64,000 nt of DNA from Pseudomonas helmanticensis (GTDB lineage Bacteria; Pseudomonadota; Gammaproteobacteria; Pseudomonadales; Pseudomonadaceae): assembly GCF_900182985.1 (NCBI RefSeq), contig NZ_FXUY01000001.1, forward strand, positions 1,674,001 to 1,738,000. The letters are read 5' to 3'. The notes beneath the pieces were generated by a model. That model saw nothing but the letters and a program-made list of their open reading frames with translations. It searched no databases and had not been told where the DNA came from. This document shows, piece after piece, positions 1-64,000 of this stretch. Each line of letters starts with the position of its first letter. The stretch's first letter is position 1. Position numbers and translations under genes: made by a program.

Positions 1-513
1 CTGAAGAATGTGCTGACCGGCCGTCTCGGTTCCGTCGGCACCCTCGCCTCGATTCTGCAACTGTTTCGCCGTGACGATGTGGCGCTGGCGATGCAATGCC
101 TGGAGCGCGTGGAACTGGCGCACAAGGCCGGTGAGCGCACTGATTCGCTGTCCGGCGGCCAGAAACAGCGTGTCGGCATTGCCCGCGCACTGGCGCAGCG
201 GCCGAAGGTGATTCTGGCCGATGAGCCGATCGCCAGCCTCGATCCGAAAACCGCACGACTGGTCTTGCAGTACCTGCGCGATGCCACCCGCGAACTGGGC
301 ATCACCGTGCTGTGCAATCTGCACCAGGTCGAATACGCCCGCGAGTTTGGCGACCGCGTGGTCGGCCTCGCTCACGGCAACCTGGTGTTCGATGGCCAAG
401 CGTCGAGCATGACCGAGGCCGATCTGGCGCGAATCTATCCGGGGCAATCGGCCGAGCCATGCGCCGCCATCCCGACACCCAGCCTGACCTACCGCGCCGC
501 CTCGAGGGCCTGA
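1..513 (+). CDS. phnC: Phosphonate ABC transporter ATP-binding protein, 5' end missing
   Basis: The frame is open from base 1, so the N-terminus with the Walker A loop lies outside the window. Visible are the start of the helical domain (KNVLTGRLG, typical of PhnC), the ABC signature LSGGQKQRVGIARAL, Walker B VILADEPIASLD and the H-loop histidine in CNLHQVEYA. The protein would energise import of a phosphonate through the permease encoded two bases downstream. The stop (511-513) and the next ATG (516) are almost contiguous, so the two genes are translationally linked. The PhnC assignment rests on the family motifs and on the adjacent PhnE-type permease and phnX locus. The substrate-binding gene phnD is not visible and is presumably further left. 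Confidence 0.9.
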   Translation: MKNVLTGRLGSVGTLASILQLFRRDDVALAMQCLERVELAHKAGERTDSLSGGQKQRVGIARALAQRPKVILADEPIASLDPKTARLVLQYLRDATRELGITVLCNLHQVEYAREFGDRVVGLAHGNLVFDGQASSMTEADLARIYPGQSAEPCAAIPTPSLTYRAASRA

Positions 514-515
514 AC

Positions 516-1334
516 ATGCAATCGCAAAATTATCAGTGGGTCGGTGACCACCCTCGTGGCACGCGCAGCTGGCTGACCACCGCCGGCATCGTCCTGATCG
601 TGCTGTGGACGCTGAACTGGAGCGCACAAGGCGCGCAGCTCAGCCTCGGTGAACTGGCGGCGGGATTGCCGCAGATCGGTGACTTTCTTTCGCGCACCTT
701 TCCGCCGGATCTGAGCATTCTTCCGCGTCTGATCGCACCAGCGGTGGAGACTTTGCAGATCGCCATTTGGGGCACCTTGCTCGGGGTGTTGCTGGCGATT
801 CCAATGTCGTTTCTCGCCGCGCGCAATCTGAGCCGCAATCGCTGGGTGTTTCACATCACGCGCCAGGCGCTGAACTTCACCCGCAGCATCAACGAACTGA
901 TCCTCGCGCTGATCTTTGTCTCGGCCGTCGGCCTCGGTCCGTTTCCCGGCGTGCTGGCGCTGGCGCTGCATGGCCTGGGCATGCTCGGCAAGTTCTTCGC
1001 CGAGAGCATCGAAGAGATCGACCAAGGCCCGATCGAAGCGCTGCAAGCCACTGGCGCGCGCCCGCTGCAAGTGATCGTGTTCGGCGTTTTACCGCAGGTC
1101 ATCACTGCCTGGATCGCGGTGATTCTTTACCGCTTCGAGGTCAATCTGCGCTCGGCCACGGTGCTCGGAATGGTCGGTGCCGGCGGCTTGGGGTTCGAGC
1201 TGGTGAGCAGTCTCAAACTGTTCAAATACCCGGAAACCGCGACCTGCATCATCGTCATTACCGTCATGGTGATCGTGGCGGACGCCGTTTCCAGTCGCCT
1301 GCGTGCAGCGATCCAGAGCGGCTCTTCCCATTAG
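516..1334 (+). CDS. phnE: Phosphonate ABC transporter permease
   Basis: A 272-residue inner-membrane permease with a short cytoplasmic N-terminus and a first membrane helix around residues 22-40. The BPD_transp_1 domain follows, with the PhnE-like stretch SFLAARNLSRNR and the coupling (EAA) region EALQATGARPLQVIVFGVLP. The ATG at 516 is chosen because it follows the phnC stop by two bases and gives a normal PhnE N-terminus; the frame stays open upstream, but that part only shadows phnC. It pairs with the PhnC ATPase to move phosphonate into the cytoplasm. A 109-bp gap separates it from the alcohol dehydrogenase, so the downstream genes may have their own promoter or be read through. Confidence 0.9.
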   Translation: MQSQNYQWVGDHPRGTRSWLTTAGIVLIVLWTLNWSAQGAQLSLGELAAGLPQIGDFLSRTFPPDLSILPRLIAPAVETLQIAIWGTLLGVLLAIPMSFLAARNLSRNRWVFHITRQALNFTRSINELILALIFVSAVGLGPFPGVLALALHGLGMLGKFFAESIEEIDQGPIEALQATGARPLQVIVFGVLPQVITAWIAVILYRFEVNLRSATVLGMVGAGGLGFELVSSLKLFKYPETATCIIVITVMVIVADAVSSRLRAAIQSGSSH

Positions 1335-1443
1335 CAGCCGCTGTTATCGGCTCAGCCGATTCAACCCTGCGATTTATCGATTTGTAGCGTTGTCGGCCGC
1401 CATCGAGTATGTGCCCACACGACAACAACAAGAAGGATCCACC

Positions 1444-2535
1444 ATGACTGCCCGTTTCCAGAACCCCGTCGATACCCGTTTCGGCTGGGGCAGCCTGCAA
1501 GAACTTGCCGCCATCACCGAACAGCAGACCGTCGCCCTCGTGACCTTCCCTGAGGCGCGTGGGCTGGGGCTGGTGGATCGCCTGCAAGCCCTGCTCGGGG
1601 AGCGCCTGGTCTATGTATTCGAAGATGTGCAGCCCAATCCCGACGTCGCGCATTTGCGCAGCACCTACGAAGATTTCTGGCAGCAGGCCGGCGACTGTGA
1701 TGTGGTCCTGGCTGTCGGTGGCGGCAGCGCCATCGACACGGCCAAGGCGTTGATCGTCGGCACCGCGTCGGGGCGTTTCGATGAACTGCTGAATCTGCTG
1801 GCGACCGGCAAACCGTTCACCCCGCCGCGCTGCAAACAGCTGATCGCCGCGCCGACCACCGCCGGCACCGGCAGCGAGGTCACGCCATGGGCAACCATCT
1901 GGGACAGCGCCAGCCAGAAGAAATACTCGCTGCACCTGGATTGCACCTGGCCGCGCGTGGCGATCATCGACCCGCAGTTGATGCTCACCGTACCCGCCAG
2001 CGTCACCGTTTCCACCGGGCTCGATGCGCTGTCCCATGCACTGGAGTCGATCTGGAACGTCAACGCCAATCCAGTCTCGGATACCTTCGCCATCTCGGCG
2101 ATCGAAGACATTCTCGAATGCCTGCCGAGCCTGCAAAAAGACTTGTCCAGCCAGGAGCTGCGCACGCGCATGGCACTGGCGGCGCTCAAGGCCGGGCTGG
2201 CGTTTTCCAACACCAAAACCGCGTTGGCACACTCCATTTCCTATGAAATGACCTTGCGCCATGGCCTGCCCCACGGCATCGCCTGCTCCTTCACTCTGCC
2301 ACTGGTGCTCGGTCTGGCGTGGGGCCATGACGCCACCCGCGACCGCGTCCTGCAGCGGGTGTTCGGCGCAGACCTGCCCAAGGCTCAACAGCAGTTGCGC
2401 GAGTTTCTCCATGCGCTGGGTGTGAAGACCGAGTTTGCCGACTACGGCGTCTCGGCCAAGGACGCCGACGACATCATTCACCTGGCGATGCAGGGCGCAC
2501 GCGGCAAGAACTTCATCGGTTCTCAAGCTGCCTGA
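1444..2535 (+). CDS. Phosphonate-associated iron-containing alcohol dehydrogenase (phosphonoacetaldehyde reductase-like)
   Basis: A 363-residue group III (iron-dependent) alcohol dehydrogenase. The nucleotide-binding GGGS motif is in VLAVGGGSAIDTAKAL, and metal ligands of the family are visible as D and H in GLDALSHALE and H in LRHGLPHG. The ATG follows an AGAAGGA ribosome site (1431-1437). Enzymes of this type next to phnX form a recognised phosphonate-associated subfamily. The expected reaction interconverts phosphonoacetaldehyde and 2-hydroxyethylphosphonate with NAD(P)H. In a catabolic locus it may run as the alcohol oxidation and feed PhnX. Direction and exact substrate are inference; the family is clear. 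Confidence 0.85.
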   Translation: MTARFQNPVDTRFGWGSLQELAAITEQQTVALVTFPEARGLGLVDRLQALLGERLVYVFEDVQPNPDVAHLRSTYEDFWQQAGDCDVVLAVGGGSAIDTAKALIVGTASGRFDELLNLLATGKPFTPPRCKQLIAAPTTAGTGSEVTPWATIWDSASQKKYSLHLDCTWPRVAIIDPQLMLTVPASVTVSTGLDALSHALESIWNVNANPVSDTFAISAIEDILECLPSLQKDLSSQELRTRMALAALKAGLAFSNTKTALAHSISYEMTLRHGLPHGIACSFTLPLVLGLAWGHDATRDRVLQRVFGADLPKAQQQLREFLHALGVKTEFADYGVSAKDADDIIHLAMQGARGKNFIGSQAA

Positions 2536-2665
2536 CCTCGCCCGACACCTGAACAACCCAAGCTCAGCCAGCGGCGTAAACGCTGCGGTGATTTCCTGTC
2601 GCACCAAAAAAGAGTGCACCCGCCGACGACATCCGGCGGGAATCCACAACAATAAGGAAAAGATC

Positions 2666-3961
2666 ATGAATCGTGCCGAAACAATGCCTGGTCTCGCCGA
2701 ACGTTCTGCCTCGTTCCGTGTCGCGCAGTGGCGCATGCTGCTGGCGGCGATGTTCTGCTATCTGTTTTTCTACACCGGGCGACAAACCTTCGGTTTCGCC
2801 ATTCCGGGGATCCAGGCCGAGTTCGGTCTGAGCAAGGAAACCCTCGGCTGGGCCTCTGCCGCGATGCTCTGGGCCTACGCGATTGGTCAGGCGATCAACG
2901 GCAACCTCGCCGACAAATTCGGTGGCCGGCGCATCATGACCCTCGGCGCGGTGTTGTCCTGCGCGGCGAACTGGGTGACCAGTTTTGCCGGCGGTTTCTC
3001 CAGCCTGATTCTGCCATGGGGCGTCAACGGCTACTTTCAGGCCTTGGGCTGGGCGCCGGGCGGTCGGCTGATTGCCAATTGGTGGGCGGCCGGCGAGCGC
3101 GGCAAGGTCTATGGCTTCTACACCTTTGCCGCCGGCTGCGCGTCAGTGCTGTCGTACATCACCTCTATCGTCGTGCTCGAAGTGCTGCAACTGGAATGGC
3201 GCTGGATCTTCCGCTTGCCGGTGCTGCTGATGCTTGCCGGCGGCATCATTTTCTATCTGGTCGCCCGCGAACGGCCGCAGGACCTGGGCTTCGAACCGTT
3301 GGCCGATACCGGTGTGGCCAATACTGATGACAAACATCAGGAAGCCGCTTACGGCGCAGTCGAGTCCTCGGCACAACGCTACAAAGCCGTGCTGAAGAAT
3401 CCTCGCCTGCTGATCGCCGCACTGTCGCTGGGCTTTCAGAACGCGGCGCGCTACGGCTTGATCGTCTGGGTGCCGGTGCACTTTCTCGGCGCTGACTGGA
3501 AAAGCGGCGACAGCATGATCGACCCGAAATGGATCACCGTCGCCCTCCCCGTCGGCATGGCGGTCGGCGCCCTGAGCAATGGCTGGGTGTCGGACAAGCT
3601 GTTCGGCTCCAAGCGTTATCTGGCGATCATGCTCTATATGGTCCTCGGCGCCGCGACCAGCCTGTGGATGTGGAGCCTGCCGCCGCACAGCGTCATTGGC
3701 CTGGTGGCTTTGTTCCTTTGTGGATTCTTCGTCTATGGGCCGGCATCGAGTTTCTGGGCGCTCTGCCCGGATCTGGTCGGTGCCAAACGCGCCGGCACGG
3801 CAACCGGGATCATGAACTTTTCGTCCTATCTGTTCGCCGGCTTGGCCGAGCCGATGATTGGTCGTTTGCTTGACACCACGGCAAACACGTCTCTCATCTT
3901 CATAGTGGTCACCAGCGCCTGCCTGTGCAGCGCGGCAGTGGCATTGTTCATCCGACGCTGA
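2666..3961 (+). CDS. MFS transporter, organophosphate:phosphate antiporter type
   Basis: A 431-residue major facilitator with about 12 membrane helices. The N-terminal stretch FYTGRQTFGFAIPG and the later AIGQAINGNLADKFGGRR loop resemble the GlpT/UhpT/PgtP (OPA) group, which swaps organic phosphates for inorganic phosphate. The start follows AAGGAAA at 2654-2660. It is 11 bp upstream of the LysR gene and sits between the alcohol dehydrogenase and phnX. A phosphonate with a charged phosphorus group is therefore the likely cargo, either as import or as overflow of a pathway intermediate. This is a second transport route beside the ABC system; specificity cannot be read from the sequence. Confidence 0.82.
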   Translation: MNRAETMPGLAERSASFRVAQWRMLLAAMFCYLFFYTGRQTFGFAIPGIQAEFGLSKETLGWASAAMLWAYAIGQAINGNLADKFGGRRIMTLGAVLSCAANWVTSFAGGFSSLILPWGVNGYFQALGWAPGGRLIANWWAAGERGKVYGFYTFAAGCASVLSYITSIVVLEVLQLEWRWIFRLPVLLMLAGGIIFYLVARERPQDLGFEPLADTGVANTDDKHQEAAYGAVESSAQRYKAVLKNPRLLIAALSLGFQNAARYGLIVWVPVHFLGADWKSGDSMIDPKWITVALPVGMAVGALSNGWVSDKLFGSKRYLAIMLYMVLGAATSLWMWSLPPHSVIGLVALFLCGFFVYGPASSFWALCPDLVGAKRAGTATGIMNFSSYLFAGLAEPMIGRLLDTTANTSLIFIVVTSACLCSAAVALFIRR

Positions 3962-3971
3962 CGGGGCTTGC

Positions 3972-4841
3972 ATGTACCAGTATCACAAGTGGTTGCGTTC
4001 GTTTCATGCGGTGGCCAAGACCGGCAGCTTCACGTTAGCCGCCGAGTATCTCTGCGTCGGCCAGCCGACCGTCAGCGAACAGGTCAACGCACTTGAGAAA
4101 ACCTTCTCGGTGGAGCTGTTCCACCGCCGTGGGCGCTACATCGAGATGAGTTCGGCCGGGCACAAGCTCTATGCGATCACCCAGGGCTTGTTCGGCCAGG
4201 AAGATGAAGCGGTGCAACTGCTGCAGAGTTTCAAACAACGCAAGACCGGCATGCTGCGCCTCGGTGCGGTGTCGCCACCGATTGCGATGAACCTGACGTA
4301 TGAGCTGATGCAACGCCACCCGGATATCGAACTGGAAACTTCGTTCTCTTCGGAAAAGGACACCCTGGCGCGGTTGTTCAACTTCGATATCGACGTGGCG
4401 ATTCTGGCGTTGTCGGAATTCGATGAGCGCTTTCATACGCAGCTGTATCACCGCTACCCGATCATTGCCGTGGTGCGCGATGACCATCCCTGGGCCAGCC
4501 AGACGCAGGTTCACGTCAGCGCGATCAGCAAGGAAAAATGGGTAATGCGCGAAACCAGCGCACGCACCCGACAACTGGTGGAAGAACGCTGCAAGCGCCT
4601 CGACATCGAACTCAATTGCGTCATGCAACTGAACAGCCGCGAAGCCATCGTCCACGCAATCGTCAAAGGCATCGGCATCGGTTTCGTATCGGCCGTCGAG
4701 TACGCCGAAACGCCCGGCACCACGCCGATCACCTTTGTCGATCACCCGTTCTTTATCGAATACCACCTGTGTTGCCTCGGCATCCGCAGGAACCGGCCGG
4801 TGATTGCCGAACTGTTCGACTCAGCGCCACCGATGAATTGA
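3972..4841 (+). CDS. LysR-family regulator of aminoethylphosphonate/phosphonate catabolism
   Basis: A 289-residue LysR regulator. The N-terminal winged helix-turn-helix is at residues 5-63 (FHAVAKTGSFTLAAEYL, then QPTVSEQVNALE), and a periplasmic-binding-like effector domain covers about residues 90-285. A LysR subfamily specifically linked to aminoethylphosphonate catabolism is known next to phnX-type genes, and position and length agree. Unusually for LysR proteins it is co-directional with its presumed targets, lying between the MFS gene (11 bp) and phnX (73 bp). It probably activates this cluster with a phosphonate effector; the effector is inferred. Confidence 0.85.
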   Translation: MYQYHKWLRSFHAVAKTGSFTLAAEYLCVGQPTVSEQVNALEKTFSVELFHRRGRYIEMSSAGHKLYAITQGLFGQEDEAVQLLQSFKQRKTGMLRLGAVSPPIAMNLTYELMQRHPDIELETSFSSEKDTLARLFNFDIDVAILALSEFDERFHTQLYHRYPIIAVVRDDHPWASQTQVHVSAISKEKWVMRETSARTRQLVEERCKRLDIELNCVMQLNSREAIVHAIVKGIGIGFVSAVEYAETPGTTPITFVDHPFFIEYHLCCLGIRRNRPVIAELFDSAPPMN

Positions 4842-4914
4842 TTCAATCCTGCCTCAAACTGCCTGCCTTTGATTTGAGGGACGGCCAACGCTTACCTGAA
4901 AACGGAGATTGACC

Positions 4915-5742
4915 ATGCAGTACAAGCAACCGACTCACCTGCAAGCCGCCATCCTCGACTGGGCTGGCACCGTTGTTGATTTCGGCTCGTTCGCACCAAC
5001 GCAGATTTTCGTCGAAGCCTTCGCCGAGTTCGACGTCGCGGTATCACTGGAGGAAGCGCGCGGGCCGATGGGCATGGGCAAGTGGGACCACATCCGCACT
5101 TTGTGCAACCTGCCGCAGATTGGCGAACGTTACCGTTCTGCGTTTGGTCGTTTGCCAAGCGATGCTGACGTGACCGCGATTTATGAGCGTTTCATGCCAC
5201 TGCAGATCGAGAAAATCGCCCTGCATTCGGCGCTGATCCCTGGCGCGATTGCAGCGATTGCCGCGTTGCGTGACAAGGGCTTGAAAATCGGTTCGTGCTC
5301 CGGATATCCAGCGGTGGTGATGGCCAAGGTTGTCGAACTCGCGCGGGAAAACGGCTATGTCGCCGATCATGTGGTCGCCACCGATGAAGTGCCCAATGGC
5401 CGGCCGCACCCGGCGCAGGCGCTGGCCAACGTGATTGCCCTGGGCATCGACGACGTGGCCGCGTGCGTCAAGGTCGACGACACCTGGCCGGGCATTCTTG
5501 AAGGTCGCAGCGCCGGCATGTGGACGGTGGCGCTGACCTGCTCCGGCAACGCGCTGGGCCTGACCTACGAGCAATACCAGGCGCTGCCGTCGGACCGACT
5601 GGCCGAAGAGCGCGCGCGGATCGGCAAGATGTTCGCCCCTTCGCGCCCGCATTACCTGATCGACACCATCGCCGAGCTGCCGGAAGTCATTGACGACATC
5701 AACGCGCGCCTGGCACGCGGCGAAACCCCACAGTCCTGCTAA
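4915..5742 (+). CDS. phnX: Phosphonoacetaldehyde hydrolase
   Basis: A 275-residue HAD-superfamily enzyme that splits phosphonoacetaldehyde into acetaldehyde and phosphate. The HAD nucleophile is Asp15 in [14 protein letters not shown], and the Schiff-base lysine diagnostic of PhnX is Lys56 in [11 protein letters not shown]. The cap domain follows the first motif. The HAD lysine and acidic loops lie in the second half (around [10 protein letters not shown] and VDDTWPG). The ATG at 4915 is preferred over a TTG two codons upstream because GGAG at 4904-4907 is correctly spaced. No phnW (aminoethylphosphonate transaminase) is seen beside it, so the aldehyde may arise from the adjacent alcohol dehydrogenase or from a transaminase encoded to the left. 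Confidence 0.95.
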
Positions 5743-5780
5743 CCCCACCGCCCCGGTAGGAGCTGCCGAAGGCTGCGATC

Positions 5781-5883
5781 TGATCGTTCCCACGCTCTGC
5801 GTGGGAATGCAGCCCGTGACGCTCCGCGTCACTGGACGCGGAGCGTCCCTAGAGGCATTCCCACGCAGAGCATGGGAACGATC
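5781..5883. repeat. Inverted REP-like pair (GATCGTTCCCACGC type)
   Basis: The arms TGATCGTTCCCACGCTCTGC (from 5781) and its near-perfect complement ending at 5883 enclose a GC-rich centre that contains its own short inverted repeat (GACGCTCCGCGTC / GACGCGGAGCGTC). It lies just after phnX and could act as a transcript-end hairpin. Confidence 0.75.
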
Positions 5884-5983
5884 TGTGGCCACGCTTGAAT
5901 CGCAGGCAAAAAAAAGCTGCCACGAATGGCAGCAGAAACTTTAAGAACACGCGATGTATTGAGGTCAGCATAGACGCCGGATA

Positions 5984-6001
5984 ATGACAGTGTCATGACA
6001 G
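5984..6001 (-). promoter_or_regulatory. Perfect PHO box (PhoB site), minus-strand orientation
   Basis: Read on the minus strand the site is CTGTCAT-GACA-CTGTCAT, two exact CTGTCAT half-sites 4 bp apart, which is the canonical PhoB-binding arrangement. It lies 112 bp upstream of the Ppx/GppA gene but points away from it, towards phnX, which runs the other way. No minus-strand gene is seen to the left, so its transcript, if any, would be antisense to phnX. It may instead strengthen PhoB binding to the neighbouring plus-strand box. Confidence 0.7.
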
Positions 6002-6028
6002 CCGCAAATTCATTGAATCACCCCTGCC

Positions 6029-6046
6029 CCGTCATCAGGATGTCAT
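6029..6046 (+). promoter_or_regulatory. PHO box upstream of the Ppx/GppA gene
   Basis: CCGTCAT-CAGG-ATGTCAT matches CTGTCAT at 6 of 7 positions in each half, with the correct 4-bp gap. A possible -10 (CACAAT, 6058-6063) begins 11 bp after the box, the distance used at PhoB-activated promoters where the box replaces the -35. The gene start at 6113 is 67 bp downstream. Confidence 0.65.
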
Positions 6047-6112
6047 CAAGATCACCGCACAATCCTCGCAAACCGTCTTGAGCCTCGCGACGGATGTTTT
6101 GCAGGGATTCCC

Positions 6113-7048
6113 ATGAAAGACGACGCCTCGCTGTTTGCCGCCATCGACCTGGGTTCGAATGCCTTTCGCCTGATGATCGGGCAGTCAGTGCGCAGCCGCA
6201 AAGGCCTGCTGATACAGGAAGTGAAAACCCTGCGTGAACCGGTGCGGCTTGCCGAGGGTTTTGACGGTGGCGCGCTCGACGCGCTGGCGCTGGATCGCGG
6301 CTGGCAGGCATTGGCGCGGTTCGGCAAGAAACTGCGTGGCTTCGAAGCCGGTCGCGTGCGCGCGGTGGCGACCAGCGCCGTGCGCGAGGCCGACAATGCG
6401 CAGCTGTTTCTCGCCAGCGCCGAACGGCATCTGGGTTTTCCGATCGACGTTATCTGCGGCCATGAAGAGGCGCGGCTGGTTTACGCCGGCGTCACCCACG
6501 CCTTGCCGAGCGCCGTCGACATGCGCCTGGTGGTCGACATCGGCGGCGGTTCCACCGAGCTGATCCTCGGCCAGGGCGCGCAACCGTTGCTCACCGAAAG
6601 TATCGCCATCGGCAGCGGCACCTTGAGCACACGCTTCTTTCGCGGCGGCGACCTGTCCGCCGCTGCGTTACAGGAAGCCGAACGTTTCGCCATCCTGCAG
6701 TTTGAAAAAGTTGCCCGGCGCTACCGTGCTCAGGGCTGGCAGCAAACCATCGGCTCTTCCGGCACTGCGCGCATGCTGGCTAAAGTGCTCAAGGCCAATC
6801 GTCTCAACGACTACGGTCAGGACGGCATCACCTACGGCGGGCTCCTACGCCTGTCGTTGCTTCTGCTGAAGGTGAACAACGTCCAGCAATTGAAACTGGC
6901 CGGGCTGCAACCTCATCGTCAGAGCATTCTGCCCGGTGGTCTGGTGCTGATGCTGGCCGCCTTCAAAGTGTTCGGCATCGCACAAATGCTGCCGTCGGAA
7001 CCGGGCCTGCGCCTCGGCGTGTTGCACGGTTTGATGAGCCAGCATTAA
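6113..7048 (+). CDS. Short Ppx/GppA-family phosphatase
   Basis: A 311-residue protein consisting only of the ASKHA-fold Ppx/GppA domain. The phosphate-1 loop is AAIDLGSNAFRLMIG, ATSAVREADN follows, and the second nucleotide/phosphate loop is VVDIGGGSTELILG. Full Ppx proteins of about 500 residues carry extra C-terminal helical domains that are absent here, so this is not the main ppx gene. The family hydrolyses polyphosphate or pppGpp; which one cannot be told. The start follows AGGGA at 6101-6105. Two PHO boxes upstream and the neighbouring phosphonate genes suggest a role during phosphate starvation. Confidence 0.85.
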   Translation: MKDDASLFAAIDLGSNAFRLMIGQSVRSRKGLLIQEVKTLREPVRLAEGFDGGALDALALDRGWQALARFGKKLRGFEAGRVRAVATSAVREADNAQLFLASAERHLGFPIDVICGHEEARLVYAGVTHALPSAVDMRLVVDIGGGSTELILGQGAQPLLTESIAIGSGTLSTRFFRGGDLSAAALQEAERFAILQFEKVARRYRAQGWQQTIGSSGTARMLAKVLKANRLNDYGQDGITYGGLLRLSLLLLKVNNVQQLKLAGLQPHRQSILPGGLVLMLAAFKVFGIAQMLPSEPGLRLGVLHGLMSQH

Positions 7049-7099
7049 TCCTCACCCGGCAGATTCGTCTCCCCTTCAGCGGCCTGATCGACTACCATG

Positions 7100-7272
7100 C
7101 CGCCGCCGGTTTCCAAACGGGATTAATAGGGAATCCGAGGTGCTTGCACAGCATCGATCGGAACTGCCCCCGCAACTGTAGGTGCTGAGCCTGCTCCACG
7201 ACTGCCACTGGGTGAACCCCGGGAAGGCCGGAGCATTGGCGATGACGCATCAGTCAGGAGACCTGCCGGCAC
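7100..7272 (+). ncRNA. Cobalamin riboswitch
   Basis: The conserved blocks of the cobalamin aptamer appear in order: GGGAATCCGAGGTG (near 7129), CTGCCCCCGCAACTGTA (7164-7180), GCCACTGGG (7204-7212), GGGAAGGCC (7220-7228) and the closing GTCAGGAGACCTGCCGGC (7253-7270). It heads the leader of the BtuF-like gene at 7429. A short hairpin (GGTGTCC-GGGAA-GGACACC, 7293-7311) lies between aptamer and start codon. It has no U run, so control is more likely at translation or by another structure. Binding of adenosylcobalamin should shut down the importer. Confidence 0.95.
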
Positions 7273-7428
7273 AGTGACTGACTAACCGGCGGGGTGTCCG
7301 GGAAGGACACCGTGCCGTGCGCGTCTTCCGGGATGAGCGGCCTTGCGCTGTTGCCCTGACCGCGCTCGATGGTGTGTTTCCGAACCGTACTCTGCCGCTC
7401 CCCGTACGGTTTTCCTGGAGACTGCCTC

Positions 7429-8442
7429 ATGCTGCTGCCCCGCGTTGCCACCCTCATCACCGGCCTGTGCCTTGGCACGCTGGCCCATGCGGCACCGACT
7501 CAATACCCGCTGACCATCGAAAACTGCGGCAGCAGCCTGACCTTTGAGCATGCTCCCGCTCGTACGGTGACCATCGGCCAGGCCGGCACGGAACTGCTCT
7601 ACGCCATGGGCCTGAGCGACAAAGTCGTCGGCACCTCGCTGTGGTTCAACAATGTGCTGGCCAAGTACAAGACGCAGGACGACAAGATCGAGCGCCTGGC
7701 CGACAACGAACCGAGCTTCGAATCGGTGATCGGCAAACGCCCGGAACTGGTCGCCGTGGAGCTGGAATGGATGGTCGGCCCGCAAGGTGCGGTCGGTACC
7801 CGTGAGCAGTTTCATGAGCTGAAGATTCCGACCTACCTGCTGCCCTCCGATTGCGAAGCCAAGGACAATCTGGTCGGCGCCGACGGCACGCGACTGGCGC
7901 CATTTCGCATCGACAGCATTTACAAGAGCGTGAGCCAACTGGCGCAGATCTTCGATGTGCAGGATCGCGGACACCAACTCAACGAGCAACTCAAGGCCAG
8001 CCTTGCCAAGTCGATTGCCACCGCACAGGGCAAACAACTGAAAGACGCCAGCGCGCTGGTGTGGTTCTCCAGCGCACAAATGGACATCGAGCCCTTCGTG
8101 GCCGGGCACAAAGGCATTCCCGATTTCATGCTGAGCACCCTCGGCGTGCGCAACGTGGTGGAATCCGATGAAGAGTGGCCGACGGTCGGCTGGGAAACCA
8201 TCGCCAAAGCCAACCCGACGTTCCTCGTCATCGCCCGCATGGATCGCCGTCGCTTCCCCGCTGACGACTATGAAAAGAAACTCGCCTTCCTGCGCAGCGA
8301 TCCGGTGACGCGCAACATGGACGCGGTGAAAAACAACCGCATCATCATTCTTGACGCCATGGCCATGCAGGCCAGCCAGCGCATGTTCGATGGCCTGGAA
8401 CAACTGGCCACGGCCATCAACGGCTACGACCTGTCGAAATGA
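7429..8442 (+). CDS. btuF: Cobalamin ABC transporter substrate-binding protein (BtuF-like)
   Basis: A 337-residue periplasmic protein with a Sec signal peptide (residues 1-22, cut near LAHA/AP) and a periplasmic-binding fold of the FecB/BtuF class, seen as two lobes joined by a long central helix. The N-terminal motif RTVTIGQAGTELLYAMGLSDKVVG is typical of the family. The ATG follows TGGAG at 7415-7419. It is directly behind a cobalamin riboswitch and overlaps the FecCD-type permease by 4 bp. B12 or another corrinoid is therefore the likely ligand rather than a siderophore; the assignment rests mainly on the riboswitch. Confidence 0.85.
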   Translation: MLLPRVATLITGLCLGTLAHAAPTQYPLTIENCGSSLTFEHAPARTVTIGQAGTELLYAMGLSDKVVGTSLWFNNVLAKYKTQDDKIERLADNEPSFESVIGKRPELVAVELEWMVGPQGAVGTREQFHELKIPTYLLPSDCEAKDNLVGADGTRLAPFRIDSIYKSVSQLAQIFDVQDRGHQLNEQLKASLAKSIATAQGKQLKDASALVWFSSAQMDIEPFVAGHKGIPDFMLSTLGVRNVVESDEEWPTVGWETIAKANPTFLVIARMDRRRFPADDYEKKLAFLRSDPVTRNMDAVKNNRIIILDAMAMQASQRMFDGLEQLATAINGYDLSK

Positions 8443-9455
8443 GTGCAAGCCTGATCCGCACGTTGCTGGCCCTGGCGACATTGTTGATGGCCGTGGTGGC
8501 TGGCGTGGCCATCGGTGAAACTTCGATTGAACCGGGCGTGGTCCTGCAAGTATTGGCCAATAAGTTGTGGGGGGCCGGTTATGTGCTCGACCCCATTGAT
8601 GAAGGCATCGTCTGGAACTACCGCCTGACCCGCGCACTGGTCGCCGCTGCCTGCGGTGCCGGTCTGGCGACGTGCGGGGTGATTCTGCAATCGCTGCTGC
8701 GCAACCCGTTGGCCGATCCGTATCTGCTGGGGATTTCTGCCGGCGCTTCGACCGGGGCGGTGATGGTCGCGTTGCTCGGCGTCGGTGCCGGAGTCATCTC
8801 ATTGTCGGTCGGCGCCTTTGCCGGGGCGGTGACCGCCTTCGTGCTGGTGATTCTGTTGGCGCGCGTCAGCGGTTCGGCCAGCGGCACCGGGCAGATCATT
8901 CTCGCCGGGATCGCCGGCTCGCAATTGTTCAACGCGCTGACGGCATTTCTGATTACCCGCTCGGCGAGCTCCGAACAGGCGCGCGGGATCATGTTCTGGT
9001 TGCTGGGCAATCTTGGCGGCGTGCGCTGGCCCTCGGTATGGCTGGCGGTGCCGGTGGCCATCGCGGGTTTGCTGGTGTGCCTGTGGCATCGGCGGGCGCT
9101 GGATGCGTTTACCTTTGGCGCGGATTCGGCGGCGTCGCTCGGCATCCCGGTACGCCGAGTGCAGATCCTGCTGATCGGTTGCGCGGCGCTGGTGACGGCG
9201 GTGATGGTGTCGATTGTCGGCTCGATCGGTTTCGTCGGTCTGGTGATTCCGCATGCCGCGCGACTGTTGCTCGGCACCGGTCATGCCCGTCTGCTGCCTG
9301 CCAGTGCGCTGGGCGGCGCGGTGTTTCTGATTGCCGCTGACGTGTTGTCGCGCACGTTGATCAAGGGCCAGGTGATCCCGGTCGGGGTGATTACCGCGCT
9401 GGTCGGTGCGCCGGTGTTTGCCCTGATTCTGGTTGGTCGGAGATCGGCGCGATGA
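8439..9455 (+). CDS. btuC: Cobalamin ABC transporter permease (FecCD/BtuC family)
   Basis: A 338-residue permease of the FecCD family with about ten membrane helices. Family landmarks are RLTRALVAAACGAGLATCGVI, then NPLADPYLLGISAGAS (the conserved NPLAdP-LGi-gGA block) and GSIGFVGLVIPHAARLL, the coupling region that contacts the ATPase. It overlaps the binding-protein gene by ATGA at its start and the ATPase gene by 4 bp at its end, so the three genes form one translational unit under the riboswitch. Confidence 0.88.
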   Translation: MSASLIRTLLALATLLMAVVAGVAIGETSIEPGVVLQVLANKLWGAGYVLDPIDEGIVWNYRLTRALVAAACGAGLATCGVILQSLLRNPLADPYLLGISAGASTGAVMVALLGVGAGVISLSVGAFAGAVTAFVLVILLARVSGSASGTGQIILAGIAGSQLFNALTAFLITRSASSEQARGIMFWLLGNLGGVRWPSVWLAVPVAIAGLLVCLWHRRALDAFTFGADSAASLGIPVRRVQILLIGCAALVTAVMVSIVGSIGFVGLVIPHAARLLLGTGHARLLPASALGGAVFLIAADVLSRTLIKGQVIPVGVITALVGAPVFALILVGRRSAR

Positions 9456-10216
9456 GCAACGTCCTCAGTTGCGCAGGCTTGACGTTCAGGGTGCGCGGCG
9501 CCGAGCTGCTCAACGGCGTCAGCCTGGAGGTCACGCGCGGTGAAACCCTCGGCATCGTCGGGCCAAATGGCTCGGGCAAATCGACCTTGCTGAAACTGCT
9601 TGCCGGATTGCGTGAACCGAGCGCTGGCGAGGTGCTGCTGGAAGGTCAGCGCCTCGGCAAAATGCCCCGTCGCAGCATCGCGCAAAAACTTGCGGTGGTG
9701 GAACAGCAGGCCGACACCGACGACGGCATTCGCGTGTTCGACGCCGTTGCACTGGGCCGCACGCCGTGGCTTTCGGCGTTGCAACCGTGGTCGCATGCCG
9801 ACGACGCCATCGTCCAGCAAGCGCTGACCGACGTTGACGCGACTCACCTGCGCAATCGTCTTTGGCGCAGCCTGTCGGGCGGTGAACGGCAGCGAGTGCA
9901 CATCGCCCGGGCGTTGGCGCAGCGACCGCAAATTCTACTGTTGGACGAGCCGGCCAATCATCTCGACATTCAGCATCAACTGACCATTCTCAACGTGGTG
10001 CAGGCGTTGCCGGTGACCACGTTGATCGCCCTGCATGATCTAAATCAGGCGTTGAAATGCGATCGTCTGGCGGTACTGGAGCGCGGGCGGTTGGTGGCGT
10101 TGGGCGAGCCGCTGGAGGTGCTGACACCACAGCGGTTACAGGAAACATTCGGGGTCAAAGCGCATTACCTGACGGACCCGTTCGATGGGGCACAGATTCT
10201 GCGTTTTCACGCATGA
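9452..10216 (+). CDS. btuD: Cobalamin ABC transporter ATP-binding protein (BtuD-like)
   Basis: A 254-residue ATPase with Walker A GPNGSGKSTLLKLL, signature SLSGGERQRVHIARAL, Walker B ILLLDEPANHLD and H-loop IALHDLNQA. This is a FepC/BtuD-type importer ATPase. It is the last gene of the riboswitch operon and ends about 100 bp before a REP pair. The downstream gene metE runs towards it on the other strand. Confidence 0.88.
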   Translation: MSNVLSCAGLTFRVRGAELLNGVSLEVTRGETLGIVGPNGSGKSTLLKLLAGLREPSAGEVLLEGQRLGKMPRRSIAQKLAVVEQQADTDDGIRVFDAVALGRTPWLSALQPWSHADDAIVQQALTDVDATHLRNRLWRSLSGGERQRVHIARALAQRPQILLLDEPANHLDIQHQLTILNVVQALPVTTLIALHDLNQALKCDRLAVLERGRLVALGEPLEVLTPQRLQETFGVKAHYLTDPFDGAQILRFHA

Positions 10217-10321
10217 AGGCGTGCATGTGTGTCGTCTGCCACACTTGGACTGCCGCTGGACACAGTAGCAACAGCCTCCCGGCGATGCCAAGGAAATCCC
10301 CGATTCTGAACTTCACACACA

Positions 10322-10422
10322 ACCCTTGTAGGAGTGAGCCTGCTCGCGATAGCGGTGTGTCAGTCAACTCATTACTGACTGATGCGACGCCATCGCGAGC
10401 AGGCTCACTCCTACAAGGGGTT
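10322..10422. repeat. Inverted REP pair (TGTAGGAGTGAGCCTGCTCG type)
   Basis: The arm beginning CCCTTGTAGGAGTGAGCCTG is repeated in inverted form and ends in CACTCCTACAAGGG. It lies between the convergent btu operon and metE, where it could serve as a bidirectional terminator-like structure. Confidence 0.85.
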
Positions 10423-10446
10423 GTGTTTATTCAGGAGGTTAAGGTG

Positions 10447-12735
10447 TTACGCCAGTTCTTTACGCAGCTGGCGGGCGGCGGTGACCATGTGCACCAGCGC
10501 TGCTTCGGTTTCCGGCCAGCCACGGGTTTTCAGGCCGCAATCCGGGTTGACCCACAGCCGTTCAGCGGGAATGCGCTTGGCGGCCTTGCGCAGCAGGTTG
10601 GCCATTTCCGCAGCATCCGGAATACGTGGCGAGTGGATGTCGTAGACGCCCGGGCCGATTTCGTTCGGGTAGGCAAAGGCTTCGAAAGCGTCGAGCAGCT
10701 CCATGTCGGAACGCGAGGTTTCGATGGTGATCACGTCGGCATCCATTGCCGCGATGGACTCGATCACGTCGTTGAACTCGCTGTAGCACATGTGTGTATG
10801 GATCTGCGTTTCGTCGCGCACGCCGGAAGCGCACAGGCGGAACACCTCGGTCGCCCAGTCCAGGTAATGCTGCCACTGGGCCTGACGCAACGGCAGACCT
10901 TCACGGAACGCCGCTTCGTCGATCTGCACGATCTTGATGCCGGCAGCTTCCAGGTCAACCACTTCGTCACGGATCGCCAGCGCCAGTTGTCGCGCCTGCA
11001 CTTCACGGCTGACGTCTTCACGCGGGAACGACCACATCAGCATGGTCACCGGACCGGTCAGCATGCCCTTCATGACCTTGCCGGTCAGGCCCTGAGCGTA
11101 GCGAATCCACTCCACGGTCATGGCTTTCGGCCGGCTGAGGTCGCCGAAGATCACCGCCGGTTTGACGCAGCGCGAACCGTAACTCTGCACCCAGCCAAAA
11201 CGCGTGAACACATAGCCGTCGAGTTGCTCGGCGAAGTACTCGACCATGTCGTTGCGCTCGGCTTCACCGTGGACCAGCACGTCGAGGCCCAGCCGCTCCT
11301 GGATTTCCACTGCATGGCGGATTTCGCTGTGCATGGCTTCGGTGTATTCGGCCAGGGTCAGCTTGCCTTGCTTGAACGACTGCCGAGCCAGGCGGATCGA
11401 CGCGGTCTGCGGGAACGAACCGATGGTGGTCGTCGGGAACAGCGGCAAATCAAGACCCGCGCGCTGCTTGGCGATGCGCTGGGCGAACAGCGATTGACGC
11501 TGACTGTCCTTGGCGGTTATCGCCGCGACACGCGCTTGCACCGCCGGTTTGTGAATGCGCGGCGAAGCGGCACGGGCGGCCTGCACCGAACGGCTTTCGG
11601 TCAGGGCACGCAGGACTTTCGGCGCTTCGGGCTGGTTGACGGCCTGAGCCAGCACAGCCACTTCCTCACACTTCTGCACGGCGAAGGCCAGCCAGCTTTT
11701 CAGCTCAGCATCGAGCTTGTCTTCACGACCGAGATCCACCGGGCTGTGCAGCAACGAGCAGGATGGCGCGATCCACAGGCGATCGCCCAGACGCTCATGC
11801 GCATGCTGCAACGTCGCCAAGGCATTTTCCAGATCGCAGCGCCAGACGTTACGGCCGTTGACCACACCCAGCGATAACACTTTATAAGCCGGCAGACGAT
11901 CAAGAATGGTCGGGTACTGCTCCGGTGCGCGCACCAGATCGATGTGCAAACCGTCGACGGGCAGATTGGCCGCCAGACCAAGGTTTTCTTCCAGGCCACC
12001 AAAGTAGGTAGCCACCAGCTTCTTCAGCGGATCGCGCTGGATCTGGTTGTAGGCACGCTCGAAAGCGTTTTTCCATTCCTGTGGCAGGTCGAGCACCAGA
12101 ATCGGCTCGTCGATCTGCACCCACTCGACACCTTGAGCGGCAAGACGCGAGAAAATCTGGCCGTACAGCGGCAGCAGACGATCGAGCAGTTCCAGCTTGT
12201 CGAACTCGGCGCCCTTGGCCTTGCCCAGCCACAGGTACGTCAGCGGGCCGATGATCACTGGCTTGACGTTGTGGCCCAGCGCGCGGGCTTCCTCGACTTC
12301 TTCGAACAACTGCTCCCAACCCAGCTGGAACTGTTGATCAGCGCTGAATTCCGGGACCAGATAGTGGTAGTTGGTGTCGAACCACTTGGTCATTTCCTGT
12401 GCATGGGCACCGCCGCAGCAGCTGTCGCTGACGCCACGCGCCATGCCGAACAGGGTTTGCAGACTGGCTTTGCCAACGTGCGGACGGAAACGCTCAGGGA
12501 TCACCCCGAACATCAGCGAGTGCGTCAGCACCTGGTCGTACCAGGCAAAATCGCCGACTGGCAGCAATTCAATCCCGGCGTTTTTCTGCAAATCCCAGTG
12601 CGCCTTGCGCAGCTCGCGACCCACTTCACGCAGGCCTGCCTCGTTCAGTTCTCCTTTCCAGAACGCCTCTTGCGCTTTCTTCAGTTCGCGGTCGCGACCG
12701 ATGCGCGGAAATCCAAGGGAATGGGCCAGTGCCAT
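10447..12735 (-). CDS. metE: Cobalamin-independent methionine synthase
   Basis: A 762-residue MetE that transfers a methyl group from methyltetrahydropteroyl-triglutamate to homocysteine. The N-terminal barrel begins [20 protein letters not shown]. The C-terminal barrel holds the zinc ligands His and Cys in [10 protein letters not shown] and the last Cys in [11 protein letters not shown]. The start at 12735 is used, not an in-frame codon at 12771, because it gives the conserved N-terminus and has GGAG nine bases upstream. Length matches the family. It faces the B12-import operon and is divergent from the transsulfuration genes. No metR or cobalamin riboswitch is seen upstream, but an imperfect 23-bp inverted repeat lies near the expected promoter. 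Confidence 0.97.
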
Positions 12736-12816
12736 AACAAACAACTCCAATGTCTTGTTGATGGGGGCCATTGTCGACAGCGGTCACGATTGAGACAAAC
12801 TCATTTTAATCTTGAT

Positions 12817-12839
12817 GATCACGAGTTCCACTCATGATC
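12817..12839. promoter_or_regulatory. Inverted repeat in the metE / cystathionine synthase divergent gap
   Basis: GATCACGAGT-TCC-ACTCATGATC is an inverted repeat with one mismatch in 10-bp arms, about 80 bp upstream of metE. A -10-like TAAAAT on the minus strand (near 12804-12809) would place it over the -35. It could be an operator for metE; the regulator is unknown. The rest of the 414-bp gap (12736-13149) shows no gene. Confidence 0.4.
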
Positions 12840-13149
12840 ACCGCGATCACTGGAAAACGCTTTGGCACCGTTGCGATAGCAGAATGACCGAGCGGTTTCC
12901 CTGCAGGATATTGCTGCGCAGATCAAGCGCTGCGTGGCGCTGAAGACGCCCTTTGAATACTCGATGGCGCCTCCCTGTAAACCCACGAAAATCTTGCCGT
13001 CGCGGCCTCCGATTTGGTTCTATGGTTAGATCGAAATGGCAGTATTTCCAACGGACTAATGGTTGCGACAGTCCCTGTCTGAGCCTATGTTGCACGCGAG
13101 TCTTTTCCCCGCGAATGGAACGCGATCAACACCACAAAGAGGTGAAGAA

Positions 13150-14526
13150 ATGTCTAAGGAATCACGCCCTGCCGTACTTGGGCTGATCGGCAATACTCCG
13201 CTAGTGCAAGTCACTCGCTTCGACACTGGTCTGTGCACACTGTTTCTCAAACTCGAATCGCAGAACCCCGGTGGCTCGATCAAGGACCGTATCGGTCTGG
13301 CGATGATCGATGCGGCTGAACGCGATGGTCGCCTGCAACCCGGCGGTACCATCGTCGAGGCCACTGCCGGCAACACCGGCCTCGGTCTGGCACTGGTTGG
13401 CCGCGCCAAAGGCTATCGTGTGGTGCTGGTGGTGCCGGACAAAATGTCCACCGAAAAAGTCCTGCACCTGAAGGCCATGGGCGCCGAGGTGCACATCACC
13501 CGCTCCGACGTCGGCAAGGGCCATCCGGAGTATTACCAGGACGTCGCCGCCCGTTTGGCGAAAGACATTCCCGGCGCATTCTTCGCCGACCAGTTCAACA
13601 ACCCGGCCAACCCACTGGCCCACGAATGCAGCACCGCGCCGGAAATCTGGGCACAGACCGAACATGATCTGGACGCCATCGTCGTCGGTGTCGGTTCGGC
13701 AGGGACGCTGACCGGCCTGAGTCGCTTCTTCAAGCGGGTGCAACCGGATCTGGAAATGGTCCTCGCCGATCCGATCGGCTCGGTCATGGCGCAATACAGC
13801 CGTGACGGCACGATGCCGACGCCCGGTTCATGGGCGGTGGAAGGCATTGGCGAGGACTTCATTCCGTCGATTACCGATCTCTCCAGCGTGCGTCACGCCT
13901 ACTCGATCAGTGACGAGGAAAGCTTCTCTCACGCCCGCCAGTTGCTCAAGGCCGAAGGCATTCTGGGTGGTTCGTCGACCGGCACCCTGCTCGCCGCCGC
14001 GCTGCGTTATTGCCGCGAACAGACCGAACCGAAACGCGTGGTCAGCTTCGTCTGCGACACCGGTACGCGTTATCTGTCGAAGGTTTACAACGACCAGTGG
14101 ATGACCGATCAAGGCCTGTTGCAGCGCAAGGGCTACGGCGATTTGCGTGATTTGATCGCTCGCCGTTTCGAAGATGGCCGCGTCATCAGCGTCGGCCCTG
14201 ACGACACCCTGCTGACCGCGTTCCAGCGCATGCGCCTGGCGGATGTTTCGCAACTGCCAGTGCTGGTGGAAGGCAAGCAACTGGTCGGCGTGATCGACGA
14301 ATCCGACATCCTCCTGCCGGTGCACGAAGATGCCGCGCGCTTCAGTCAATCGGTCTCCAGCGTGATGACTGACAAACTGCAAACCCTCGCCCCCGGCGCT
14401 ACGCTTGCCGAACTCGAAGCGGTGCTCAGCCGTGGCCTCGTCGCGATCATTGCCGACGCCTCAGGCTTCCACGGTCTGATCACCCGCACCGACATGCTCA
14501 ACCAATTACGGAGATCCCTCGCATGA
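13150..14526 (+). CDS. Cystathionine beta-synthase with C-terminal CBS pair
   Basis: A 458-residue PLP enzyme. The fold-type II catalytic domain spans about residues 8-320, with PLP lysine Lys45 in NPGGSIKDRIG, substrate loop TAGNTG and phosphate-binding GVGSAGT. A tandem CBS-domain regulatory module follows at about residues 335-458. It condenses serine with homocysteine to cystathionine, the first step of reverse transsulfuration from methionine to cysteine. Start follows GAGGTGAAGAA (13138-13149). It overlaps the cystathionine gamma-lyase gene by ATGA and is divergent from metE, so homocysteine re-methylation and homocysteine drain are encoded back to back. Confidence 0.92.
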   Translation: MSKESRPAVLGLIGNTPLVQVTRFDTGLCTLFLKLESQNPGGSIKDRIGLAMIDAAERDGRLQPGGTIVEATAGNTGLGLALVGRAKGYRVVLVVPDKMSTEKVLHLKAMGAEVHITRSDVGKGHPEYYQDVAARLAKDIPGAFFADQFNNPANPLAHECSTAPEIWAQTEHDLDAIVVGVGSAGTLTGLSRFFKRVQPDLEMVLADPIGSVMAQYSRDGTMPTPGSWAVEGIGEDFIPSITDLSSVRHAYSISDEESFSHARQLLKAEGILGGSSTGTLLAAALRYCREQTEPKRVVSFVCDTGTRYLSKVYNDQWMTDQGLLQRKGYGDLRDLIARRFEDGRVISVGPDDTLLTAFQRMRLADVSQLPVLVEGKQLVGVIDESDILLPVHEDAARFSQSVSSVMTDKLQTLAPGATLAELEAVLSRGLVAIIADASGFHGLITRTDMLNQLRRSLA

Positions 14527-15695
14527 GTCAGCACGACGATAAATCCCAAGGCTTCGCGACCCGGGTGATCCACGCCGGGCAGGCGCCGGACCCGACCACC
14601 GGCGCACTGATGCCGCCGATCTACGCCAACTCCACCTATCTGCAAGACAGCCCCGGCGTGCACAAGGGTTTCGATTACGGGCGCTCGCACAACCCGACGC
14701 GTTTTGCCCTCGAGCGCTGCGTTGCCGATCTCGAAGGCGGCACGCAGGCCTTCGCGTTCGCCTCGGGGCTGGCGACGATTTCGACCGTGCTGGAATTGCT
14801 CGATGCCGGTTCGCACATTGTCTCTGGCAACGATCTGTACGGCGGCACATTCCGCCTGTTCGACAAGGTGCGTCAGCGCAGTGCCGGGCACCGTTTCAGC
14901 TTTGTCGATCTGACGGATCTGTCGGCGTTCGAAGCCTCGTTGCAGGACGACACGCGCATGGTCATGGTCGAAACGCCGACCAACCCGCTGCTGAGCCTGT
15001 CAGACCTGGCGGCCATCGCCCGTATCTGCCGGGCACGCGGGATCATCTCGGTGGCTGACAATACCTTTGCCAGCCCGTATATCCAGCGCCCGCTGGAGCT
15101 GGGTTTCGACATCGTCCTGCACTCGACCACCAAGTACCTGAACGGCCACTCCGATGTGATCGGCGGTATTGCCGTGGTTGGCCAGAACGCTGAGCTGGCC
15201 GAGAAGCTCGGCTTTTTGCAGAACGCAGTCGGCGCCATCGCCGGTCCGTTCGATGCGTTTCTGACCCTGCGCGGGGTGAAAACCCTGGCGCTGCGCATGG
15301 AGCGTCATTGCAGCAACGCACTGGATCTGGCGCAGTGGCTGGAGCAGCAGCCGCAGGTCAAACGGGTCTATTACCCAGGACTGGAATCGCACCCGCAACA
15401 CGCCTTGGCCAAGCGCCAGATGCGTGGTTTCGGCGGCATGATCTCGGTGGATCTGAACAGCGATCTGGCCGGCGCGCGACGCTTCCTCGAGAACGTGAAG
15501 ATCTTTGCCTTGGCGGAAAGCCTCGGTGGCGTCGAGAGCCTGATCGAGCACCCGGCGATCATGACTCACGCGACCATCCCGGCGGACACCCGCGCGAAAC
15601 TCGGCATCGGTGATGGGCTGGTGCGCCTGTCGGTGGGGGTCGAGGACGTCGAAGACCTGCGCGCCGACCTGGCGCAGGCGCTGCAGTCGATCTGA
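14523..15695 (+). CDS. Cystathionine gamma-lyase
   Basis: A 390-residue Cys/Met-metabolism PLP enzyme. The PLP lysine is Lys204 in HSTTKYLNGHSD, and the conserved FASGLATI and ETPTNPLL blocks are present. The 4-bp overlap with cystathionine beta-synthase argues for gamma-lyase (cystathionine to cysteine, 2-oxobutyrate and ammonia) rather than gamma-synthase, though the two cannot be separated by sequence alone. A strong terminator follows 15 bp after the stop, ending the two-gene operon. Confidence 0.88.
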   Translation: MSQHDDKSQGFATRVIHAGQAPDPTTGALMPPIYANSTYLQDSPGVHKGFDYGRSHNPTRFALERCVADLEGGTQAFAFASGLATISTVLELLDAGSHIVSGNDLYGGTFRLFDKVRQRSAGHRFSFVDLTDLSAFEASLQDDTRMVMVETPTNPLLSLSDLAAIARICRARGIISVADNTFASPYIQRPLELGFDIVLHSTTKYLNGHSDVIGGIAVVGQNAELAEKLGFLQNAVGAIAGPFDAFLTLRGVKTLALRMERHCSNALDLAQWLEQQPQVKRVYYPGLESHPQHALAKRQMRGFGGMISVDLNSDLAGARRFLENVKIFALAESLGGVESLIEHPAIMTHATIPADTRAKLGIGDGLVRLSVGVEDVEDLRADLAQALQSI

Positions 15696-15710
15696 CCTGG
15701 CGAGAACGAC

Positions 15711-15733
15711 AAAGCCCGCACGAAGCGGGCTTT
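15711..15733 (+). terminator. Rho-independent terminator of the transsulfuration operon
   Basis: AAAGCCCGC-ACGAA-GCGGGCTTT forms a 9-bp stem with a 5-base loop directly after the gamma-lyase gene. Confidence 0.85.
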
Positions 15734-16248
15734 GGAGTTCGAGTAGGCGGCCAGTGCTGGTCTCTGGCTTACAAGGTTTATCGGGCTTCCCACAGTACCG
15801 GACCAAATTGAAAAGGTACGGCCTCGGCTGCTTCACACGGCATAAGGGCTGGATCTCAGCGCGGAGATCTTTCTAACCGTGTACCCTTCGGAGCGCGCCC
15901 CACGCCCCCTTGCTATCCGATTGCGCATCAGTCTGCGTCTTCGCCTACACCTTTGAGCCTAGCAAAGGCTCGCTCGCCCAGACTGGCATTTTTAGATTGA
16001 TTTCGCCTTTGCCCGCCAAGTGAAGGAAACGAAACGCCTAACGCCCGTCGATCCCCCCGCCATGCCGTAACGGTTCAGCGATCTATACTGATTCAGTTCG
16101 ATACTTATTACGTCGACACCCGTGCGCCTGACGGTGCGCTCGTGCCTTTCGCCAACCAGATCAACCCGAGCCAATGAGTCGTAGCGCCAGTCATCGTACG
16201 GCGGACGATGCGTTAACGCTTTGTGGCTGCCGGGTCGTGGAGAAAATC
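15734..16248. other. 515-bp gap with no convincing gene
   Basis: No long or well-started frame is seen on either strand. The only promoter-like element noticed is TATACT at 16084-16089, about 160 bp before the repeat-protein start, without a good -35. The gap may hold the leader of that gene; nothing further can be supported. Confidence 0.4.
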
Positions 16249-16818
16249 ATGAAATACAGGCTTTTGTCAGGCGTGGTTCTGGCGGTTGCGGCTGCGGTTG
16301 TAGTGCCTGGGGCATGGGCGGCGCAGCCTCAGGCGGTGGCTTCTGATGGTTCTGATCATGTTGGTGCCGGTGCGGTGGCTTCTGACGGTTCTGATCATGT
16401 TGGTGCCGGTGCGGTGGCTTCTGACGGTTCCGATCATGTTGGTGCCGGTGCGGTGGCTTCTGACGGTTCCGATCATGTCGGTGCCGGTGCGGTGGCTTCT
16501 GACGGTTCAGATCATGTCGGCGCGGGTGCGGTGGCTTCTGACGGTTCCGATCATGTTGGTGCCGGTGCGGTGGCTTCTGACGGTTCCGATCATGTCGGTG
16601 CCGGCGCGGTGGCTTCTGATGGTTCTGATCATGTCGGCGCGGGTGCGGTGGCTTCTGACGGTTCCGATCATGTTGGTGCCGGTGCGGTGGCTGCCGATGG
16701 CGCTGATCGTACGGGCATCAATCGATTTGCCTATTCCCGTGTCGGTGTCGGCTCTGATCGGGTCGCTTCGGCGCTGATGACCGGCAGTTATTCCGACCAG
16801 TTCAACAGCCCTCAATAA
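16249..16818 (+). CDS. Secreted protein with nine identical 13-residue repeats
   Basis: A 189-residue protein starting MKYRLLSGVVLAV, with a Sec signal peptide (about residues 1-24, cut near AWA/AQ). Then come nine exact copies of AVASDGSDHVGAG, a tenth diverged copy (AVAADGADRTGIN) and a non-repeat tail of about 30 residues. The ATG at 16249 is chosen over an upstream in-frame codon (16174) because the signal peptide begins there and GGAG is at 16239-16242. Pseudomonas proteins with DGSD-type repeats are often labelled phage infection protein, without functional proof that I can cite. The repeats are acidic with regularly spaced Asp, so metal binding is possible. Function unknown. Confidence 0.8.
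   Translation: MKYRLLSGVVLAVAAAVVVPGAWAAQPQAVASDGSDHVGAGAVASDGSDHVGAGAVASDGSDHVGAGAVASDGSDHVGAGAVASDGSDHVGAGAVASDGSDHVGAGAVASDGSDHVGAGAVASDGSDHVGAGAVASDGSDHVGAGAVAADGADRTGINRFAYSRVGVGSDRVASALMTGSYSDQFNSPQ
16333..16722 (+). repeat. 39-bp coding tandem repeat, 9 copies plus 1 diverged
   Basis: Units start at 16333 and every 39 bp to 16684. All nine complete units encode the same 13 residues but differ at synonymous sites (GAT/GAC, TCT/TCC/TCA, GTT/GTC, GCC/GCG). Units 5-6 and 8-9 share a very similar pattern of variants, which points to duplication of a two-unit block. Confidence 0.95.
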
Positions 16819-16843
16819 CCCCTTCTCTTGCGGGGAACGGCAT

Positions 16844-16943
16844 CCCTGTAGGAGCTGTCGAGTGCAACGAGGCTGCGATCTTTTGATCTTGTCTGTTAAA
16901 AACAAGATCAAAAGATCGCGGCCTGCGGCAGCTCCTACAGGGG
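16844..16943. repeat. Inverted REP pair (CTGTAGGAGCTG type)
   Basis: Arms CCCTGTAGGAGCTG... and ...CAGCTCCTACAGGGGG flank a central AAGATCAAAAGATCG palindrome. It separates the repeat-protein gene from the convergent transporter gene. Confidence 0.85.
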
Positions 16944-16948
16944 GAATT

Positions 16949-17947
16949 TTATGGGTCGACTTGTGCCATGAGGTCGGGCACCGATTCCGGGCGTTTCGCA
17001 TAACGCTGCGCCAGCACCGCGCAGACCATCAATTGAATCTGATGAAACAGCATCAACGGCAGAATCAACACGCCAATGGTGCTGCCGGCAAACAACACCT
17101 GCGCCATCGGTACACCGGTGGCCAGGCTCTTTTTCGAGCCACAGAACAGAATGGTGATGCGGTCTTCCTGACTGAAGCCGAAGGCCTTGCCGAGCACCGT
17201 CGATGCCAGCAACACCAACGCCAGCAGGATGCAGCAAACCACCACCAGCCCGAGCAGATCGACGACCGGAATCTGATGCCAGATGCCTTCGTTGACCGCC
17301 TCGCTGAACGCACCGTAAACCACCAACAGAATCGAACCCTGATCGACGAACTTCAGCCAGTTCTTGTTGCGCCCCACCCATGCGCCGATCCAGCGGCGGG
17401 CGATCTGCCCGGCAACGAATGGCAGGAGCAATTGCACACTGATTTTCAGGATCGCGTCCAGCGTCGAACCGCCATCACCGTGGACGTTGAGCAGCAGTGT
17501 CACCAGCAATGGCGTGAGGAATATGCCGAACAGGCTCGACGCCGCCGCGCTGCAAATCGCCGCCGGTATATTGCCCCGCGCCAGCGAAGTAAAAGCAATC
17601 GCCGATTGCACCGTGGCCGGCAGCGCGCAGAGGTAGAGCATGCCCATGTACAGCTTGTCGCCGACGAGCGGTGACAGCAGCGGTTTCAACGCTAACCCCA
17701 GAATCGGGAACAACACAAAGGTCAGGCCGAACACCAGCAAGTGCAGGCGCCAATGACCGGCACCGGCGATGATCGATTCGCGAGAGAGTTTGGCGCCGTG
17801 CAGGAAAAACAGCAGTGCAATAGCGAGGTTGGTCAGCCAGCCAAAGCCGACCGCGACCTGGCCGCTGGCCGGCAGGAAGCTGGCGAGCAGCACAACGCCG
17901 ATCAGGGTCAAGGTGAAGTTGTCGGGCAAGAATCTTGGGCGCGTCAT
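16949..17947 (-). CDS. SBF-like (bile acid:sodium symporter family) membrane transporter
   Basis: A 332-residue protein with nine or ten membrane helices, starting MTRPRFLPDNFTLTLIGVVL. The block LFFLHGAKLSRE and the later FCGSKKSLATGVPMAQVLF (a family motif in the region of the sodium site) place it in the SBF_like/YfeH group. Substrates of this bacterial group are mostly unknown. It is divergent from an AraC regulator (start 18032), which is the likely controller; the gap between them is only 84 bp. Confidence 0.82.
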   Translation of the reverse strand: MTRPRFLPDNFTLTLIGVVLLASFLPASGQVAVGFGWLTNLAIALLFFLHGAKLSRESIIAGAGHWRLHLLVFGLTFVLFPILGLALKPLLSPLVGDKLYMGMLYLCALPATVQSAIAFTSLARGNIPAAICSAAASSLFGIFLTPLLVTLLLNVHGDGGSTLDAILKISVQLLLPFVAGQIARRWIGAWVGRNKNWLKFVDQGSILLVVYGAFSEAVNEGIWHQIPVVDLLGLVVVCCILLALVLLASTVLGKAFGFSQEDRITILFCGSKKSLATGVPMAQVLFAGSTIGVLILPLMLFHQIQLMVCAVLAQRYAKRPESVPDLMAQVDP

Positions 17948-18031
17948 GGTTTGCTCATCCGGGGGTTGCCAGTACGTGACAGCGACTTTAACGTGAGTGC
18001 AAATTACCGACTAACGCCGAAGATCCTCCAG

Positions 18032-18820
18032 ATGCCGCCAAAAGGACACGACAAAAGCGTCAGACGCAGCATTCCCGGGCTGCCCAGCCTGCCGCGTCCG
18101 TTGTACGGGCGCACCGAATCACTGCCTAATCGTGCGTTGACCCGCCGTCACAGTCACCCGTGGGTGCAATTGTCGTACGCGATTCAGGGTGTACTCGAAG
18201 TGCAGACCAGCGCCGGCCGCTTCGTCGCGCCGCCGGAGCGCGCGGTGTGGATTCCGGCGGGTGTGCCGCATCGGGTGTTCAGTTCGCCGCACACCGAGAT
18301 GCGCAGTCTGTACATCGATTGCAGCGTCGCCGGCTGGGCCGCCGAGCGTTGCCATGTGCTCGGGGTCAGCGATTTGCTCAGAGAACTGATCCGCGCCTTC
18401 AGTCAGGTGCCGGTGGAGTACGACCTGAGCGGCGCACACGGGCGGCTCGCGCAAGTGATCCTCGATCAACTCGCCGAAGCCCCGCCGATCGACCTGATGC
18501 TGCCGCTGCCACAAGACGCGCGCCTGAAGCAGATCTACCAGAGCCTGGAGCAGCATCCGGAACAGCAGACCACGCTGAGTCACTGGAGCGAAAAATTCGG
18601 CGTCACCGAGAAAACCCTCACGCGGCTGTTTCTGCGCGACACCGGCCTGACCTTCCGCGCCTGGCGGCAACGCTTGCGCTTGCTCGGCGCACTGACACCG
18701 CTGGAGCGCGGCGAACGCGTCACCGACGTGGCATTGGCCTGCGGATATGACTCGACCTCGGCGTTCATTTCAGCATTCCGCCAGCAATTCGGAGAGACTC
18801 CTGGAGAATTTTTCCGCTGA
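18032..18820 (+). CDS. AraC-family regulator with N-terminal cupin
   Basis: A 262-residue regulator. The N-terminal cupin spans residues 20-110, with ligand-pocket strand RRHSHPWVQLSYAIQG and IPAGVPHRV. The C-terminal AraC domain has two helix-turn-helix units: LSHWSEKFGVTEKTLTRLF, then VTDVALACGYDSTSAFISAF. The ATG at 18032 is chosen because the upstream part of the open frame only shadows the divergent transporter. This architecture is common for regulators of an adjacent exporter, so control of the SBF-like gene is likely. Confidence 0.85.
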   Translation: MPPKGHDKSVRRSIPGLPSLPRPLYGRTESLPNRALTRRHSHPWVQLSYAIQGVLEVQTSAGRFVAPPERAVWIPAGVPHRVFSSPHTEMRSLYIDCSVAGWAAERCHVLGVSDLLRELIRAFSQVPVEYDLSGAHGRLAQVILDQLAEAPPIDLMLPLPQDARLKQIYQSLEQHPEQQTTLSHWSEKFGVTEKTLTRLFLRDTGLTFRAWRQRLRLLGALTPLERGERVTDVALACGYDSTSAFISAFRQQFGETPGEFFR

Positions 18821-18826
18821 ATAACC

Positions 18827-18867
18827 CGATAATTATCGAACTTGCGCGAGCCTTTGCTCGAAGTTCA
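18827..18867. other. Palindrome plus hairpin after the AraC gene
   Basis: CGATAATTATCG (18827-18838) is a perfect 12-bp palindrome. It runs into an interrupted stem GAACTT...CGAGC-CTTT-GCTCG-AAGTTC ending near 18867. No T run follows, so this is either a weak terminator for the AraC gene or an operator for the amidase that starts at 18958. Confidence 0.35.
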
Positions 18868-18957
18868 AGGTAGAGTTACGTCCATCGAAAATCTTTCTGC
18901 ACGCTTCACAACAACAATGATGAACAACCCTTTTGAGAACCTGACGGCGGTAATGAC

Positions 18958-20661
18958 ATGATCGAAGTCACTGAAGTTTCCATTGCCCAGCTACGCGCGG
19001 CGCTGCAATCTGGCCAGACCACTTCGGTCGAGCTGGTGCAGGCTTATCTGGCGCGAATCGATGCCTACGATGGCGCGGACAGCGCCACCGCACTCAACGC
19101 GGTGGTCGTGCGTAACCCCGACGCACTGCAAGAAGCGCAGGCTGCCGACGACCGTCGTGCCAAAGGCGAAACCCTCGGTCCGCTCGATGGCATTCCCTAC
19201 ACCGCCAAGGACAGCTACCTGGTCAAAGGCCTCACCGCCGCGTCCGGAAGCCCGGCATTTGTCGATCTTGTCGCGCACCGCGATGCATTCACCATCGAGC
19301 GCCTGCGCGCCGCCGGGGCGATCTGTCTGGGCAAGACCAACATGCCGCCGATGGCCAATGGCGGCATGCAGCGCGGCGTCTACGGTCGCGCCGAAAGTCC
19401 GTATAACGCCGATTACCTGACCGCACCCTTTGCCTCCGGCTCGTCCAACGGTGCCGGCACCGCCACGGCCGCCAGTTTTGCCGCATTCGGTCTGGCCGAA
19501 GAAACCTGGTCGAGCGGTCGCGGCCCGGCGTCGAACAACGGTTTGTGCGCCTACACGCCTTCGCGCGGGGTGATTTCGGTGCGCGGCAACTGGCCGCTGA
19601 CGCCGACCATGGACGTGGTCGTGCCTTACGCGCGGACCATGGCTGATCTGCTCGAAGTGCTCGACGTCGTGGTTGCTGAAGACACCGACACCCGTGGCGA
19701 TCTGTGGCGCCTGCAACCGTGGGTGCCGATCCCCAGCGTGATGTCCGTGCGCCCTGCTTCCTACGCGGAACTGGCGGTGAAGGCCGACGCTCTGGCCGGC
19801 AAACGTCTGGGCGTGCCGAAGATGTACATCAACGCCGACCCCGACGCCGGCACCAGCGCAGAGCCGGGCATCGGTGGCCCGACCGGGCAACGCATCAACA
19901 CCCGTGAATCAATGATCGACCTGTGGAAACAGGCGCGCGCCGCCCTGGAAGCCGCCGGCGCCGAAGTCATCGAAGTCGATTTCCCGCTAGTGTCCAATTG
20001 CGAAGGCGACCGTCCCGGCGCGCCGACCGTGTTCAATCGCGGCATCGTCTCCAAAGAGTTCCTGCACCACGAACTGTGGGATCTGTCGGCCTGGGCCTTC
20101 GATGATTTCCTGCGGGCCAACGGTGATCCAAAACTCAATCGCCTGGTCGATGTCGACGGGCCGAAAATCTTCCCGCACGACCCGGGGACCCTGCCCAACC
20201 GTGAAGGTGATCTGGCCGCTGGCATGGATGAATACGTGCGCATGGCCGAGCGTGGCATTACGCCGTGGGATCAGATTTCAACGTTGCCCGACGGTCTGCG
20301 CGGCCTGGAGAAGACCCGCAAGCTCGATCTGGAAGACTGGATGGATGCGCTGAAACTCGACGCCGTACTGTTCCCGACGGTGGCCGACGTCGGTCCGGCG
20401 GATGCCGATGTTAATCCGCAATCGGCGGACATCGCCTGGAGCAACGGTGTCTGGGTCGCCAACGGCAACCTCGCGATCCGTCACCTCGGCGTGCCGACGG
20501 TAACGGTGCCAATGGGCGTCATGGCCGACATCGGCATGCCGGCCGGATTGACCTTCGCCGGTCGCGCTTATGACGATTCGACGCTGCTGCGTTTGGCCTC
20601 GGCGTTTGAATCGACGGGCTCCAAGCGTTTGGTGCCGCCGCGCACGCCGCCGCTGTCCTGA
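18958..20661 (+). CDS. Amidase signature family enzyme
   Basis: A 567-residue amidase. The catalytic Lys is in PYTAKDS, the cis-Ser region is ASGSSNGAG and the nucleophile region reads EETWSSGRGPAS, aligning with the usual DTGGSIRIPAS. The triad is therefore kept although the glycine-rich motif is altered. No signal peptide or membrane helix is seen, so it is probably cytoplasmic. It is a single gene, ended by a strong terminator shared with the convergent peroxidase gene. The altered signature suggests a distinct branch of unknown substrate. Confidence 0.85.
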   Translation: MIEVTEVSIAQLRAALQSGQTTSVELVQAYLARIDAYDGADSATALNAVVVRNPDALQEAQAADDRRAKGETLGPLDGIPYTAKDSYLVKGLTAASGSPAFVDLVAHRDAFTIERLRAAGAICLGKTNMPPMANGGMQRGVYGRAESPYNADYLTAPFASGSSNGAGTATAASFAAFGLAEETWSSGRGPASNNGLCAYTPSRGVISVRGNWPLTPTMDVVVPYARTMADLLEVLDVVVAEDTDTRGDLWRLQPWVPIPSVMSVRPASYAELAVKADALAGKRLGVPKMYINADPDAGTSAEPGIGGPTGQRINTRESMIDLWKQARAALEAAGAEVIEVDFPLVSNCEGDRPGAPTVFNRGIVSKEFLHHELWDLSAWAFDDFLRANGDPKLNRLVDVDGPKIFPHDPGTLPNREGDLAAGMDEYVRMAERGITPWDQISTLPDGLRGLEKTRKLDLEDWMDALKLDAVLFPTVADVGPADADVNPQSADIAWSNGVWVANGNLAIRHLGVPTVTVPMGVMADIGMPAGLTFAGRAYDDSTLLRLASAFESTGSKRLVPPRTPPLS

Positions 20662-20667
20662 ACAAAA

Positions 20668-20700
20668 ACGGGGTCGGGATTGATCAGTCCCGACCCCGTT
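20668..20700. terminator. Bidirectional terminator between amidase and DyP peroxidase
   Basis: AACGGGGTCGGGA-TTGATCAG-TCCCGACCCCGTT is a 13-bp perfect stem placed between convergent genes. Confidence 0.85.
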
Positions 20701-20705
20701 TGCAG

Positions 20706-21650
20706 TCAGCGATCCGCCAACTCCTCCAGCAAATCGGCTGACGGCACGAAATACAGGCTGCCGGTGACGGCGGTGCTGAAATCCAGCAACTTGTCGTAAT
20801 TGCCCACTGGCTTACCGACAAACATGTTTTCCAGCATCTGCTCCATCGGTTCGGGCGAACGCGCGTAGCCGATGAAAAACGTGCCGAACTCCCCCGCTCC
20901 CGGCCGACCGAACGGCATGTTGTCGCGCAGGATCTTCACTTCCTCGCCCGCTGCGTTAGTGATGGTGGTCAGCGCACTGTGGGAATTGCTCGGTTTGACG
21001 TCTTCACCCAGTTCGATATCCGATAACTTCGTGCGCCCGATCACTCGCTCTTGGGCCTCGACACTCAAACCGTTCCACGCGGTCATGTTGTGCAGATACT
21101 TCTGCACCAGCACGTAACTGCCGCCGCTGAAGTCCGCATCTTCATCACCGACGATGGTGAAATTCACCGCTTTGCGGCCGACCGGGTTTTCCGTGCCGTC
21201 GACAAAACCGATGATGCTGCGCATGTCGAAATAGCGGAACCCCTGAACCTCGTCGACCACCGTCACGGCATCGCCGAGCACGGCCATGATCTGTGTGGCC
21301 AGCTCAAAACACAGGTCCATCTGATCGGCGCGGATGTGCAGCAACAGATCGCCCGGTGTGGCCGGTGCGTGGCGCCCTGCGACGCCGAACTCACGAAAAC
21401 CGTGCAATGACGCCGGACGTGGACTGCCGAACAGGCGATCCCAGGCATTCGAAGAAAACCCGCAGATACACGTCAGGTTGCCCGCCGGTACGCGCTTGCC
21501 CACCGAGCGCACCAGCCCGGCGACATCGCCGCACCAGCCCTTCACTTTTTCCGCTGCGTCGGGGCCGGCATTGAGCGTTGCGACGATGAAAATCGCACTG
21601 CTGGTGATCGGACTGCCGACTGCTTGAGGTTCCAGAGGGTCGTTGCTCAT
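20706..21650 (-). CDS. DyP-type heme peroxidase
   Basis: A 314-residue dye-decolorizing peroxidase, YfeX-like by length. The catalytic aspartate motif is in GFVDGTENPVG, the proximal heme histidine is in SNSHSALTT and the distal arginine region reads LRDNMPFGRPG. No Tat or Sec signal and no encapsulin neighbour is seen, so it should be cytoplasmic. It is monocistronic, convergent with the amidase. The family uses hydrogen peroxide to oxidise dyes or porphyrins; the physiological substrate is unknown. Confidence 0.92.
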   Translation of the reverse strand: MSNDPLEPQAVGSPITSSAIFIVATLNAGPDAAEKVKGWCGDVAGLVRSVGKRVPAGNLTCICGFSSNAWDRLFGSPRPASLHGFREFGVAGRHAPATPGDLLLHIRADQMDLCFELATQIMAVLGDAVTVVDEVQGFRYFDMRSIIGFVDGTENPVGRKAVNFTIVGDEDADFSGGSYVLVQKYLHNMTAWNGLSVEAQERVIGRTKLSDIELGEDVKPSNSHSALTTITNAAGEEVKILRDNMPFGRPGAGEFGTFFIGYARSPEPMEQMLENMFVGKPVGNYDKLLDFSTAVTGSLYFVPSADLLEELADR

Positions 21651-21825
21651 CGCTGAAATAGTCGCTCCAAAAAAAGAGGTTCGAGAAAGGATCTAATCGC
21701 CGCCGCGCACCCGACACTTCGTTTTTAACGAACTGTTGCGCAGAAATAAACGATTTTTCTTTGCCGCAGCGTCGTCGCTAGCATGACCTCGTCTGACTCT
21801 AAACCAATAAGACCGGGAGCGTGAC

Positions 21826-22803
21826 ATGTCTGCCACGAACATCAATATCGGCGAACCGTGGATGTGGGGCGCCTTCATCGTTTTCGTTCTTGCCATGCTG
21901 GCATTGGACCTGTTTGTCTTCGGCGGACGCAAGGCGCACCGCGTGTCAGTGCGCGAAGCGTTGTCCTGGGTCATTGCCTGGTGCCTGCTGGCACTGAGCT
22001 TTGCCGGCCTGCTCTGGTGGTATCTGAACGGCAGCTTTGGCGGCGAAATCGCCCGACAGAAAACCCTCGAATTCCTCACCGGTTATCTGATCGAACAATC
22101 GCTGTCGATCGATAACATGTTCGTCTTTGTGATGATCTTCAGCTACTTCGCCGTGCCGCCGGAGTTGCAGCGCCGGGTGCTGCTGTACGGTGTGCTCGGG
22201 GCGATCGTGATGCGCGCGGTGATGATCTTTGCCGGTGTGTGGCTGGTCTCGCAGTTCGAATGGCTGCTGTACGCGTTCGGTGTGTTCCTGATCGTCACCG
22301 GGATCAAGATGCTGGTGTTCGCCGAGCAGCAACCGGATCTGGATAAGAATCCGTTGCTGCGCTGGGTGCGTGGGCATTTGCGCATCACCAGCGGCTTTCA
22401 TGGCGAGCGGTTCTTCGTCCTGCAGAACGGCGTGCGCTGGGCGACGCCGATGTTTCTGGTGCTGGTGCTGATCGAGGCCAGCGACCTGATGTTCGCGGTC
22501 GACAGCATCCCGGCGATCTTCGCCGTCACCACCGATCCGTTCATTGTCTTCACCTCGAACATCTTCGCGATCATGGGATTACGCGCGCTGTACTTCCTGC
22601 TGGCGGACATGGCTGACCGCTTTCATTTGCTCAAGTATGGGCTGGCGATTGTGCTGGTGTTTATCGGCGGCAAGATGGTGTTGATGCCGTGGCTGCACAT
22701 GCCGGTGGAGTGGTCGCTGGTGGTGGTAGGTGGGGTGATTCTCGGCTCGGTCCTGCTGAGCCTGCTCATCTCCCGCAAAGAGAACCGCACGCACTCCCTG
22801 TAG
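21826..22803 (+). CDS. TerC/Alx-family membrane protein
   Basis: A 325-residue protein with about eight membrane helices and the paired acidic family motifs LIEQSLSIDNMFVF (residues 86-99) and LIEASDLMFAVDSIPAIFAV. These line a metal path in the family, which includes Alx and manganese exporters. The start follows GGGAG at 21816-21820. The leader is short and shows no Mn riboswitch, unlike many alx genes, so control must differ. A REP pair follows the stop directly. Confidence 0.9.
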   Translation: MSATNINIGEPWMWGAFIVFVLAMLALDLFVFGGRKAHRVSVREALSWVIAWCLLALSFAGLLWWYLNGSFGGEIARQKTLEFLTGYLIEQSLSIDNMFVFVMIFSYFAVPPELQRRVLLYGVLGAIVMRAVMIFAGVWLVSQFEWLLYAFGVFLIVTGIKMLVFAEQQPDLDKNPLLRWVRGHLRITSGFHGERFFVLQNGVRWATPMFLVLVLIEASDLMFAVDSIPAIFAVTTDPFIVFTSNIFAIMGLRALYFLLADMADRFHLLKYGLAIVLVFIGGKMVLMPWLHMPVEWSLVVVGGVILGSVLLSLLISRKENRTHSL

Positions 22804-22887
22804 GAGCTGCCGCAGGCTGCGATCTTTTGACTTTGATTTTTAAAAACAAGATCAAAAGATCGCAGCCTGCGGCAGCTCCTACAGGGG
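22796..22887. repeat. Inverted REP pair (CTGTAGGAGCTGCCGCAGGC type)
   Basis: Arms CCCTGTAGGAGCTGCCGCAG and their complement flank a centre of GATCTTTTGA / TCAAAAGATC. It overlaps the terC stop codon region and probably forms the transcript-end hairpin. Confidence 0.85.
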
Positions 22888-22906
22888 GATTTCGTCTGGA
22901 CGAAGG

Positions 22907-24007
22907 TTATTTATCGGATTTGATGCTGGTCCAGACGCGGGTGCGTACGCGTTCGAGTTTCTGCGGCAATGGCTGGACGACGTAGAGGTTTTTCAGCGCT
23001 TCGGGAGTCGGTGTCAGGTTCGGGTTGTCGGTGATCTCTTTGTTGATCAGCGGGATCGAATCCTTGTTCGCATTCGGGTATCCGAGGAAGTCACTGATCG
23101 GCGCGATGACTTTTGGATCAAGCAGGGTGTTGAGGAATTCGTGGGCCTCTTCGACGTTCTTCGCGCTCTTCGGAATCGCGAAGGTGTCGAACCAGATCGG
23201 CGCGCCTTCCTTCGGCAAGCGCCAGTCGACGACCACACCATTTTTCGCCTCTTTGGCGCGGTTGCCGAACTGATAGAAACTGCCGGAGTAACCGATGGCC
23301 ACGCAGATGTCGCCATTGGCGATATCGGTCATGTATTTGGCCGAGTTGAAGTAGGTCACGTAAGGGCGAACCTTGAGCATCAACTCCTTGGCTTTTTCGT
23401 AATCGGCGGGGTTTTGGCTGTTTGGGTCGAGGCCGAGATAATGCAGGGCCAGCGGGAGGATTTCCGTCGGTGAATCGAGCATCGCTACACCGCAGGATTT
23501 GAGCTTTTCCATGTTCTGCGGCTTGAACACCAGATCCCAGCTATCCACCGGCGCGTTATCGCCCAATGCCGCCTTGACCTTGGCCGGGTTGAAGCCGATC
23601 AGCACGGTGCCGACCATGTAAGGCACGCCGTACTGGTTGCCCGGATCGTTCTTGCCCAGCAGTTTCAACAACTCCGGATCCTGGTGGCTCCAATTCGGCA
23701 GCTTGGACTTGTCGAGTTTCTGGAACACGCCGGCCTTGATCTGCGTTTCCAGGAACTGGTTCGACGGCACCACGAGGTCGTATCCAGAGTTGCCGGTCAG
23801 CAATTTGGCTTCGAGGGATTCGTTGGTGTCGAAGGTGTCCCAGGTCACTTTGATGCCGCTTTTCGCAGCGAAATCCTTGGGTACGGCCGGCAGGATGTAA
23901 TCCGCCCAGTTGTACACGCGCAGTTCGCGTTGCTCGGCCTGGACAGCGCTGGCCAGCAGCGTCAGCCCACACACGGTGGCGCCCAGAATGCGTTTCATCG
24001 TGACCAT
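22907..24007 (-). CDS. Polyamine-type ABC transporter substrate-binding protein (PotF-like)
   Basis: A 366-residue periplasmic binding protein with a signal peptide (MKRILGATVCGLTLLASAVQA) and the family opening RVYNWADYILP. The YDLVVPSNQFLE block and conserved acidic pocket regions follow. The ATG at 24007 has GGGGA seven bases upstream; an ATG three codons later is an alternative. It binds putrescine, spermidine or a related amine in the family. No ATPase or permease gene is adjacent, so it is an orphan that must share a membrane complex encoded elsewhere. Upstream lie a 120-bp REP pair and the NCS1 permease gene. Confidence 0.88.
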   Translation of the reverse strand: MVTMKRILGATVCGLTLLASAVQAEQRELRVYNWADYILPAVPKDFAAKSGIKVTWDTFDTNESLEAKLLTGNSGYDLVVPSNQFLETQIKAGVFQKLDKSKLPNWSHQDPELLKLLGKNDPGNQYGVPYMVGTVLIGFNPAKVKAALGDNAPVDSWDLVFKPQNMEKLKSCGVAMLDSPTEILPLALHYLGLDPNSQNPADYEKAKELMLKVRPYVTYFNSAKYMTDIANGDICVAIGYSGSFYQFGNRAKEAKNGVVVDWRLPKEGAPIWFDTFAIPKSAKNVEEAHEFLNTLLDPKVIAPISDFLGYPNANKDSIPLINKEITDNPNLTPTPEALKNLYVVQPLPQKLERVRTRVWTSIKSDK

Positions 24008-24225
24008 GGTTGTTTCCCCAGAATGCGGCGTGAGTTCGATGGTTTTTATGTTCTGTACACGGCAGCGGCTGCAAGGGTAGCCGAGGGCAAAAAAGATCCA
24101 GCGTCTAGTTGTGGTTTTGATTCTTGCCGACAGCGTAGACGGATCACAGTGGGGAATGGGCCAAAAGGGGATCGATATGGCCAATATGAATGACCACCGG
24201 GATGCGTGAGCATCCCGCAGATCAC

Positions 24226-24348
24226 TTGTGGCGAGGGGATTTATCCCCGTTGGGCTGCGAAGCGGCCCCCTTCAACCCAAGGGAGAAACGCATTCGCTGA
24301 TTTCACGACTGCTGCGCAGCCGAACGGGGATAAATCCCCTCGCCACAG
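24226..24348. repeat. Inverted REP pair (TGTGGCGAGGGGATTTATCC type)
   Basis: CTTGTGGCGAGGGGATTTAT... and ...ATAAATCCCCTCGCCACAG are inverted copies 70-80 bp apart. A small hairpin GGGATGC-GTGA-GCATCCC lies just left (24199-24216). Together they fill most of the gap between the NCS1 permease and the polyamine-binding gene. Confidence 0.85.
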
Positions 24349-24366
24349 TTTTAGCTGCGGGATGAC

Positions 24367-25779
24367 TCAGTCTGTGTACCCCAGTTTCGCCGCCCTGCTC
24401 TGCTGGACCTGGCCGCGTGTCGCCAGGCAGTAATACAGCGGAACGGTGACGACCAGACCCACCAGCCACGACAGATCCGCGCCGTCGACCAGATTGGCGT
24501 AAGGCCCGACATACAGCGACGTATTGGCGAACGGTAGCTGCACGATAATGCCGATGAAGTAGGCAATGATCGCGTGCAGATTGAAGCGCCCGTAAACCCC
24601 GCCGTCAGCCCGGAAGATCGAGGTGACGTCGTAGTTGCCACGCTTGATCAGGTAGAAGTCGATCAGGTTGATCGAGGCCCACGGCACCAGCACCAGCAAC
24701 AGCGCCAGAATCAAACCGATGAATTCGGAAATGAAGTCCGCCGAGGCGCCGAGCGCGACCACACAGCAGCCTGCCAGTACCACGCTCGACAACATCACGC
24801 GCACCTTGATGCTCGGCGTCCATTGGCTGGCGAACGTCTGGATCGAGGTGATGATCGACAGCACCGCACCATACAGATTCAACGCGTTGTGGCTGATGAT
24901 ATTGAGCAGAAACAACACCATCAGAATCGGCCCCAGCCATCCGGTGGACTGCTTGACCGCAACCATCGCTTCGGTGCCTTCCGGCGTCGCCAGCACCGCA
25001 ACAGCGCCAAAACTGAACGACAGAATCGTACCCAGCGTCGCGCCCAGATAGGTCGCCCAGAACGGCTTGGCGATGCCGATGTCGGCTGGCAGATAACGCG
25101 AATAGTCGGAGACGTACGGCGAGAAACTGATCTGCCAGATGATCCCCAGCGACACCGTCGCCAGCCAGCCGGACAGGTTGAAACTGCCACGGGTGAAGAA
25201 GTCCGCCGGCAAGTCATGGGCGAAGATGTAGATGAAACCGGCGAGCAACGCGCTGCCCATCACCCAGGTGCCAATGCGGTTCAGCGTGTGGATGAAGTTG
25301 TAGCCGATCACGCCGATGGCCGTAGCGGCCAGTGCGCCGATCAAAATACTCAGCGGCGCCGGCACCGACGGCGCAATGCCGACGATGGATTTGCCCGCGA
25401 GGACAATGTTGGAAATGAAGAAGCCGATGTAAATGATCGCCGCGAAAAACACGATCAACAGTGCGCCATAACGACCGAACTGACCGCGACTCTGGACCAT
25501 CTGCGGAATGCCCATGCGCGGGCCTTGTGCCGACGCCAGCGCAATCACTACGCCGCCGATCATGTGCCCCAGCGCAATCGCCAGCAGGCCCCAGAGCAGA
25601 TCGAGATGGAACACCTGAACCACCATGGCGCCGGTGACGATGGGCAGTGGCGCAATGTTGGTGCTGAACCAAAGGGTGAAAAGGTCGCGGGCCTTCCCGT
25701 GGCGTTCCGCGAGTGGGACGTAGTCGACCGTGTGATTCTCGATCAACGGATCTTGCCGGGACATCTGGGACATATGCAT
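24367..25779 (-). CDS. NCS1-family nucleobase/cation permease
   Basis: A 470-residue permease with about 12 membrane helices. The cytosine permease-like start SRQDPLIENHTVDYVPLAERHG is followed by the FTLWFSTNIAPLP helix-1 motif and later SPYVSDYSRYLP, both characteristic of NCS1. The family carries cytosine, purines, uracil, allantoin or related rings. The first ATG (25779) is used; in-frame ATGs at 25773 and 25764 are possible. It is divergent from a flavin reductase gene, and each has its own copy of a shared palindrome. The substrate is probably an N-heterocycle oxidised by the nearby flavin monooxygenase; this is inference. Confidence 0.87.
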   Translation of the reverse strand: MHMSQMSRQDPLIENHTVDYVPLAERHGKARDLFTLWFSTNIAPLPIVTGAMVVQVFHLDLLWGLLAIALGHMIGGVVIALASAQGPRMGIPQMVQSRGQFGRYGALLIVFFAAIIYIGFFISNIVLAGKSIVGIAPSVPAPLSILIGALAATAIGVIGYNFIHTLNRIGTWVMGSALLAGFIYIFAHDLPADFFTRGSFNLSGWLATVSLGIIWQISFSPYVSDYSRYLPADIGIAKPFWATYLGATLGTILSFSFGAVAVLATPEGTEAMVAVKQSTGWLGPILMVLFLLNIISHNALNLYGAVLSIITSIQTFASQWTPSIKVRVMLSSVVLAGCCVVALGASADFISEFIGLILALLLVLVPWASINLIDFYLIKRGNYDVTSIFRADGGVYGRFNLHAIIAYFIGIIVQLPFANTSLYVGPYANLVDGADLSWLVGLVVTVPLYYCLATRGQVQQSRAAKLGYTD

Positions 25780-25858
25780 GAACTCGAGTTTGTCTGTTCT
25801 TATCGTTGTATGAAGCCAAACCGGGGGGACTCTCTGGTCGCCCCTCAGATGCGAACCA

Positions 25859-25874
25859 TATTATGGTATTCCAA
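25859..25874. promoter_or_regulatory. Shared palindromic operator, copy 1 (NCS1 permease)
   Basis: TATTATGGTATTCCAA, about 80 bp upstream of the permease start. It differs from the copy at 28734 by one base. The core TGGTATNCCA resembles operators of FadR-type GntR repressors. Confidence 0.7.
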
Positions 25875-26031
25875 GCTTTGCACAAGACTGATCCGGCAAT
25901 TTGAGCGCTACCTGATCCGCTATCCTCGCTGATCACGCTCTCCTTTGACTAGGCAAAAGCCCCGTAAACATTGACTTTCCGACGAAAGCAGCACGTTTAT
26001 CGGTTCAACTGTAAATCCCTTGCAAAGAATG

Positions 26032-26047
26032 TATTACGGTATACCAT
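26032..26047. promoter_or_regulatory. Shared palindromic operator, copy 2 (flavin reductase)
   Basis: TATTACGGTATACCAT, 50 bp upstream of the flavin reductase start. It differs from the copy at 28734 at two positions. It probably overlaps the promoter. Confidence 0.7.
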
Positions 26048-26097
26048 CAGACCTACAAACACATAAAAACCGCGTCACAACACCCGAGGACCACCCA

Positions 26098-26583
26098 ATG
26101 ATCGATGCTGCCATCTATAAACAAGTCATGGGCTCGTTCCCGTCCGGCGTCACCGTGATCACCACGCTGGATGACGACGGCCAGATCGTCGGCCTGACCG
26201 CCAGCGCGTTCAGTTCGCTGTCGATGGACCCGGCGCTGGTGCTGTTCTGCCCCAACTACAGCTCCGATTCCTATCCAGTGCTGATCAAGAACAAGCGCTT
26301 TGCCATTCACGTTTTGTCCGGCGGACAGCAAAGCGAAGCCTATGCCTTCGCGCGCAAAGGCAAGGACAAGGCGCAGGGCATCGAGTGGACGTTGAGCGAG
26401 TTGGGCAACCCGATCCTGGCCAATGCGACGGCGGTGATCGAGTGCGAGTTGTGGCGCGAATACGAAGGGGGCGACCACGCGATCATGGTCGGCGCGGTGA
26501 AGAACCTGATCGTGCCTGAGCAGGTTGCCGGACCGCTGGTGTATTGCCACGGCAAGATGGGTGCGTTGCCTGCGGTGGCCTGA
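26098..26583 (+). CDS. Flavin reductase family protein (FMN reductase component)
   Basis: A 161-residue flavin reductase-like protein. It opens with FPSGVTVITTLDDDGQIVGLTASAFSSLS (FMN-phosphate and ring contacts of the HpaC/RutF family), then FAIHVLSGGQQ, and ends with VGAVKNLIVPE...LVYCHGKMGAL. It reduces flavin with NAD(P)H and passes it to a partner monooxygenase. The LLM-type monooxygenase at 28881, which has the same operator, is the obvious partner. The ATG at 26098 follows GAGGA at 26086-26090. It is divergent from the NCS1 permease. Confidence 0.88.
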   Translation: MIDAAIYKQVMGSFPSGVTVITTLDDDGQIVGLTASAFSSLSMDPALVLFCPNYSSDSYPVLIKNKRFAIHVLSGGQQSEAYAFARKGKDKAQGIEWTLSELGNPILANATAVIECELWREYEGGDHAIMVGAVKNLIVPEQVAGPLVYCHGKMGALPAVA

Positions 26584-26611
26584 TCCAGAACTCTAGATCA
26601 CGCACAAATCA

Positions 26612-26705
26612 ACTGTAGGAGTGAGCCTGCTCGCGATAGCGTTGTGTCAGTTAACTTAGATGTCGGCTGACATAACGCTATCGCGAGCAGGCTCACTCCT
26701 ACAGG
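26612..26705. repeat. Inverted REP pair (TGTAGGAGTGAGCCTGCTCG type)
   Basis: CTGTAGGAGTGAGCCTGCTC and its inverted partner ending CACTCCTACAGGGG lie between the convergent flavin reductase and chemoreceptor genes. Confidence 0.85.
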
Positions 26706-26731
26706 GGTTTTGTGGTGTCTGGGCTGGCGGA

Positions 26732-28678
26732 TCAGGTGCGGAACCGGCTTACCAGTTGATTCAATGTCTGTGACAACGCCGTCAGATTCTGCGCATCCTG
26801 CCGCGTCGAATCCGCCAGGCTCGCCACCAACTGCGCATCACCATGAATCTGGCTGATATGCCGATTGATGTCCTCGGCCACTTGATGCTGCTCCTCCGCT
26901 GCGGTGGCAATCTGCGTGTTCATGTCGCGGATCACGTCCACCGATTCGCGAATCAATTCAAAGCTCGCCCGCGCCTCATTGATCGACACCACAGTCTCCT
27001 GCGACACCTCAAGGCTCGCATGCATCTGCTTGCCCATCTGATGCGTGCGGCGCGCGAGGTTGCCGAGCAAGGCGTCGATCTCGCCGGTGGAATCCGCCGT
27101 GCGCTTGGCCAGCGCGCGCACTTCATCGGCGACTACGGCAAAACCACGGCCCTGCTCTCCCGCCCGCGCGGCTTCAATTGCCGCATTCAGCGCGAGCAGA
27201 TTGGTCTGCTCGGCAATCGAGCGGATGGTGCCGAGAATCGACTGGATGTCGGTGCTGTCCTGCTCCAGTTGCTGCATCGATTCGGCGCTGTGGCCGATCT
27301 CCTGACTCAAGCGCCCGACATTGCTCACCGCCGCATCGATCTGCTGCTGCCCGGTGTGCGCCTGACGCTGGCCGTTATCAGCCGAGTCCGCAGCCTGGCT
27401 GCACGAACGCGCAACTTCGTTGGAGGTGGCGACCATTTCATGAAACGCCGTCGAGACCATGTCCACCGCCTCGCGCTGCCGTGAGGCCACTTCCGCCATT
27501 TCCGCCGAGACTTGGGTGGCGCTGCCGGAGCTGCTGTGAATCTGCCCGGCCGCCTGACCGATGCGCTGAATCAACGTGCGAATCGCTTCAAGAAACTGAT
27601 TGAACCAGCCAGCCAATTGCGCGGTTTCATCCTGCCCGCGCACCTCCAGCCGCGCCGTCAGATCGCCCTCGCCCTGCGCAATCCCTTCAAGCCCACTGGC
27701 CACCCCGCGAATCGGCTTGACCATCAAGCCGGCAAACCACGCGCCCGCCATGGCGAACAGCAGCGCGCAAACGGCAGCGATGGCGCCGATGATCCAGGTC
27801 AAACGTGTGGCGCCGGCCATGACTTCACTGGCCCTGACCACACCGACAAAACGCCAGCCCAGCGCTTCCGACGGCCAGACCAGCGCCATGTACCGCTCGC
27901 CAGCAAGCTCCACTTCGACAAGACCTTTGCCAGCCTCGGCCAGTTGTTGGTAACCATCGCCCAGCGCGTCGAGTTTCTTGAAGTTATGCGACGGATCGCT
28001 CGGGTCGACCAGCACCGTGTTATTGGCTTCCATCAGCATCAGATAACCGCTGTCGCCGAGGCGGATCTGCTTGACCAGATCGGTCAGTTGCTTGAGCGAC
28101 ACATCGATATTCACCACCCCGGCGTTGCTGCCCAACTGATTGTTGAAACTGCGCACGGTGCTCACCAGCACCACGTCATCCGCCGCCCAGTAATAGGCAT
28201 CGGTGCGCAGGGTCTTGCCGGGATTGGCCATCGCAGTTTGGTACCAGGGCCGCGTACGCGGGTCGTAACTGGCCAGCTGCGGGTCGCCCGGCCAGAACAG
28301 ATAGCCGCCCTCCTGCGTCCCCAGCGAGAGATAGGTGTAAGCCGGGTGGGCCTTGGCCAGACCGGCGAATAGCGTGAACACTTGCTGATCCTGCGGCCCC
28401 AGCGGGATCTGCGCGGCATCACTGCTCAGATAGCGTTTAAGGCTGCCATCAGTCCCCTGCAATTGCGGATGCTCAGCCAGATACGCGACGTTCTGGCTGA
28501 TGCCTTCAAAGAACAGCTGCATGGCGTTCTCGACCTGACGCACCTCACGCCCGGTACTGTCGATGAAGTTGTCACGTGCCGCCTCGCGCACGTTGATAAT
28601 GATCAGCATCGCTACCAGCAGTACCGGCAGGCTGGCGATGGCCGCGAATGCCAAGGTCAATTTTTGTTTGATGTTCAT
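26732..28678 (-). CDS. Methyl-accepting chemotaxis protein with dCACHE sensor
   Basis: A 648-residue chemoreceptor. TM1 is at about residues 8-30, a periplasmic double-CACHE sensor at about 36-280, TM2 near 295-317, then HAMP and the cytoplasmic signalling domain with the tip region [21 protein letters not shown]. The sensor has Y138, R143, W145, Y146 and D192, matching most of the known dCACHE amino-acid motif. Thr148 stands where that motif needs Asp, so an amino acid is not the expected ligand. It carries the same operator as the permease, flavin reductase and monooxygenase, so it may guide cells to the substrate of that pathway. Confidence 0.9.
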
Positions 28679-28733
28679 CTACTGCGCCTTCCTTGTTCGA
28701 AGTGTCGGTCAGAAATATTTTGCGGATATTCCG

Positions 28734-28749
28734 TATTATGGTATACCAA
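28734..28749. promoter_or_regulatory. Shared palindromic operator, copy 3 (chemoreceptor and monooxygenase)
   Basis: TATTATGGTATACCAA, 55 bp upstream of the chemoreceptor start (minus) and 131 bp upstream of the monooxygenase start (plus). The core TGGTATACCA is a perfect palindrome. CATAAT on the minus strand could be a -10, so a bound repressor would block the chemoreceptor promoter. Confidence 0.72.
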
Positions 28750-28880
28750 TATTCAATCAACCGACCAGCCGTCTCGAAGGCGTGCTTGAATGGTGAGAAG
28801 ACTTGCGAGCGTTCAGCGCTCATGCCAGTGACACAGGCCCGCAAACGACCGGCCATCAACAAAAGATCCGAGGTAGCGTC

Positions 28881-29924
28881 ATGAAATTTTCCCTGTTCGT
28901 ACACATGGAACGCTGGGACGAAAGCGTCAGCCACCGCCAACTGTTCGAAGACCTGACCGAACTGACCCTGATGGCCGAGGCCGGCGGTTTCAGCACCGTG
29001 TGGATCGGCGAACACCACGCCATGGAATACACCATCTCGCCGAGCCCGATGCCGCTGCTGGCCTACCTCGCGGCGAAAACCACGACCATCCACCTCGGCG
29101 CCGGCACCATCATCGCGCCGTTCTGGCACCCGTTGCGGGTCGCCGGGGAATGCGCCCTGCTCGATGTGATCAGTAACGGTCGCATGGAAGTCGGCCTGGC
29201 CCGTGGCGCCTATCAAGTTGAGTTCGATCGCATGGCCGGCGGCATGCCCGCCTCATCCGGCGGCCAGGCCCTGCGCGAGATGGTTCCGGTGGTCCGCGCC
29301 CTGTGGCAAGGCGACTATGCCCACGACGGCGACATCTGGAAATTCCCCACTTCGACCAGCGTGCCGAAGCCGATTCAAAAACCGAATCCGCCAATGTGGA
29401 TCGCCGCCCGCGACCCGGACTCACACAACTTCGCCGTGGCCAACGGCTGCAACGTCATGGTCACGCCATTGATGAAGGGCGACGAAGAAGTCCTCGACCT
29501 GAAGAACAAATTCCAGACTGCCCTGGACAACAACCCGGACGTACCTCGCCCGCAACTGATGGTGCTGCGCCACACCCACGTGCACACCGCCGACGACCCG
29601 GACGGCTGGCAAGTCGGCGCGAAAGCGATCTCACGTTTCTACCGCACCTTCGATGCGTGGTTCGGCAACAAGGCAACGCCGGTCAACGGCTTCCTCGACC
29701 CAAGCCCGGAAGAGAAATTTGCCGGGCGTCCGGAGTTTGAACTGGAGAGTTTGCACAAGACGGCCATGATCGGCACGCCGGAGGAAATCATCCCGCGCAT
29801 CAAGTATTACCAGGAACTGGGCGTGGATGAGTTCAGCTTCTGGTGTGACAACAGCTTGCCGCATGCGGAGAAGAAGAAATCGCTGGAGTTGTTTATCAAG
29901 CATGTCGTGCCGGCGTTTAGGTAA
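28881..29924 (+). CDS. LLM-class (bacterial luciferase-like) flavin-dependent monooxygenase
   Basis: A 347-residue TIM-barrel oxidoreductase of the luciferase-like superfamily: N-terminus MKFSLFVHMERWD, then AEAGGFSTVWIGEHHAMEYTI and LLDVISNGRMEVGLARGAYQVEF, which carry family flavin-site residues. It uses reduced FMN and oxygen to oxidise a small organic substrate. The reductase partner is probably encoded at 26098. The ATG at 28881 follows CCGAGG at 28868-28873. It is divergent from the chemoreceptor and followed by a strong terminator. The substrate is not known; an N-heterocycle imported by the NCS1 permease fits the context. Confidence 0.88.
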   Translation: MKFSLFVHMERWDESVSHRQLFEDLTELTLMAEAGGFSTVWIGEHHAMEYTISPSPMPLLAYLAAKTTTIHLGAGTIIAPFWHPLRVAGECALLDVISNGRMEVGLARGAYQVEFDRMAGGMPASSGGQALREMVPVVRALWQGDYAHDGDIWKFPTSTSVPKPIQKPNPPMWIAARDPDSHNFAVANGCNVMVTPLMKGDEEVLDLKNKFQTALDNNPDVPRPQLMVLRHTHVHTADDPDGWQVGAKAISRFYRTFDAWFGNKATPVNGFLDPSPEEKFAGRPEFELESLHKTAMIGTPEEIIPRIKYYQELGVDEFSFWCDNSLPHAEKKKSLELFIKHVVPAFR

Positions 29925-29951
29925 ACGCTTACTGGCTCGGCCCAGTAAATG

Positions 29952-29980
29952 AAAACGCCCCGGCGGAGTTCGGGGCGTTT
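29952..29980 (+). terminator. Rho-independent terminator after the LLM monooxygenase
   Basis: AAAACGCCCC-GGCGGAGTT-CGGGGCGTTT forms a 9-10-bp stem. It also marks the left border of the degenerate toxin-immunity zone on the other strand. Confidence 0.85.
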
Positions 29981-29985
29981 GAGTC

Positions 29986-30385
29986 TTACGGGGGTTCATC
30001 GTCCCAGAAATTTCCTGCGAGTGCGTATTGTCCATCTTGGAAAACAGCGCACCAACCCAAGCTTCGGTAGAACATTTCAAGATCAACGATCTGGTAAAGG
30101 CCTTCGCAAATTTTACTTAAGGTAATCAGACTATTGGCATAGTGGGTGTATTGACCACCCGCACCGGCAACCACCCGTCGCTCCAGCTCCTCACGATTCC
30201 AACCCGATACGATCCCGGATGATTCAAAGACCGTATCCGAGAAGAAACTTTCGAACTGCGTTGAAACCTTTCAAAGGCAGGGAATTCGTTGCTGCCTGAG
30301 CAAATCATCGGAGATGAGGCTGTCAGCGACAATGAATGTTTAATTTCAAATGGCTCAGGCTCCGCTGTAGCTACGTCGTCCTCGA
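29986..30385 (-). pseudogene. Frameshifted remnant of an orphan immunity-type gene
   Basis: The last 62 codons are intact (ending in ALAGNFWDDEPP, stop at 29986). The same frame runs upstream without a stop through SDTVFESSGIVSGWNREELE to an in-frame TGA near 30270. Beyond it, protein-like stretches such as VADSLISDDLLRQQRIP and VFEDDVATAEPEPFEIKHS sit in shifted frames up to the repeat at 30395. So the gene is broken by at least one stop and one shift. Composition is AT-rich like the neighbouring immunity genes. The family is not recognised; the immunity role is inferred from position behind the CDI-like locus. Confidence 0.55.
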
Positions 30386-30394
30386 AAACGGTGA

Positions 30395-30450
30395 AAAACG
30401 GGGTCAGCCGACGTTTCTAATTATTTTCCAAACGTGGTCTGTCCCGTTTA
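30395..30450. repeat. Palindromic repeat GGGGTCAG...CTGTCCCG, diverged copy
   Basis: AACGGGGTCAGCCGACGTTT and AAACGTGGTCTGTCCCG are inverted arms of the same repeat found at 30787 and 31418, with more differences. It sits at the upstream end of the 29986-30385 pseudogene. Confidence 0.65.
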
Positions 30451-30477
30451 TCTCTCCGTTCATCTTCTTTTTGGCGC

Positions 30478-30726
30478 TCACTCAAACTCGATAGAGTCCA
30501 AAATTGCTTGCAGCTTGGCGGGATCGGCGGCACCACCAAAGTAGTACTCATTACCACCTAAATCTTTCAAATCGTCCGGGGTTCCTTTCCAATAAAGAAC
30601 AAAGAATTTTTCATCCAGTAAGTCCTCCATGGCCCCGCCATCCTCAAACGATGACACCCTAATAAACGGCCCATAAATATCGTCGAGATAGACCACAACT
30701 CGCTCACCAGTTACCGAGTCAATCAT
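30478..30726 (-). CDS. Small acidic orphan immunity-like protein
   Basis: An 82-residue acidic protein, starting MIDSVTGERVVVYLDDIYGPF and ending AKLQAILDSIEFE, with no signal peptide or membrane helix. The ATG is three bases after the stop of a short C-terminal scrap (30730-30786), the layout of a toxin gene followed by its immunity gene. Base composition is lower in GC than the flanks. No family is recognised; the immunity call is inference from size, charge and order downstream of the CDI-like operon. Confidence 0.5.
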   Translation of the reverse strand: MIDSVTGERVVVYLDDIYGPFIRVSSFEDGGAMEDLLDEKFFVLYWKGTPDDLKDLGGNEYYFGGAADPAKLQAILDSIEFE

Positions 30727-30729
30727 TTC

Positions 30730-30786
30730 TCAATCCCACTTTATACTGTTGAACCATTCGAGCTCCTCCTTTGTCGGGGGTAAAAA
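30730..30786 (-). pseudogene. C-terminal scrap of a lost toxin gene
   Basis: Reading into the repeat at 30787, the frame ends PPTKEELEWFNSIKWD then stop, three bases before the ATG of the small acidic gene. Upstream of this the frame is just translated repeat sequence. It looks like the last 15-17 codons of a toxin whose body has been removed at the repeat. There is no other evidence for its identity. Confidence 0.45.
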
Positions 30787-30834
30787 GGGGACAGACCACG
30801 TTTTCAGAGTGCTTTCTAAACGTGGTCCGCCCCC
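30787..30834. repeat. Palindromic repeat GGGGACAGACCACG...CGTGGTCCGCCCC
   Basis: Inverted arms GGGGACAGACCACGTTTT and AAACGTGGTCCGCCCCC flank TCAGAGTGCTTTCT, the same centre as in the copy at 31418. An extra CCAGTCCCCATTTATC tail follows. This type of element resembles REP sequences mobilised by RAYT (Y1) transposases; no such transposase is in the window. Confidence 0.75.
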
Positions 30835-30922
30835 ATTTATCCAGTCCCCATTTATCTCCTTGGACGCCTTAGCAGGTTTAGCAAATGCCTGGGCAGGGAT
30901 CTTCTGTATTTTTGCCGCCACT

Positions 30923-31324
30923 CTAAACGCTTAACACTAATGAACTTACATCGCCAGAACATAAAAACTCTTGAAAACAAGAGACAACGACCTCTATATC
31001 TCTTGTAATTAAACTTGCCTGATACCAATCACCCAGAATGTCAACCAGTTTTGTTCCGGCTGACGTATTATTAAGGGTACGCACAACGTGCCCGCCATCA
31101 TCCAGGTATTGATTCAACATCAGAAGATAATTTCCAGAATCAGCATAAAGATTAATTTCGTAAGGCCCAGTTTCAGGTGCAGGCGTAATAGACAACGAAG
31201 TTACGCCATCGAAATTACCACACTCAAATATAATGGATTTAACATCATCCATAGTCGGCTGATGAACAAGAGGGATTTGCACTCTACCGTACTCAGGACT
31301 AAGCGTATACCCTCCGATTATCAT
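30923..31324 (-). CDS. Orphan immunity-like protein, 133 residues
   Basis: The protein starts MIIGGYTLSPEYGRVQIPLV and has no signal peptide or membrane helix. It contains alternating beta-like and acidic stretches, including GDWYQASLITRDIEVVVSCFQEFL. The ATG has AAGGAG about 8 bases upstream and follows, by 36 bp, the stop of a short C-terminal scrap (31361-31402). Codon use is AT-rich against the GC-rich flanks, a sign of separate origin. I do not recognise the family with certainty. Size, order and neighbours suggest an immunity gene kept after its toxin was lost. Confidence 0.55.
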   Translation of the reverse strand: MIIGGYTLSPEYGRVQIPLVHQPTMDDVKSIIFECGNFDGVTSLSITPAPETGPYEINLYADSGNYLLMLNQYLDDGGHVVRTLNNTSAGTKLVDILGDWYQASLITRDIEVVVSCFQEFLCSGDVSSLVLSV

Positions 31325-31360
31325 CTAATTCTTCTCCTTAATGGACTTCATACCTGGCTC

Positions 31361-31402
31361 CTAGTAATAGTTTTTCGGCCGCCCTGTTTTATCATCTACA
31401 GA
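31361..31402 (-). pseudogene. C-terminal scrap of a second lost toxin gene
   Basis: The frame reads SVDDKTGRPKNYY then stop at 31361-31363, just after the palindromic repeat at 31418-31465 and just before the 133-residue orphan immunity-like gene. Only about a dozen codons remain, so the call depends on the matching layout at 30730. Confidence 0.4.
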
Positions 31403-31417
31403 GGTAAAAAGTAAAAA

Positions 31418-31465
31418 GGGGACAGACCATGTTTTCAGAGTGCTTTCTAAACGTGGTCTGTCCCC
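31418..31465. repeat. Palindromic repeat GGGGACAGACCATG...CGTGGTCTGTCCCC
   Basis: Arms GGGGACAGACCATGTTTT and AAACGTGGTCTGTCCCC enclose TCAGAGTGCTTTCT. It is the best-preserved of the three copies in this zone. A half-copy (TCTGCCCCCAATTTATCC) lies at 31559-31576. Confidence 0.78.
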
Positions 31466-31469
31466 ATTT

Positions 31470-31576
31470 ATTCCCATTTATTCCTGGAGAAAGCTCTGCG
31501 TGATAAGGTACATCATCAGGAGCAGAGCCTGGAGTAGATTTGTGGGGATCCCTCAGGGTCTGCCCCCAATTTATCC
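31470..31576 (-). pseudogene. Short coding fragment between two repeat copies
   Basis: The minus strand encodes RDPHKSTPGSAPDDVPYHAE and a few more residues before it runs into the repeat on either side. It is protein-like, with no start or stop of its own, and may be a piece of another toxin tip. Identity unknown. Confidence 0.35.
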
Positions 31577-31588
31577 AAGCCAAGACTT

Positions 31589-32062
31589 CTACAGTTCATT
31601 GGCTGAGATATGCAATTCTGAGAATTTTTTACGAATATACTCAGTTAACCCAACCAAGTCTTCAAAGGCAATAGAGCCAAACTCAGGCTCATACTTGGCA
31701 AGATAGCTTCCAGAAGACTGCCCTAAAAATTGGGCTTTAGCCTCTACCTCCTTAATATATGCAGGCTCAATTACCCAATTCATGCCAAAGGATGCATAAC
31801 GCTCACAACCTGTCAGCACCCAAGAAATCAAGCCATTATACGAACCAATCACCTCATTCAAAACAGAGATAATATATTCATTTTCTTTTTCAAATCGAAA
31901 AGCTATATATGGAGGAAATCTCGAACGATCCTCTCTTTCAAAATGATCACCCATCCAGACCTCTGGATTACGTTGCCCATACTTTCTCCACTCAAGTGCA
32001 TTCAAGTCATGAAGAATATTAAGCAGCTCACCTTCCGAGTCTAAAACTCTAGTCACGCCCAT
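31589..32062 (-). CDS. Putative immunity protein for the CDI-like toxin
   Basis: A 157-residue cytoplasmic-type protein (starts MGVTRVLDSEGELLNILHDL) with no signal peptide and many acidic and aromatic residues. Its ATG overlaps the exoprotein stop by one base (TAATG), the usual coupling of a toxin with its immunity gene. GC is lower than in the large upstream gene. The family is not recognised by motif. The role, blocking the papain-like toxin tip inside the producer, follows from position. Confidence 0.75.
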   Translation of the reverse strand: MGVTRVLDSEGELLNILHDLNALEWRKYGQRNPEVWMGDHFEREDRSRFPPYIAFRFEKENEYIISVLNEVIGSYNGLISWVLTGCERYASFGMNWVIEPAYIKEVEAKAQFLGQSSGSYLAKYEPEFGSIAFEDLVGLTEYIRKKFSELHISANEL

Positions 32063-35000
32063 TACTGCAACCCCTTCAACTTATCAGAGATCGACACTCC
32101 GCCCGGGTTAATATTTTTAATATGCTGCTCCCAATCCCCTTTAGGAATAGGGTTGGACGATAGCCTTGGATCATAAACATACCGACCATCAGTATAGACC
32201 TGGTGATAAAATTGACCCGGCTCTTTAACTCCATTCTCATAAACATTTAAATCGCCAGCTCTCGCAGGGCGAACTTCAATGACCGTCCCTTTACCGCCAG
32301 AAGCATCAAACAACTTGCTTGCAATATCTGAACAGTCTGTCCTGGAACAACCCACCATATTTTTAATTTGCGGGCTCTCCATTGCATCAACAACAGACTT
32401 GCTCGGCGGAAACTCTGGGTTAACAGGACGGAATGGGCGATCCATTCCTGGAGGAATAAACTCGTCTACCTTTCCGGCAGCGCCACCAGTAGCTTTTGCA
32501 CCATCCGCAAAATAATCCGGAGGCAAATCACAAGGCCCAGTGTTGTGTACCCAGGTCTTGAGCTCGCCAACGTAGAACGTATGCCCCACATCGACCGTCA
32601 GATTGTATGTTTTGCCCTCGGGCAGGTACAGCTCAAGCGATTCGACTTCGGACGAGGTGTTTTCGGTGTCGCCATCAGCCAGTGACTGCAGCAGATCACC
32701 CGGTTCCAGATCTTTGACAGGAATGAAATCACGTTTGGCGGGTACATAGAAGGGGTGGCTCGGCGTAACCAGCAGGGTTTCGCCTTCCGCTGCGCCAGCG
32801 CCACGAACACTTTTGAGCTTGAGGCGGTAGATCGGCTGATCCGAACGCTGATGCGTTGCCAGAATGGCAGCAGCGAACGGCTTGCCCCCTTTCTCAGGCT
32901 TGCTCCAGACAACATCTCCCACCTTGAGCGACTCAATAACGCGGTCGCCTTGCGGTGTAGAAACTTTCGTACCCGCAGCAAAGCAGCAAGGCCCCTTCGT
33001 TACTGGGGTTCCCGTTGTGCCTTTTGCACTAACCCACTTCCCACCAACCCACTCAACGGCTCTGTCCCCAATATAGGCGGTGACAAGCCCGGTGGCCGCA
33101 TCGAAAGCCATACCGCCCAACTCTTGGGCGGACGCGGTCGCTACTTTATCAAACTGTTTTTCCAGCGTATGCGACGGGATCGGACTGGTAATCCAGTCTT
33201 TGAACCCCACCGCTAACCCACCTATGCCCCCAGCGATTGCACCAATCGTATCTAAAGGTGATGACACTGCCTTCCAGATCGATTCCGCTGCCTTAACTGC
33301 CTCACCTGGCAGAGCAACAGCATTTTTACCAACGCCAATCCCCGCTTCTCTGGCCAGAAACCCCGGATCCATCGACGGAGGGTAAACAGTTGTAAGCTCC
33401 CTTGGGTCAATGCCGGAAAAATAACTCGCAATGGCTGCATCGTATTGCTCGCGCGTCCACCCTTCTTGTAGTGCTTGTAGCTGAGTCTTACGCCCAAACT
33501 CCTCCATTTCACGCTGTCTTTCGCCATCCAATGCGGCTACCGCCCGGGTGATATTGTCCCGGCACGTTTGACCTCCATCCCCGGTACCACAAGCTGCTCG
33601 AGCTTTATCTGCCGCTACAACCTCTCTATGTAACAGCCAGTTGTACTGGGTGGCGTTCTTCGCAATATTTGCCCCCTGCTGAAAATCCCCATCCACGGCC
33701 GAGGCGGCAATGAGCCCGGTTAGCTGCGACAGCATCAAGTGCAACTCGTCATTGCCGCCAGCGAAGTCGATGAGCACATTCATCGCGGCTTCGTTCAGCC
33801 CGGCCGCAGCAGCGCCCGTAGCAAAATCCCCGCCCATGACTTGGGAGATCAAACCACCCATCAACGCATGCGCTACTACCTTTTCAACACTGCCTTCCGG
33901 AAACTTGATTGTGTTGTCGCCAACAAAATTAAATCCGGTCGCCATGGCGACACTGCTCGCCTCCCCCAGCAATGCAGCACCAAAGTTGTCACCAAAGCTA
34001 CCGCCGCCGATGGTCGTGGAGATGCCACTGGAAATGACAGCACGTCCTGTAGTGCGGATCGCGACGTCGGTAAAGTTGCTGCTGGTTAAGATGCTCGCCG
34101 TTTTGCTGTTTCCAGCCGCGAACCAGTTGGCATCCGCGTAATCGAGCATGCCCGCCGTGAATCCGGCGATGGCTGCACCCTTCAGGCTGTCGGCACTGAA
34201 TGTTTCTTTGAAGGCAGCACCCAGATTGCCTTTGTTACTGATGGTGCTGGTTACAGCCGTCGTCGCCAGACTGGTAGCAACGACACCGGTGAAGCCTCCG
34301 CTGACCAGAGCCAACCCACCCGGCCCCATTACGAACGACATCATGATCGCGATAGCGATTTGTGCCGCCGGACCAACCCCCGAATTCTCATACTTGAACG
34401 ACTCGTGAATCTCCTTCACGCGCCGCCAGTCAACATCCCCCCGCGCCTCGGCATCCTTCAACCACGCCAGTTGCGGATCGGCCTTGACCATCGTGTCGAT
34501 TGTCTGGCTCACGGACTCCTGATTGACATCCTTGATATCAATCTTCAGCCCATCGACCGCTTTGATGATGATGTTGCCCTTGGCAATCATCTGCGTCTGG
34601 CGCAGGGTTTCGTCGGTGTTGCCGCGACCTTTCGCCGAGACCCACGCGGCGTTGTTGTTGGTTTTGGTATGGCTCTCATCATGCAGATCCTTCACCCCTT
34701 CGAAGGTGATGGAGCCGCCGCTGTCGAGGATGATGTCCTTGCCGCTGTCGAGCTTGGCCACCTGGTAGCGCTGGTCGCCTTTGCTGACCAGTGAGAGGTT
34801 GCCGCCGGTCTTGATTTCGCTGCCGACGTAGGTGGTGTCGGTGACTTCGTCGCGTTGCAGTTTCAGGTTGCCGAAACCACCCTTCTCCTTCATGTCGTAA
34901 AGGGTGTAATCCTTGTTCTGCGCGGCCAGCAGGTTCAGGTCGTTGCCCGCGTAGACGTAAGCTTCGTTGCCCGCGCTGATCTTGCTCGCGACCAGTGTGG

Positions 35001-38000
35001 TGTCGCGGCCGGAGTTGGTTTTTACGTCGCCGCCAGCGATGAATTCAGCGGCCTTCTGGACGGTGTGGTTATCTTCTTCGTGGACGCGTTTCTTGCCGTC
35101 CTTGCTGTGGGTTTCGACGTTGTTTTCGTCGCCGGCCGAGGACATGAAGATGTCGCGCTTGGCGTCGGCGGTGAGGTTGCCTTTGGCTTCGGCGGTGCTG
35201 GCGACGACGTTGATGTCGCGACCGGCATCAAGCTTCAGGTTGCCGCCGGTTTTCACTGTCGAGGACAGATTGTCCACGGTGGTGGTAATGGTTGAGCGAT
35301 GGCCGCCATCGAACGATTCGTGCAGTTCGTTTTCTTCGCGCGTCGCCAACAGGTTGATGTCGCGGGACGCGCTCAGGCTGGCGTCGCCGCCGCTGCTGAT
35401 GGATGACGAGTTGACCAGATCGTTGCCCGATTTGATGGTAAGGCTGTCCCGTGCGCTGATGTTGCCGCCGTCATCGACGAGGGTGCGCATGCCGTTGCCG
35501 TCGCGCACGGCGATGGCGGTGCGATCGTTGACGATGTCGCCTTTGAGGCTGGTCAGTTCGACTTGGTTGCCACGAATTTCGCCGGCCAGTGCGTTGCGAA
35601 TGCTGTCGGTCGCCATGAGTTTGATGCGTTCATTGGCTTCGACCAGGCCGCCCTGATAGAGGCTGCCCTTCACATCGACAGAGACGTCTTTGCTCGCACT
35701 CAGAGTGCCGACGTTGACCAGGTCATTACCGGCGATCAGCTCCAGGTCGCGGCCCTGAATCAGGCTGCCGCCGCGCACGTTGCGCGATTCGGCCTGGGCC
35801 AGATACAGCACCGGCACCAGCACTTTCTGGCCGTCGACGATGCGTTCTTCCATCCACACGATGTCGTGGGTCAGTGCGGCGACCTGTTCCGAGGTCAGGC
35901 TGACGCCGACCGACAGGTTCAGTTCGTTTTTGCTGGCGAGCGCGTTATCCATCAGATAACGGAATTGCTCGTAGTCATTCTCCAGGCCGCCGGCAAGGAA
36001 ACGCTGACCGGTCTGGGCCATGACGGCGTCGCTGATCAGGCGCGATTCATAGCGGCCATCACCGAGGCGGCGCGCGGTTTCATCGGCGCTGAAATTGAGT
36101 TTGCCGAGCAGGTAGTCGGAACTCATGAACGGCGCGGTCTGAGTCAGCTCCGGGTTGGTCTCGATCAGGTAGCGGCTCTGCGGGTTGCTGCTCTGCACGA
36201 ACATGCCGTACGGGCCTTTCGGCAGACGGAACGTCGAGGACGCCGTTGGATCGACCGCCGCAAACGGCACGCCTTTGAAGTCCACGGGTACGAAGCTGAT
36301 CTGCTTCACGCCATCGGCATCGATGTGTTCGATACGGGTAACGGATTTCGGCGCCTGCGCGCTGGCGTCGGTGCTGTGCTTACCGAGGTTGATGTTGATG
36401 CCACCGACCGCATCGGTCTGGTCGCTGGACAAGGCGCCGGTCAGTTGACCATAGGTGTTGTCGTACAGCGTGCCGTTCTGGATGCTGTTGGCGACGTCGA
36501 GTTTGACCTTGCCGCCGGCCTGCATCACGGCCGAGTAGACGGTGTTGCCGTTTTCATTCCAGGTGGTGACATCGCTGGTCGGCAAGAATCGGGAGTCGCT
36601 GGAGCGACTGGCCAGTTCGTCGAACCGCGCCTGATCGAAATTACCCGCCGCCGTCGCCGCGTTGAAAGCCGGGATATCGATGAATTCCATCTGATCCCAC
36701 AGGCTGTTGGCGATGTGCTCCGGTGTACCGATTTTCAGCACACGTTGTCCCGAGCGCGAAGCGGCGCCCTGGTTCAACAGGCTGTCGGCAGTGACTGTCA
36801 GATCACCGTTGGCGGCCAGCAGGCTGTAGCGGTTTTCCACCCGATTGGCGTGGATATTGAGGTTCTTCCCGGCAACGAAGCGTGCCGCCCGCGAATCCTT
36901 GAGAACCTGATCGTTGAAGTCGGTAATGATGGTGATGTAGCCGCGTTTCCAACCATCGCCGCCCCCGCAATGCTGAGCGCACACCCAGCTGAGGCTCCCG
37001 GACGACTGCCCCGAGGTCAGCTCGAATTCGGCCTTGGCGTTTTCCACCGAGACCGCATTGATGTCGATGTCGCCCTCGCCTTCAACGGTGCCCGACAGGT
37101 TACTGAACACCGCAGCGCGACCACCACCGACGGCGTCGAAGCTCAGGTTGCCGCGACTGTAGATGTCGCCATAGAAGTTGTTCAGGCTGTTGCCGTGCAG
37201 CTTCATCGTGCCGCCGCTGAACAGCAGCGTATCGGCGTCGTTGTAGATGCCATTGGCGGCGGTGAATTCGAGGTTGCCTTGGGCACCGAGGGTGCCGTTA
37301 TTGTTGATCCGCGCCGCCGTCACCGTGAGGTTCTGGTTGGCGATCAGACGGCCGAGGTTGTCCAGCGTGCCGCGCAGGGTCATGACGGTGTCGCCACCGC
37401 TGACCAGTCGACCGTCCTGTTGAATCACGTCGTTGGCGTTGATCGTGAGTTTCTGCTGCGCCGAAACTTTACCGCTGTTGAGCAGATTGCCGCCCAGGTT
37501 CAGGGTCAGGTCACCGTCGCTCGCCAATTGCCCGGCGTTGTTCAGGTTGGCGACATTGAGGTTCAGCGTCGAAGCACTGGCGATGCGGTCGCCGGCGTTG
37601 AGGCTCAGATCCTGCGCGCTGGTGTAGGTCAGGCCGCCGTTGAGTTGCCAGGTGCCGACGCCGTTGACCGAGCCGACATCCCAAACGCCTTTGCCCAGAC
37701 CCGTGAGGCTGCCTTGCGTGCCGGTCAGATTAGTCAGGTCCAGATCGAACAAGCCCTGCGCCGCATGGCGCACGTTGCCGCTGAGGTTATTCAGTTGCGC
37801 GCCGGACAGCACCAAATCCTGGCTGCCGATTTCGATTGCACCGCTTTGGTTGTTGAGGTTGCCGGTCAGTTTGATTTGACTGGAGGCGCCCCCCAGTGCG
37901 CGGACTTGGCCGCCAGCGCTGTTATCCAGGCCGCTGGCAACCAGCTTGAGGCTGGTGGCCGATTCGATCAGGCCGCCCTGATTGAGAATCTGCCCGACCG

Positions 38001-41000
38001 CTTCGAGGCCCAGTTGATTGCCACTGATCTCGCCGCCCGTGTTATCCAGGCTGGTGCCGCTGAAGATCACCTGATCCTTGCCGAACAGTTTGCCGGCGCG
38101 GTTGGTCAGGCGCGTCACGGTCAGTGTCAGGTCATCGATCAGACTGGAGATCAAACCGGCCTTACCGTTGACTGCACTGTTATCGAGGTCGGCGCTGGTG
38201 ATCTCCAGCGAGTCGGCTTGCAGCGTTCCCCCTTGGTTTTGCAGGCTGCCAGTACCGAGGACCAGTTCGGCATGACTGCCGTTGGCGAGAATCACGCCTT
38301 GCTGATTGAGCAGGGTTTTACCGGTGATTTTAAGGCCGTCGCTGCCAGCGACAATCTGCCCGGCATCGTTGTTGTTGATCGCGGCGCTGGTGATGTCCAG
38401 ACGCTTGCCGCGCAGGGTGCCGCCACGGTTGTCCAGCGAAGTGAGCTGATTGAGCAGCAGACGCTGATCGGCGGCATCGACCACACCGGTCACGTTGCTG
38501 AAGACTCCGGCAATGTTGAGGACAACATCACCACCGTTGCCAACGATACCGCCCTTGTCGTTGTTGCTCAGTTGCGTGGCGTTGATGTCGATGGTTTTGC
38601 CGAGCAGGACACCGGCGCTGTTATCGACGACATCGCTGTCGATCTGCAACTGCCCTTCGCTCTGAATCCGGCCCTTGTGGTTAAGCAGTTGCGATTGCCC
38701 CGGCGCGGTTTGCTTGAGGATCAATCGCGCACCATCGGCACCCGCCGCCAACAAGCCGCTATCACTGTTATCGAGGCTCGCGACGTGCAGGTCCAGACCG
38801 TCGGCGATCATGCGCCCGCCACGGTTGTCGATGTGGCCGTCCTTAGCCACCATCAACAATTGTTTTGCGGCAACGACACCGCCACGGTTGTCGAGCGATC
38901 CGGCCTGAATGTCGACGTCAGCCTGACTCGATTGCAGGCGACCCAAAGCGTTGTTCAGGTGCTGCTCAACCACCAGCGTGAGCTTGCCGGTTGCGGCGCT
39001 GACGGTGCCGTCGTTGTTGCCCGAGAGATTGCGCAGGTTGGCATCGACCACGCCGCCGAGCAGTTTGCCGCCAGCGTTTTGGAAATCGCGCGCGGTCAGG
39101 TTCAGACGATCATTGCCTTGAATCAGGCCTTGGCTGTTGTCGAGGTCTGCGCTGGTGACCGCGCTGTCATCGGACGAAATCGTGCCTTGCGTGTTGTCGA
39201 GTGTGTCGCGGCTGCTGACTTCAAGGGTTTTGCCGATCAGGTTGGCGTTTCGGTTATCGATGCCTTTCGCCGCCACCGTCAGGCGATCCGAGGCCTGCAC
39301 TTTGCCGTCGTGGTTATCCAGATCCTGGGTAAGCGTCAGTTCGGCAGTGCCGTTTTCGGCACTGACAACACCTTTGCCGCTGTTATCGAGGCGCGTCGCC
39401 GTGACCTTGATTTTGTCAGCGGCCAGCGTGCCGCCCTGATTGAGTAACTCTCCACCAGACACTGCCAGCGTGGTTTTCGCCTGGATCTTGCCTTTGCCAT
39501 TGTCCAGACGTTCACGGGCAACAACCTTGGCATCATTCTGGCTGGCACCGATCAGGCCACCACTGTTATTGAGTTGCCGGGCGTCGATGTCGAGTCGTCC
39601 GGCAATGATTTTGCCGTCGGCGTTTTGCAGCTCACCTGCGTTGAGCTGGAGGCTGCCGCCAGCGATTTCGATCCGGCCTTGACGGTTGTCCAGACTGTCG
39701 ACCGAAAGTGTCGCAGCCTGACCATCGGCAAAGCGGATCAGCCCGTTGAGATTGACCATCGCCGGAGCGCTGAGCGCCAGGCGCGTTTCACCATAAATGC
39801 GGGCGTTGAGCCCCTGGTTGACCAGGCGAGCCGCGCTCAGATTAACGTTTTGTGCTTGAACGATGCCGTTCTGGTTGTCGAACCCGGCGGCCACCGCCGC
39901 GCTCAGCGTACGGCTGGCTAAAATGCTGCCAGTGTTGCTCACCGCAGCACTGTTGATGGCCAAATCACCGCTGGCATTGCGACTGTTGTCAGCGTTTACC
40001 CCGGCCTCGATCACGCCGTTGTTGGTCAGCTTGCCAGCGCTGCTCAGGCTGACGCTGTCACGGGCGGCCAGGCTCTGGCGGTTGATCAGCTCTTCGGCGG
40101 TCTGCACGGCCAGTTGCGTGCCGGCGTACACCGGCCCTTGGGCATCGAGACTTTGCGCTTTGACGGTGACGGCATTGCTGGCGGTGGCTTTGGCCATGCG
40201 CAACTGACCGTTGACGTCGATCTGGATATCGCCAGCGCTGGCCGCCAGGTCGCCCGCCAGCTTCACACCGACGCCCTGCTCCGTGCCCACCAGTTTGATC
40301 GCGCCGGCATACATGCCGCCCAGCGCCGAGGAGTCGATGGCCAGTTGCGGTTTGGCGCTGCCATCATCGGCACGCGCGGTGGCGTTGAGCGTGTCGGCGT
40401 TGACGTCGTTGCGACCGGTGGTGATGTTGAGGTTCTTGGCGTGGATCTGCGCGTTGATCTGCGCACTGCGGGTGATGATTTCAAAGCTGTCGACGCTGCT
40501 CGCATCGAGGCCGACGCCGTCGATGGAGATGCTGCCCTGATCGACCTGAAAGTGATCCAGACGACCATTGTCGAGCACCGGTTTACCGGTGGTCAGCGTG
40601 ACGCGCGGCGTGTTGATGAAACCGCAGCCGTTGCAACTGATGCCGTAAGGGTTGGCGACGATGACACGCGCCGACTGCCCCGCGACTTCGGTGTAACCGC
40701 GCAACTGACTTGGGCTGCCGCCGTTGACTTCATTGAGGATGGTTTGCGCCGCTGCACCACGCAGATTCTGGTTGCCGAGGATGATCCCGCCCAGCTGCGT
40801 CAGCTGCGTGCGTGCGGTGGCGTTATTGAGGATGACGCCCTGCGCGTCGACGTTGTAATCGTGAAACTGGTTATGCGACAGCCCGCTGCCATTGGGCGCG
40901 GCGATGTTGACGATCGGCACGCCATTGCCCGCGTTATCAAGGCTGGTGCCCGGCGCATTGACGACGATGCCATCGGCCTGTGCCCACATCGGTTGCCAAA

Positions 41001-41118
41001 ACATGACGTTGGCCAGCAGGAACGCGAGGCCGCGTTTAGGCATGCCCCAGAAGCGTTCGCGCGGTTTTACGGCAGCAGAGGGTTGGCCGGCCATGAAGGT
41101 CAGGTGGCGAATGTCCAT
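32062..41118 (-). CDS. CdiA-like two-partner-secreted exoprotein with Hint domain and papain-like toxin tip
   Basis: A 3018-residue exoprotein. An extended signal peptide ends near residue 48 (MWAQA/DG). The TPS/hemagglutination domain (about 49-175) contains NPYGISCNGCGFIN at 156-169. A long filament of LDN-type beta-helical repeats follows to about residue 1400, then FHA-type repeats rich in SGGDASL-like turns. Near residues 2490-2493 the pretoxin border reads TQYN instead of VENN. A Hint (intein-like) domain spans 2711-2860: CC at its start, TPSHPFYV, DVGHTFYV and terminal VHNT. The tip (about 2863-3018) has Cys2929 in TDCSDIA, His2972 in FYHQVY and Asp2983 in YVYDPR, a papain-fold/glutamine-deamidase-like triad. 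It is secreted by the partner encoded upstream. Confidence 0.88.
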   Translation of the reverse strand: MDIRHLTFMAGQPSAAVKPRERFWGMPKRGLAFLLANVMFWQPMWAQADGIVVNAPGTSLDNAGNGVPIVNIAAPNGSGLSHNQFHDYNVDAQGVILNNATARTQLTQLGGIILGNQNLRGAAAQTILNEVNGGSPSQLRGYTEVAGQSARVIVANPYGISCNGCGFINTPRVTLTTGKPVLDNGRLDHFQVDQGSISIDGVGLDASSVDSFEIITRSAQINAQIHAKNLNITTGRNDVNADTLNATARADDGSAKPQLAIDSSALGGMYAGAIKLVGTEQGVGVKLAGDLAASAGDIQIDVNGQLRMAKATASNAVTVKAQSLDAQGPVYAGTQLAVQTAEELINRQSLAARDSVSLSSAGKLTNNGVIEAGVNADNSRNASGDLAINSAAVSNTGSILASRTLSAAVAAGFDNQNGIVQAQNVNLSAARLVNQGLNARIYGETRLALSAPAMVNLNGLIRFADGQAATLSVDSLDNRQGRIEIAGGSLQLNAGELQNADGKIIAGRLDIDARQLNNSGGLIGASQNDAKVVARERLDNGKGKIQAKTTLAVSGGELLNQGGTLAADKIKVTATRLDNSGKGVVSAENGTAELTLTQDLDNHDGKVQASDRLTVAAKGIDNRNANLIGKTLEVSSRDTLDNTQGTISSDDSAVTSADLDNSQGLIQGNDRLNLTARDFQNAGGKLLGGVVDANLRNLSGNNDGTVSAATGKLTLVVEQHLNNALGRLQSSQADVDIQAGSLDNRGGVVAAKQLLMVAKDGHIDNRGGRMIADGLDLHVASLDNSDSGLLAAGADGARLILKQTAPGQSQLLNHKGRIQSEGQLQIDSDVVDNSAGVLLGKTIDINATQLSNNDKGGIVGNGGDVVLNIAGVFSNVTGVVDAADQRLLLNQLTSLDNRGGTLRGKRLDITSAAINNNDAGQIVAGSDGLKITGKTLLNQQGVILANGSHAELVLGTGSLQNQGGTLQADSLEITSADLDNSAVNGKAGLISSLIDDLTLTVTRLTNRAGKLFGKDQVIFSGTSLDNTGGEISGNQLGLEAVGQILNQGGLIESATSLKLVASGLDNSAGGQVRALGGASSQIKLTGNLNNQSGAIEIGSQDLVLSGAQLNNLSGNVRHAAQGLFDLDLTNLTGTQGSLTGLGKGVWDVGSVNGVGTWQLNGGLTYTSAQDLSLNAGDRIASASTLNLNVANLNNAGQLASDGDLTLNLGGNLLNSGKVSAQQKLTINANDVIQQDGRLVSGGDTVMTLRGTLDNLGRLIANQNLTVTAARINNNGTLGAQGNLEFTAANGIYNDADTLLFSGGTMKLHGNSLNNFYGDIYSRGNLSFDAVGGGRAAVFSNLSGTVEGEGDIDINAVSVENAKAEFELTSGQSSGSLSWVCAQHCGGGDGWKRGYITIITDFNDQVLKDSRAARFVAGKNLNIHANRVENRYSLLAANGDLTVTADSLLNQGAASRSGQRVLKIGTPEHIANSLWDQMEFIDIPAFNAATAAGNFDQARFDELASRSSDSRFLPTSDVTTWNENGNTVYSAVMQAGGKVKLDVANSIQNGTLYDNTYGQLTGALSSDQTDAVGGININLGKHSTDASAQAPKSVTRIEHIDADGVKQISFVPVDFKGVPFAAVDPTASSTFRLPKGPYGMFVQSSNPQSRYLIETNPELTQTAPFMSSDYLLGKLNFSADETARRLGDGRYESRLISDAVMAQTGQRFLAGGLENDYEQFRYLMDNALASKNELNLSVGVSLTSEQVAALTHDIVWMEERIVDGQKVLVPVLYLAQAESRNVRGGSLIQGRDLELIAGNDLVNVGTLSASKDVSVDVKGSLYQGGLVEANERIKLMATDSIRNALAGEIRGNQVELTSLKGDIVNDRTAIAVRDGNGMRTLVDDGGNISARDSLTIKSGNDLVNSSSISSGGDASLSASRDINLLATREENELHESFDGGHRSTITTTVDNLSSTVKTGGNLKLDAGRDINVVASTAEAKGNLTADAKRDIFMSSAGDENNVETHSKDGKKRVHEEDNHTVQKAAEFIAGGDVKTNSGRDTTLVASKISAGNEAYVYAGNDLNLLAAQNKDYTLYDMKEKGGFGNLKLQRDEVTDTTYVGSEIKTGGNLSLVSKGDQRYQVAKLDSGKDIILDSGGSITFEGVKDLHDESHTKTNNNAAWVSAKGRGNTDETLRQTQMIAKGNIIIKAVDGLKIDIKDVNQESVSQTIDTMVKADPQLAWLKDAEARGDVDWRRVKEIHESFKYENSGVGPAAQIAIAIMMSFVMGPGGLALVSGGFTGVVATSLATTAVTSTISNKGNLGAAFKETFSADSLKGAAIAGFTAGMLDYADANWFAAGNSKTASILTSSNFTDVAIRTTGRAVISSGISTTIGGGSFGDNFGAALLGEASSVAMATGFNFVGDNTIKFPEGSVEKVVAHALMGGLISQVMGGDFATGAAAAGLNEAAMNVLIDFAGGNDELHLMLSQLTGLIAASAVDGDFQQGANIAKNATQYNWLLHREVVAADKARAACGTGDGGQTCRDNITRAVAALDGERQREMEEFGRKTQLQALQEGWTREQYDAAIASYFSGIDPRELTTVYPPSMDPGFLAREAGIGVGKNAVALPGEAVKAAESIWKAVSSPLDTIGAIAGGIGGLAVGFKDWITSPIPSHTLEKQFDKVATASAQELGGMAFDAATGLVTAYIGDRAVEWVGGKWVSAKGTTGTPVTKGPCCFAAGTKVSTPQGDRVIESLKVGDVVWSKPEKGGKPFAAAILATHQRSDQPIYRLKLKSVRGAGAAEGETLLVTPSHPFYVPAKRDFIPVKDLEPGDLLQSLADGDTENTSSEVESLELYLPEGKTYNLTVDVGHTFYVGELKTWVHNTGPCDLPPDYFADGAKATGGAAGKVDEFIPPGMDRPFRPVNPEFPPSKSVVDAMESPQIKNMVGCSRTDCSDIASKLFDASGGKGTVIEVRPARAGDLNVYENGVKEPGQFYHQVYTDGRYVYDPRLSSNPIPKGDWEQHIKNINPGGVSISDKLKGLQ

Positions 41119-41143
41119 ATCAGAATCTCGGGGCAGGCAAAAA

Positions 41144-42850
41144 TTAAATGAAGAAATCCAGGCGGAAATAGATCGGCGCTTCGCGCTCGGTCAGCGCGTC
41201 CGGTCGTTCCAGCGAATGGGCAAACGTCACGCTGGCGGCGACGTGCTGACCCCGGGCGAACAACTCCACGGAGTTACTCGACATGCGCCCATGCTGGTCA
41301 CCGTTGTAGCGATCACCGCGAATCACGCCCTGGTCGTAGCCGAGGCTGGTGCCGTACTCCGCGAATACCGGGCGCAGCCACTGCGCTGTGACCGGGCGGC
41401 TCCAGCGCAAATCGTTGCGCCAGTAACCACCGCTGTCACCGGACAACGACTGATCCTTGTAGCCCCGAATCGACGAAGAACCACCGAGGCTGCTGCGCTG
41501 CGGGCTGAACAGCACGTCTTCACTGCGCTGACCGGTCATCAGGCTGCTGAAGCTGAAGGACTCGCCCCATACCTTGAACGGCTGCAAGTAGCTCAGGGTT
41601 GCGGTGTATTTGCGGTAGCGCGCGTCCGGTTCGCCTGGGCCCGGATCGTGACTGCCCTGCGCGTCGAACGCGCCGATACCTTGCTGCATGCCGAGATCAA
41701 CGTTGACGAAAGCACTGCCGATTCGACGGCCATGGTTGAGACCAAACTGCGCTTCGCTGATGCGGTTGCTGCTCAGTTTCAGCTTGCTGTCTTCAATGAA
41801 GCTGTTGGTGCGCAGGTACGACAGACCGGTACTGAGCGAGGTCTTGCTGACGGCGTCGCGGTGGATCACCCGCTCGGCACGCAACTGATGGTTTTCGCTG
41901 TCGCCGGTCTGCTTGAAATTGAATCCGTTGGCGGCAATCAGCGAGCGGTATTCGCTCTGGCTGTAGGTGTAGCTGAAGTTCCACCAGCCCCACGGCAGAC
42001 TGTAATTGAGCATGGCGTTGTTGGAGGTGTGCTGATGATCAGTCATCGCATCGTGACCGCCACGCAGATTCAACTGATCGGCGAGGCCGAGCGGGCTGTC
42101 CCAATCGAACGAGGTGCCCCACTGCTGCTCACCGGTGCTGCGCTGGCCGTCGTTGTTGCGCGACAAACCAGCACGCCAGGGTTTTTCCGGCGTGTTGGTG
42201 ACCAGCACCTCGCTGCCGCCAACGTTTTTGCCGGGCGACAATTCCATCTTGGTCTGATTCGACGGCAGTCGATTGAGCTGATCGACCATCTGCTCGATCT
42301 CGCGCAGGTTGATCAGGTCACCTGCCTTGCCGGGGAAAGCCATGGCCAATTCGCGATCGGAAAGCTTGCTGTTGTCGGCGCCCTTTATGCCTTCGAGTTT
42401 GCCTTCGACCACCAGCACTTTCAGGTGCCCGGCGGACAGATCCTGTTGCGGCAGATACGCGCGACTGGTGACCAGGCCTTTTTCGATGTAGTGATCGGTG
42501 ATGGCTTTCAGCAGTTGGTTGAGCTGCGGCACCCCCACGCATGTACCGATGTAGGCTTGAAGCAGATGCGTTTTCTCGCGCTCGGAAAGGCTGTCGGCGC
42601 CTTTGAGCTCGATGTCTTTGATCAGGAAACAGCGAGTATCGGTGGGCGCTGCCGGTTGTACGGGCCGGGCGTCCTTGCCAGGCAATTCCTTGAGTTCATC
42701 GAGACGCCGCTGCTGCTCTTCGAGCAGGCGATTCTGGCGTTCGCGGATCAGATCGGTGTCACCGGGTGTGGGTGCAGCAACTACGGTTTGGAGCGGAGAA
42801 AGGCACAGCAAAGCCAAGCACAACCTCGCCACGAGGGCGGGTGAGGACAT
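41144..42850 (-). CDS. CdiB/FhaC-family two-partner secretion outer-membrane transporter
   Basis: A 568-residue protein with a signal peptide (cut near VVA/AP), an N-terminal plug helix rich in Glu, Gln and Arg, POTRA domains at about residues 72-225, and a C-terminal 16-strand barrel ending in the outer-membrane signature YFRLDFFI. The conserved barrel-loop motif appears as SIRGYKD (family VRGY). The exoprotein gene begins 25 bp downstream, so B and A form one operon. It exports the large exoprotein across the outer membrane. A good sigma-70 promoter is visible upstream. Confidence 0.92.
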   Translation of the reverse strand: MSSPALVARLCLALLCLSPLQTVVAAPTPGDTDLIRERQNRLLEEQQRRLDELKELPGKDARPVQPAAPTDTRCFLIKDIELKGADSLSEREKTHLLQAYIGTCVGVPQLNQLLKAITDHYIEKGLVTSRAYLPQQDLSAGHLKVLVVEGKLEGIKGADNSKLSDRELAMAFPGKAGDLINLREIEQMVDQLNRLPSNQTKMELSPGKNVGGSEVLVTNTPEKPWRAGLSRNNDGQRSTGEQQWGTSFDWDSPLGLADQLNLRGGHDAMTDHQHTSNNAMLNYSLPWGWWNFSYTYSQSEYRSLIAANGFNFKQTGDSENHQLRAERVIHRDAVSKTSLSTGLSYLRTNSFIEDSKLKLSSNRISEAQFGLNHGRRIGSAFVNVDLGMQQGIGAFDAQGSHDPGPGEPDARYRKYTATLSYLQPFKVWGESFSFSSLMTGQRSEDVLFSPQRSSLGGSSSIRGYKDQSLSGDSGGYWRNDLRWSRPVTAQWLRPVFAEYGTSLGYDQGVIRGDRYNGDQHGRMSSNSVELFARGQHVAASVTFAHSLERPDALTEREAPIYFRLDFFI

Positions 42851-42894
42851 GTTCGATCCCTCGAGACGGAAAGTGATATCAAATTAGTGGCGCG

Positions 42895-42923
42895 ATATTA
42901 GATGGCCATCATTTTGACGTCAA
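42895..42923 (-). promoter_or_regulatory. Sigma-70 promoter of the CDI-like operon
   Basis: On the minus strand: -35 TTGACG (42923-42918), a 17-bp spacer, -10 TAATAT (42900-42895). The transporter start at 42850 is 44 bp downstream of the -10. Confidence 0.7.
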
Positions 42924-42971
42924 ACTTATGTTTCTACCGTCTATCGAGATTTACCCAGCGCGCAAAGCACC

Positions 42972-43436
42972 TCAGTGCGCCACACCAAGGCGCGTAGCAA
43001 CCTCATCCCCCCGCAACTTTCGCCCATCCTCGGCCAGCAGTTCCAGCTTGCGAATCGGCTGGCGATTCTGCGCATCGACCATCACCGAGCCCGACTCACC
43101 CGGCGCGTACATGAATTCCCCGCCCCACTGCGACAACGCAACGATTACCGTCTGCAAGGCCTTGCCGCGCTCAGTCAGCGCGTATTCCTTGTAGGCGCAG
43201 CCATCAGCGGCCGGCACCGTTTGCAGAATCCCTTGCTCGACCAGCGCCTTGAGCCGAGCGCTGAGGATGTTTTTCGCGATGTCGAGGCTCTTCTGAAAAT
43301 CGCTGAAGCGGCGAATGCCTTCCAGTGCATCGCGAATGATCAACAGCGACCACCAGTCACCGATCAGATCGAGTGTCCGGGCGACCGGGCAGGCGTTGCC
43401 TTGCAGGCTTTTGCGCTTCACGTAAACGTACTCCAT
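42972..43436 (-). CDS. HxlR-family transcriptional regulator
   Basis: A 154-residue winged-helix protein. The HxlR domain covers about residues 14-105, with the N-terminal Cys at NACPVARTLDLIGDWWSLLIIRDAL (Cys16), which in some members is a redox or electrophile sensor, and FSDFQKSLDIAKNILSARLKALVEQGIL as recognition segment. It is divergent from an esterase gene. A perfect 11-bp-arm palindrome lies 23 bp upstream of its start. It probably represses itself and the esterase. Confidence 0.9.
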   Translation of the reverse strand: MEYVYVKRKSLQGNACPVARTLDLIGDWWSLLIIRDALEGIRRFSDFQKSLDIAKNILSARLKALVEQGILQTVPAADGCAYKEYALTERGKALQTVIVALSQWGGEFMYAPGESGSVMVDAQNRQPIRKLELLAEDGRKLRGDEVATRLGVAH

Positions 43437-43458
43437 CAGCTCGTTGGGCAGCCTTGCG

Positions 43459-43487
43459 GCTCAGGGTTGCATCATACAACCCTGAGC
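43459..43487. promoter_or_regulatory. Perfect palindrome, likely HxlR operator
   Basis: GCTCAGGGTTG-CATCATA-CAACCCTGAGC: 11-bp perfect arms with a 7-bp spacer in the 163-bp gap between the HxlR regulator and the divergent esterase. No T run follows on either side, which speaks for an operator rather than a terminator. Confidence 0.65.
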
Positions 43488-43599
43488 GCTGTAACCCAGC
43501 ACCTGCGTACAAGTGGCAAACGGACTTTGCGCGGATAGTGATCGTGGCCAATTCGGCATCGATACGTCCCTATATCATCCCCCGACGCAAGGAGTTTGC

Positions 43600-44418
43600 A
43601 TGAGCACATTCACCACCCAAGACGGCACCGAGATCTATTTCAAGGATTGGGGCAGCGGCAAGCCCGTGCTGTTCAGCCACGGCTGGTCGCTGGATGCCGA
43701 CATGTGGGAGTACCAGATGGAATACCTGAGCAGTCGCGGCTACCGCACCATCGCGTTCGACCGCCGGGGTTTCGGTCGTTCCGATCAACCGTGGACCGGC
43801 TACGACTACGACACGTTTGCCGATGACATCGCACAACTGATCAACCATCTGGATCTGCGCGACGTCACCCTGGTCGGGTTTTCCATGGGTGGCGGCGACG
43901 TCAGCCGCTACATCGCCCGCCACGGCAGCGAACGTGTCGCCGGGCTGGTATTGCTGGGTTCGGTCACGCCATTGTTCGGCAAGAAAGCCGACTTCCCGCA
44001 AGGCGTCGACACGTCGGTGTTCGACGGCATCAAGGCCGGCCTGCTGCAGGATCGTGCGCAGTTCATCGCGGATTTCGCCGCACCTTTCTATGGCACCAAT
44101 CAGGGCCAGAAAGTCTCCGACGGCGTTCTTACGCAAACCCTGAACGTCGCGTTGCTGGCTTCGCTCAAAGGCACCGTCGACTGCGTGACGGCATTCTCGG
44201 AAACCGACTTCCGCGCCGACATGGCCAAGATCGATGTGCCGACGCTGGTGATCCATGGCGACGGCGATCAGATCGTGCCGTTCGAAACCACCGGCAAACT
44301 GGCCGCTGCTTCGATCAAGGACGCCGAGCTGAAGGTCTACGCCGGCGCGCCGCACGGGTTTGCCGTGACGCATGCACAGGCATTGAATGAAGACCTGCTG
44401 GCGTTTCTGCAGCGTTAA
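43600..44418 (+). CDS. Arylesterase/perhydrolase, alpha/beta hydrolase (P. fluorescens esterase type)
   Basis: A 272-residue alpha/beta hydrolase very similar, from memory, to the P. fluorescens arylesterase PFE. Nucleophile Ser95 is in LVGFSMGGGDV. The Asp is in IHGDGDQIVPFE and the His in APHGFAVTH. The oxyanion-hole segment is SHGWSLDADMW. These enzymes hydrolyse aryl esters and lactones and form peracids, and relatives are called non-heme haloperoxidases. The ATG follows AAGGAG at 43589-43594. Divergence from the HxlR regulator suggests induction by a reactive or aromatic compound; this is inference. Confidence 0.93.
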   Translation: MSTFTTQDGTEIYFKDWGSGKPVLFSHGWSLDADMWEYQMEYLSSRGYRTIAFDRRGFGRSDQPWTGYDYDTFADDIAQLINHLDLRDVTLVGFSMGGGDVSRYIARHGSERVAGLVLLGSVTPLFGKKADFPQGVDTSVFDGIKAGLLQDRAQFIADFAAPFYGTNQGQKVSDGVLTQTLNVALLASLKGTVDCVTAFSETDFRADMAKIDVPTLVIHGDGDQIVPFETTGKLAAASIKDAELKVYAGAPHGFAVTHAQALNEDLLAFLQR

Positions 44419-44526
44419 GACTCAGCAAAAATTTGGACAATGGCAGCGAGCCTGACTTGTTACGGCAAATTTCCGATTCGCTGCCTTGACGAATTTTTCA
44501 TGTTTACCTGATAACATCCGCCCCCT

Positions 44527-44632
44527 CGTTGGGGAGTAGCCTGTTTCCGAGTCCCTCGGAAGCGTTCGTATCAACATTCTCGGCAACCTGCCGTGGTACG
44601 AACACCTTTTTGGTTGGTGAGACCGACGACAC
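44527..44632 (+). ncRNA. yybP-ykoY manganese riboswitch
   Basis: The aptamer signature is clear: GTTGGGGAGTAGCC (44528-44541) with later CGTATCAACATTCTCGG (44566-44582) and closing GGTGAGACC (44616-44624). A possible expression-platform stem CGACACA (44627-44633) / TGTGTCG (44660-44666) lies between aptamer and mntP. Manganese binding should raise expression of the efflux pump. Confidence 0.95.
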
Positions 44633-44698
44633 ATCCATGCCTAAAGTCGGGCGTGTGGTTGTGTCGTTGACTCATAGCCCGACTGGAAGTGTGCCCCC

Positions 44699-45262
44699 GT
44701 GAATCCCGTTTCCCTGATATTCCTCGCTCTGGCCATGTCCACGGATGCGTTCGCCGCCGCCATCGGCAAAGGCTCCAGCCTGCACAAACCGCGTCTCACC
44801 GAAGCACTGCGCACCGGCCTGATCTTCGGCGTGATCGAAGCCATCACCCCCATCATCGGCTGGCTGATCGGCCAGGCTGCGACCCGCTGGGTTGCCGAAT
44901 GGGATCACTGGATCGCCTTCACCCTGCTGGTGATTCTCGGCCTGCACATGATCTACAACGGTCTGAAGCACGAAGACGAAGAAGAACAAAAACCTGGCCA
45001 GCACTCCTTCATGATCCTCGCGGTCACCGCTTTTGCGACCAGCATTGATGCGCTCGCCGTGGGCGTTGGCCTGGCGTTTGTCGACGTGAATATCTGGGTG
45101 GCTGCGGCCGCGATCGGTCTGGCGACGATGACCATGGTCACGATTGGCGTGATGCTGGGTCGCGTGCTGGGCGCGGTGGTTGGCAAGCGTGCGGAAATCG
45201 TCGGTGGCGTGGTGCTGATGATCGTCGGTGCAACGATTCTGTATGAGCACCTTTCAGCCTGA
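44699..45262 (+). CDS. mntP: Manganese efflux pump MntP
   Basis: A 187-residue membrane protein with six predicted helices and the two paired MntP motifs: [16 protein letters not shown] near the N-terminus and [16 protein letters not shown] in the second half. Their aspartates are needed for Mn transport in the family. It starts with GTG at 44699, matching the usual NPVSL N-terminus. The Mn riboswitch directly upstream supports the assignment. It is convergent with the DUF72 gene, whose end abuts it. Confidence 0.96.
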
Positions 45263-45263
45263 T

Positions 45264-45980
45264 TCAAGGGGATGTCAGTGTCGCCAGCGTCAACGCGTTG
45301 CCTGTCGCGGCGCCACTGGCGGTGTTGTCGAAGATGCACCAGGTCGCGGCGCCCTCGGCCGCCGCGATCTGCAGTGCTTGTTCGAGTCTTTGCACAAAGG
45401 CTGAATCGTAGGCGCTGTGGTAAATGCGCGGTGAGCCGTGCAAGCGCCAATATTTGACGCCGGCCCAACCTCTTGGCGCGGTGTCACTGCTGATGCGCGA
45501 GGGGTCGACCGCTGCCTGGGCAATCCGGAAATCGAGCAACATTGGTTCCGCCTCGCACCACGACTCGTGTCGGGGTTCCAGCACTACCGCGCCGCCAAAA
45601 CGCTCCCGTAGCGCGGTAAAGAATGCCTCGGCAACTACCGCATCAAACGCCAGCGACGGTGGTAATTGCAGCAACAAACAACCCAATCGATCGCCCAATC
45701 CGGCGCATTGTTCGAGGAACTCATCGAGTGCTGCTGCGCAACCTGCCAGGCGCAGTTCATGGCTGATGAGCTTGGGTATCTTCACTGCAAAGGCAAACCC
45801 GTCCGGCACGGAATCCGCCCAACGCTCGTAGGTCTGACGACGATGCGCACGGTAGAACGAACTGTTGATTTCGACGCTATTGAGGCGTGCGGCATAGCGC
45901 TGCAAGTGCGTACCCTCAGCGGGAAATTCCGGCCAATGCTCGCGCCCAAGACTCCACCCCGCACAACCCACAAAAATCAT
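45264..45980 (-). CDS. DUF72 family protein
   Basis: A 238-residue soluble protein with the DUF72 TIM-barrel marks: N-terminal VGCAGWSLGREHWPEFP, RLNSVEINSSFYRAH, AVKIPKLISHE and VLEPRHESW, then KYWRLHGSP. The ATG at 45980 is used because it gives the family N-terminus; upstream codons run into a REP element. It stops one base from the mntP stop on the other strand. The biochemical function of DUF72 is not settled. Confidence 0.9.
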   Translation of the reverse strand: MIFVGCAGWSLGREHWPEFPAEGTHLQRYAARLNSVEINSSFYRAHRRQTYERWADSVPDGFAFAVKIPKLISHELRLAGCAAALDEFLEQCAGLGDRLGCLLLQLPPSLAFDAVVAEAFFTALRERFGGAVVLEPRHESWCEAEPMLLDFRIAQAAVDPSRISSDTAPRGWAGVKYWRLHGSPRIYHSAYDSAFVQRLEQALQIAAAEGAATWCIFDNTASGAATGNALTLATLTSP

Positions 45981-45993
45981 CACACCTCCACTC

Positions 45994-46086
45994 CCCCTGT
46001 AGGAGCTGCCGAAGGCTGCGATCACTTGATCTAGATCTTAAAAACAAAGATCAAAAGATCGCAGCCTGCGGCAGCTCCTACAGGGG
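45994..46086. repeat. Inverted REP pair (CTGTAGGAGCTGCC type)
   Basis: CCCCTGTAGGAGCTGCCGAA and inverted GCAGCTCCTACAGGGG flank an A/T-rich centre with GATCAAAAGATCG. It lies between the DUF72 gene and the TPP enzyme gene. Confidence 0.85.
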
Positions 46087-46096
46087 ATTTAGCCGG

Positions 46097-47884
46097 TTAT
46101 TTTTTTCCGGGCAGGACCGAGCTGAGCACTTGTTTGGCGGTTTGCAGGATGACACCGGCCTCGTCCGGGTCGCCTTTGAGCAAGGTCGTGGCGAACTTCT
46201 TCGCCTGCTCAAGCTTGATATGCGGCGGTAGCGGCGGCACGTTCGGGTCGGTCTTGAACTCGATCAGCACCGGTACATCAGACGCCAGCGCCTGCTCCCA
46301 GGCGGCGGCGACATCTTCTTCGCGATCGACAAAGATGCCTTTCAGGCCAATCGAAATCGCGAACAGGTGATACGGCACATCGGGAATGCTCTGCGACGCT
46401 TCGAACTTCGGATCGCCCTCCATCACCCGCTGTTCCCAGGTCACCTGATTGAGATCCTCGTTGTTGAACACCGCGCAGATCCACTTCGGACTCGCCCACT
46501 GGCGCCAGTATTTAGCGACCGTGATCAGCTCGGCCATGTTGTTCATCTGCATCGCGCCGTCACCCACCAACGCAATCACCGCGCGCTCGGGATGAGCAAA
46601 CTTGGCGGCAATCGCATAGGGCACCGCAGCGCCCATCGACGCCAGGCCACCGGACAACGAACATTGCATGCCCCGCCGGATCTTCAGGTCCCGGGCATAC
46701 CAGTTAGCGCAGGAGCCGGAGTCACTGGTGATGATCGCTTGATCGGGCAGGCGCGGAGACAGTTCGTACACCACCCGCTGCGGGTTGATCGGACTGGCTT
46801 TGGCCATCGCGCGTTTTTCCAGGGTTTTCTCCCAACTGCCGCGCCAGCCTTCGATTTTCTTGCGCCATTTGCTTGAGGTCTTTTGTTCCAGCAGCGGCAG
46901 AAGCGCGGCGAGGGTTTCAGCGGCATCGCCGACCAGATTGACCTCCATCGGATAACGCAAGCTGAGCATGTCCGGCTGCAAATCGATTTGCACACCGCGT
47001 GCCTGGCCTTCCTTGGGCAGAAATTCCGAGTATGGGAATCCGGAGCCAATCATCAACAAGGTGTCGCACTCGCTCATCAGCTTGTAGCTGGGCTCGGTGC
47101 CAAGCAGGCCGATGCTGCCGGTCACCCACGGCAGATCGTCCGGTAACGCAGCTTTGCCGAGCAGCGCCTTGGCCACCCCGGCGCCGAGTTTTTCCGCCAC
47201 CGCAATCACTTCATCGGTGGCCTGCAACGCACCGGCACCGACCAGAATCGCGACCTTCTCGCCGGCATTCAAAACCTCCGCTGCACGCTGCAGATCGACG
47301 TCGTAAGGCAGTACTTTCGGCTTGGTATAACCGACCCCGGAATGCGCGGTGCCGTGCGCTCGGGCCGGCGCTTCATAGGGCAGATCCTGCAAGTCATTGG
47401 GCAGGATAATTGCCGTGACACGGCGCTCGCCAATGGCCGTGCGCACTGCACGGTCAAGCAGATGCCGGACTTGCGAGGGCGCCGACGCCTGCTGCACGAA
47501 TGCACCAGCGACATCCTTGAACATCGACAACAGATCGAGTTCTTGCTGATAGTGACTGCCGAGCGCGGTGCGCGCCTGCTGGCCGACAATTGCCAGCACC
47601 GGCATGTGATCCATCCGCGCATCGTAGAGCCCGGTGATCAGGTGCGACGCACCGGGGCCGGAGGTGGCGATGCACACGCCCAGCTCACCGGTAAACTTGG
47701 CATGCGCCGAGGCCATGAACGCCGCCATTTCTTCATGCCGCGCCTGAACGAATTCGATTTTTCCGTGTGCCCGGCTCAGCGCGCCGAAGACGCCATTGAT
47801 GCCGTCGCCCGGATAACCAAAGATCCGCGTGACGCCCCATTGGCTGAGCCGCTCAACCAGAAAGTCTCCCACTGTCGTCGTCAT
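46097..47884 (-). CDS. Thiamine pyrophosphate-dependent enzyme, pyruvate oxidase (PoxB)-like
   Basis: A 595-residue protein with three TPP-enzyme domains. The N-terminal Pyr domain holds the catalytic glutamate in VQARHEEMAAFMAS, the central domain is of the FAD/NAD-like type, and the C-terminal PP domain has the metal motif GDGAMQMNNMAEL followed by NNEDLNQVTWEQR. Length and the MEGDPKFEASQSIPDVPYHLFA region resemble PoxB-like pyruvate dehydrogenases (quinone) rather than acetolactate synthase. The C-terminal membrane-activation peptide of PoxB is not obvious. It is single, with a REP pair downstream. Substrate is inferred. Confidence 0.8.
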   Translation of the reverse strand: MTTTVGDFLVERLSQWGVTRIFGYPGDGINGVFGALSRAHGKIEFVQARHEEMAAFMASAHAKFTGELGVCIATSGPGASHLITGLYDARMDHMPVLAIVGQQARTALGSHYQQELDLLSMFKDVAGAFVQQASAPSQVRHLLDRAVRTAIGERRVTAIILPNDLQDLPYEAPARAHGTAHSGVGYTKPKVLPYDVDLQRAAEVLNAGEKVAILVGAGALQATDEVIAVAEKLGAGVAKALLGKAALPDDLPWVTGSIGLLGTEPSYKLMSECDTLLMIGSGFPYSEFLPKEGQARGVQIDLQPDMLSLRYPMEVNLVGDAAETLAALLPLLEQKTSSKWRKKIEGWRGSWEKTLEKRAMAKASPINPQRVVYELSPRLPDQAIITSDSGSCANWYARDLKIRRGMQCSLSGGLASMGAAVPYAIAAKFAHPERAVIALVGDGAMQMNNMAELITVAKYWRQWASPKWICAVFNNEDLNQVTWEQRVMEGDPKFEASQSIPDVPYHLFAISIGLKGIFVDREEDVAAAWEQALASDVPVLIEFKTDPNVPPLPPHIKLEQAKKFATTLLKGDPDEAGVILQTAKQVLSSVLPGKK

Positions 47885-48100
47885 TTCGATCCTCGCCTGT
47901 CACCGCTGCATGAAGCCTTCCCGAGGTGATATCCGTCGGGAGGTGTAAGGGTCTGGACAGTCGGGGCGACGACGAAGTTTCGATTGATTTGCGTTGATTC
48001 AGGTCGTGACAGACGCGGGCGGTGGCGCCTTTTATCGGCTGCCTGACGAATTATTCTGAGGCTCGTTGTCGATTGCTCAACGACTGATGGAGGAATGGTG

Positions 48101-48625
48101 ATGTCCGATTCAACGGCGGCTCGCGTACATACCTTGCTGTTCGAGCGCAACGATTGGGTACCGAACAACCCGCGCTTGCCGGTGCTGGTTTATCCGCAAG
48201 CGATTGCCATTGAGGGTAGCGATCCGGCTGCGTTGTTCGAACAGATCTTCAGCGCCAATGGCTGGCCGCCGCAATGGCGCTATGGGGTGTATGACTTTCA
48301 TCACTATCACACCGAGGGTCATGAAGTGCTGGGAGTTGCCGCTGGCCATGCACGGTTGATGCTTGGCGGGCCTGACGGACATGTGCTGCAAGTGAGTGCC
48401 GGCGATGCCCTGCTGCTGCCCGCCGGCACTGGTCATTGCAATCTGCAATCCAGCGCTGACTTTCTGGTGGTGGGTGCGTACCCGCCGGGGCAACACGCCG
48501 ATATCTGCCGCGCGGCGCCGAGCCAGGAACAGCAGCAGAGTATCGATCATCTGGCGTTTCCCGAGCAGGATCCACTGCAAGGATCGCGAGGCGCGCTTTT
48601 GAAATATTGGCTCAAGCAGCCCTAG
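48101..48625 (+). CDS. YjlB-like cupin protein
   Basis: A 174-residue single-domain cupin. The metal-binding motif YDFHHYHTEGHEVLGVAAG gives histidines and a glutamate, and the second motif is LLLPAGTGHCNL. The ATG at 48101 is preferred over one at 48095 because GGAGGA ends at 48094, leaving six bases. The C-terminus overlaps the convergent DUF2798 gene by four bases. Function unknown; these proteins are usually stress-linked small cupins. Confidence 0.85.
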   Translation: MSDSTAARVHTLLFERNDWVPNNPRLPVLVYPQAIAIEGSDPAALFEQIFSANGWPPQWRYGVYDFHHYHTEGHEVLGVAAGHARLMLGGPDGHVLQVSAGDALLLPAGTGHCNLQSSADFLVVGAYPPGQHADICRAAPSQEQQQSIDHLAFPEQDPLQGSRGALLKYWLKQP

Positions 48626-48897
48626 CGGTGCGGATGCACCGTCAACGCTACCAGTTTGCTCACGATGGGCCGCACGACGAGGATGCACAGGAACGCCACC
48701 GGCATCGCCAGTTTGTAGGCGTGCAACGCATTATTCAGGTAGTCGTTATCAATCCCGGAGTTGGCGGCGGTGATCACCAGCGACATCAGGAACGCCATGA
48801 TCGTTGCCATGTACAACGCAAACACGTAGGGCGTGGCGCGCGGCGAAAGCTTGCGACGCCTCAGATAGACAGCTTCGGACTGGGTGCTTTGATTCAT
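48622..48897 (-). CDS. DUF2798 small membrane protein
   Basis: A 91-residue protein with two membrane helices (ATPYVFALYMATIMAFLMSLVITAA and YKLAMPVAFLCILVVRPIV), the DUF2798 pattern. The start at 48897 gives MNQSTQSEAVYLRRRK. It is convergent with the cupin gene, with overlapping stop codons (CTAG), and divergent from a LysR regulator 125 bp away, which may control it. Confidence 0.85.
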   Translation of the reverse strand: MNQSTQSEAVYLRRRKLSPRATPYVFALYMATIMAFLMSLVITAANSGIDNDYLNNALHAYKLAMPVAFLCILVVRPIVSKLVALTVHPHR

Positions 48898-49022
48898 AGG
48901 GCGGTTCCATCCAATGACAGGGAGCAGGCACCTTAGCAAAGGCTTTTTCTTGCAACTAGACGGCCAATCGCAGGTACTTTATAAAGCACAACTTACGAAT
49001 CAACCCTCTCAGCGGGCCATGG

Positions 49023-49970
49023 ATGAATCTGTTAGCGGCGATTGCCAGTTTTATCAAAGTCGTCGAATCGGGCTCGATTGTCGCTGCCGCCAAGGCATTG
49101 GGGGTCAGCGCGGCAGCGGTGAGCCAGACTCTCAATCGACTCGAAGCACACCTCGGCGTGCGCTTGCTGCAACGCACCACGCGCAGCATGGCCCTGACCG
49201 AAAACGGCGCGGTGTATTACAACAGGGTCAAGCGCATTGCAGCGGATCTGGAATCGGCACAAAACCTGATCAGCAGTCATGAAACCGAACTGCAGGGTCG
49301 TCTGAGCATCGCCTCGACCTCAGCGTTCGGCCGGCATGTGCTGGCGCCGTTGATCGCTGGTTTCGCTGCGCTGCATCCGCGCCTGATTGTTGAACTGTCG
49401 ACCACCAACGGCAAGATCAGCCACATCCAGGACGGCATCGACCTGAGCCTGCGGATCAAGCCGCAACTGGAGGACGGCATCGTCGCGCGCAAGATCGTTT
49501 CGCTGCCGTTCATCATGTGCGCCTCGCCTGCCTATCTGCAGCGCGCCGGTTGGCCGCAATCACCGGACGATCTTCGACACCACGCGTGCCTGGCGTTTCG
49601 TTACCCGCTGGATGGGCGTTTTCTGCGCTGGAGCTTTAGCCGCGACGGGCAACGTTACGATGCCGACATCAATGCAACGGCGATCAGCGATGACATCGAC
49701 GCGCTGGCGCAAATGGCAGCCAACGGTGCAGGCATCACACGGCTGGCAGAGTTCGTGGCGGCGCCCTTTATCGAGAGTGGCCGACTGGTGCCGCTGTTTG
49801 ACCATCAGCACAGCGAGGTGGTTGAGCCGATGGAGATTTACGTCTGCGTACAGGAACGCGCGGCGATGACGCCAAAGGTCAGGGCCTTTGTCGATTATCT
49901 GACTGAGCATCTGCAGACGCGGTGGCCGATGAACGCTGAATTGGCCAAGGCCAGCGCAGATTGTCGGTGA
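49023..49970 (+). CDS. LysR-family transcriptional regulator
   Basis: A 315-residue LysR protein of the LrhA/DsdC-unlike, PtxR/YafC-like group. HTH residues are 4-60 (IASFIKVVESGSIVAAAKALGVSAAAVSQTLNRLE), and the effector domain covers about 90-295. The DUF2798 membrane gene is the divergent neighbour and plausible target. The AT-rich gap (48898-49022) should hold both promoters. Confidence 0.88.
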   Translation: MNLLAAIASFIKVVESGSIVAAAKALGVSAAAVSQTLNRLEAHLGVRLLQRTTRSMALTENGAVYYNRVKRIAADLESAQNLISSHETELQGRLSIASTSAFGRHVLAPLIAGFAALHPRLIVELSTTNGKISHIQDGIDLSLRIKPQLEDGIVARKIVSLPFIMCASPAYLQRAGWPQSPDDLRHHACLAFRYPLDGRFLRWSFSRDGQRYDADINATAISDDIDALAQMAANGAGITRLAEFVAAPFIESGRLVPLFDHQHSEVVEPMEIYVCVQERAAMTPKVRAFVDYLTEHLQTRWPMNAELAKASADCR

Positions 49971-49980
49971 CCCCAGCGGC

Positions 49981-50078
49981 CCTATCGCGAGCAGGCTCGC
50001 TCCCACAATGTCCGACGGCGCCTGCCGATTCTTTGGCAACCCAAAAACCTGTGGGAGATGGCTTGCCAGCGAAGGGGC
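49981..50078. repeat. Imperfect REP pair
   Basis: TATCGCGAGCAGGCTCGCTCCCACA (49984-50008) and CTGTGGGAGATGGCTTGCCAGCGAAGGGG (50049-50077) are inverted relatives with several mismatches, a decayed pair. Confidence 0.6.
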
Positions 50079-50148
50079 CAGAGCGCGAGCCTTCAGGGCA
50101 ATCTGCTTAACTGAACCGTTGCACACTCTTCAGCACAGGAGCTCGGCA

Positions 50149-50604
50149 ATGAAACCCGCAAAATCACTCAGCGTATTGATGCTTGCAGCAAGCCTGTCCG
50201 GCTGCGCCACATCATCCAGCCCCGGCGCGAACGTGACGCTCACCGCCACCCGCCAGAACAGCGGGCAGATCGGCAACGTCACCCTCGCTGACTGGGGCGG
50301 CAAGCAAACCGGCTTCAGTTTCTTCATCAGCGGCGCACCGAATGGCGCCTCGCTGCCCCTGCGCCTGTATGCCTTCGTCAATCAAGGCAGTTGCGCGCAA
50401 CCGGGGCCGGTGGCCTATGCGATGAACGACAAAGTCAGCACTGAACGCCAGCCCGTGCGCGGTTGGGCATTTTCCAGAAGTGCGCCGGTGGCATTATCGA
50501 CATTGCTTGCCGGCGAATATTCGGTGGTCGTGCGCACCGCCGCTACCGATGGCAGCGTCGATATTTTTTGTGGTGATATCAGCCAGGCAAGCACTGCGAA
50601 GTAA
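50149..50604 (+). CDS. Hypothetical lipoprotein
   Basis: A 151-residue lipoprotein with lipobox LSGC (Cys19), followed by a Ser-rich linker and a soluble domain containing ADWGGKQTGFSFFISGAPNGASLPLRLYAFV. The ATG has AGGAGC at 50137-50142. No recognised family. It is alone between the LysR gene and yghU, and ends about 70 bp before the yghU start. Confidence 0.75.
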   Translation: MKPAKSLSVLMLAASLSGCATSSSPGANVTLTATRQNSGQIGNVTLADWGGKQTGFSFFISGAPNGASLPLRLYAFVNQGSCAQPGPVAYAMNDKVSTERQPVRGWAFSRSAPVALSTLLAGEYSVVVRTAATDGSVDIFCGDISQASTAK

Positions 50605-50676
50605 GCCTGGCAAGGGCGGCGAATTTTCCTTAGGGTGTCTGTCTCTTCTCAGCCAGCCAACGATGAGGTCAGTTAC

Positions 50677-51516
50677 ATGAGCAAAGCGCCCTACGTTCCG
50701 CCCCAGGTCTGGAAAAACGACGCACCGTCCGGCGGCCAGTTCGCCAGTATCAACCGCCCGACTGCCGGGCCAACCCATGAAAAGACCCTGCCGGTCGGCA
50801 AGCACCCGTTGCAGCTCTATTCACTGGCCACGCCGAATGGGGTGAAGGTCACCATTGTGCTCGAAGAGTTGCTCGCGCTCGGTCACCGCGATGCCGAATA
50901 CGATGCCTGGCTGATCCGCATCAACGAGGGCGATCAGTTCTCCAGCGGTTTTGTCGAGATCAATCCGAACTCGAAGATTCCGGCGTTGCTGGATCGCAGC
51001 GTCGAGCCGCCGGTCCGCGTCTTCGAGTCCGGTTCGATCCTGCTGTATCTGGCGGAAAAATTCGGCGCCTTGCTGCCCAAGGACTTGGCCGGACGCACCG
51101 AAACCCTCAACTGGCTGTTCTGGCAAATGGGCGCGGCACCTTATCTGGGTGGCGGTTTCGGGCATTTCTATGCCTATGCGCCGGAGAAGCTCGAGTATCC
51201 GATCAACCGCTTCACCATGGAAACCAAGCGTCAGCTTGATGTGCTGAATCGGCGTCTCGGCGAAAGTGCTTATCTGGCCGGCGACAGCTACACCATCGCC
51301 GATATCGCGGTGTGGTCGTGGTATGGCCAACTGGTGCGCAACACGGTTTATTCGGCGGCAGAATTTCTCTCCGCGCAGGACTACACCCATGTCCAGCGCT
51401 GGGCCGAAGACATCGCGCAGCGGCCTGCGGTCGTTCGCGGCATGCGCGTCAACCGCACGTGGGGCGATGAAGAGAGCCAGGTTGCCGAGCGCCATCAGGC
51501 TGCAGATCTGGACTGA
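50677..51516 (+). CDS. yghU: Glutathione-dependent disulfide-bond oxidoreductase (YghU type GST)
   Basis: A 279-residue glutathione transferase-like protein. The YghU-specific N-terminus YVPPQVWKNDAPSGGQFASINRPTAG precedes the thioredoxin-fold domain (PLQLYSLATPNGVKVTIVLEEL; ASN in the CN/SN-type active region). The glutathione-binding NPNSKIPALLD and ESGSILLYLAEKFG follow, then an all-helical domain. The ATG at 50677 is preferred over codons upstream because it gives this N-terminus. YghU-type enzymes reduce disulfides using two bound glutathiones. A perfect 14-bp hairpin follows the stop. Confidence 0.93.
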   Translation: MSKAPYVPPQVWKNDAPSGGQFASINRPTAGPTHEKTLPVGKHPLQLYSLATPNGVKVTIVLEELLALGHRDAEYDAWLIRINEGDQFSSGFVEINPNSKIPALLDRSVEPPVRVFESGSILLYLAEKFGALLPKDLAGRTETLNWLFWQMGAAPYLGGGFGHFYAYAPEKLEYPINRFTMETKRQLDVLNRRLGESAYLAGDSYTIADIAVWSWYGQLVRNTVYSAAEFLSAQDYTHVQRWAEDIAQRPAVVRGMRVNRTWGDEESQVAERHQAADLD

Positions 51517-51531
51517 GTCATCCCTTCAGCG

Positions 51532-51566
51532 GCGGTGTCGATGATGGCTCATATCATCGACACCGC
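51532..51566. terminator. Perfect 14-bp inverted repeat after yghU
   Basis: GCGGTGTCGATGAT-GGCTCAT-ATCATCGACACCGC: 14-bp perfect arms with a 7-base loop, 15 bp after the yghU stop. Only a weak T stretch follows (TGTTT), so it may end transcription or protect the mRNA 3' end. Confidence 0.65.
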
Positions 51567-51733
51567 TGCACACTGTTTGCCCCCACGCTCGGCCCTCTAC
51601 ACCCCGTAATTTCTCTGGCTTCACTCGCTCAAATCGTCCTGATTCGAGACTGTGAGCCACCCCGGCAAATGTGAAAAATTTGTTAACTATCTGACTCGCA
51701 TGACTTTCTTCGTGCGAATCAATCTGACATGCT

Positions 51734-51752
51734 AATGCGAATACTTCTTACA
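51734..51752 (+). promoter_or_regulatory. Putative Fur box of the siderophore receptor gene
   Basis: AATGCGAATACTTCTTACA closely follows the Pseudomonas Fur pattern (AATGCGAATAATTCTCATT type) and lies 47 bp upstream of the receptor start. It predicts iron-repressed expression. Confidence 0.65.
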
Positions 51753-51799
51753 TGCGCATGCATCAGATTCGTTTTGGTATTTCCCGGGGAAGCAGATTG

Positions 51800-53977
51800 A
51801 TGTCGTTTCAGACCATTCACCGCCGTTCGAACCTCTCGCCCAACTTGCTGGCAATCGCCATCTGCATGGCGGGCATCACCAGCGTTTCAGCTGAGGAAAA
51901 ACCCCAGGCAGCGCCTGAAAAAGCCAATGCACCGACCACCCTCGAGCTGGGCGCTACCGAAATCGGCGCCACGCAAATGAGCAGCACCACCGAAGGCACG
52001 GACTCCTACACCACTGGCCCGATGCAGACCGCGACCAAGCTGTCGCTGACCATGCGCGAAACGCCACAAGCGGTGACCGTGATCACCCGGCAGCGCATGG
52101 ACGACCAGAACATGACCAGCATCAATGATGTGGTGAAGGCCACGCCGGGGTTGTTCCTCAATCAGTCCAGCGGCCCCGGCCGACAGACTTACAGCGCTCG
52201 CGGCTTCGACATCGATACCATCATGTACGACGGCCTGCCGAGTTCTTATTCGCCGTTCTCGATGGCGGTGCAGCCGAACCTGGCGATGTTCGACCGGGTC
52301 GAAATCGTTCGCGGTGCGACCGGCCTCGTCACCGGTGCCGGCAACCCTTCGGCGGCCATCAACCTGGTGCGCAAACGCCCGACGACCGATCAACAAGTGA
52401 CCCTCACCGGCGCCGCCGGCAGTTGGGATGATTACCGTGGCGAGATCGACGCCTCCAGCCCGCTGAATGACAGCGGCACCTTGCGTGGCCGGGTGGTGAG
52501 TTCCTATCAGGGCGCCGACAGCTTCCGCGACAAAGAGCAGAACGATCACGGTCTGTTCTATGCCATCGGTGAAGCCGACCTCAGCGAAAGCACCACGGCG
52601 ACCCTGGGCTTCTCCCGTCAGAACGAGCAAACCAACTATTTCTGGGGCGGCTTGCCGATCGGCACCGACGGTCATCACCTCGACCTGCCCCGCTCCACCT
52701 ATCCGGGCACCGATTGGGAAAACAAGAAGCTGCAGATTGACACCGTCTTCGGTGAAGTCGATCACCGCTTCGACAACGACTGGAAACTGCACCTCGCCGG
52801 CTCGTCCTCGACACTCAACGGCGAGTTCTCCGGCACTTATCTGTCGCGCTACAAAGGCCCGCTGGAAACCACCGCCTACCAGTCGCACAACACCGACAAG
52901 CAAACCGCGCTCGACGCCTTTGCCAGCGGCCCGTTCGAAGCCTTCGGCCGCACCCACGAACTGGTCCTCGGCGCCAGCAACCGCGTCTACGATGCCACCT
53001 CCAAGGAATACGACCCCTACACCACGGCATGGCCGATCGGTGCACCAAAACCGGACTTCGTGCGTGACAGCAAAACCCGCACGGTGACCACGCAGGATGC
53101 GGTGTACCTGACCACTCGCCTGAGCCTGGCCGACCCGCTGACACTGATCCTCGGCGGCCGTCTCGACTGGTACGACTACGATGACCGCACCGGTGACGGC
53201 GACTACAAAGTCACCCGCAACCTGACGCGCTACTCGGGCCTGATCTACAAGCTCGACGATCACCACTCGCTGTACGCCAGCTACACCGACATTTTCACCC
53301 CGCAAACCCAGCAGGACATCTCCGGCAAACAGCTCGACCCGATCGTCGGCGAAAACTACGAGGTCGGCATCAAGGGCGAGTACTTCAACGGCGCCCTCAA
53401 CGCCAGCCTGGCGGTGTTCCAGATCGACCAGACCAACCGCGCAACCCTCGCCGAAAGTCAGCTCGGCTGCCCGGTGATGACCTGCTACCAGGGTTCCGGC
53501 AAAGTCCGCAGCCAAGGCCTGGATGTCGAACTGCAAGGCGCCCTGACCGAGAACTGGCAAGTCGGCGCCGGTTACACCTACACCCGCGCGCACTACATCA
53601 AGGACGAAAACCCGGACAACAATAATCAGCGCTTCGACACCGATACGCCTGAGCATTTGTTCAAGGTTTCGACCCTGTACCGCCTGCAAGGCCCGCTGGA
53701 GAAATTCCGCATCGGCGGCAACGTCTACTGGCAGAGCCGCATGTACAACGATGTACCGCTCAGCGTCGGCAGCTATCGCCTCGAACAGGGCAGCTACGCG
53801 GTCACCGACCTGATGGCCGGTTATGAGGTCAACAAACACCTGGATCTGCAGGTCAACGCCAACAACGTCTTTGACCGCGTCTACTACTCCGCCATCGGCT
53901 ACAACACCACCTGGGGATCCACCGACAACTACGGCAACCCGCGCAGTTACATGCTGACGGCCAAGTACAAATTCTAA
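51800..53977 (+). CDS. TonB-dependent siderophore receptor
   Basis: A 725-residue outer-membrane receptor. The signal peptide ends near SVSA/EE, followed by a short linker, a TonB-box region, the plug (SLTMRETPQAVTVITRQRMDD...) and a 22-strand barrel ending in the terminal Phe motif YMLTAKYKF. There is no extra N-terminal signalling domain of the FpvA/FecA kind, so it does not drive a surface-signalling sigma factor. The ATG at 51800 begins the signal peptide; an upstream in-frame codon at 51752 overlaps the Fur box and is less likely. Ferric hydroxamate or a similar siderophore is the expected cargo; identity unknown. Confidence 0.92.
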   Translation: MSFQTIHRRSNLSPNLLAIAICMAGITSVSAEEKPQAAPEKANAPTTLELGATEIGATQMSSTTEGTDSYTTGPMQTATKLSLTMRETPQAVTVITRQRMDDQNMTSINDVVKATPGLFLNQSSGPGRQTYSARGFDIDTIMYDGLPSSYSPFSMAVQPNLAMFDRVEIVRGATGLVTGAGNPSAAINLVRKRPTTDQQVTLTGAAGSWDDYRGEIDASSPLNDSGTLRGRVVSSYQGADSFRDKEQNDHGLFYAIGEADLSESTTATLGFSRQNEQTNYFWGGLPIGTDGHHLDLPRSTYPGTDWENKKLQIDTVFGEVDHRFDNDWKLHLAGSSSTLNGEFSGTYLSRYKGPLETTAYQSHNTDKQTALDAFASGPFEAFGRTHELVLGASNRVYDATSKEYDPYTTAWPIGAPKPDFVRDSKTRTVTTQDAVYLTTRLSLADPLTLILGGRLDWYDYDDRTGDGDYKVTRNLTRYSGLIYKLDDHHSLYASYTDIFTPQTQQDISGKQLDPIVGENYEVGIKGEYFNGALNASLAVFQIDQTNRATLAESQLGCPVMTCYQGSGKVRSQGLDVELQGALTENWQVGAGYTYTRAHYIKDENPDNNNQRFDTDTPEHLFKVSTLYRLQGPLEKFRIGGNVYWQSRMYNDVPLSVGSYRLEQGSYAVTDLMAGYEVNKHLDLQVNANNVFDRVYYSAIGYNTTWGSTDNYGNPRSYMLTAKYKF

Positions 53978-54000
53978 AACACTCGTAAAACGTTCAACCG

Positions 54001-54040
54001 CGAAGGGCGCCTGGAACAACCACGCGCCCTTCGTCTTTTT
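54001..54040 (+). terminator. Rho-independent terminator of the receptor gene
   Basis: CGAAGGGCGC ... GCGCCCTTCG stem followed by TCTTTTT, 23 bp after the stop. Confidence 0.85.
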
Positions 54041-54112
54041 CCGACAAGCCCATTAGTCATCACCGGCGATAACGGATAGTCTCTGAGCAAATTCATTGCG
54101 AAGCGCCGCCTA

Positions 54113-55306
54113 ATGACCAATCCGGAGTTCATCCCAGACATCGAAGCCATCAGCAGCATTGACGCGGTGCCGGTGATTCTGAGTATGGTCAAACACCTCA
54201 CCGGCATGCGCTTCGCGGCGGTGGCGCGGGTGACTGAGCGAAACTGGGTGGCCTGCGCCGTCGACGACTCGATCGACTTCGGGCTCAAGCCCGGCGGCGA
54301 ACTGGTGCTTGAATCGACCATCTGTCACGAAATCCGCCAACACCAGCAACCGGTGATTTTCGGCCACGCCAGCGCGCACCCGATCTTTTCCCGGCATCAC
54401 ACGCCACAGACCTACGGCCTGGAAAGCTACATTTCCATCCCGATCGTCAAAGCCAATGGTGATTTTTTCGGCACGCTCTGCGCCATCGACTCGGTGCCGG
54501 CGAATCTCGACGAACCGGCGATCGCCAAGACCCTCACGCTGTTCGCCCAACTGATCGCCATGAGCCTCGACACGCAAAGTCATCTGGAGGCCGCCAAGGT
54601 CGAGCTGGCCAGTGCCAACGAACTCGGGCGGCTGCGCGAGCAATTCATCGCGGTGCTCGGCCATGACCTGCGCACACCGCTGAGCGCGATCCGCATGAGC
54701 GCCGATCTGCTGCAAACCAAAACCGAAGACAAGCGCTCGCTCAATCTGTTGTCGGCCATCCGCAACAGCTCGATGCGCATGGGCGTGCTGATCGAGAACA
54801 TTCTCGACTTTGCCCGTGGCCGTCTGGGTGGCGGGATTCCGGTCCAGCGCAAACTGGTGGATGACTTGCAACGGACATTGCTGCTGACCCTGGAAGAGGT
54901 CCAGGCTTCGCACCCGCGCGCGACCTTCATTCATGAATTGAACGTACCGACGGGGGTCTATTGCGATGCCCTGCGCATCAGCCAGTTGCTGTCCAACCTG
55001 CTCGGCAACGCGGTGACCCACGGCTCGGCCAGCGCGCCGATCATCCTCAAGGCGTGTGCCGAGGGCGATGAAATCGTCATCTCGCTGAGCAATCAGGGCA
55101 CGCCGATTCCGGCGCCATTGATGCCGCTGCTGTTCGAACCGTTTTCCCGGTCCGAAGCCGGTCAGCGCGGTGAAGGCCTGGGGCTGGGCCTGTACATCGC
55201 TGCGCAGATCACCGCTGCACACAACGGCACGTTGCAGGTGACATCCGATGCCGAGTCGGGAACCTGCTTTGTCGCGAGATTCCCGGCGCAGTTCAAATGG
55301 GTTTGA
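54113..55306 (+). CDS. Orphan GAF-domain sensor histidine kinase
   Basis: A 397-residue soluble kinase. The N-terminal GAF domain spans residues 12-155 and lacks an obvious bilin cysteine, though Cys71 in STICHEI is near the usual region. The HisKA dimer has His184 in VLGHDLRTPLSA. The ATPase domain has the N box LLSNLLGNAVTHG and a G box GEGLGLGLYI. There is no membrane helix, so the signal is cytoplasmic. No response regulator gene is adjacent, so its partner is elsewhere. Confidence 0.9.
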   Translation: MTNPEFIPDIEAISSIDAVPVILSMVKHLTGMRFAAVARVTERNWVACAVDDSIDFGLKPGGELVLESTICHEIRQHQQPVIFGHASAHPIFSRHHTPQTYGLESYISIPIVKANGDFFGTLCAIDSVPANLDEPAIAKTLTLFAQLIAMSLDTQSHLEAAKVELASANELGRLREQFIAVLGHDLRTPLSAIRMSADLLQTKTEDKRSLNLLSAIRNSSMRMGVLIENILDFARGRLGGGIPVQRKLVDDLQRTLLLTLEEVQASHPRATFIHELNVPTGVYCDALRISQLLSNLLGNAVTHGSASAPIILKACAEGDEIVISLSNQGTPIPAPLMPLLFEPFSRSEAGQRGEGLGLGLYIAAQITAAHNGTLQVTSDAESGTCFVARFPAQFKWV

Positions 55307-55321
55307 GCCGAAGTCCGGCGA

Positions 55322-55963
55322 TCAAGCGGTCTGCCGGCGCATGGTCAGGATCGCGGCACCGAAACCAATGAACGTCGTGCCCACGACGCGGCTGACCCAA
55401 CGCGACAGCGCCGGCCGCGTCAGCACCCCTTTGGCCCGCGAGGCCAGCGCCGCATAGACGCTCAGCGACGACACCGACAACGCCATGAAGATCGACGTCA
55501 GTATCAGGAATTGCGGCAGCAGCGCCGCGCCCTGATCGATGAACTGTGGGAACAGCGCGGTGAAAAACATCGTCGCCTTGGGATTGGTCACAGCGGTGAG
55601 AAAGGCTGACTTGTACAGTTTGCTGCGCGTCGGCCGCACCTTGTTCGCGTCCCCTTCCGTGCCTTCCGGCAGCATCGGGCCTTTTTTGCACAGCTGCTTG
55701 ACGCCGAGATAGAACAGATACCCGGCACCGATGACCTTCACCGCGTTGAAGAGGACTTCCGAACTGGCCAGCAACGCGCCCAATCCGAGCATCGCCGCCG
55801 CCGACAGGCAGAACAGCCCACTGGCATTGCCCAACGAGGACCAAATGGTGCTGCGCTGCCCATGGGCCAGGCTGTTGTTGATCGCCATCAACGTCGCCGG
55901 GCCGGGACTGGCGATCGCAATCGCGGCGACCAGGGTGAAGGTCAGAATCGAGTGAGAATCCAT
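55322..55963 (-). CDS. LysE-family amino-acid exporter (RhtB type)
   Basis: A 213-residue membrane protein with five or six helices and the LysE/RhtB opening AAIAIASPGPATLMAINNSLAHG, then the conserved FLTAVTNPKATMFFTALFPQF. The ATG at 55963 starts the usual N-terminus (MDSHSILTF). It exports amino acids or derivatives such as homoserine in the family; the cargo here is unknown. It is convergent with the kinase gene, with stops 15 bp apart. Confidence 0.9.
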   Translation of the reverse strand: MDSHSILTFTLVAAIAIASPGPATLMAINNSLAHGQRSTIWSSLGNASGLFCLSAAAMLGLGALLASSEVLFNAVKVIGAGYLFYLGVKQLCKKGPMLPEGTEGDANKVRPTRSKLYKSAFLTAVTNPKATMFFTALFPQFIDQGAALLPQFLILTSIFMALSVSSLSVYAALASRAKGVLTRPALSRWVSRVVGTTFIGFGAAILTMRRQTA

Positions 55964-56139
55964 TTTCAGTGCTCGCGATAAATGAGGTGAGGTGCGGCAT
56001 GTTACAGCAGCCGGGCGATCTGTCGCAGAGCCGACTATACCTTCTGCGATAGCGCTTTTGCCCATTGACGGATGGACACCGGTGACTGTTTCGAACCAGC
56101 TGACTTTTCTATGCCGACAGTGGTTGAGTTCCTGAACGA

Positions 56140-56238
56140 ACCCTGTGGGAGCGGGCTTGCTCGCGAAAGCGGTCTGTCAGGTCATACAGAGAGCGATTGA
56201 TAAACTGCCTTCGCGAGCAAGCCCGCTCCCACAATGGG
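56140..56238. repeat. Inverted REP pair (TGTGGGAGCGGGCTTGCTCG type)
   Basis: CCCTGTGGGAGCGGGCTTGC and its inverted partner ending in CCCGCTCCCACAATGGG, with 40 bp between. Confidence 0.85.
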
Positions 56239-56264
56239 TGTGTGCAGTCTCAGCGAAAAAAAGC

Positions 56265-56299
56265 AAAAAAAACCCCGCGACCGAATGAAGGCGCGGGGC
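56265..56299 (-). terminator. Rho-independent terminator of the small lipoprotein gene
   Basis: On the minus strand CCCCGCG ... CGCGGGG followed by eight T bases. It lies 60 bp after the lipoprotein stop. Confidence 0.85.
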
Positions 56300-56360
56300 A
56301 AAAAATTGGTTGGTTGCGGCCAACCAAAGGAGCTCTGTTACATACGTGTACGGGGTGAAA

Positions 56361-56702
56361 TCAGATGCAGTCCTGCGCGGCGCGCTCAAAACTCGAAGGC
56401 AGGTAGTTCGAGGCCAGCAAGTGGCGCTCGTAGAGGAACACCTTGCCGCCAGTGCCAGCCTTGTAGGCTTCCAGAATGTTGTCCGCGGAAATCTTGCTCG
56501 GCACCACGATGCGGTAGCTGCGCTGGGTCTGCGACACCGTCGGGTTCAACGCGCTGCCCTGCAGTTTCGGCACCACGCAATCGGCGTATTGCGCCGGGGT
56601 CTTGCTGGTCTGCAAGGTCAGGGTCGGGTTGTTCGGCGTGGAGGCACAACCGGCGAGCAACAGGGAAGCAACAGCCATGGCAGGCACAAATAAAGGACGC
56701 AT
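56361..56702 (-). CDS. Small hypothetical lipoprotein
   Basis: A 113-residue lipoprotein with lipobox LLAGC (Cys19) followed by ASTPNNPTLTLQTSKTPAQYADCVVP and a compact domain ending ERAAQDCI; two cysteines could form a disulfide. The start at 56702 begins the signal peptide (MRPLFVPAMAVAS). Similar small lipoproteins are widespread in Pseudomonas without known function. A terminator follows. Confidence 0.8.
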   Translation of the reverse strand: MRPLFVPAMAVASLLLAGCASTPNNPTLTLQTSKTPAQYADCVVPKLQGSALNPTVSQTQRSYRIVVPSKISADNILEAYKAGTGGKVFLYERHLLASNYLPSSFERAAQDCI

Positions 56703-56788
56703 CAGTAAAATCCTGAAAATAAAGGTTCGGTTCAACCGGCAACGGTTCAGCCTCACGGAGCCGCCGTCGCCATTTATGTTTTAAGTGT

Positions 56789-57433
56789 TCAGCTCGACGC
56801 CACCAAGGCCTTGAGCGACACATCGAATTGCTTCAATGCGTTAAGTTGCAGGTCTCGCTGTCTGTCGATCTGCGCGGCGACTTGCGGCGCTGCCTGGTTA
56901 TGTACCCAGACCGAAGGCAGTTGTTTCTCGACAGCGCCTTCGGCCTTGCCGATGTATTGCAGGTCAGCGTCGTAGAAGCGTGCGGTAAACCGCGCTTCGA
57001 CCAGGCTGTTGCGTTGCGTCAGCAGGCGATTGAAGGTGTCGAGCTTGACCACGATGTCCGGATGCGCCTGAATCAGCGCATCGAGATTGTCGTAGACGGT
57101 CACCGACAGAAACTGTTGCTGCAACGAACTCATCAGCCAGTCGATCGCCAGTTCCGGATCGGAGCTGGCAACGAACGCCTGGCGAATCCGCGTATCGAGC
57201 GCATCTTTTGCGCCGTTCAACGCCATGTCGTGGTAACGCTCAAGGTATTGCAGGTTTTCCAGGGTGTTCTCGCTGAGCAGTACACCCACGGTCTGCGAGT
57301 GCTGCAATGTGGCGCTGCTGCCGGCGATGGCTTGAAGATGACAGGACCGGGCGTCGCCTGCGTAGGCCGGTGCAGTAGCAACCGCGCCGCCCATCAACAG
57401 GGCAACCAGAGCCAGTCGGGTCAGAGTCTTCAT
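56789..57433 (-). CDS. Hypothetical exported protein
   Basis: A 214-residue protein with a Sec signal peptide (residues 1-25, cut near AYA/GD), then a helix-rich region with repeated Gln/Leu patterns such as LMSSLQQQFLSV and DRQRDLQLNALKQFDVS, which may form coiled coil. The start at 57433 is chosen for the signal peptide; upstream codons lack one. It shares the minus strand with the small lipoprotein 86 bp downstream. No family recognised. Confidence 0.75.
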   Translation of the reverse strand: MKTLTRLALVALLMGGAVATAPAYAGDARSCHLQAIAGSSATLQHSQTVGVLLSENTLENLQYLERYHDMALNGAKDALDTRIRQAFVASSDPELAIDWLMSSLQQQFLSVTVYDNLDALIQAHPDIVVKLDTFNRLLTQRNSLVEARFTARFYDADLQYIGKAEGAVEKQLPSVWVHNQAAPQVAAQIDRQRDLQLNALKQFDVSLKALVASS

Positions 57434-57602
57434 CGCGCAAATTCCTTGAGCTGCGTGTTCGATGGAGCCGATTTTCCGCTCATTACCGACAAAGCAGAAC
57501 TTGCGTTTCGTGATGGTCACTATTACTTCTAGCAATAGTTGCGCGCCGAGCAGACTGATACACACTCACTACAACTAGAAAAAGATCAATGAGGATCCCG
57601 CT

Positions 57603-57851
57603 TTGAGAACGTTTGACCTGATCCGTGACGCCGTTCTGCCCGATTTCCGCGAGCGAGTGGCCGAGTATCTCGTCCAGTATGAAAGCGTCCTGCTGGACAA
57701 GAACATCGCCGATCCGCAGCTGATCAAGGACACCGCCAACCAATTGCGCGGCTACCTGCGTGGCCTCAACACCACACGGGTATTGGGCATGGCGTACTGG
57801 GAAGAGCTGGATCGGCGAGTCGTCGACACCTGGCTCGCGCCGGCGCAATGA
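57603..57851 (+). CDS. Small conserved hypothetical protein, TTG start
   Basis: An 82-residue soluble protein, RTFDLIRDAVLPDFRERVAEYL..., with a helical look and no cysteines or membrane segments. It appears to start with TTG at 57603 after GAGGAT (57589-57594). No ATG in frame would leave a sensible length. The frame ends 56 bp before the alcohol dehydrogenase gene, so it may be the first gene of that unit. No known function. Confidence 0.6.
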   Translation: MRTFDLIRDAVLPDFRERVAEYLVQYESVLLDKNIADPQLIKDTANQLRGYLRGLNTTRVLGMAYWEELDRRVVDTWLAPAQ

Positions 57852-57907
57852 CCGACTAGACTTGCCGGGCTGTCACTGTCCCCGCGAGTCGAACCGGAGG
57901 TGTCCCC

Positions 57908-58936
57908 ATGAGCAACACCGAACCCGCAACTTTCAATGGCTGGGCGGCGACCGCTGCCGGCGCACCGCTGGAGCGTTACAGCTACGATCCCGGCACATTG
58001 GGCGAAGAAGACGTCGAAGTCGCCGTGGAATATTGCGGCGTCTGTCATTCCGATCAGTCGCTGATCGACAACGACTGGGGCATCAGCCGCTACCCCTTTG
58101 TGCCAGGGCATGAGGTGGTCGGCAAAATCGTCCGCATGGGCACTCAGGTGCGCGGCCTGAAAATGGGCCAGCGCGTGGGCATCGGTTGGTACAAGGGCAG
58201 CTGCATGCACTGCTCGTCCTGCATCAGCGGCTCGCAGCAACTGTGTGGCACCGCGCAACCGACGATCATCGGCAGCAACGGCGGCTTCGCTGACCGCTTG
58301 CGTTCGCACTGGGCGTGGGCGATTGCGGTACCCGACAACCTTGACCCGGCCATGGTCGGCCCACTGTTCTGCGCTGGCTCCACGGTGTTCAACCCGTTAC
58401 TGCAATTTGGCGTCAAGCCCACCGACCGCGTCGGCGTGGTCGGCATCGGCGGCCTCGGCCATCTGGCGCTGCGTTTTCTCAACGCCTGGGGCTGTGAAGT
58501 CACGGCGTTCACCTCGTCGCTGAACAAGCAGGACGAAGCCAAGCGCCTCGGCGCGCACAATGTCGTCGCTTCGACCGACAGCAATGCCTTGAAAGCCATT
58601 GCCGGCACGCTGGACTTTCTGTTGATCAGCGCCAACGCCGACCTCGACTGGACAGCCATGCTCGCCACCCTGCGTGCCAACGGCCGACTGCACTTTGTCG
58701 GCATCGTGCCCAGCGCCATTCCGGTGCATGTGTTCGATCTGATCCCGCAGCAGAAATCCCTGTCCGCCTCGCCGGTAGGCTCGCCCGCCACCATGGCGAC
58801 CATGCTGGAATTTTGCGCCCGGCATCAGATTCTGCCGCAGGTCGAGATGTTTCCCATGAGCCAGGTCAACGAGGCGGTCGAGCATTTGCGCAGCGGCAAG
58901 GCGCGCTACCGCGTGGTGCTCGACGCCAGCCAGTAA
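57908..58936 (+). CDS. Zinc-dependent NAD(P) alcohol dehydrogenase
   Basis: A 342-residue medium-chain dehydrogenase of the cinnamyl-alcohol/YahK type. Catalytic zinc ligands are Cys in CGVCHSDQ and His in PGHEVVG. The structural zinc site is four cysteines in CMHCSSCISGSQQLC. The Rossmann motif is VVGIGGLGHLALRF. The ATG follows CGGAGG (57894-57899). It should reduce broad aldehydes with NADPH; the physiological substrate is unknown. Confidence 0.92.
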   Translation: MSNTEPATFNGWAATAAGAPLERYSYDPGTLGEEDVEVAVEYCGVCHSDQSLIDNDWGISRYPFVPGHEVVGKIVRMGTQVRGLKMGQRVGIGWYKGSCMHCSSCISGSQQLCGTAQPTIIGSNGGFADRLRSHWAWAIAVPDNLDPAMVGPLFCAGSTVFNPLLQFGVKPTDRVGVVGIGGLGHLALRFLNAWGCEVTAFTSSLNKQDEAKRLGAHNVVASTDSNALKAIAGTLDFLLISANADLDWTAMLATLRANGRLHFVGIVPSAIPVHVFDLIPQQKSLSASPVGSPATMATMLEFCARHQILPQVEMFPMSQVNEAVEHLRSGKARYRVVLDASQ

Positions 58937-59042
58937 CCGTTCGGCGCGACGGCCACAGCCGCTCGCGCCGCCCTCCTGCCAAATCAGCCGCAAACGCTTA
59001 CAATCGCCGGTCTTGCTGCCCCACAGACAGGCCCCTGAAGAA

Positions 59043-60200
59043 ATGCCGCTCGACCCTCCTACGATGCTGACCCTTTCGATCGCGCTCGCGGCCGCTGCCG
59101 CGCTGTACCTGGCGGTCGAGTGGCGCAGCATCCGTGAACCTTCGCTGCTGTTCTGGAGCGCCGGGTTTGCCACGATCACCGTAGGCTCCACCCTCGCCCT
59201 GCTGCGCAGCAACGGCTTTGTGCTGATCGGGATCTGGTTTGCCAACGGCCTGCTGGTCACCGCGCATTTTCTGTTCCTGCTCGGTGTCGCGCGTTTCACC
59301 CAGACGCGGCTGTCGCGCGCCTGGTACCTGATTTTCGTGCTCTGGCTGGCGTTGTTGCTGTTGCCGGACGGGCCGCAGTGGTCGAAAGTCATGCTGGTGG
59401 CCAACTCGCTGCTGGTCGCGGCGGCGACGCTCAAGGGCAGTTTCCTGCTGCGCCCGCACGGCAAATCGCTGAGCGTCGGCGCGGTGCAGTTGCGCTATGT
59501 GCTGCTGCTCCACGGCCTGTTCTATGTCGCCAAAGCGTTGACCGTGGTGATTCCCGGCACGCTGATCGACCTGGCCGCGTTCAAGGGCGAGATCATCCAG
59601 ATTTCCCTGGTCGAGGGCGCGATGGCGATCATGCTGATTGCGCTGTCGATGACCGGCACCGAACGCTACCGCCGGGAACAGCAAATCGCCCGCCTCGCCG
59701 AGCGCGATCCGCTGACCGCCCTGTACAACCGCCGCGCCCTCGAAAAACGCGCACCACGCCTGCTCGCCGAGGTTTCGCCAGAGCGCCGTGGCGCCCTGCT
59801 GTTGATCGATATCGACAACTTCAAACTGGTCAACGACCTGTATGGCCATACCGCCGGCGACCGTTTGCTGATCGCTTTGAGCGAGATGATCCGCTCGCAG
59901 CTGCCACGCAACGCCTTGGCCGCGCGCCTGGGTGGCGACGAGTTCGTCATGCTGCTGAGCAACGTCTCCACCGAACGCATCGTCGAACTGGGCAACGCCC
60001 TGCGCGAGCAGTTCCTCGCTAGCGCCTCAGAGACTTTCCCCACGCCCGCCGCCGTGACACTGAGCATCGGCGCCAGCCTGTTCGACACTCCACCGGCCAG
60101 CCTCACCGCGCTGATCGAACAAGGCGACGCCGCGCTCTACGAGTCCAAACGCGGCGGGCGCAACCGCATACGCCTGACCGGGCTTACCACTCCAGGATGA
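59043..60200 (+). CDS. Diguanylate cyclase with seven-helix-like membrane domain
   Basis: A 385-residue protein with six or seven membrane helices in residues 8-205 and a C-terminal GGDEF domain (about 222-380). The active-site motif GGDEF is intact at 297-301, and the metal/substrate motif LLLIDIDNFKLVND is present. No RxxD inhibitory site lies five residues before GGDEF, so product feedback is probably absent. It makes cyclic-di-GMP at the membrane. The start at 59043 is one of two close ATGs (the other is 59064). Its stop overlaps the thioesterase start. Confidence 0.88.
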   Translation: MPLDPPTMLTLSIALAAAAALYLAVEWRSIREPSLLFWSAGFATITVGSTLALLRSNGFVLIGIWFANGLLVTAHFLFLLGVARFTQTRLSRAWYLIFVLWLALLLLPDGPQWSKVMLVANSLLVAAATLKGSFLLRPHGKSLSVGAVQLRYVLLLHGLFYVAKALTVVIPGTLIDLAAFKGEIIQISLVEGAMAIMLIALSMTGTERYRREQQIARLAERDPLTALYNRRALEKRAPRLLAEVSPERRGALLLIDIDNFKLVNDLYGHTAGDRLLIALSEMIRSQLPRNALAARLGGDEFVMLLSNVSTERIVELGNALREQFLASASETFPTPAAVTLSIGASLFDTPPASLTALIEQGDAALYESKRGGRNRIRLTGLTTPG

Positions 60201-60706
60201 CCCCTCGCATGTCCAGCCTCGAAACCTCCCTGCAAGACATCGCCGCGCCTGAAGGCGTCTGCTACGGCTGCGGCGGCAGCAACCCGCACGGTTTGCACAT
60301 CAAGAGTCACTGGCACGCAGACGGCGTGCACGTCGTCGCCGAACACCTGCCCGACGCGCAATACTGCGGCTGGCCGCAACTGGTTTACGGCGGCCTGATT
60401 GCGATGCTGGTCGACTGCCATTCCAACTGGACCGCCATGGCCTATCACTACCGCAACGAACAGCGCGAAGCCGGCAGCCTGCCGCGCATCGACTGCGTCA
60501 CCGGCAACCTCGGCATCAAGTTCATCAAACCAACGCCAATGGGCGTGACGCTGACGCTAAGGGCGAAAGTCGAAGGCGAAATCGGGCGCAAGAGCCGAGT
60601 GATCTGCGAGGTGTATGCCGGTGACGTGCTTACCGCGATTGGCGATTCGGTATTTGTCCGCGTCGATACCGGGCAACTGGCAGCAGTGGCCCACGGTCAG
60701 GGATGA
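60197..60706 (+). CDS. Hotdog-fold thioesterase (PaaI family)
   Basis: A 169-residue hotdog-fold protein: GVCYGCGGSNPHGLHIKSHW at the N-terminus, then QLVYGGLIAMLVDCHSNWTAMAYHY, the long central helix with the catalytic Asp of the PaaI/4HBT group. The ATG at 60197 overlaps the cyclase stop (ATGA); an ATG at 60209 with better ribosome-site spacing is an alternative. It should hydrolyse an acyl-CoA thioester; the substrate is unknown. Pairing with a cyclase is probably positional. Confidence 0.85.
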   Translation: MTPRMSSLETSLQDIAAPEGVCYGCGGSNPHGLHIKSHWHADGVHVVAEHLPDAQYCGWPQLVYGGLIAMLVDCHSNWTAMAYHYRNEQREAGSLPRIDCVTGNLGIKFIKPTPMGVTLTLRAKVEGEIGRKSRVICEVYAGDVLTAIGDSVFVRVDTGQLAAVAHGQG

Positions 60707-60783
60707 TCAGCGCTGATTGAAAATATCTCGAACTCCGGCACGACCATCGTATCCAACGTACAGGTCACTGGAGGTTGAGAAAA

Positions 60784-61002
60784 ATGAACAGCACTGACGA
60801 TACCCAACCCGTAACACCGGCCGTCGACTCTTCGGGCAAACCGGTCAATGTGGTGCAACGCGATCTGGCAGACACGGATGACGATACCAAAGCCGTCGAC
60901 GAGGTGATCACCCCCACTTCGACCCGTACCAAGGAGCAGGACGCCGAGACGCTGCAGCGCAAGGTCGACGAGATCGAGCGCAAGGTAGCGGATGGTAATT
61001 AG
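60784..61002 (+). CDS. Small acidic hypothetical protein
   Basis: A 72-residue highly charged protein (MNSTDDTQPVTPAVDSSG...), disordered-looking at the start and with a heptad-like C-terminus QRKVDEIERKVADG. The start at 60784 is preferred over 60775 because GAGG lies at 60771-60774. No family recognised; such proteins in Pseudomonas are often stress-induced. Confidence 0.65.
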   Translation: MNSTDDTQPVTPAVDSSGKPVNVVQRDLADTDDDTKAVDEVITPTSTRTKEQDAETLQRKVDEIERKVADGN

Positions 61003-61141
61003 CTCGCGGGCAGATCTCGATTCAGTCGCTACAGCGGCCATGCGCGCCCGCCGATGAAAAAACGTTCATCACGGGTGTTTTGACGTTTTTTTATCAAACC
61101 GCTTCGTAGAGTGGCTGAATCGACCCAACAGGTAGCGCTCT

Positions 61142-61408
61142 ATGAATACGACCCGCACCGAGGTAGTGGACGACGCCGTCCTCGAACAGGCCGCTCATTG
61201 GTGCATGTGGCTACTCGACAATAGTTGCAGCGCCGACGAGCGCCTGGAATTTCAACAGTGGGTGCAAGCGGACCCGCGTCATGCCTTCGAGTACGCGAAA
61301 ATGCTCGAGATCTGGGATCTCAGCGAGCATTTGCCGGCCGAGCCGGGCACGGCCAAGACCTTGCTGACGGGCCACCTGCCCGGGCAAGCCGGGGCGCGAA
61401 GGATCTAG
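61142..61408 (+). CDS. Stand-alone DUF4880 (FecR N-terminal domain) protein
   Basis: An 88-residue protein with only the FecR-type cytoplasmic anti-sigma N-domain: LEQAAHWCMWLLDNSCSADERLEFQQWVQADPRH, then FEYAKMLEIWDLSEHL. FecR proteins normally continue through a membrane helix to a periplasmic domain of about 200 residues, which is missing here. A good promoter-like stretch (TTTTTATCAA...) precedes it. It could bind a sigma factor as a free antagonist or be a relic of a lost fecIR locus; no sigma gene is adjacent. Confidence 0.7.
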   Translation: MNTTRTEVVDDAVLEQAAHWCMWLLDNSCSADERLEFQQWVQADPRHAFEYAKMLEIWDLSEHLPAEPGTAKTLLTGHLPGQAGARRI

Positions 61409-61681
61409 CCCTTCGAGTATTCCAAAACAGGCGCGAGGTCATCGTCCGGTGGCCTCAGGCGAGCTGATTTTTTCTTCCTTGCGGTGACATCCCGTTCAGT
61501 GCCCCCGCCCCCTGCACGCCCGTATTCAAAGGCTTTCACCCATCTGCATCAGAATTTTATCTTCACATCCCAGCTTAATAATATTTTACCGATACCCCCC
61601 CTCTCCCTAGTCTGACCTCAAGCAAAACGGACAAGCCGAACAGCGCCCGAATCCAACTGCCTTGCTAGGAAGGATGTAGAG

Positions 61682-63001
61682 ATGACCACTGAAATAATAA
61701 CAACAGACACGCTGATCGTCGGTGCCGGCCAAGCGGGCGTGGCGATGAGCGAGCACCTGAGCAAACTCGGTGTGCCGCACATCGTCCTCGAGCGCAACCG
61801 TATCGCCGAACGCTGGCGCAGCGGGCGTTGGGACTCGCTGGTCGCCAACGGTCCGGCATGGCACGACCGCTTCCCGGGATTGGAATTCGATGACGTCGAC
61901 CCCGACGGCTTCGCCCCGAAGGAACGCGTGGCCGATTACTTTGAAGCCTATGCGAAGAAATTCAACGCGCCGATTCGTACCGGCGTCGAAGTCAAAAGCG
62001 TGGTGCGCAATGTCGGTCGCCCAGGCTTCACCGTCGACACGTCCGAAGGCGTGATCGAAGCCAGCCGCGTTGTCGCCGCCACCGGTCCGTTCCAGAAACC
62101 GGTGATCCCGGCAATTGCCCCGCAAGACGCACGCTTGCTGCAAATCCACTCCGCCGACTATCGCAACCCGCAACAGCTGCCGCAAGGCGCGGTGCTGGTG
62201 GTCGGTGCCGGTTCTTCCGGGGTACAGATTGCCGATGAGCTGCAACGTTCCGGCAAGCAGGTTTACCTGTCGGTCGGCGCCCACGACCGACCGCCTCGCG
62301 CTTACCGCAACCGTGATTTCTGCTGGTGGCTGGGTGTGCTCGGCGAGTGGGATCAGGCCGCCATGAAACCCGGCCGCGAGCACGTGACCATTGCCGTCAG
62401 CGGCGCCCATGGCGGGCGCACCATCGATTTCCGTGGCCTCGCCCATCGTGGCATGACCCTGGTCGGGGTCACCGAATCGTTCAACAACGGCGTGGTGACC
62501 TTCAAGCAGGATCTGGCGGGCAACCTCAATCGCGGCGATGAAAACTATCTGGCGCTGCTGGATGCCGCCGATGCCTACATCGAACGCAATGGTCTCGATC
62601 TGCCGGAAGAACCGGAAGCTCGCGAAACGTTTGCAGAGCCTGAATGCGTAAAAAACCCGCTGGCCGATCTCGATCTGGCCAAGGCTGGCGTGACGTCGAT
62701 CATCTGGGCCACCGGGTTTGCCGTGGACTATTCCTGGCTGCAAGTCTCGGCGTTCGATGACAACGGCAAGCCTGTGCATCAGCGCGGTGTGTCGAGCGAG
62801 CCGGGAGTGTATTTCCTCGGTCTGCCGTGGCAGTCGCGTCGCGGTTCGTCGTTCATCTGGGGCGTCTGGCACGACGCCAAGCACGTCGCCGACCACATCG
62901 CCACCCAGCGCAAGTACCTCGACTATCGCGATGCCGAGCAGCGTGAAGCCGAACTGCATCAAGCCACGCACAGCCACGTTGCTGACACCGTCGACGCTTG
63001 A
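61682..63001 (+). CDS. Flavin-containing monooxygenase
   Basis: A 439-residue two-dinucleotide-domain flavoprotein. The FAD motif GAGQAG is at residues 14-19. The NADP motif GAGSSG follows in VLVVGAGSSGVQIADEL. ATG-type hinge motifs appear as VVAATGPF and IIWATGFAVDYSWL. No signal peptide. It probably oxygenates a soft nucleophile or amine. It is first in a row with a Rid protein (58 bp) and a DUF1028 gene. The ATG follows AGGA at 61670-61673. Confidence 0.9.
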   Translation: MTTEIITTDTLIVGAGQAGVAMSEHLSKLGVPHIVLERNRIAERWRSGRWDSLVANGPAWHDRFPGLEFDDVDPDGFAPKERVADYFEAYAKKFNAPIRTGVEVKSVVRNVGRPGFTVDTSEGVIEASRVVAATGPFQKPVIPAIAPQDARLLQIHSADYRNPQQLPQGAVLVVGAGSSGVQIADELQRSGKQVYLSVGAHDRPPRAYRNRDFCWWLGVLGEWDQAAMKPGREHVTIAVSGAHGGRTIDFRGLAHRGMTLVGVTESFNNGVVTFKQDLAGNLNRGDENYLALLDAADAYIERNGLDLPEEPEARETFAEPECVKNPLADLDLAKAGVTSIIWATGFAVDYSWLQVSAFDDNGKPVHQRGVSSEPGVYFLGLPWQSRRGSSFIWGVWHDAKHVADHIATQRKYLDYRDAEQREAELHQATHSHVADTVDA

Positions 63002-63058
63002 TCCGCTCTTTCGCCCCGGCGCCGATTGCGCCGGGCCAACCTTTGTCAGGAGCTTCAC

Positions 63059-63475
63059 ATGAGCCAGCCAACTCACACCCGCATCCGCATGTTCAACACC
63101 AAAGACACTTACCCGAACCAGTCGCTGGACAATGACCTGTGCCAGGCCGTCCGCGCCGGTAACACGGTGTATGTGCGTGGTCAGGTCGGTACTGATTTCG
63201 ATGGCAATCTGGTAGGTCTCGGCGATCCGCGTGCGCAGGCCGAACAAGCGATGCGCAACGTCAAGCAACTGCTCGAAGAAGCCGGCAGCGATATGAGCCA
63301 CATCGTCAAGACCACCACCTACCTGATCGACCCGCGTTATCGCGAAGCGGTGTACGGCGAAGTCGGCAAGTGGCTCAAGGGCGTGTTCCCGATCTCGACC
63401 GGGTTGGTGGTGTCGGCGCTGGGGCAGCCACAGTGGTTGATGGAGATTGATGTGATTGCGGTGATTCCTGAGTAA
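63059..63475 (+). CDS. RidA/YjgF-family protein lacking the catalytic arginine
   Basis: A 138-residue Rid protein: RMFNTKDTYPNQSLDNDLCQAV, then TVYVRGQVGTDFDGNLVG and QWLMEIDVIAVIPE. In RidA enzymes the C-terminal segment has PARS with the catalytic arginine; here it reads PISTGLVVSALG, so Arg is replaced (Ser in my alignment). Imine deaminase activity is therefore unlikely, and the protein fits the Rid4-7 groups. It sits between an FMO and a DUF1028 gene, an arrangement that hints at one catabolic task. Confidence 0.9.
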   Translation: MSQPTHTRIRMFNTKDTYPNQSLDNDLCQAVRAGNTVYVRGQVGTDFDGNLVGLGDPRAQAEQAMRNVKQLLEEAGSDMSHIVKTTTYLIDPRYREAVYGEVGKWLKGVFPISTGLVVSALGQPQWLMEIDVIAVIPE

Positions 63476-63493
63476 GACTTTAGACCGAGTCGC

Positions 63494-63641
63494 GGCCTTC
63501 GCGAGCAAGCCCGCTCCCACATTTGGAATGCATGCCCCCTGTAGGAGTGAGCCTGCTCGCGAAGAGGCCAGCAAGGAAACCTGCTACCCAACTTGAAATG
63601 CATTCCACTGTGGGAGCGAGCCTGCTCGCGAAGAGGCCAGC
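63494..63641. repeat. REP array: one inverted and two direct copies
   Basis: GGCCTTCGCGAGCAAGCCCG (63494) is inverted relative to GTAGGAGTGAGCCTGCTCGC (63541) and TGTGGGAGCGAGCCTGCTCG (63609). The last two share the flank CGAAGAGGCCAGC. It fills the 190-bp gap between the Rid and DUF1028 genes. Confidence 0.8.
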
Positions 63642-63665
63642 CCAGATACACAAGGAGTTCAATAG

Positions 63666-64000
63666 ATGACCTTTTCAATCGCAGCCCGCTGCGCCGAAAC
63701 CGGCCAGTTCGGTGTCGCCATCAGTTCCTCCAGCATCGCCGTCGGCGCCCGCTGCCCATGGCTGCTGCCGGGTGTCGGCGCGGTGTCGAGCCAGAACATC
63801 ACCCTGCCGTCGCTCGGCCCGGAAGTGCTGGCATTGATGGAGCAAGGCCTGGCCCCGGACGATGCGCTGGACAAAGTCCTCACGCGCAACGGCTACAGCC
63901 AGTATCGCCAGATCACCGCGATCAACCATCTGGGCCAGACCGCACACTTCAGCGGTTCGCAAACCCTTGGCGTACACAACGCCGTCTCCGGCGATCAATG
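63666..64000 (+). CDS. DUF1028 family protein, 3' end missing
   Basis: From the ATG at 63666 the frame is open to the window edge (111 complete codons). The opening TFSIAARCAETGQFGVAISSSS and then ARCPWLLPGVGAVSSQNITLP is the DUF1028 pattern, a family of Ntn-hydrolase-like proteins of unknown activity. GAG at 63656-63658 is a weak ribosome site. It is the third gene of the FMO-Rid-DUF1028 row and may be separated from it by the REP array. Confidence 0.88.
   Translation, partial: MTFSIAARCAETGQFGVAISSSSIAVGARCPWLLPGVGAVSSQNITLPSLGPEVLALMEQGLAPDDALDKVLTRNGYSQYRQITAINHLGQTAHFSGSQTLGVHNAVSGDQ

Follow-up and report, generated by a model that had tools for sequence, protein, structure and literature searches.

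Putative operator sites of a FadR-type GntR regulator mark a probable tgn-type trigonelline regulon in Pseudomonas helmanticensis

A tgn cluster for trigonelline degradation was reportedly described in Acinetobacter baylyi ADP1 by Perchat et al. in PNAS in 2018; our comparison with it was made through the A. baumannii cluster L134, a 25-kb stretch. That cluster holds relatives of the Pseudomonas GntR (39% identity), AA_synth (57%), hydrolase (35%), reductase (36%), LLM oxygenase (50%), aldehyde dehydrogenase (ALDH, 55%), NCS1 permease (55%) and CMD (76%) proteins, with a 19/20 operator between GntR and AA_synth, and its LLM shares 94% identity with a protein that RefSeq lists as trigonelline monooxygenase. 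In Sinorhizobium meliloti the wild type grows on trigonelline and a ΔpSymA strain does not, as stated in PMC4207669. The S. meliloti cluster resides on pSymA, adjoining nifB, with relatives of GntR (42%), AA_synth (58%), hydrolase (34%), LLM (51%), ALDH (56%) and the substrate-binding protein SBP (60%), whose remaining ABC transporter parts are also matched, and with operators of 17/20 and 16/20. Since the A. baumannii LLM matches a named trigonelline monooxygenase and S. meliloti requires pSymA to grow on this compound, the regulon in P. helmanticensis is, judged by sequence comparison, of the tgn type. It is not wholly uncharacterised, contrary to the initial annotation: its genes, the kind of regulator and the operator all have their match in the trigonelline clusters of Acinetobacter and Sinorhizobium, which makes an N-methylpyridinium carboxylate the likely substrate in place of the nucleobase-like ring hinted at earlier. 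The window (the whole 64,000-nucleotide stretch of contig NZ_FXUY01000001.1 analysed here) therefore probably carries part of a regulon that serves to break down trigonelline (N-methylnicotinate) or an N-methylpyridinium carboxylate very close to it. A conserved switch, to which the matching sites belong, most likely turns on uptake and ring-opening, and perhaps also the sensing, of this plant compound or of a close relative in soil Pseudomonas.

Table 1. Operator copies and assigned genes in the window
Feature	Position	Strand	Basis
NCS1-type permease, probable substrate importer	24367-25779	-	Pfam Transp_cyt_pur 7.5e-41
Operator copy 1, TATTATGGTATTCCAA	25859-25874	.	Exact match; NCS1 side
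Operator copy 2, TATTACGGTATACCAT	26032-26047	.	Exact match; flavin reductase side
Short flavin reductase (161 aa), TgnB-like, probable LLM partner	26098-26583	+	HsaB/FerA-type model scores
dCache_1 chemoreceptor, PscC family	26732-28678	-	Pfam dCache_1 + HAMP + MCPsignal; PscC-family comparison
Operator copy 3, TATTATGGTATACCAA	28734-28749	.	Exact match; between chemoreceptor and LLM genes
LLM flavin-dependent monooxygenase, sister subfamily of TgnA	28881-29924	+	Pfam Bac_luciferase 6e-55; tree

Exact matching recovers the three near-identical 16-mers on which the initial annotation was built (Table 1), and its permease, reductase, chemoreceptor and LLM assignments hold by Pfam and model scores. 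The pattern TATTAYGGTATWCCAW matches the window exactly at these three copies only and not at all in 100 dinucleotide-preserving shuffles; with up to three mismatches there are five window matches (shuffle mean 0.24), the two extra ones being opposite strands of two known sites. Copy 1 lies about 80 bp upstream of the permease gene, copy 2 about 50 bp upstream of the reductase gene, and copy 3 precedes the chemoreceptor gene by about 55 bp and the LLM gene by 131 bp. The operator stands at each gene, consistent with the proposed joint control of import, chemoreceptor and flavin-dependent ring oxygenase. Among 80 named loci, all from close relatives, 73 of 73 NCS1–reductase intergenic regions keep TATTATGGTATTCC at the copy 1 position and the core GGTATACCATCA of copy 2 (52 of 73 with exact TATTACGGTATACCA). 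Orthologous loci thus keep the sites, a check proposed in the initial annotation that came out in its favour; CTTGCAA, just upstream of copy 2 and outside the site, is conserved too. Upstream of LLM an exact site is present at all 19 loci with a linked chemoreceptor and at 27 of the 61 without one. At locus L104 no site was found before the reductase and LLM, and a promoter scan of two intergenic regions returned no sigma-70-like site at the scan's threshold.

A search of the whole 6.53-Mb genome, as had been suggested, gave six exact sites against a rough random-sequence count of 0.02, all at regulon genes and none at an unrelated promoter, again in favour of the initial annotation; its single operator common to the four units is supported. 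The two off-cluster sites with two mismatches (C1:4521499 and 5049756) were not counted as members because their neighbours are, respectively, a tandem family of small genes and genes that we take, from reading translations, to be lipoprotein-like and argC/erpA-like. The three further exact sites are 9–16 kb before the window and precede an operon (AA_synth, hydrolase, aldehyde dehydrogenase, flavin reductase, CMD, GntR and NUDIX), a gene for RibBA and one for a PotD-like ABC transporter. The window leaves out half of the regulon or more. The operon contains a GntR gene, so the regulator predicted to lie elsewhere is most probably this FadR-type GntR, itself a member of the regulon: its product has the corresponding architecture (N-terminal GntR helix-turn-helix, 1.3e-17; C-terminal FCD, 7.9e-24; both Pfam), and its gene lies about 37–40 kb upstream of the window's sites. 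The operon's flavin reductase is a second copy (L111:9147-9632). Locus L111 has one aldehyde dehydrogenase and the window genes examined have none; a succinate-semialdehyde dehydrogenase (SSADH) gene was not seen in the L111 and window clusters.

Across 199 Pseudomonas genomes, LLM occurs in 112, GntR in 113 and the exact site in 114. All 112 LLM genomes also have GntR and an exact site, only 2 of the 87 genomes without LLM have the site, and the one further genome with GntR has a site as well; a reversed-pattern control gave 0 in all 199. Two genomes, G258 and G262, have regulon genes in three places each, and their five and four exact sites all stand before such genes. The clusters of Acinetobacter, Burkholderia, Leisingera, Rhizobium, Sinorhizobium and G131 have diverged sites at the equivalent promoters, that of GntR/AA_synth among them, so that the operator is conserved in three proteobacterial classes. 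Clusters of five other genera hold the same gene set. In five other genera, too, GntR adjoins an AA_synth promoter with an operator. The Arthrobacter cluster, whose LLM is 79% identical, has no matching operator; it and the S. meliloti cluster include an SSADH gene.

The LLM is 49–50% identical over its full length to Acinetobacter TgnA-type enzymes, and in a tree the Pseudomonas and TgnA types form separate, well-supported branches, the former shared with actinobacteria. No TgnA-clade LLM was found in the 199 Pseudomonas genomes (best match 53%). JGI applies a trigonelline name to three LLM relatives (79–84% identity), and most of the JGI-named enzymes among the 120 relatives listed have an SsuD-like name instead. 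The clusters of a third LLM group are similar in gene content but have different regulators and, for the most part, different transporters, so that enzymes of this family may act on more than one substrate. The permease also has a 51% identical relative in the B. multivorans cluster; a PotF-like gene (22907-24004) adjoins it here and in many loci, and, having no operator, is not counted in the regulon. The best-scoring models for the window reductase are of HsaB/FerA-type flavin reductases, all under their cut-offs; in the long A. baumannii reductase it is the N-terminal part that matches this protein, at the 36% identity given above. With the Pseudomonas NUDIX protein as query, tblastn reaches the C-terminal half of long reductases at 23–28% identity (S. 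meliloti, Leisingera, B. multivorans), a hint that this half could be a NUDIX domain; in the two long reductases of this type that were searched, Pfam finds Flavin_Reduct only.

The chemoreceptor gene adjoins LLM in the 19 of 80 named loci mentioned above, and P. helmanticensis has no second close homologue of it (next 34%). Its sensor domain has 61% identity with the solved domain 6mni, which we take to be that of the GABA/L-Pro receptor PscC. YDPR.RPWY and the NIDVSL stretch, where the amino-acid-type dCache_1 motif residues presumably lie, are the same in both; an amine-type (dCache_1AM, McpX-like) receptor is not favoured because the window protein retains this motif. Identity to 6mni is 59–64% for LLM-linked receptors versus 65–73% for 13 receptors at other loci, with 11 diagnostic positions in the comparison. 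This difference and the single copy in P. helmanticensis both bear on whether the receptor is an orthologue or a paralogue of PscC. In PMC9452764, PscC of Pseudomonas syringae is given as a chemoreceptor for GABA and L-Pro. The window receptor may perhaps sense the regulon's own substrate.

We infer a scheme in which the GntR repressor would occupy six palindromes resembling TATTATGGTATACCATAATA and keep the neighbouring genes off until the substrate, or a metabolite of it, binds the FCD domain. The NCS1 permease and the PotD-like ABC transporter would then import the compound; LLM and flavin reductase would open its ring, RibBA supplying extra flavin; and ALDH and the α/β-hydrolase would take the product towards succinate semialdehyde. 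The chemoreceptor would be made at the same time as the catabolic genes.

Several findings count against the tgn-type reading: the position of the LLM on its own branch, about 50% from TgnA; the unseen SSADH gene; the SsuD-like JGI names; the siteless L104 reductase and LLM; and the operator-less Arthrobacter cluster. The same regulon architecture might serve a different N-heterocycle, also the inducer, on which the sister LLM subfamily acts (for example homarine (N-methylpicolinate), N-methylnicotinamide or another pyridinium betaine). We regard this as unlikely: the separate clades and the third LLM group with its other regulators speak for it, but regulator type, operator, NCS1 permease and PotD-like transporter are shared with the Acinetobacter, Burkholderia and Sinorhizobium clusters. 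The absence of TgnA-clade LLMs among the 199 Pseudomonas genomes also weighs against it, since the two LLM types do not coexist there, though they could if their compounds differed. It is distinctly doubtful that, in addition, the linked chemoreceptor clade is a PscC-derived, dedicated sensor of such a non-trigonelline pyridinium compound, one GntR repressor tying the catabolism of a plant betaine to its uptake, to chemotaxis and to the supply of flavin.

How the sites work bears on the scheme in another way. The promoter scan established no overlap of operator and promoter, as would suit activation by GntR or binding by another, unlinked regulator; we hold this to be highly improbable, given GntR in every LLM genome and in one more site-bearing genome, and its place beside the AA_synth operator in the five other genera. 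FadR-type regulators of catabolic genes mostly repress. That the 16-mers descend from one promoter element of an ancestor, or recur by chance with no regulator in common, would fit the close kinship of the 80 loci and the conserved CTTGCAA; it is scarcely credible beside their palindromic core, their tight confinement to GntR- and LLM-bearing genomes, their retention at scattered genes in G258 and G262, their presence at the equivalent promoters of other classes and the empty reversed-pattern control.

If the trigonelline reading is true, a widespread Pseudomonas set (LLM in 112 of 199 sampled) gains a defined plant-betaine pathway with regulator and operator, and the operator offers a sequence by which this switch can be traced in further Proteobacteria. 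It makes testable both the coupling of trigonelline catabolism to chemotaxis in these Pseudomonas and a two-component flavin oxygenase pathway with its own co-regulated flavin-synthesis gene.

Among known systems, the Rut pyrimidine pathway has the same set of LLM oxygenase, flavin reductase and α/β-hydrolase and differs in permease class and regulator. It was rejected, in line with the initial annotation, on scores under the cut-offs (hydrolase on RutD, 93.2 of 238.5 bits; RutF, 67.6 of 254.75; second reductase on RutF, 65.5 of 254.75), and RutA was absent among the best 25 of 30 families matched by the LLM. The receptor shares with PscC a related sensor domain and the amino-acid-type motif, and differs in that its gene carries the operator of a GntR regulon. 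The S. meliloti cluster, unlike that of Pseudomonas, has a long reductase and NIPSNAP and SSADH genes, and no NCS1 or CMD match. Compared with A. baumannii tgn, the Pseudomonas LLM is from a sister subfamily; the reductase has 161 aa rather than 310, the C-terminal half being missing; no counterpart of the RibBA, NUDIX, ABC transporter and chemoreceptor genes was found in the 25-kb stretch; and a second (SSA-type) aldehyde dehydrogenase was not seen in the Pseudomonas cluster, unlike in tgn. Besides its LLM subfamily, what sets the Pseudomonas regulon apart from the known tgn systems is its short reductases and its operators at RibBA and at a PscC-family chemoreceptor.

The 16-bp palindromic site occurs six times exactly in the genome (6.53 Mb, two contigs), three times in the window and three times outside it. 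The window copies stand where the initial annotation placed them (starts listed in the table) and are the sole exact matches within the 64 kb, more than chance would give (0 in 100 shuffles), and family searches bear out its identities for the NCS1 permease, flavin reductase, chemoreceptor and LLM monooxygenase genes. Its proposed genome-wide search returned the other three, at C1:1658145, 1664004 and 1665360 (C1, contig 1), 9–16 kb ahead of the window start on a stretch termed L111. With up to three mismatches allowed, the pattern has 47 genome matches versus 27 for its reversal, so these weak matches are mostly background. Occurrence at many unrelated promoters had been named as a danger to the single-regulon reading; the six exact sites all stand at regulon genes, and the genes beside the two 2-mismatch sites found outside the cluster are unrelated and not counted as members.

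L111 carries the upstream half of the regulon, including the probable repressor: a GntR gene under the same site had been expected elsewhere in the genome, and one lies in the series behind the first L111 site. RibBA is one of two DHBP synthase genes in this genome; the small opposite-strand gene upstream of it seems akin to a DUF1330 gene annotated in B. multivorans. Directly 3′ of both flavin reductase genes are long inverted repeats (TGTAGGAGTGAGCCTGCTCGCGATAGCG... and CTGTAGGAGCTGCCGAAGGCTGCGATC...; window ~26614–26703, L111 ~9651–9739), presumably REP-like.

Sites and genes of the regulon in the window and in L111 (same genome, upstream of the window)
Feature	Position	Remarks
Site one	window 25859–25874	NCS1–reductase intergenic region
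Site two	window 26032–26047	NCS1–reductase intergenic region
Site three	window 28734–28749	between divergent chemoreceptor and LLM genes
Site	L111:6145	precedes AA_synth-to-NUDIX gene series
AA_synth	L111:6201	family match 7.1e-71
Alpha/beta hydrolase	L111:6823	
Aldehyde dehydrogenase	L111:7653	
Second flavin reductase	L111:9147	
CMD	L111:9762	family match
GntR	L111:10209	FCD plus GntR domains
NUDIX	L111:10975	
Site	L111:12004	precedes RibBA
RibBA	L111:12051	DHBP_synthase plus GTP_cyclohydro2
Site	L111:13360	reverse; precedes PotD-like binding protein (L111:13480) and its ABC transporter

Elsewhere in the window, a 3018-aa ORF (32062–41118, minus strand) reads to us like a filamentous-haemagglutinin-type secreted exoprotein, and a small ORF (16174–16818, plus strand) is mostly made up of about nine almost identical tandem copies of ASDGSDHVGAGAV behind a signal-peptide-like start. 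In translation, positions 1–5742 resemble a phosphonate-use cluster, with genes for an ABC transporter, iron-type alcohol dehydrogenase, MFS transporter, LysR regulator and HAD hydrolase.

Across 199 Pseudomonas genomes, the LLM gene is found in 112, GntR in 113 and exact TATTAYGGTATWCCA in 114; site and GntR are both present in 112 of 112 LLM genomes (LLM–site association, Fisher's exact test, 7e-55 over the 199, relatedness ignored), and the reversed pattern has 0 matches in all 199. Genome G300 carries GntR and site without LLM, and G318 (650 contigs) has five sites, its LLM and GntR searches giving no match at the limits used. Comparison of gene set and motif across the genus, suggested at the outset, was made on 80 named loci, the best among at least 585 places encoding a relative: NCS1 and reductase occur together in 73, both cores are kept in all 73, and the reductase-side site is exact in 52. 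Core-to-core spacing is 173 bp in 94 of 106 pairs (named loci pooled with stretches L136–L194, some genomes counting more than once). The reductase-side site falls in the part of the intergenic region that is best conserved, the core's own score following by construction from its use as alignment anchor. Just upstream is a conserved CTTGCAA that might be a −35 element; a promoter scan of two intergenic regions returned nothing at the scanner's threshold. One locus, L104, is an exception: it gave no NCS1 match, and no site was found ahead of reductase and LLM. The LLM gene has neither chemoreceptor nor site of its own in 34 of the 80 loci, where it probably follows the reductase within one operon. 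The regulon halves stand side by side in some loci (for example, L084, L095 and L107); in genomes G258 and G262 the genes are scattered over three places per genome, separated by as much as about 1.25 Mb, with exact sites ahead of regulon genes in 5/5 and 4/4 cases, respectively.

Operator and regulator recur beyond Pseudomonas. Scanning for at least 15/20 matches to TATTATGGTATACCATAATA (Markov simulations, 5 runs, means 0–0.4 per locus) gave 19/20 between GntR and AA_synth in A. baumannii, with 16/20 ahead of a second aldehyde dehydrogenase; 18/20 (Leisingera) and 17/20 (Rhizobium TH2) between the same two genes; 17/20 ahead of AA_synth and 16/20 ahead of GntR in S. meliloti; 16/20 three times in B. 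multivorans, ahead of AA_synth and of a reductase; and 18/20 immediately ahead of LLM in G131, a genome from another family. The GntR helix region GVSR(T/S)..RE..R.LE.EGLV is common to Pseudomonas, S. meliloti, Acinetobacter, Leisingera, Burkholderia and Rhizobium TH2. No operator match at this threshold was found in Arthrobacter (L118) or the short stretches L115 and L117, and the Arthrobacter GntR protein is more diverged than those sharing the motif.

The substrate is probably trigonelline (N-methylnicotinate) or a very close N-methylpyridinium carboxylate. In A. baumannii, relatives of AA_synth, hydrolase, reductase, LLM, ALDH, NCS1 and CMD adjoin GntR, and the LLM is 94% identical to P0241, which RefSeq names flavin-dependent trigonelline monooxygenase oxygenase component. 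In S. meliloti the cluster is a neighbour of nifB on pSymA (strain R28); strain 1021 has the same genes, and its pSymA record shows one LLM place at E 1e-5. Trigonelline at 10 mM supports growth of wild-type S. meliloti but not of a delta-pSymA strain (PMC4207669, excerpt). Three proteins 84, 83 and 79% identical to the window LLM (P0046, P0047 and P0093) bear the JGI name trigonelline monooxygenase, remaining JGI names among 120 listed LLM relatives being SsuD-like. For ADP1, Perchat reportedly described in 2018 a two-component flavin oxygenase that cleaves the ring, oxidation to an acid, and hydrolysis that yields methylamine, formate, CO2 and succinate semialdehyde. With this pathway the Pseudomonas gene set is compatible. 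The LLM tree (midpoint root, long branches flagged) splits a TgnA clade from one of Pseudomonas and actinobacteria (about 50% identity between them; support 100/99), with a third group outside, and because of this split we hold back a firm claim. A TgnA search of the 199 Pseudomonas genomes gave no match above 53%, so the TgnA and window types were not found together there; third-group-like LLMs (40–42%) occur in four, and two of these carry the window's type as well. Regulator, operator and transporters are in common, which favours the same inducer and so points to trigonelline.

Third-group LLMs also lie in four plasmid clusters (L244–L247) with AA_synth, hydrolase, aldehyde dehydrogenase, other regulators and, in three, a flavin reductase; these stretches have no operator match of at least 15/20 and no listed GntR gene, and possibly serve other pyridinium compounds. 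An Arthrobacter plasmid cluster (L118, 2342–13068), whose LLM is 79% identical to the window's, also holds riboflavin kinase, NUDIX, tautomerase and a reductase fused to a SnoaL-like domain, so that flavin-supply genes again adjoin the oxygenase. The C-terminal half of long TgnB-type reductases (stretches L119, L120 and L121) is weakly like the NUDIX protein that the Pseudomonas operon encodes separately (23–28%); Pfam gave no confirmation of such a half in the long reductases of S. meliloti and A. baumannii.

The chemoreceptor adjoins LLM in 19 of the 80 named loci and, in the 199-genome sample, in at least 19 of 112 LLM genomes, a pairing also seen in a second genus of Pseudomonadaceae (G094). 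LLM is preceded by an exact site in 19/19 loci with the receptor versus 27/61 without. The window receptor's sensor domain is 61% identical to 6mni, which we take to be PscC. In P. syringae, the compounds bound by PscC are GABA and L-Pro (PMC9452764, excerpt). Identity to 6mni is 59–64% for 17 LLM-linked copies (the window's included) and 65–73% for 13 receptors at other loci, the two sets being told apart at 11 diagnostic positions; the amino-acid motif is intact in the window receptor, for which the candidate ligands are GABA, L-Pro, trigonelline or another betaine. There is a precedent for chemotaxis to trigonelline, since S. meliloti McpX is listed among trigonelline sensors (PMC8269324, excerpt). 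In tests with trigonelline, amine-type dCache domains showed no binding (PMC10104139, excerpt). One LLM-linked copy (G413:C1:4179260–4180831) has an internal stop, such that the receptor may be lost while pathway genes stay.

Neither the matches listed from open-licence literature nor their excerpts describe this regulon, its operator or the chemoreceptor link. The regulon claimed by the initial annotation is real and conserved; its description as uncharacterised is not supported, since tgn-type regulons are a known kind and the type of pathway is not new. What is useful is the regulator–operator assignment together with the chemotaxis link. This is a Pseudomonas variant of the tgn-type regulon, marked by its sister oxygenase, flavin-synthesis gene and chemoreceptor.
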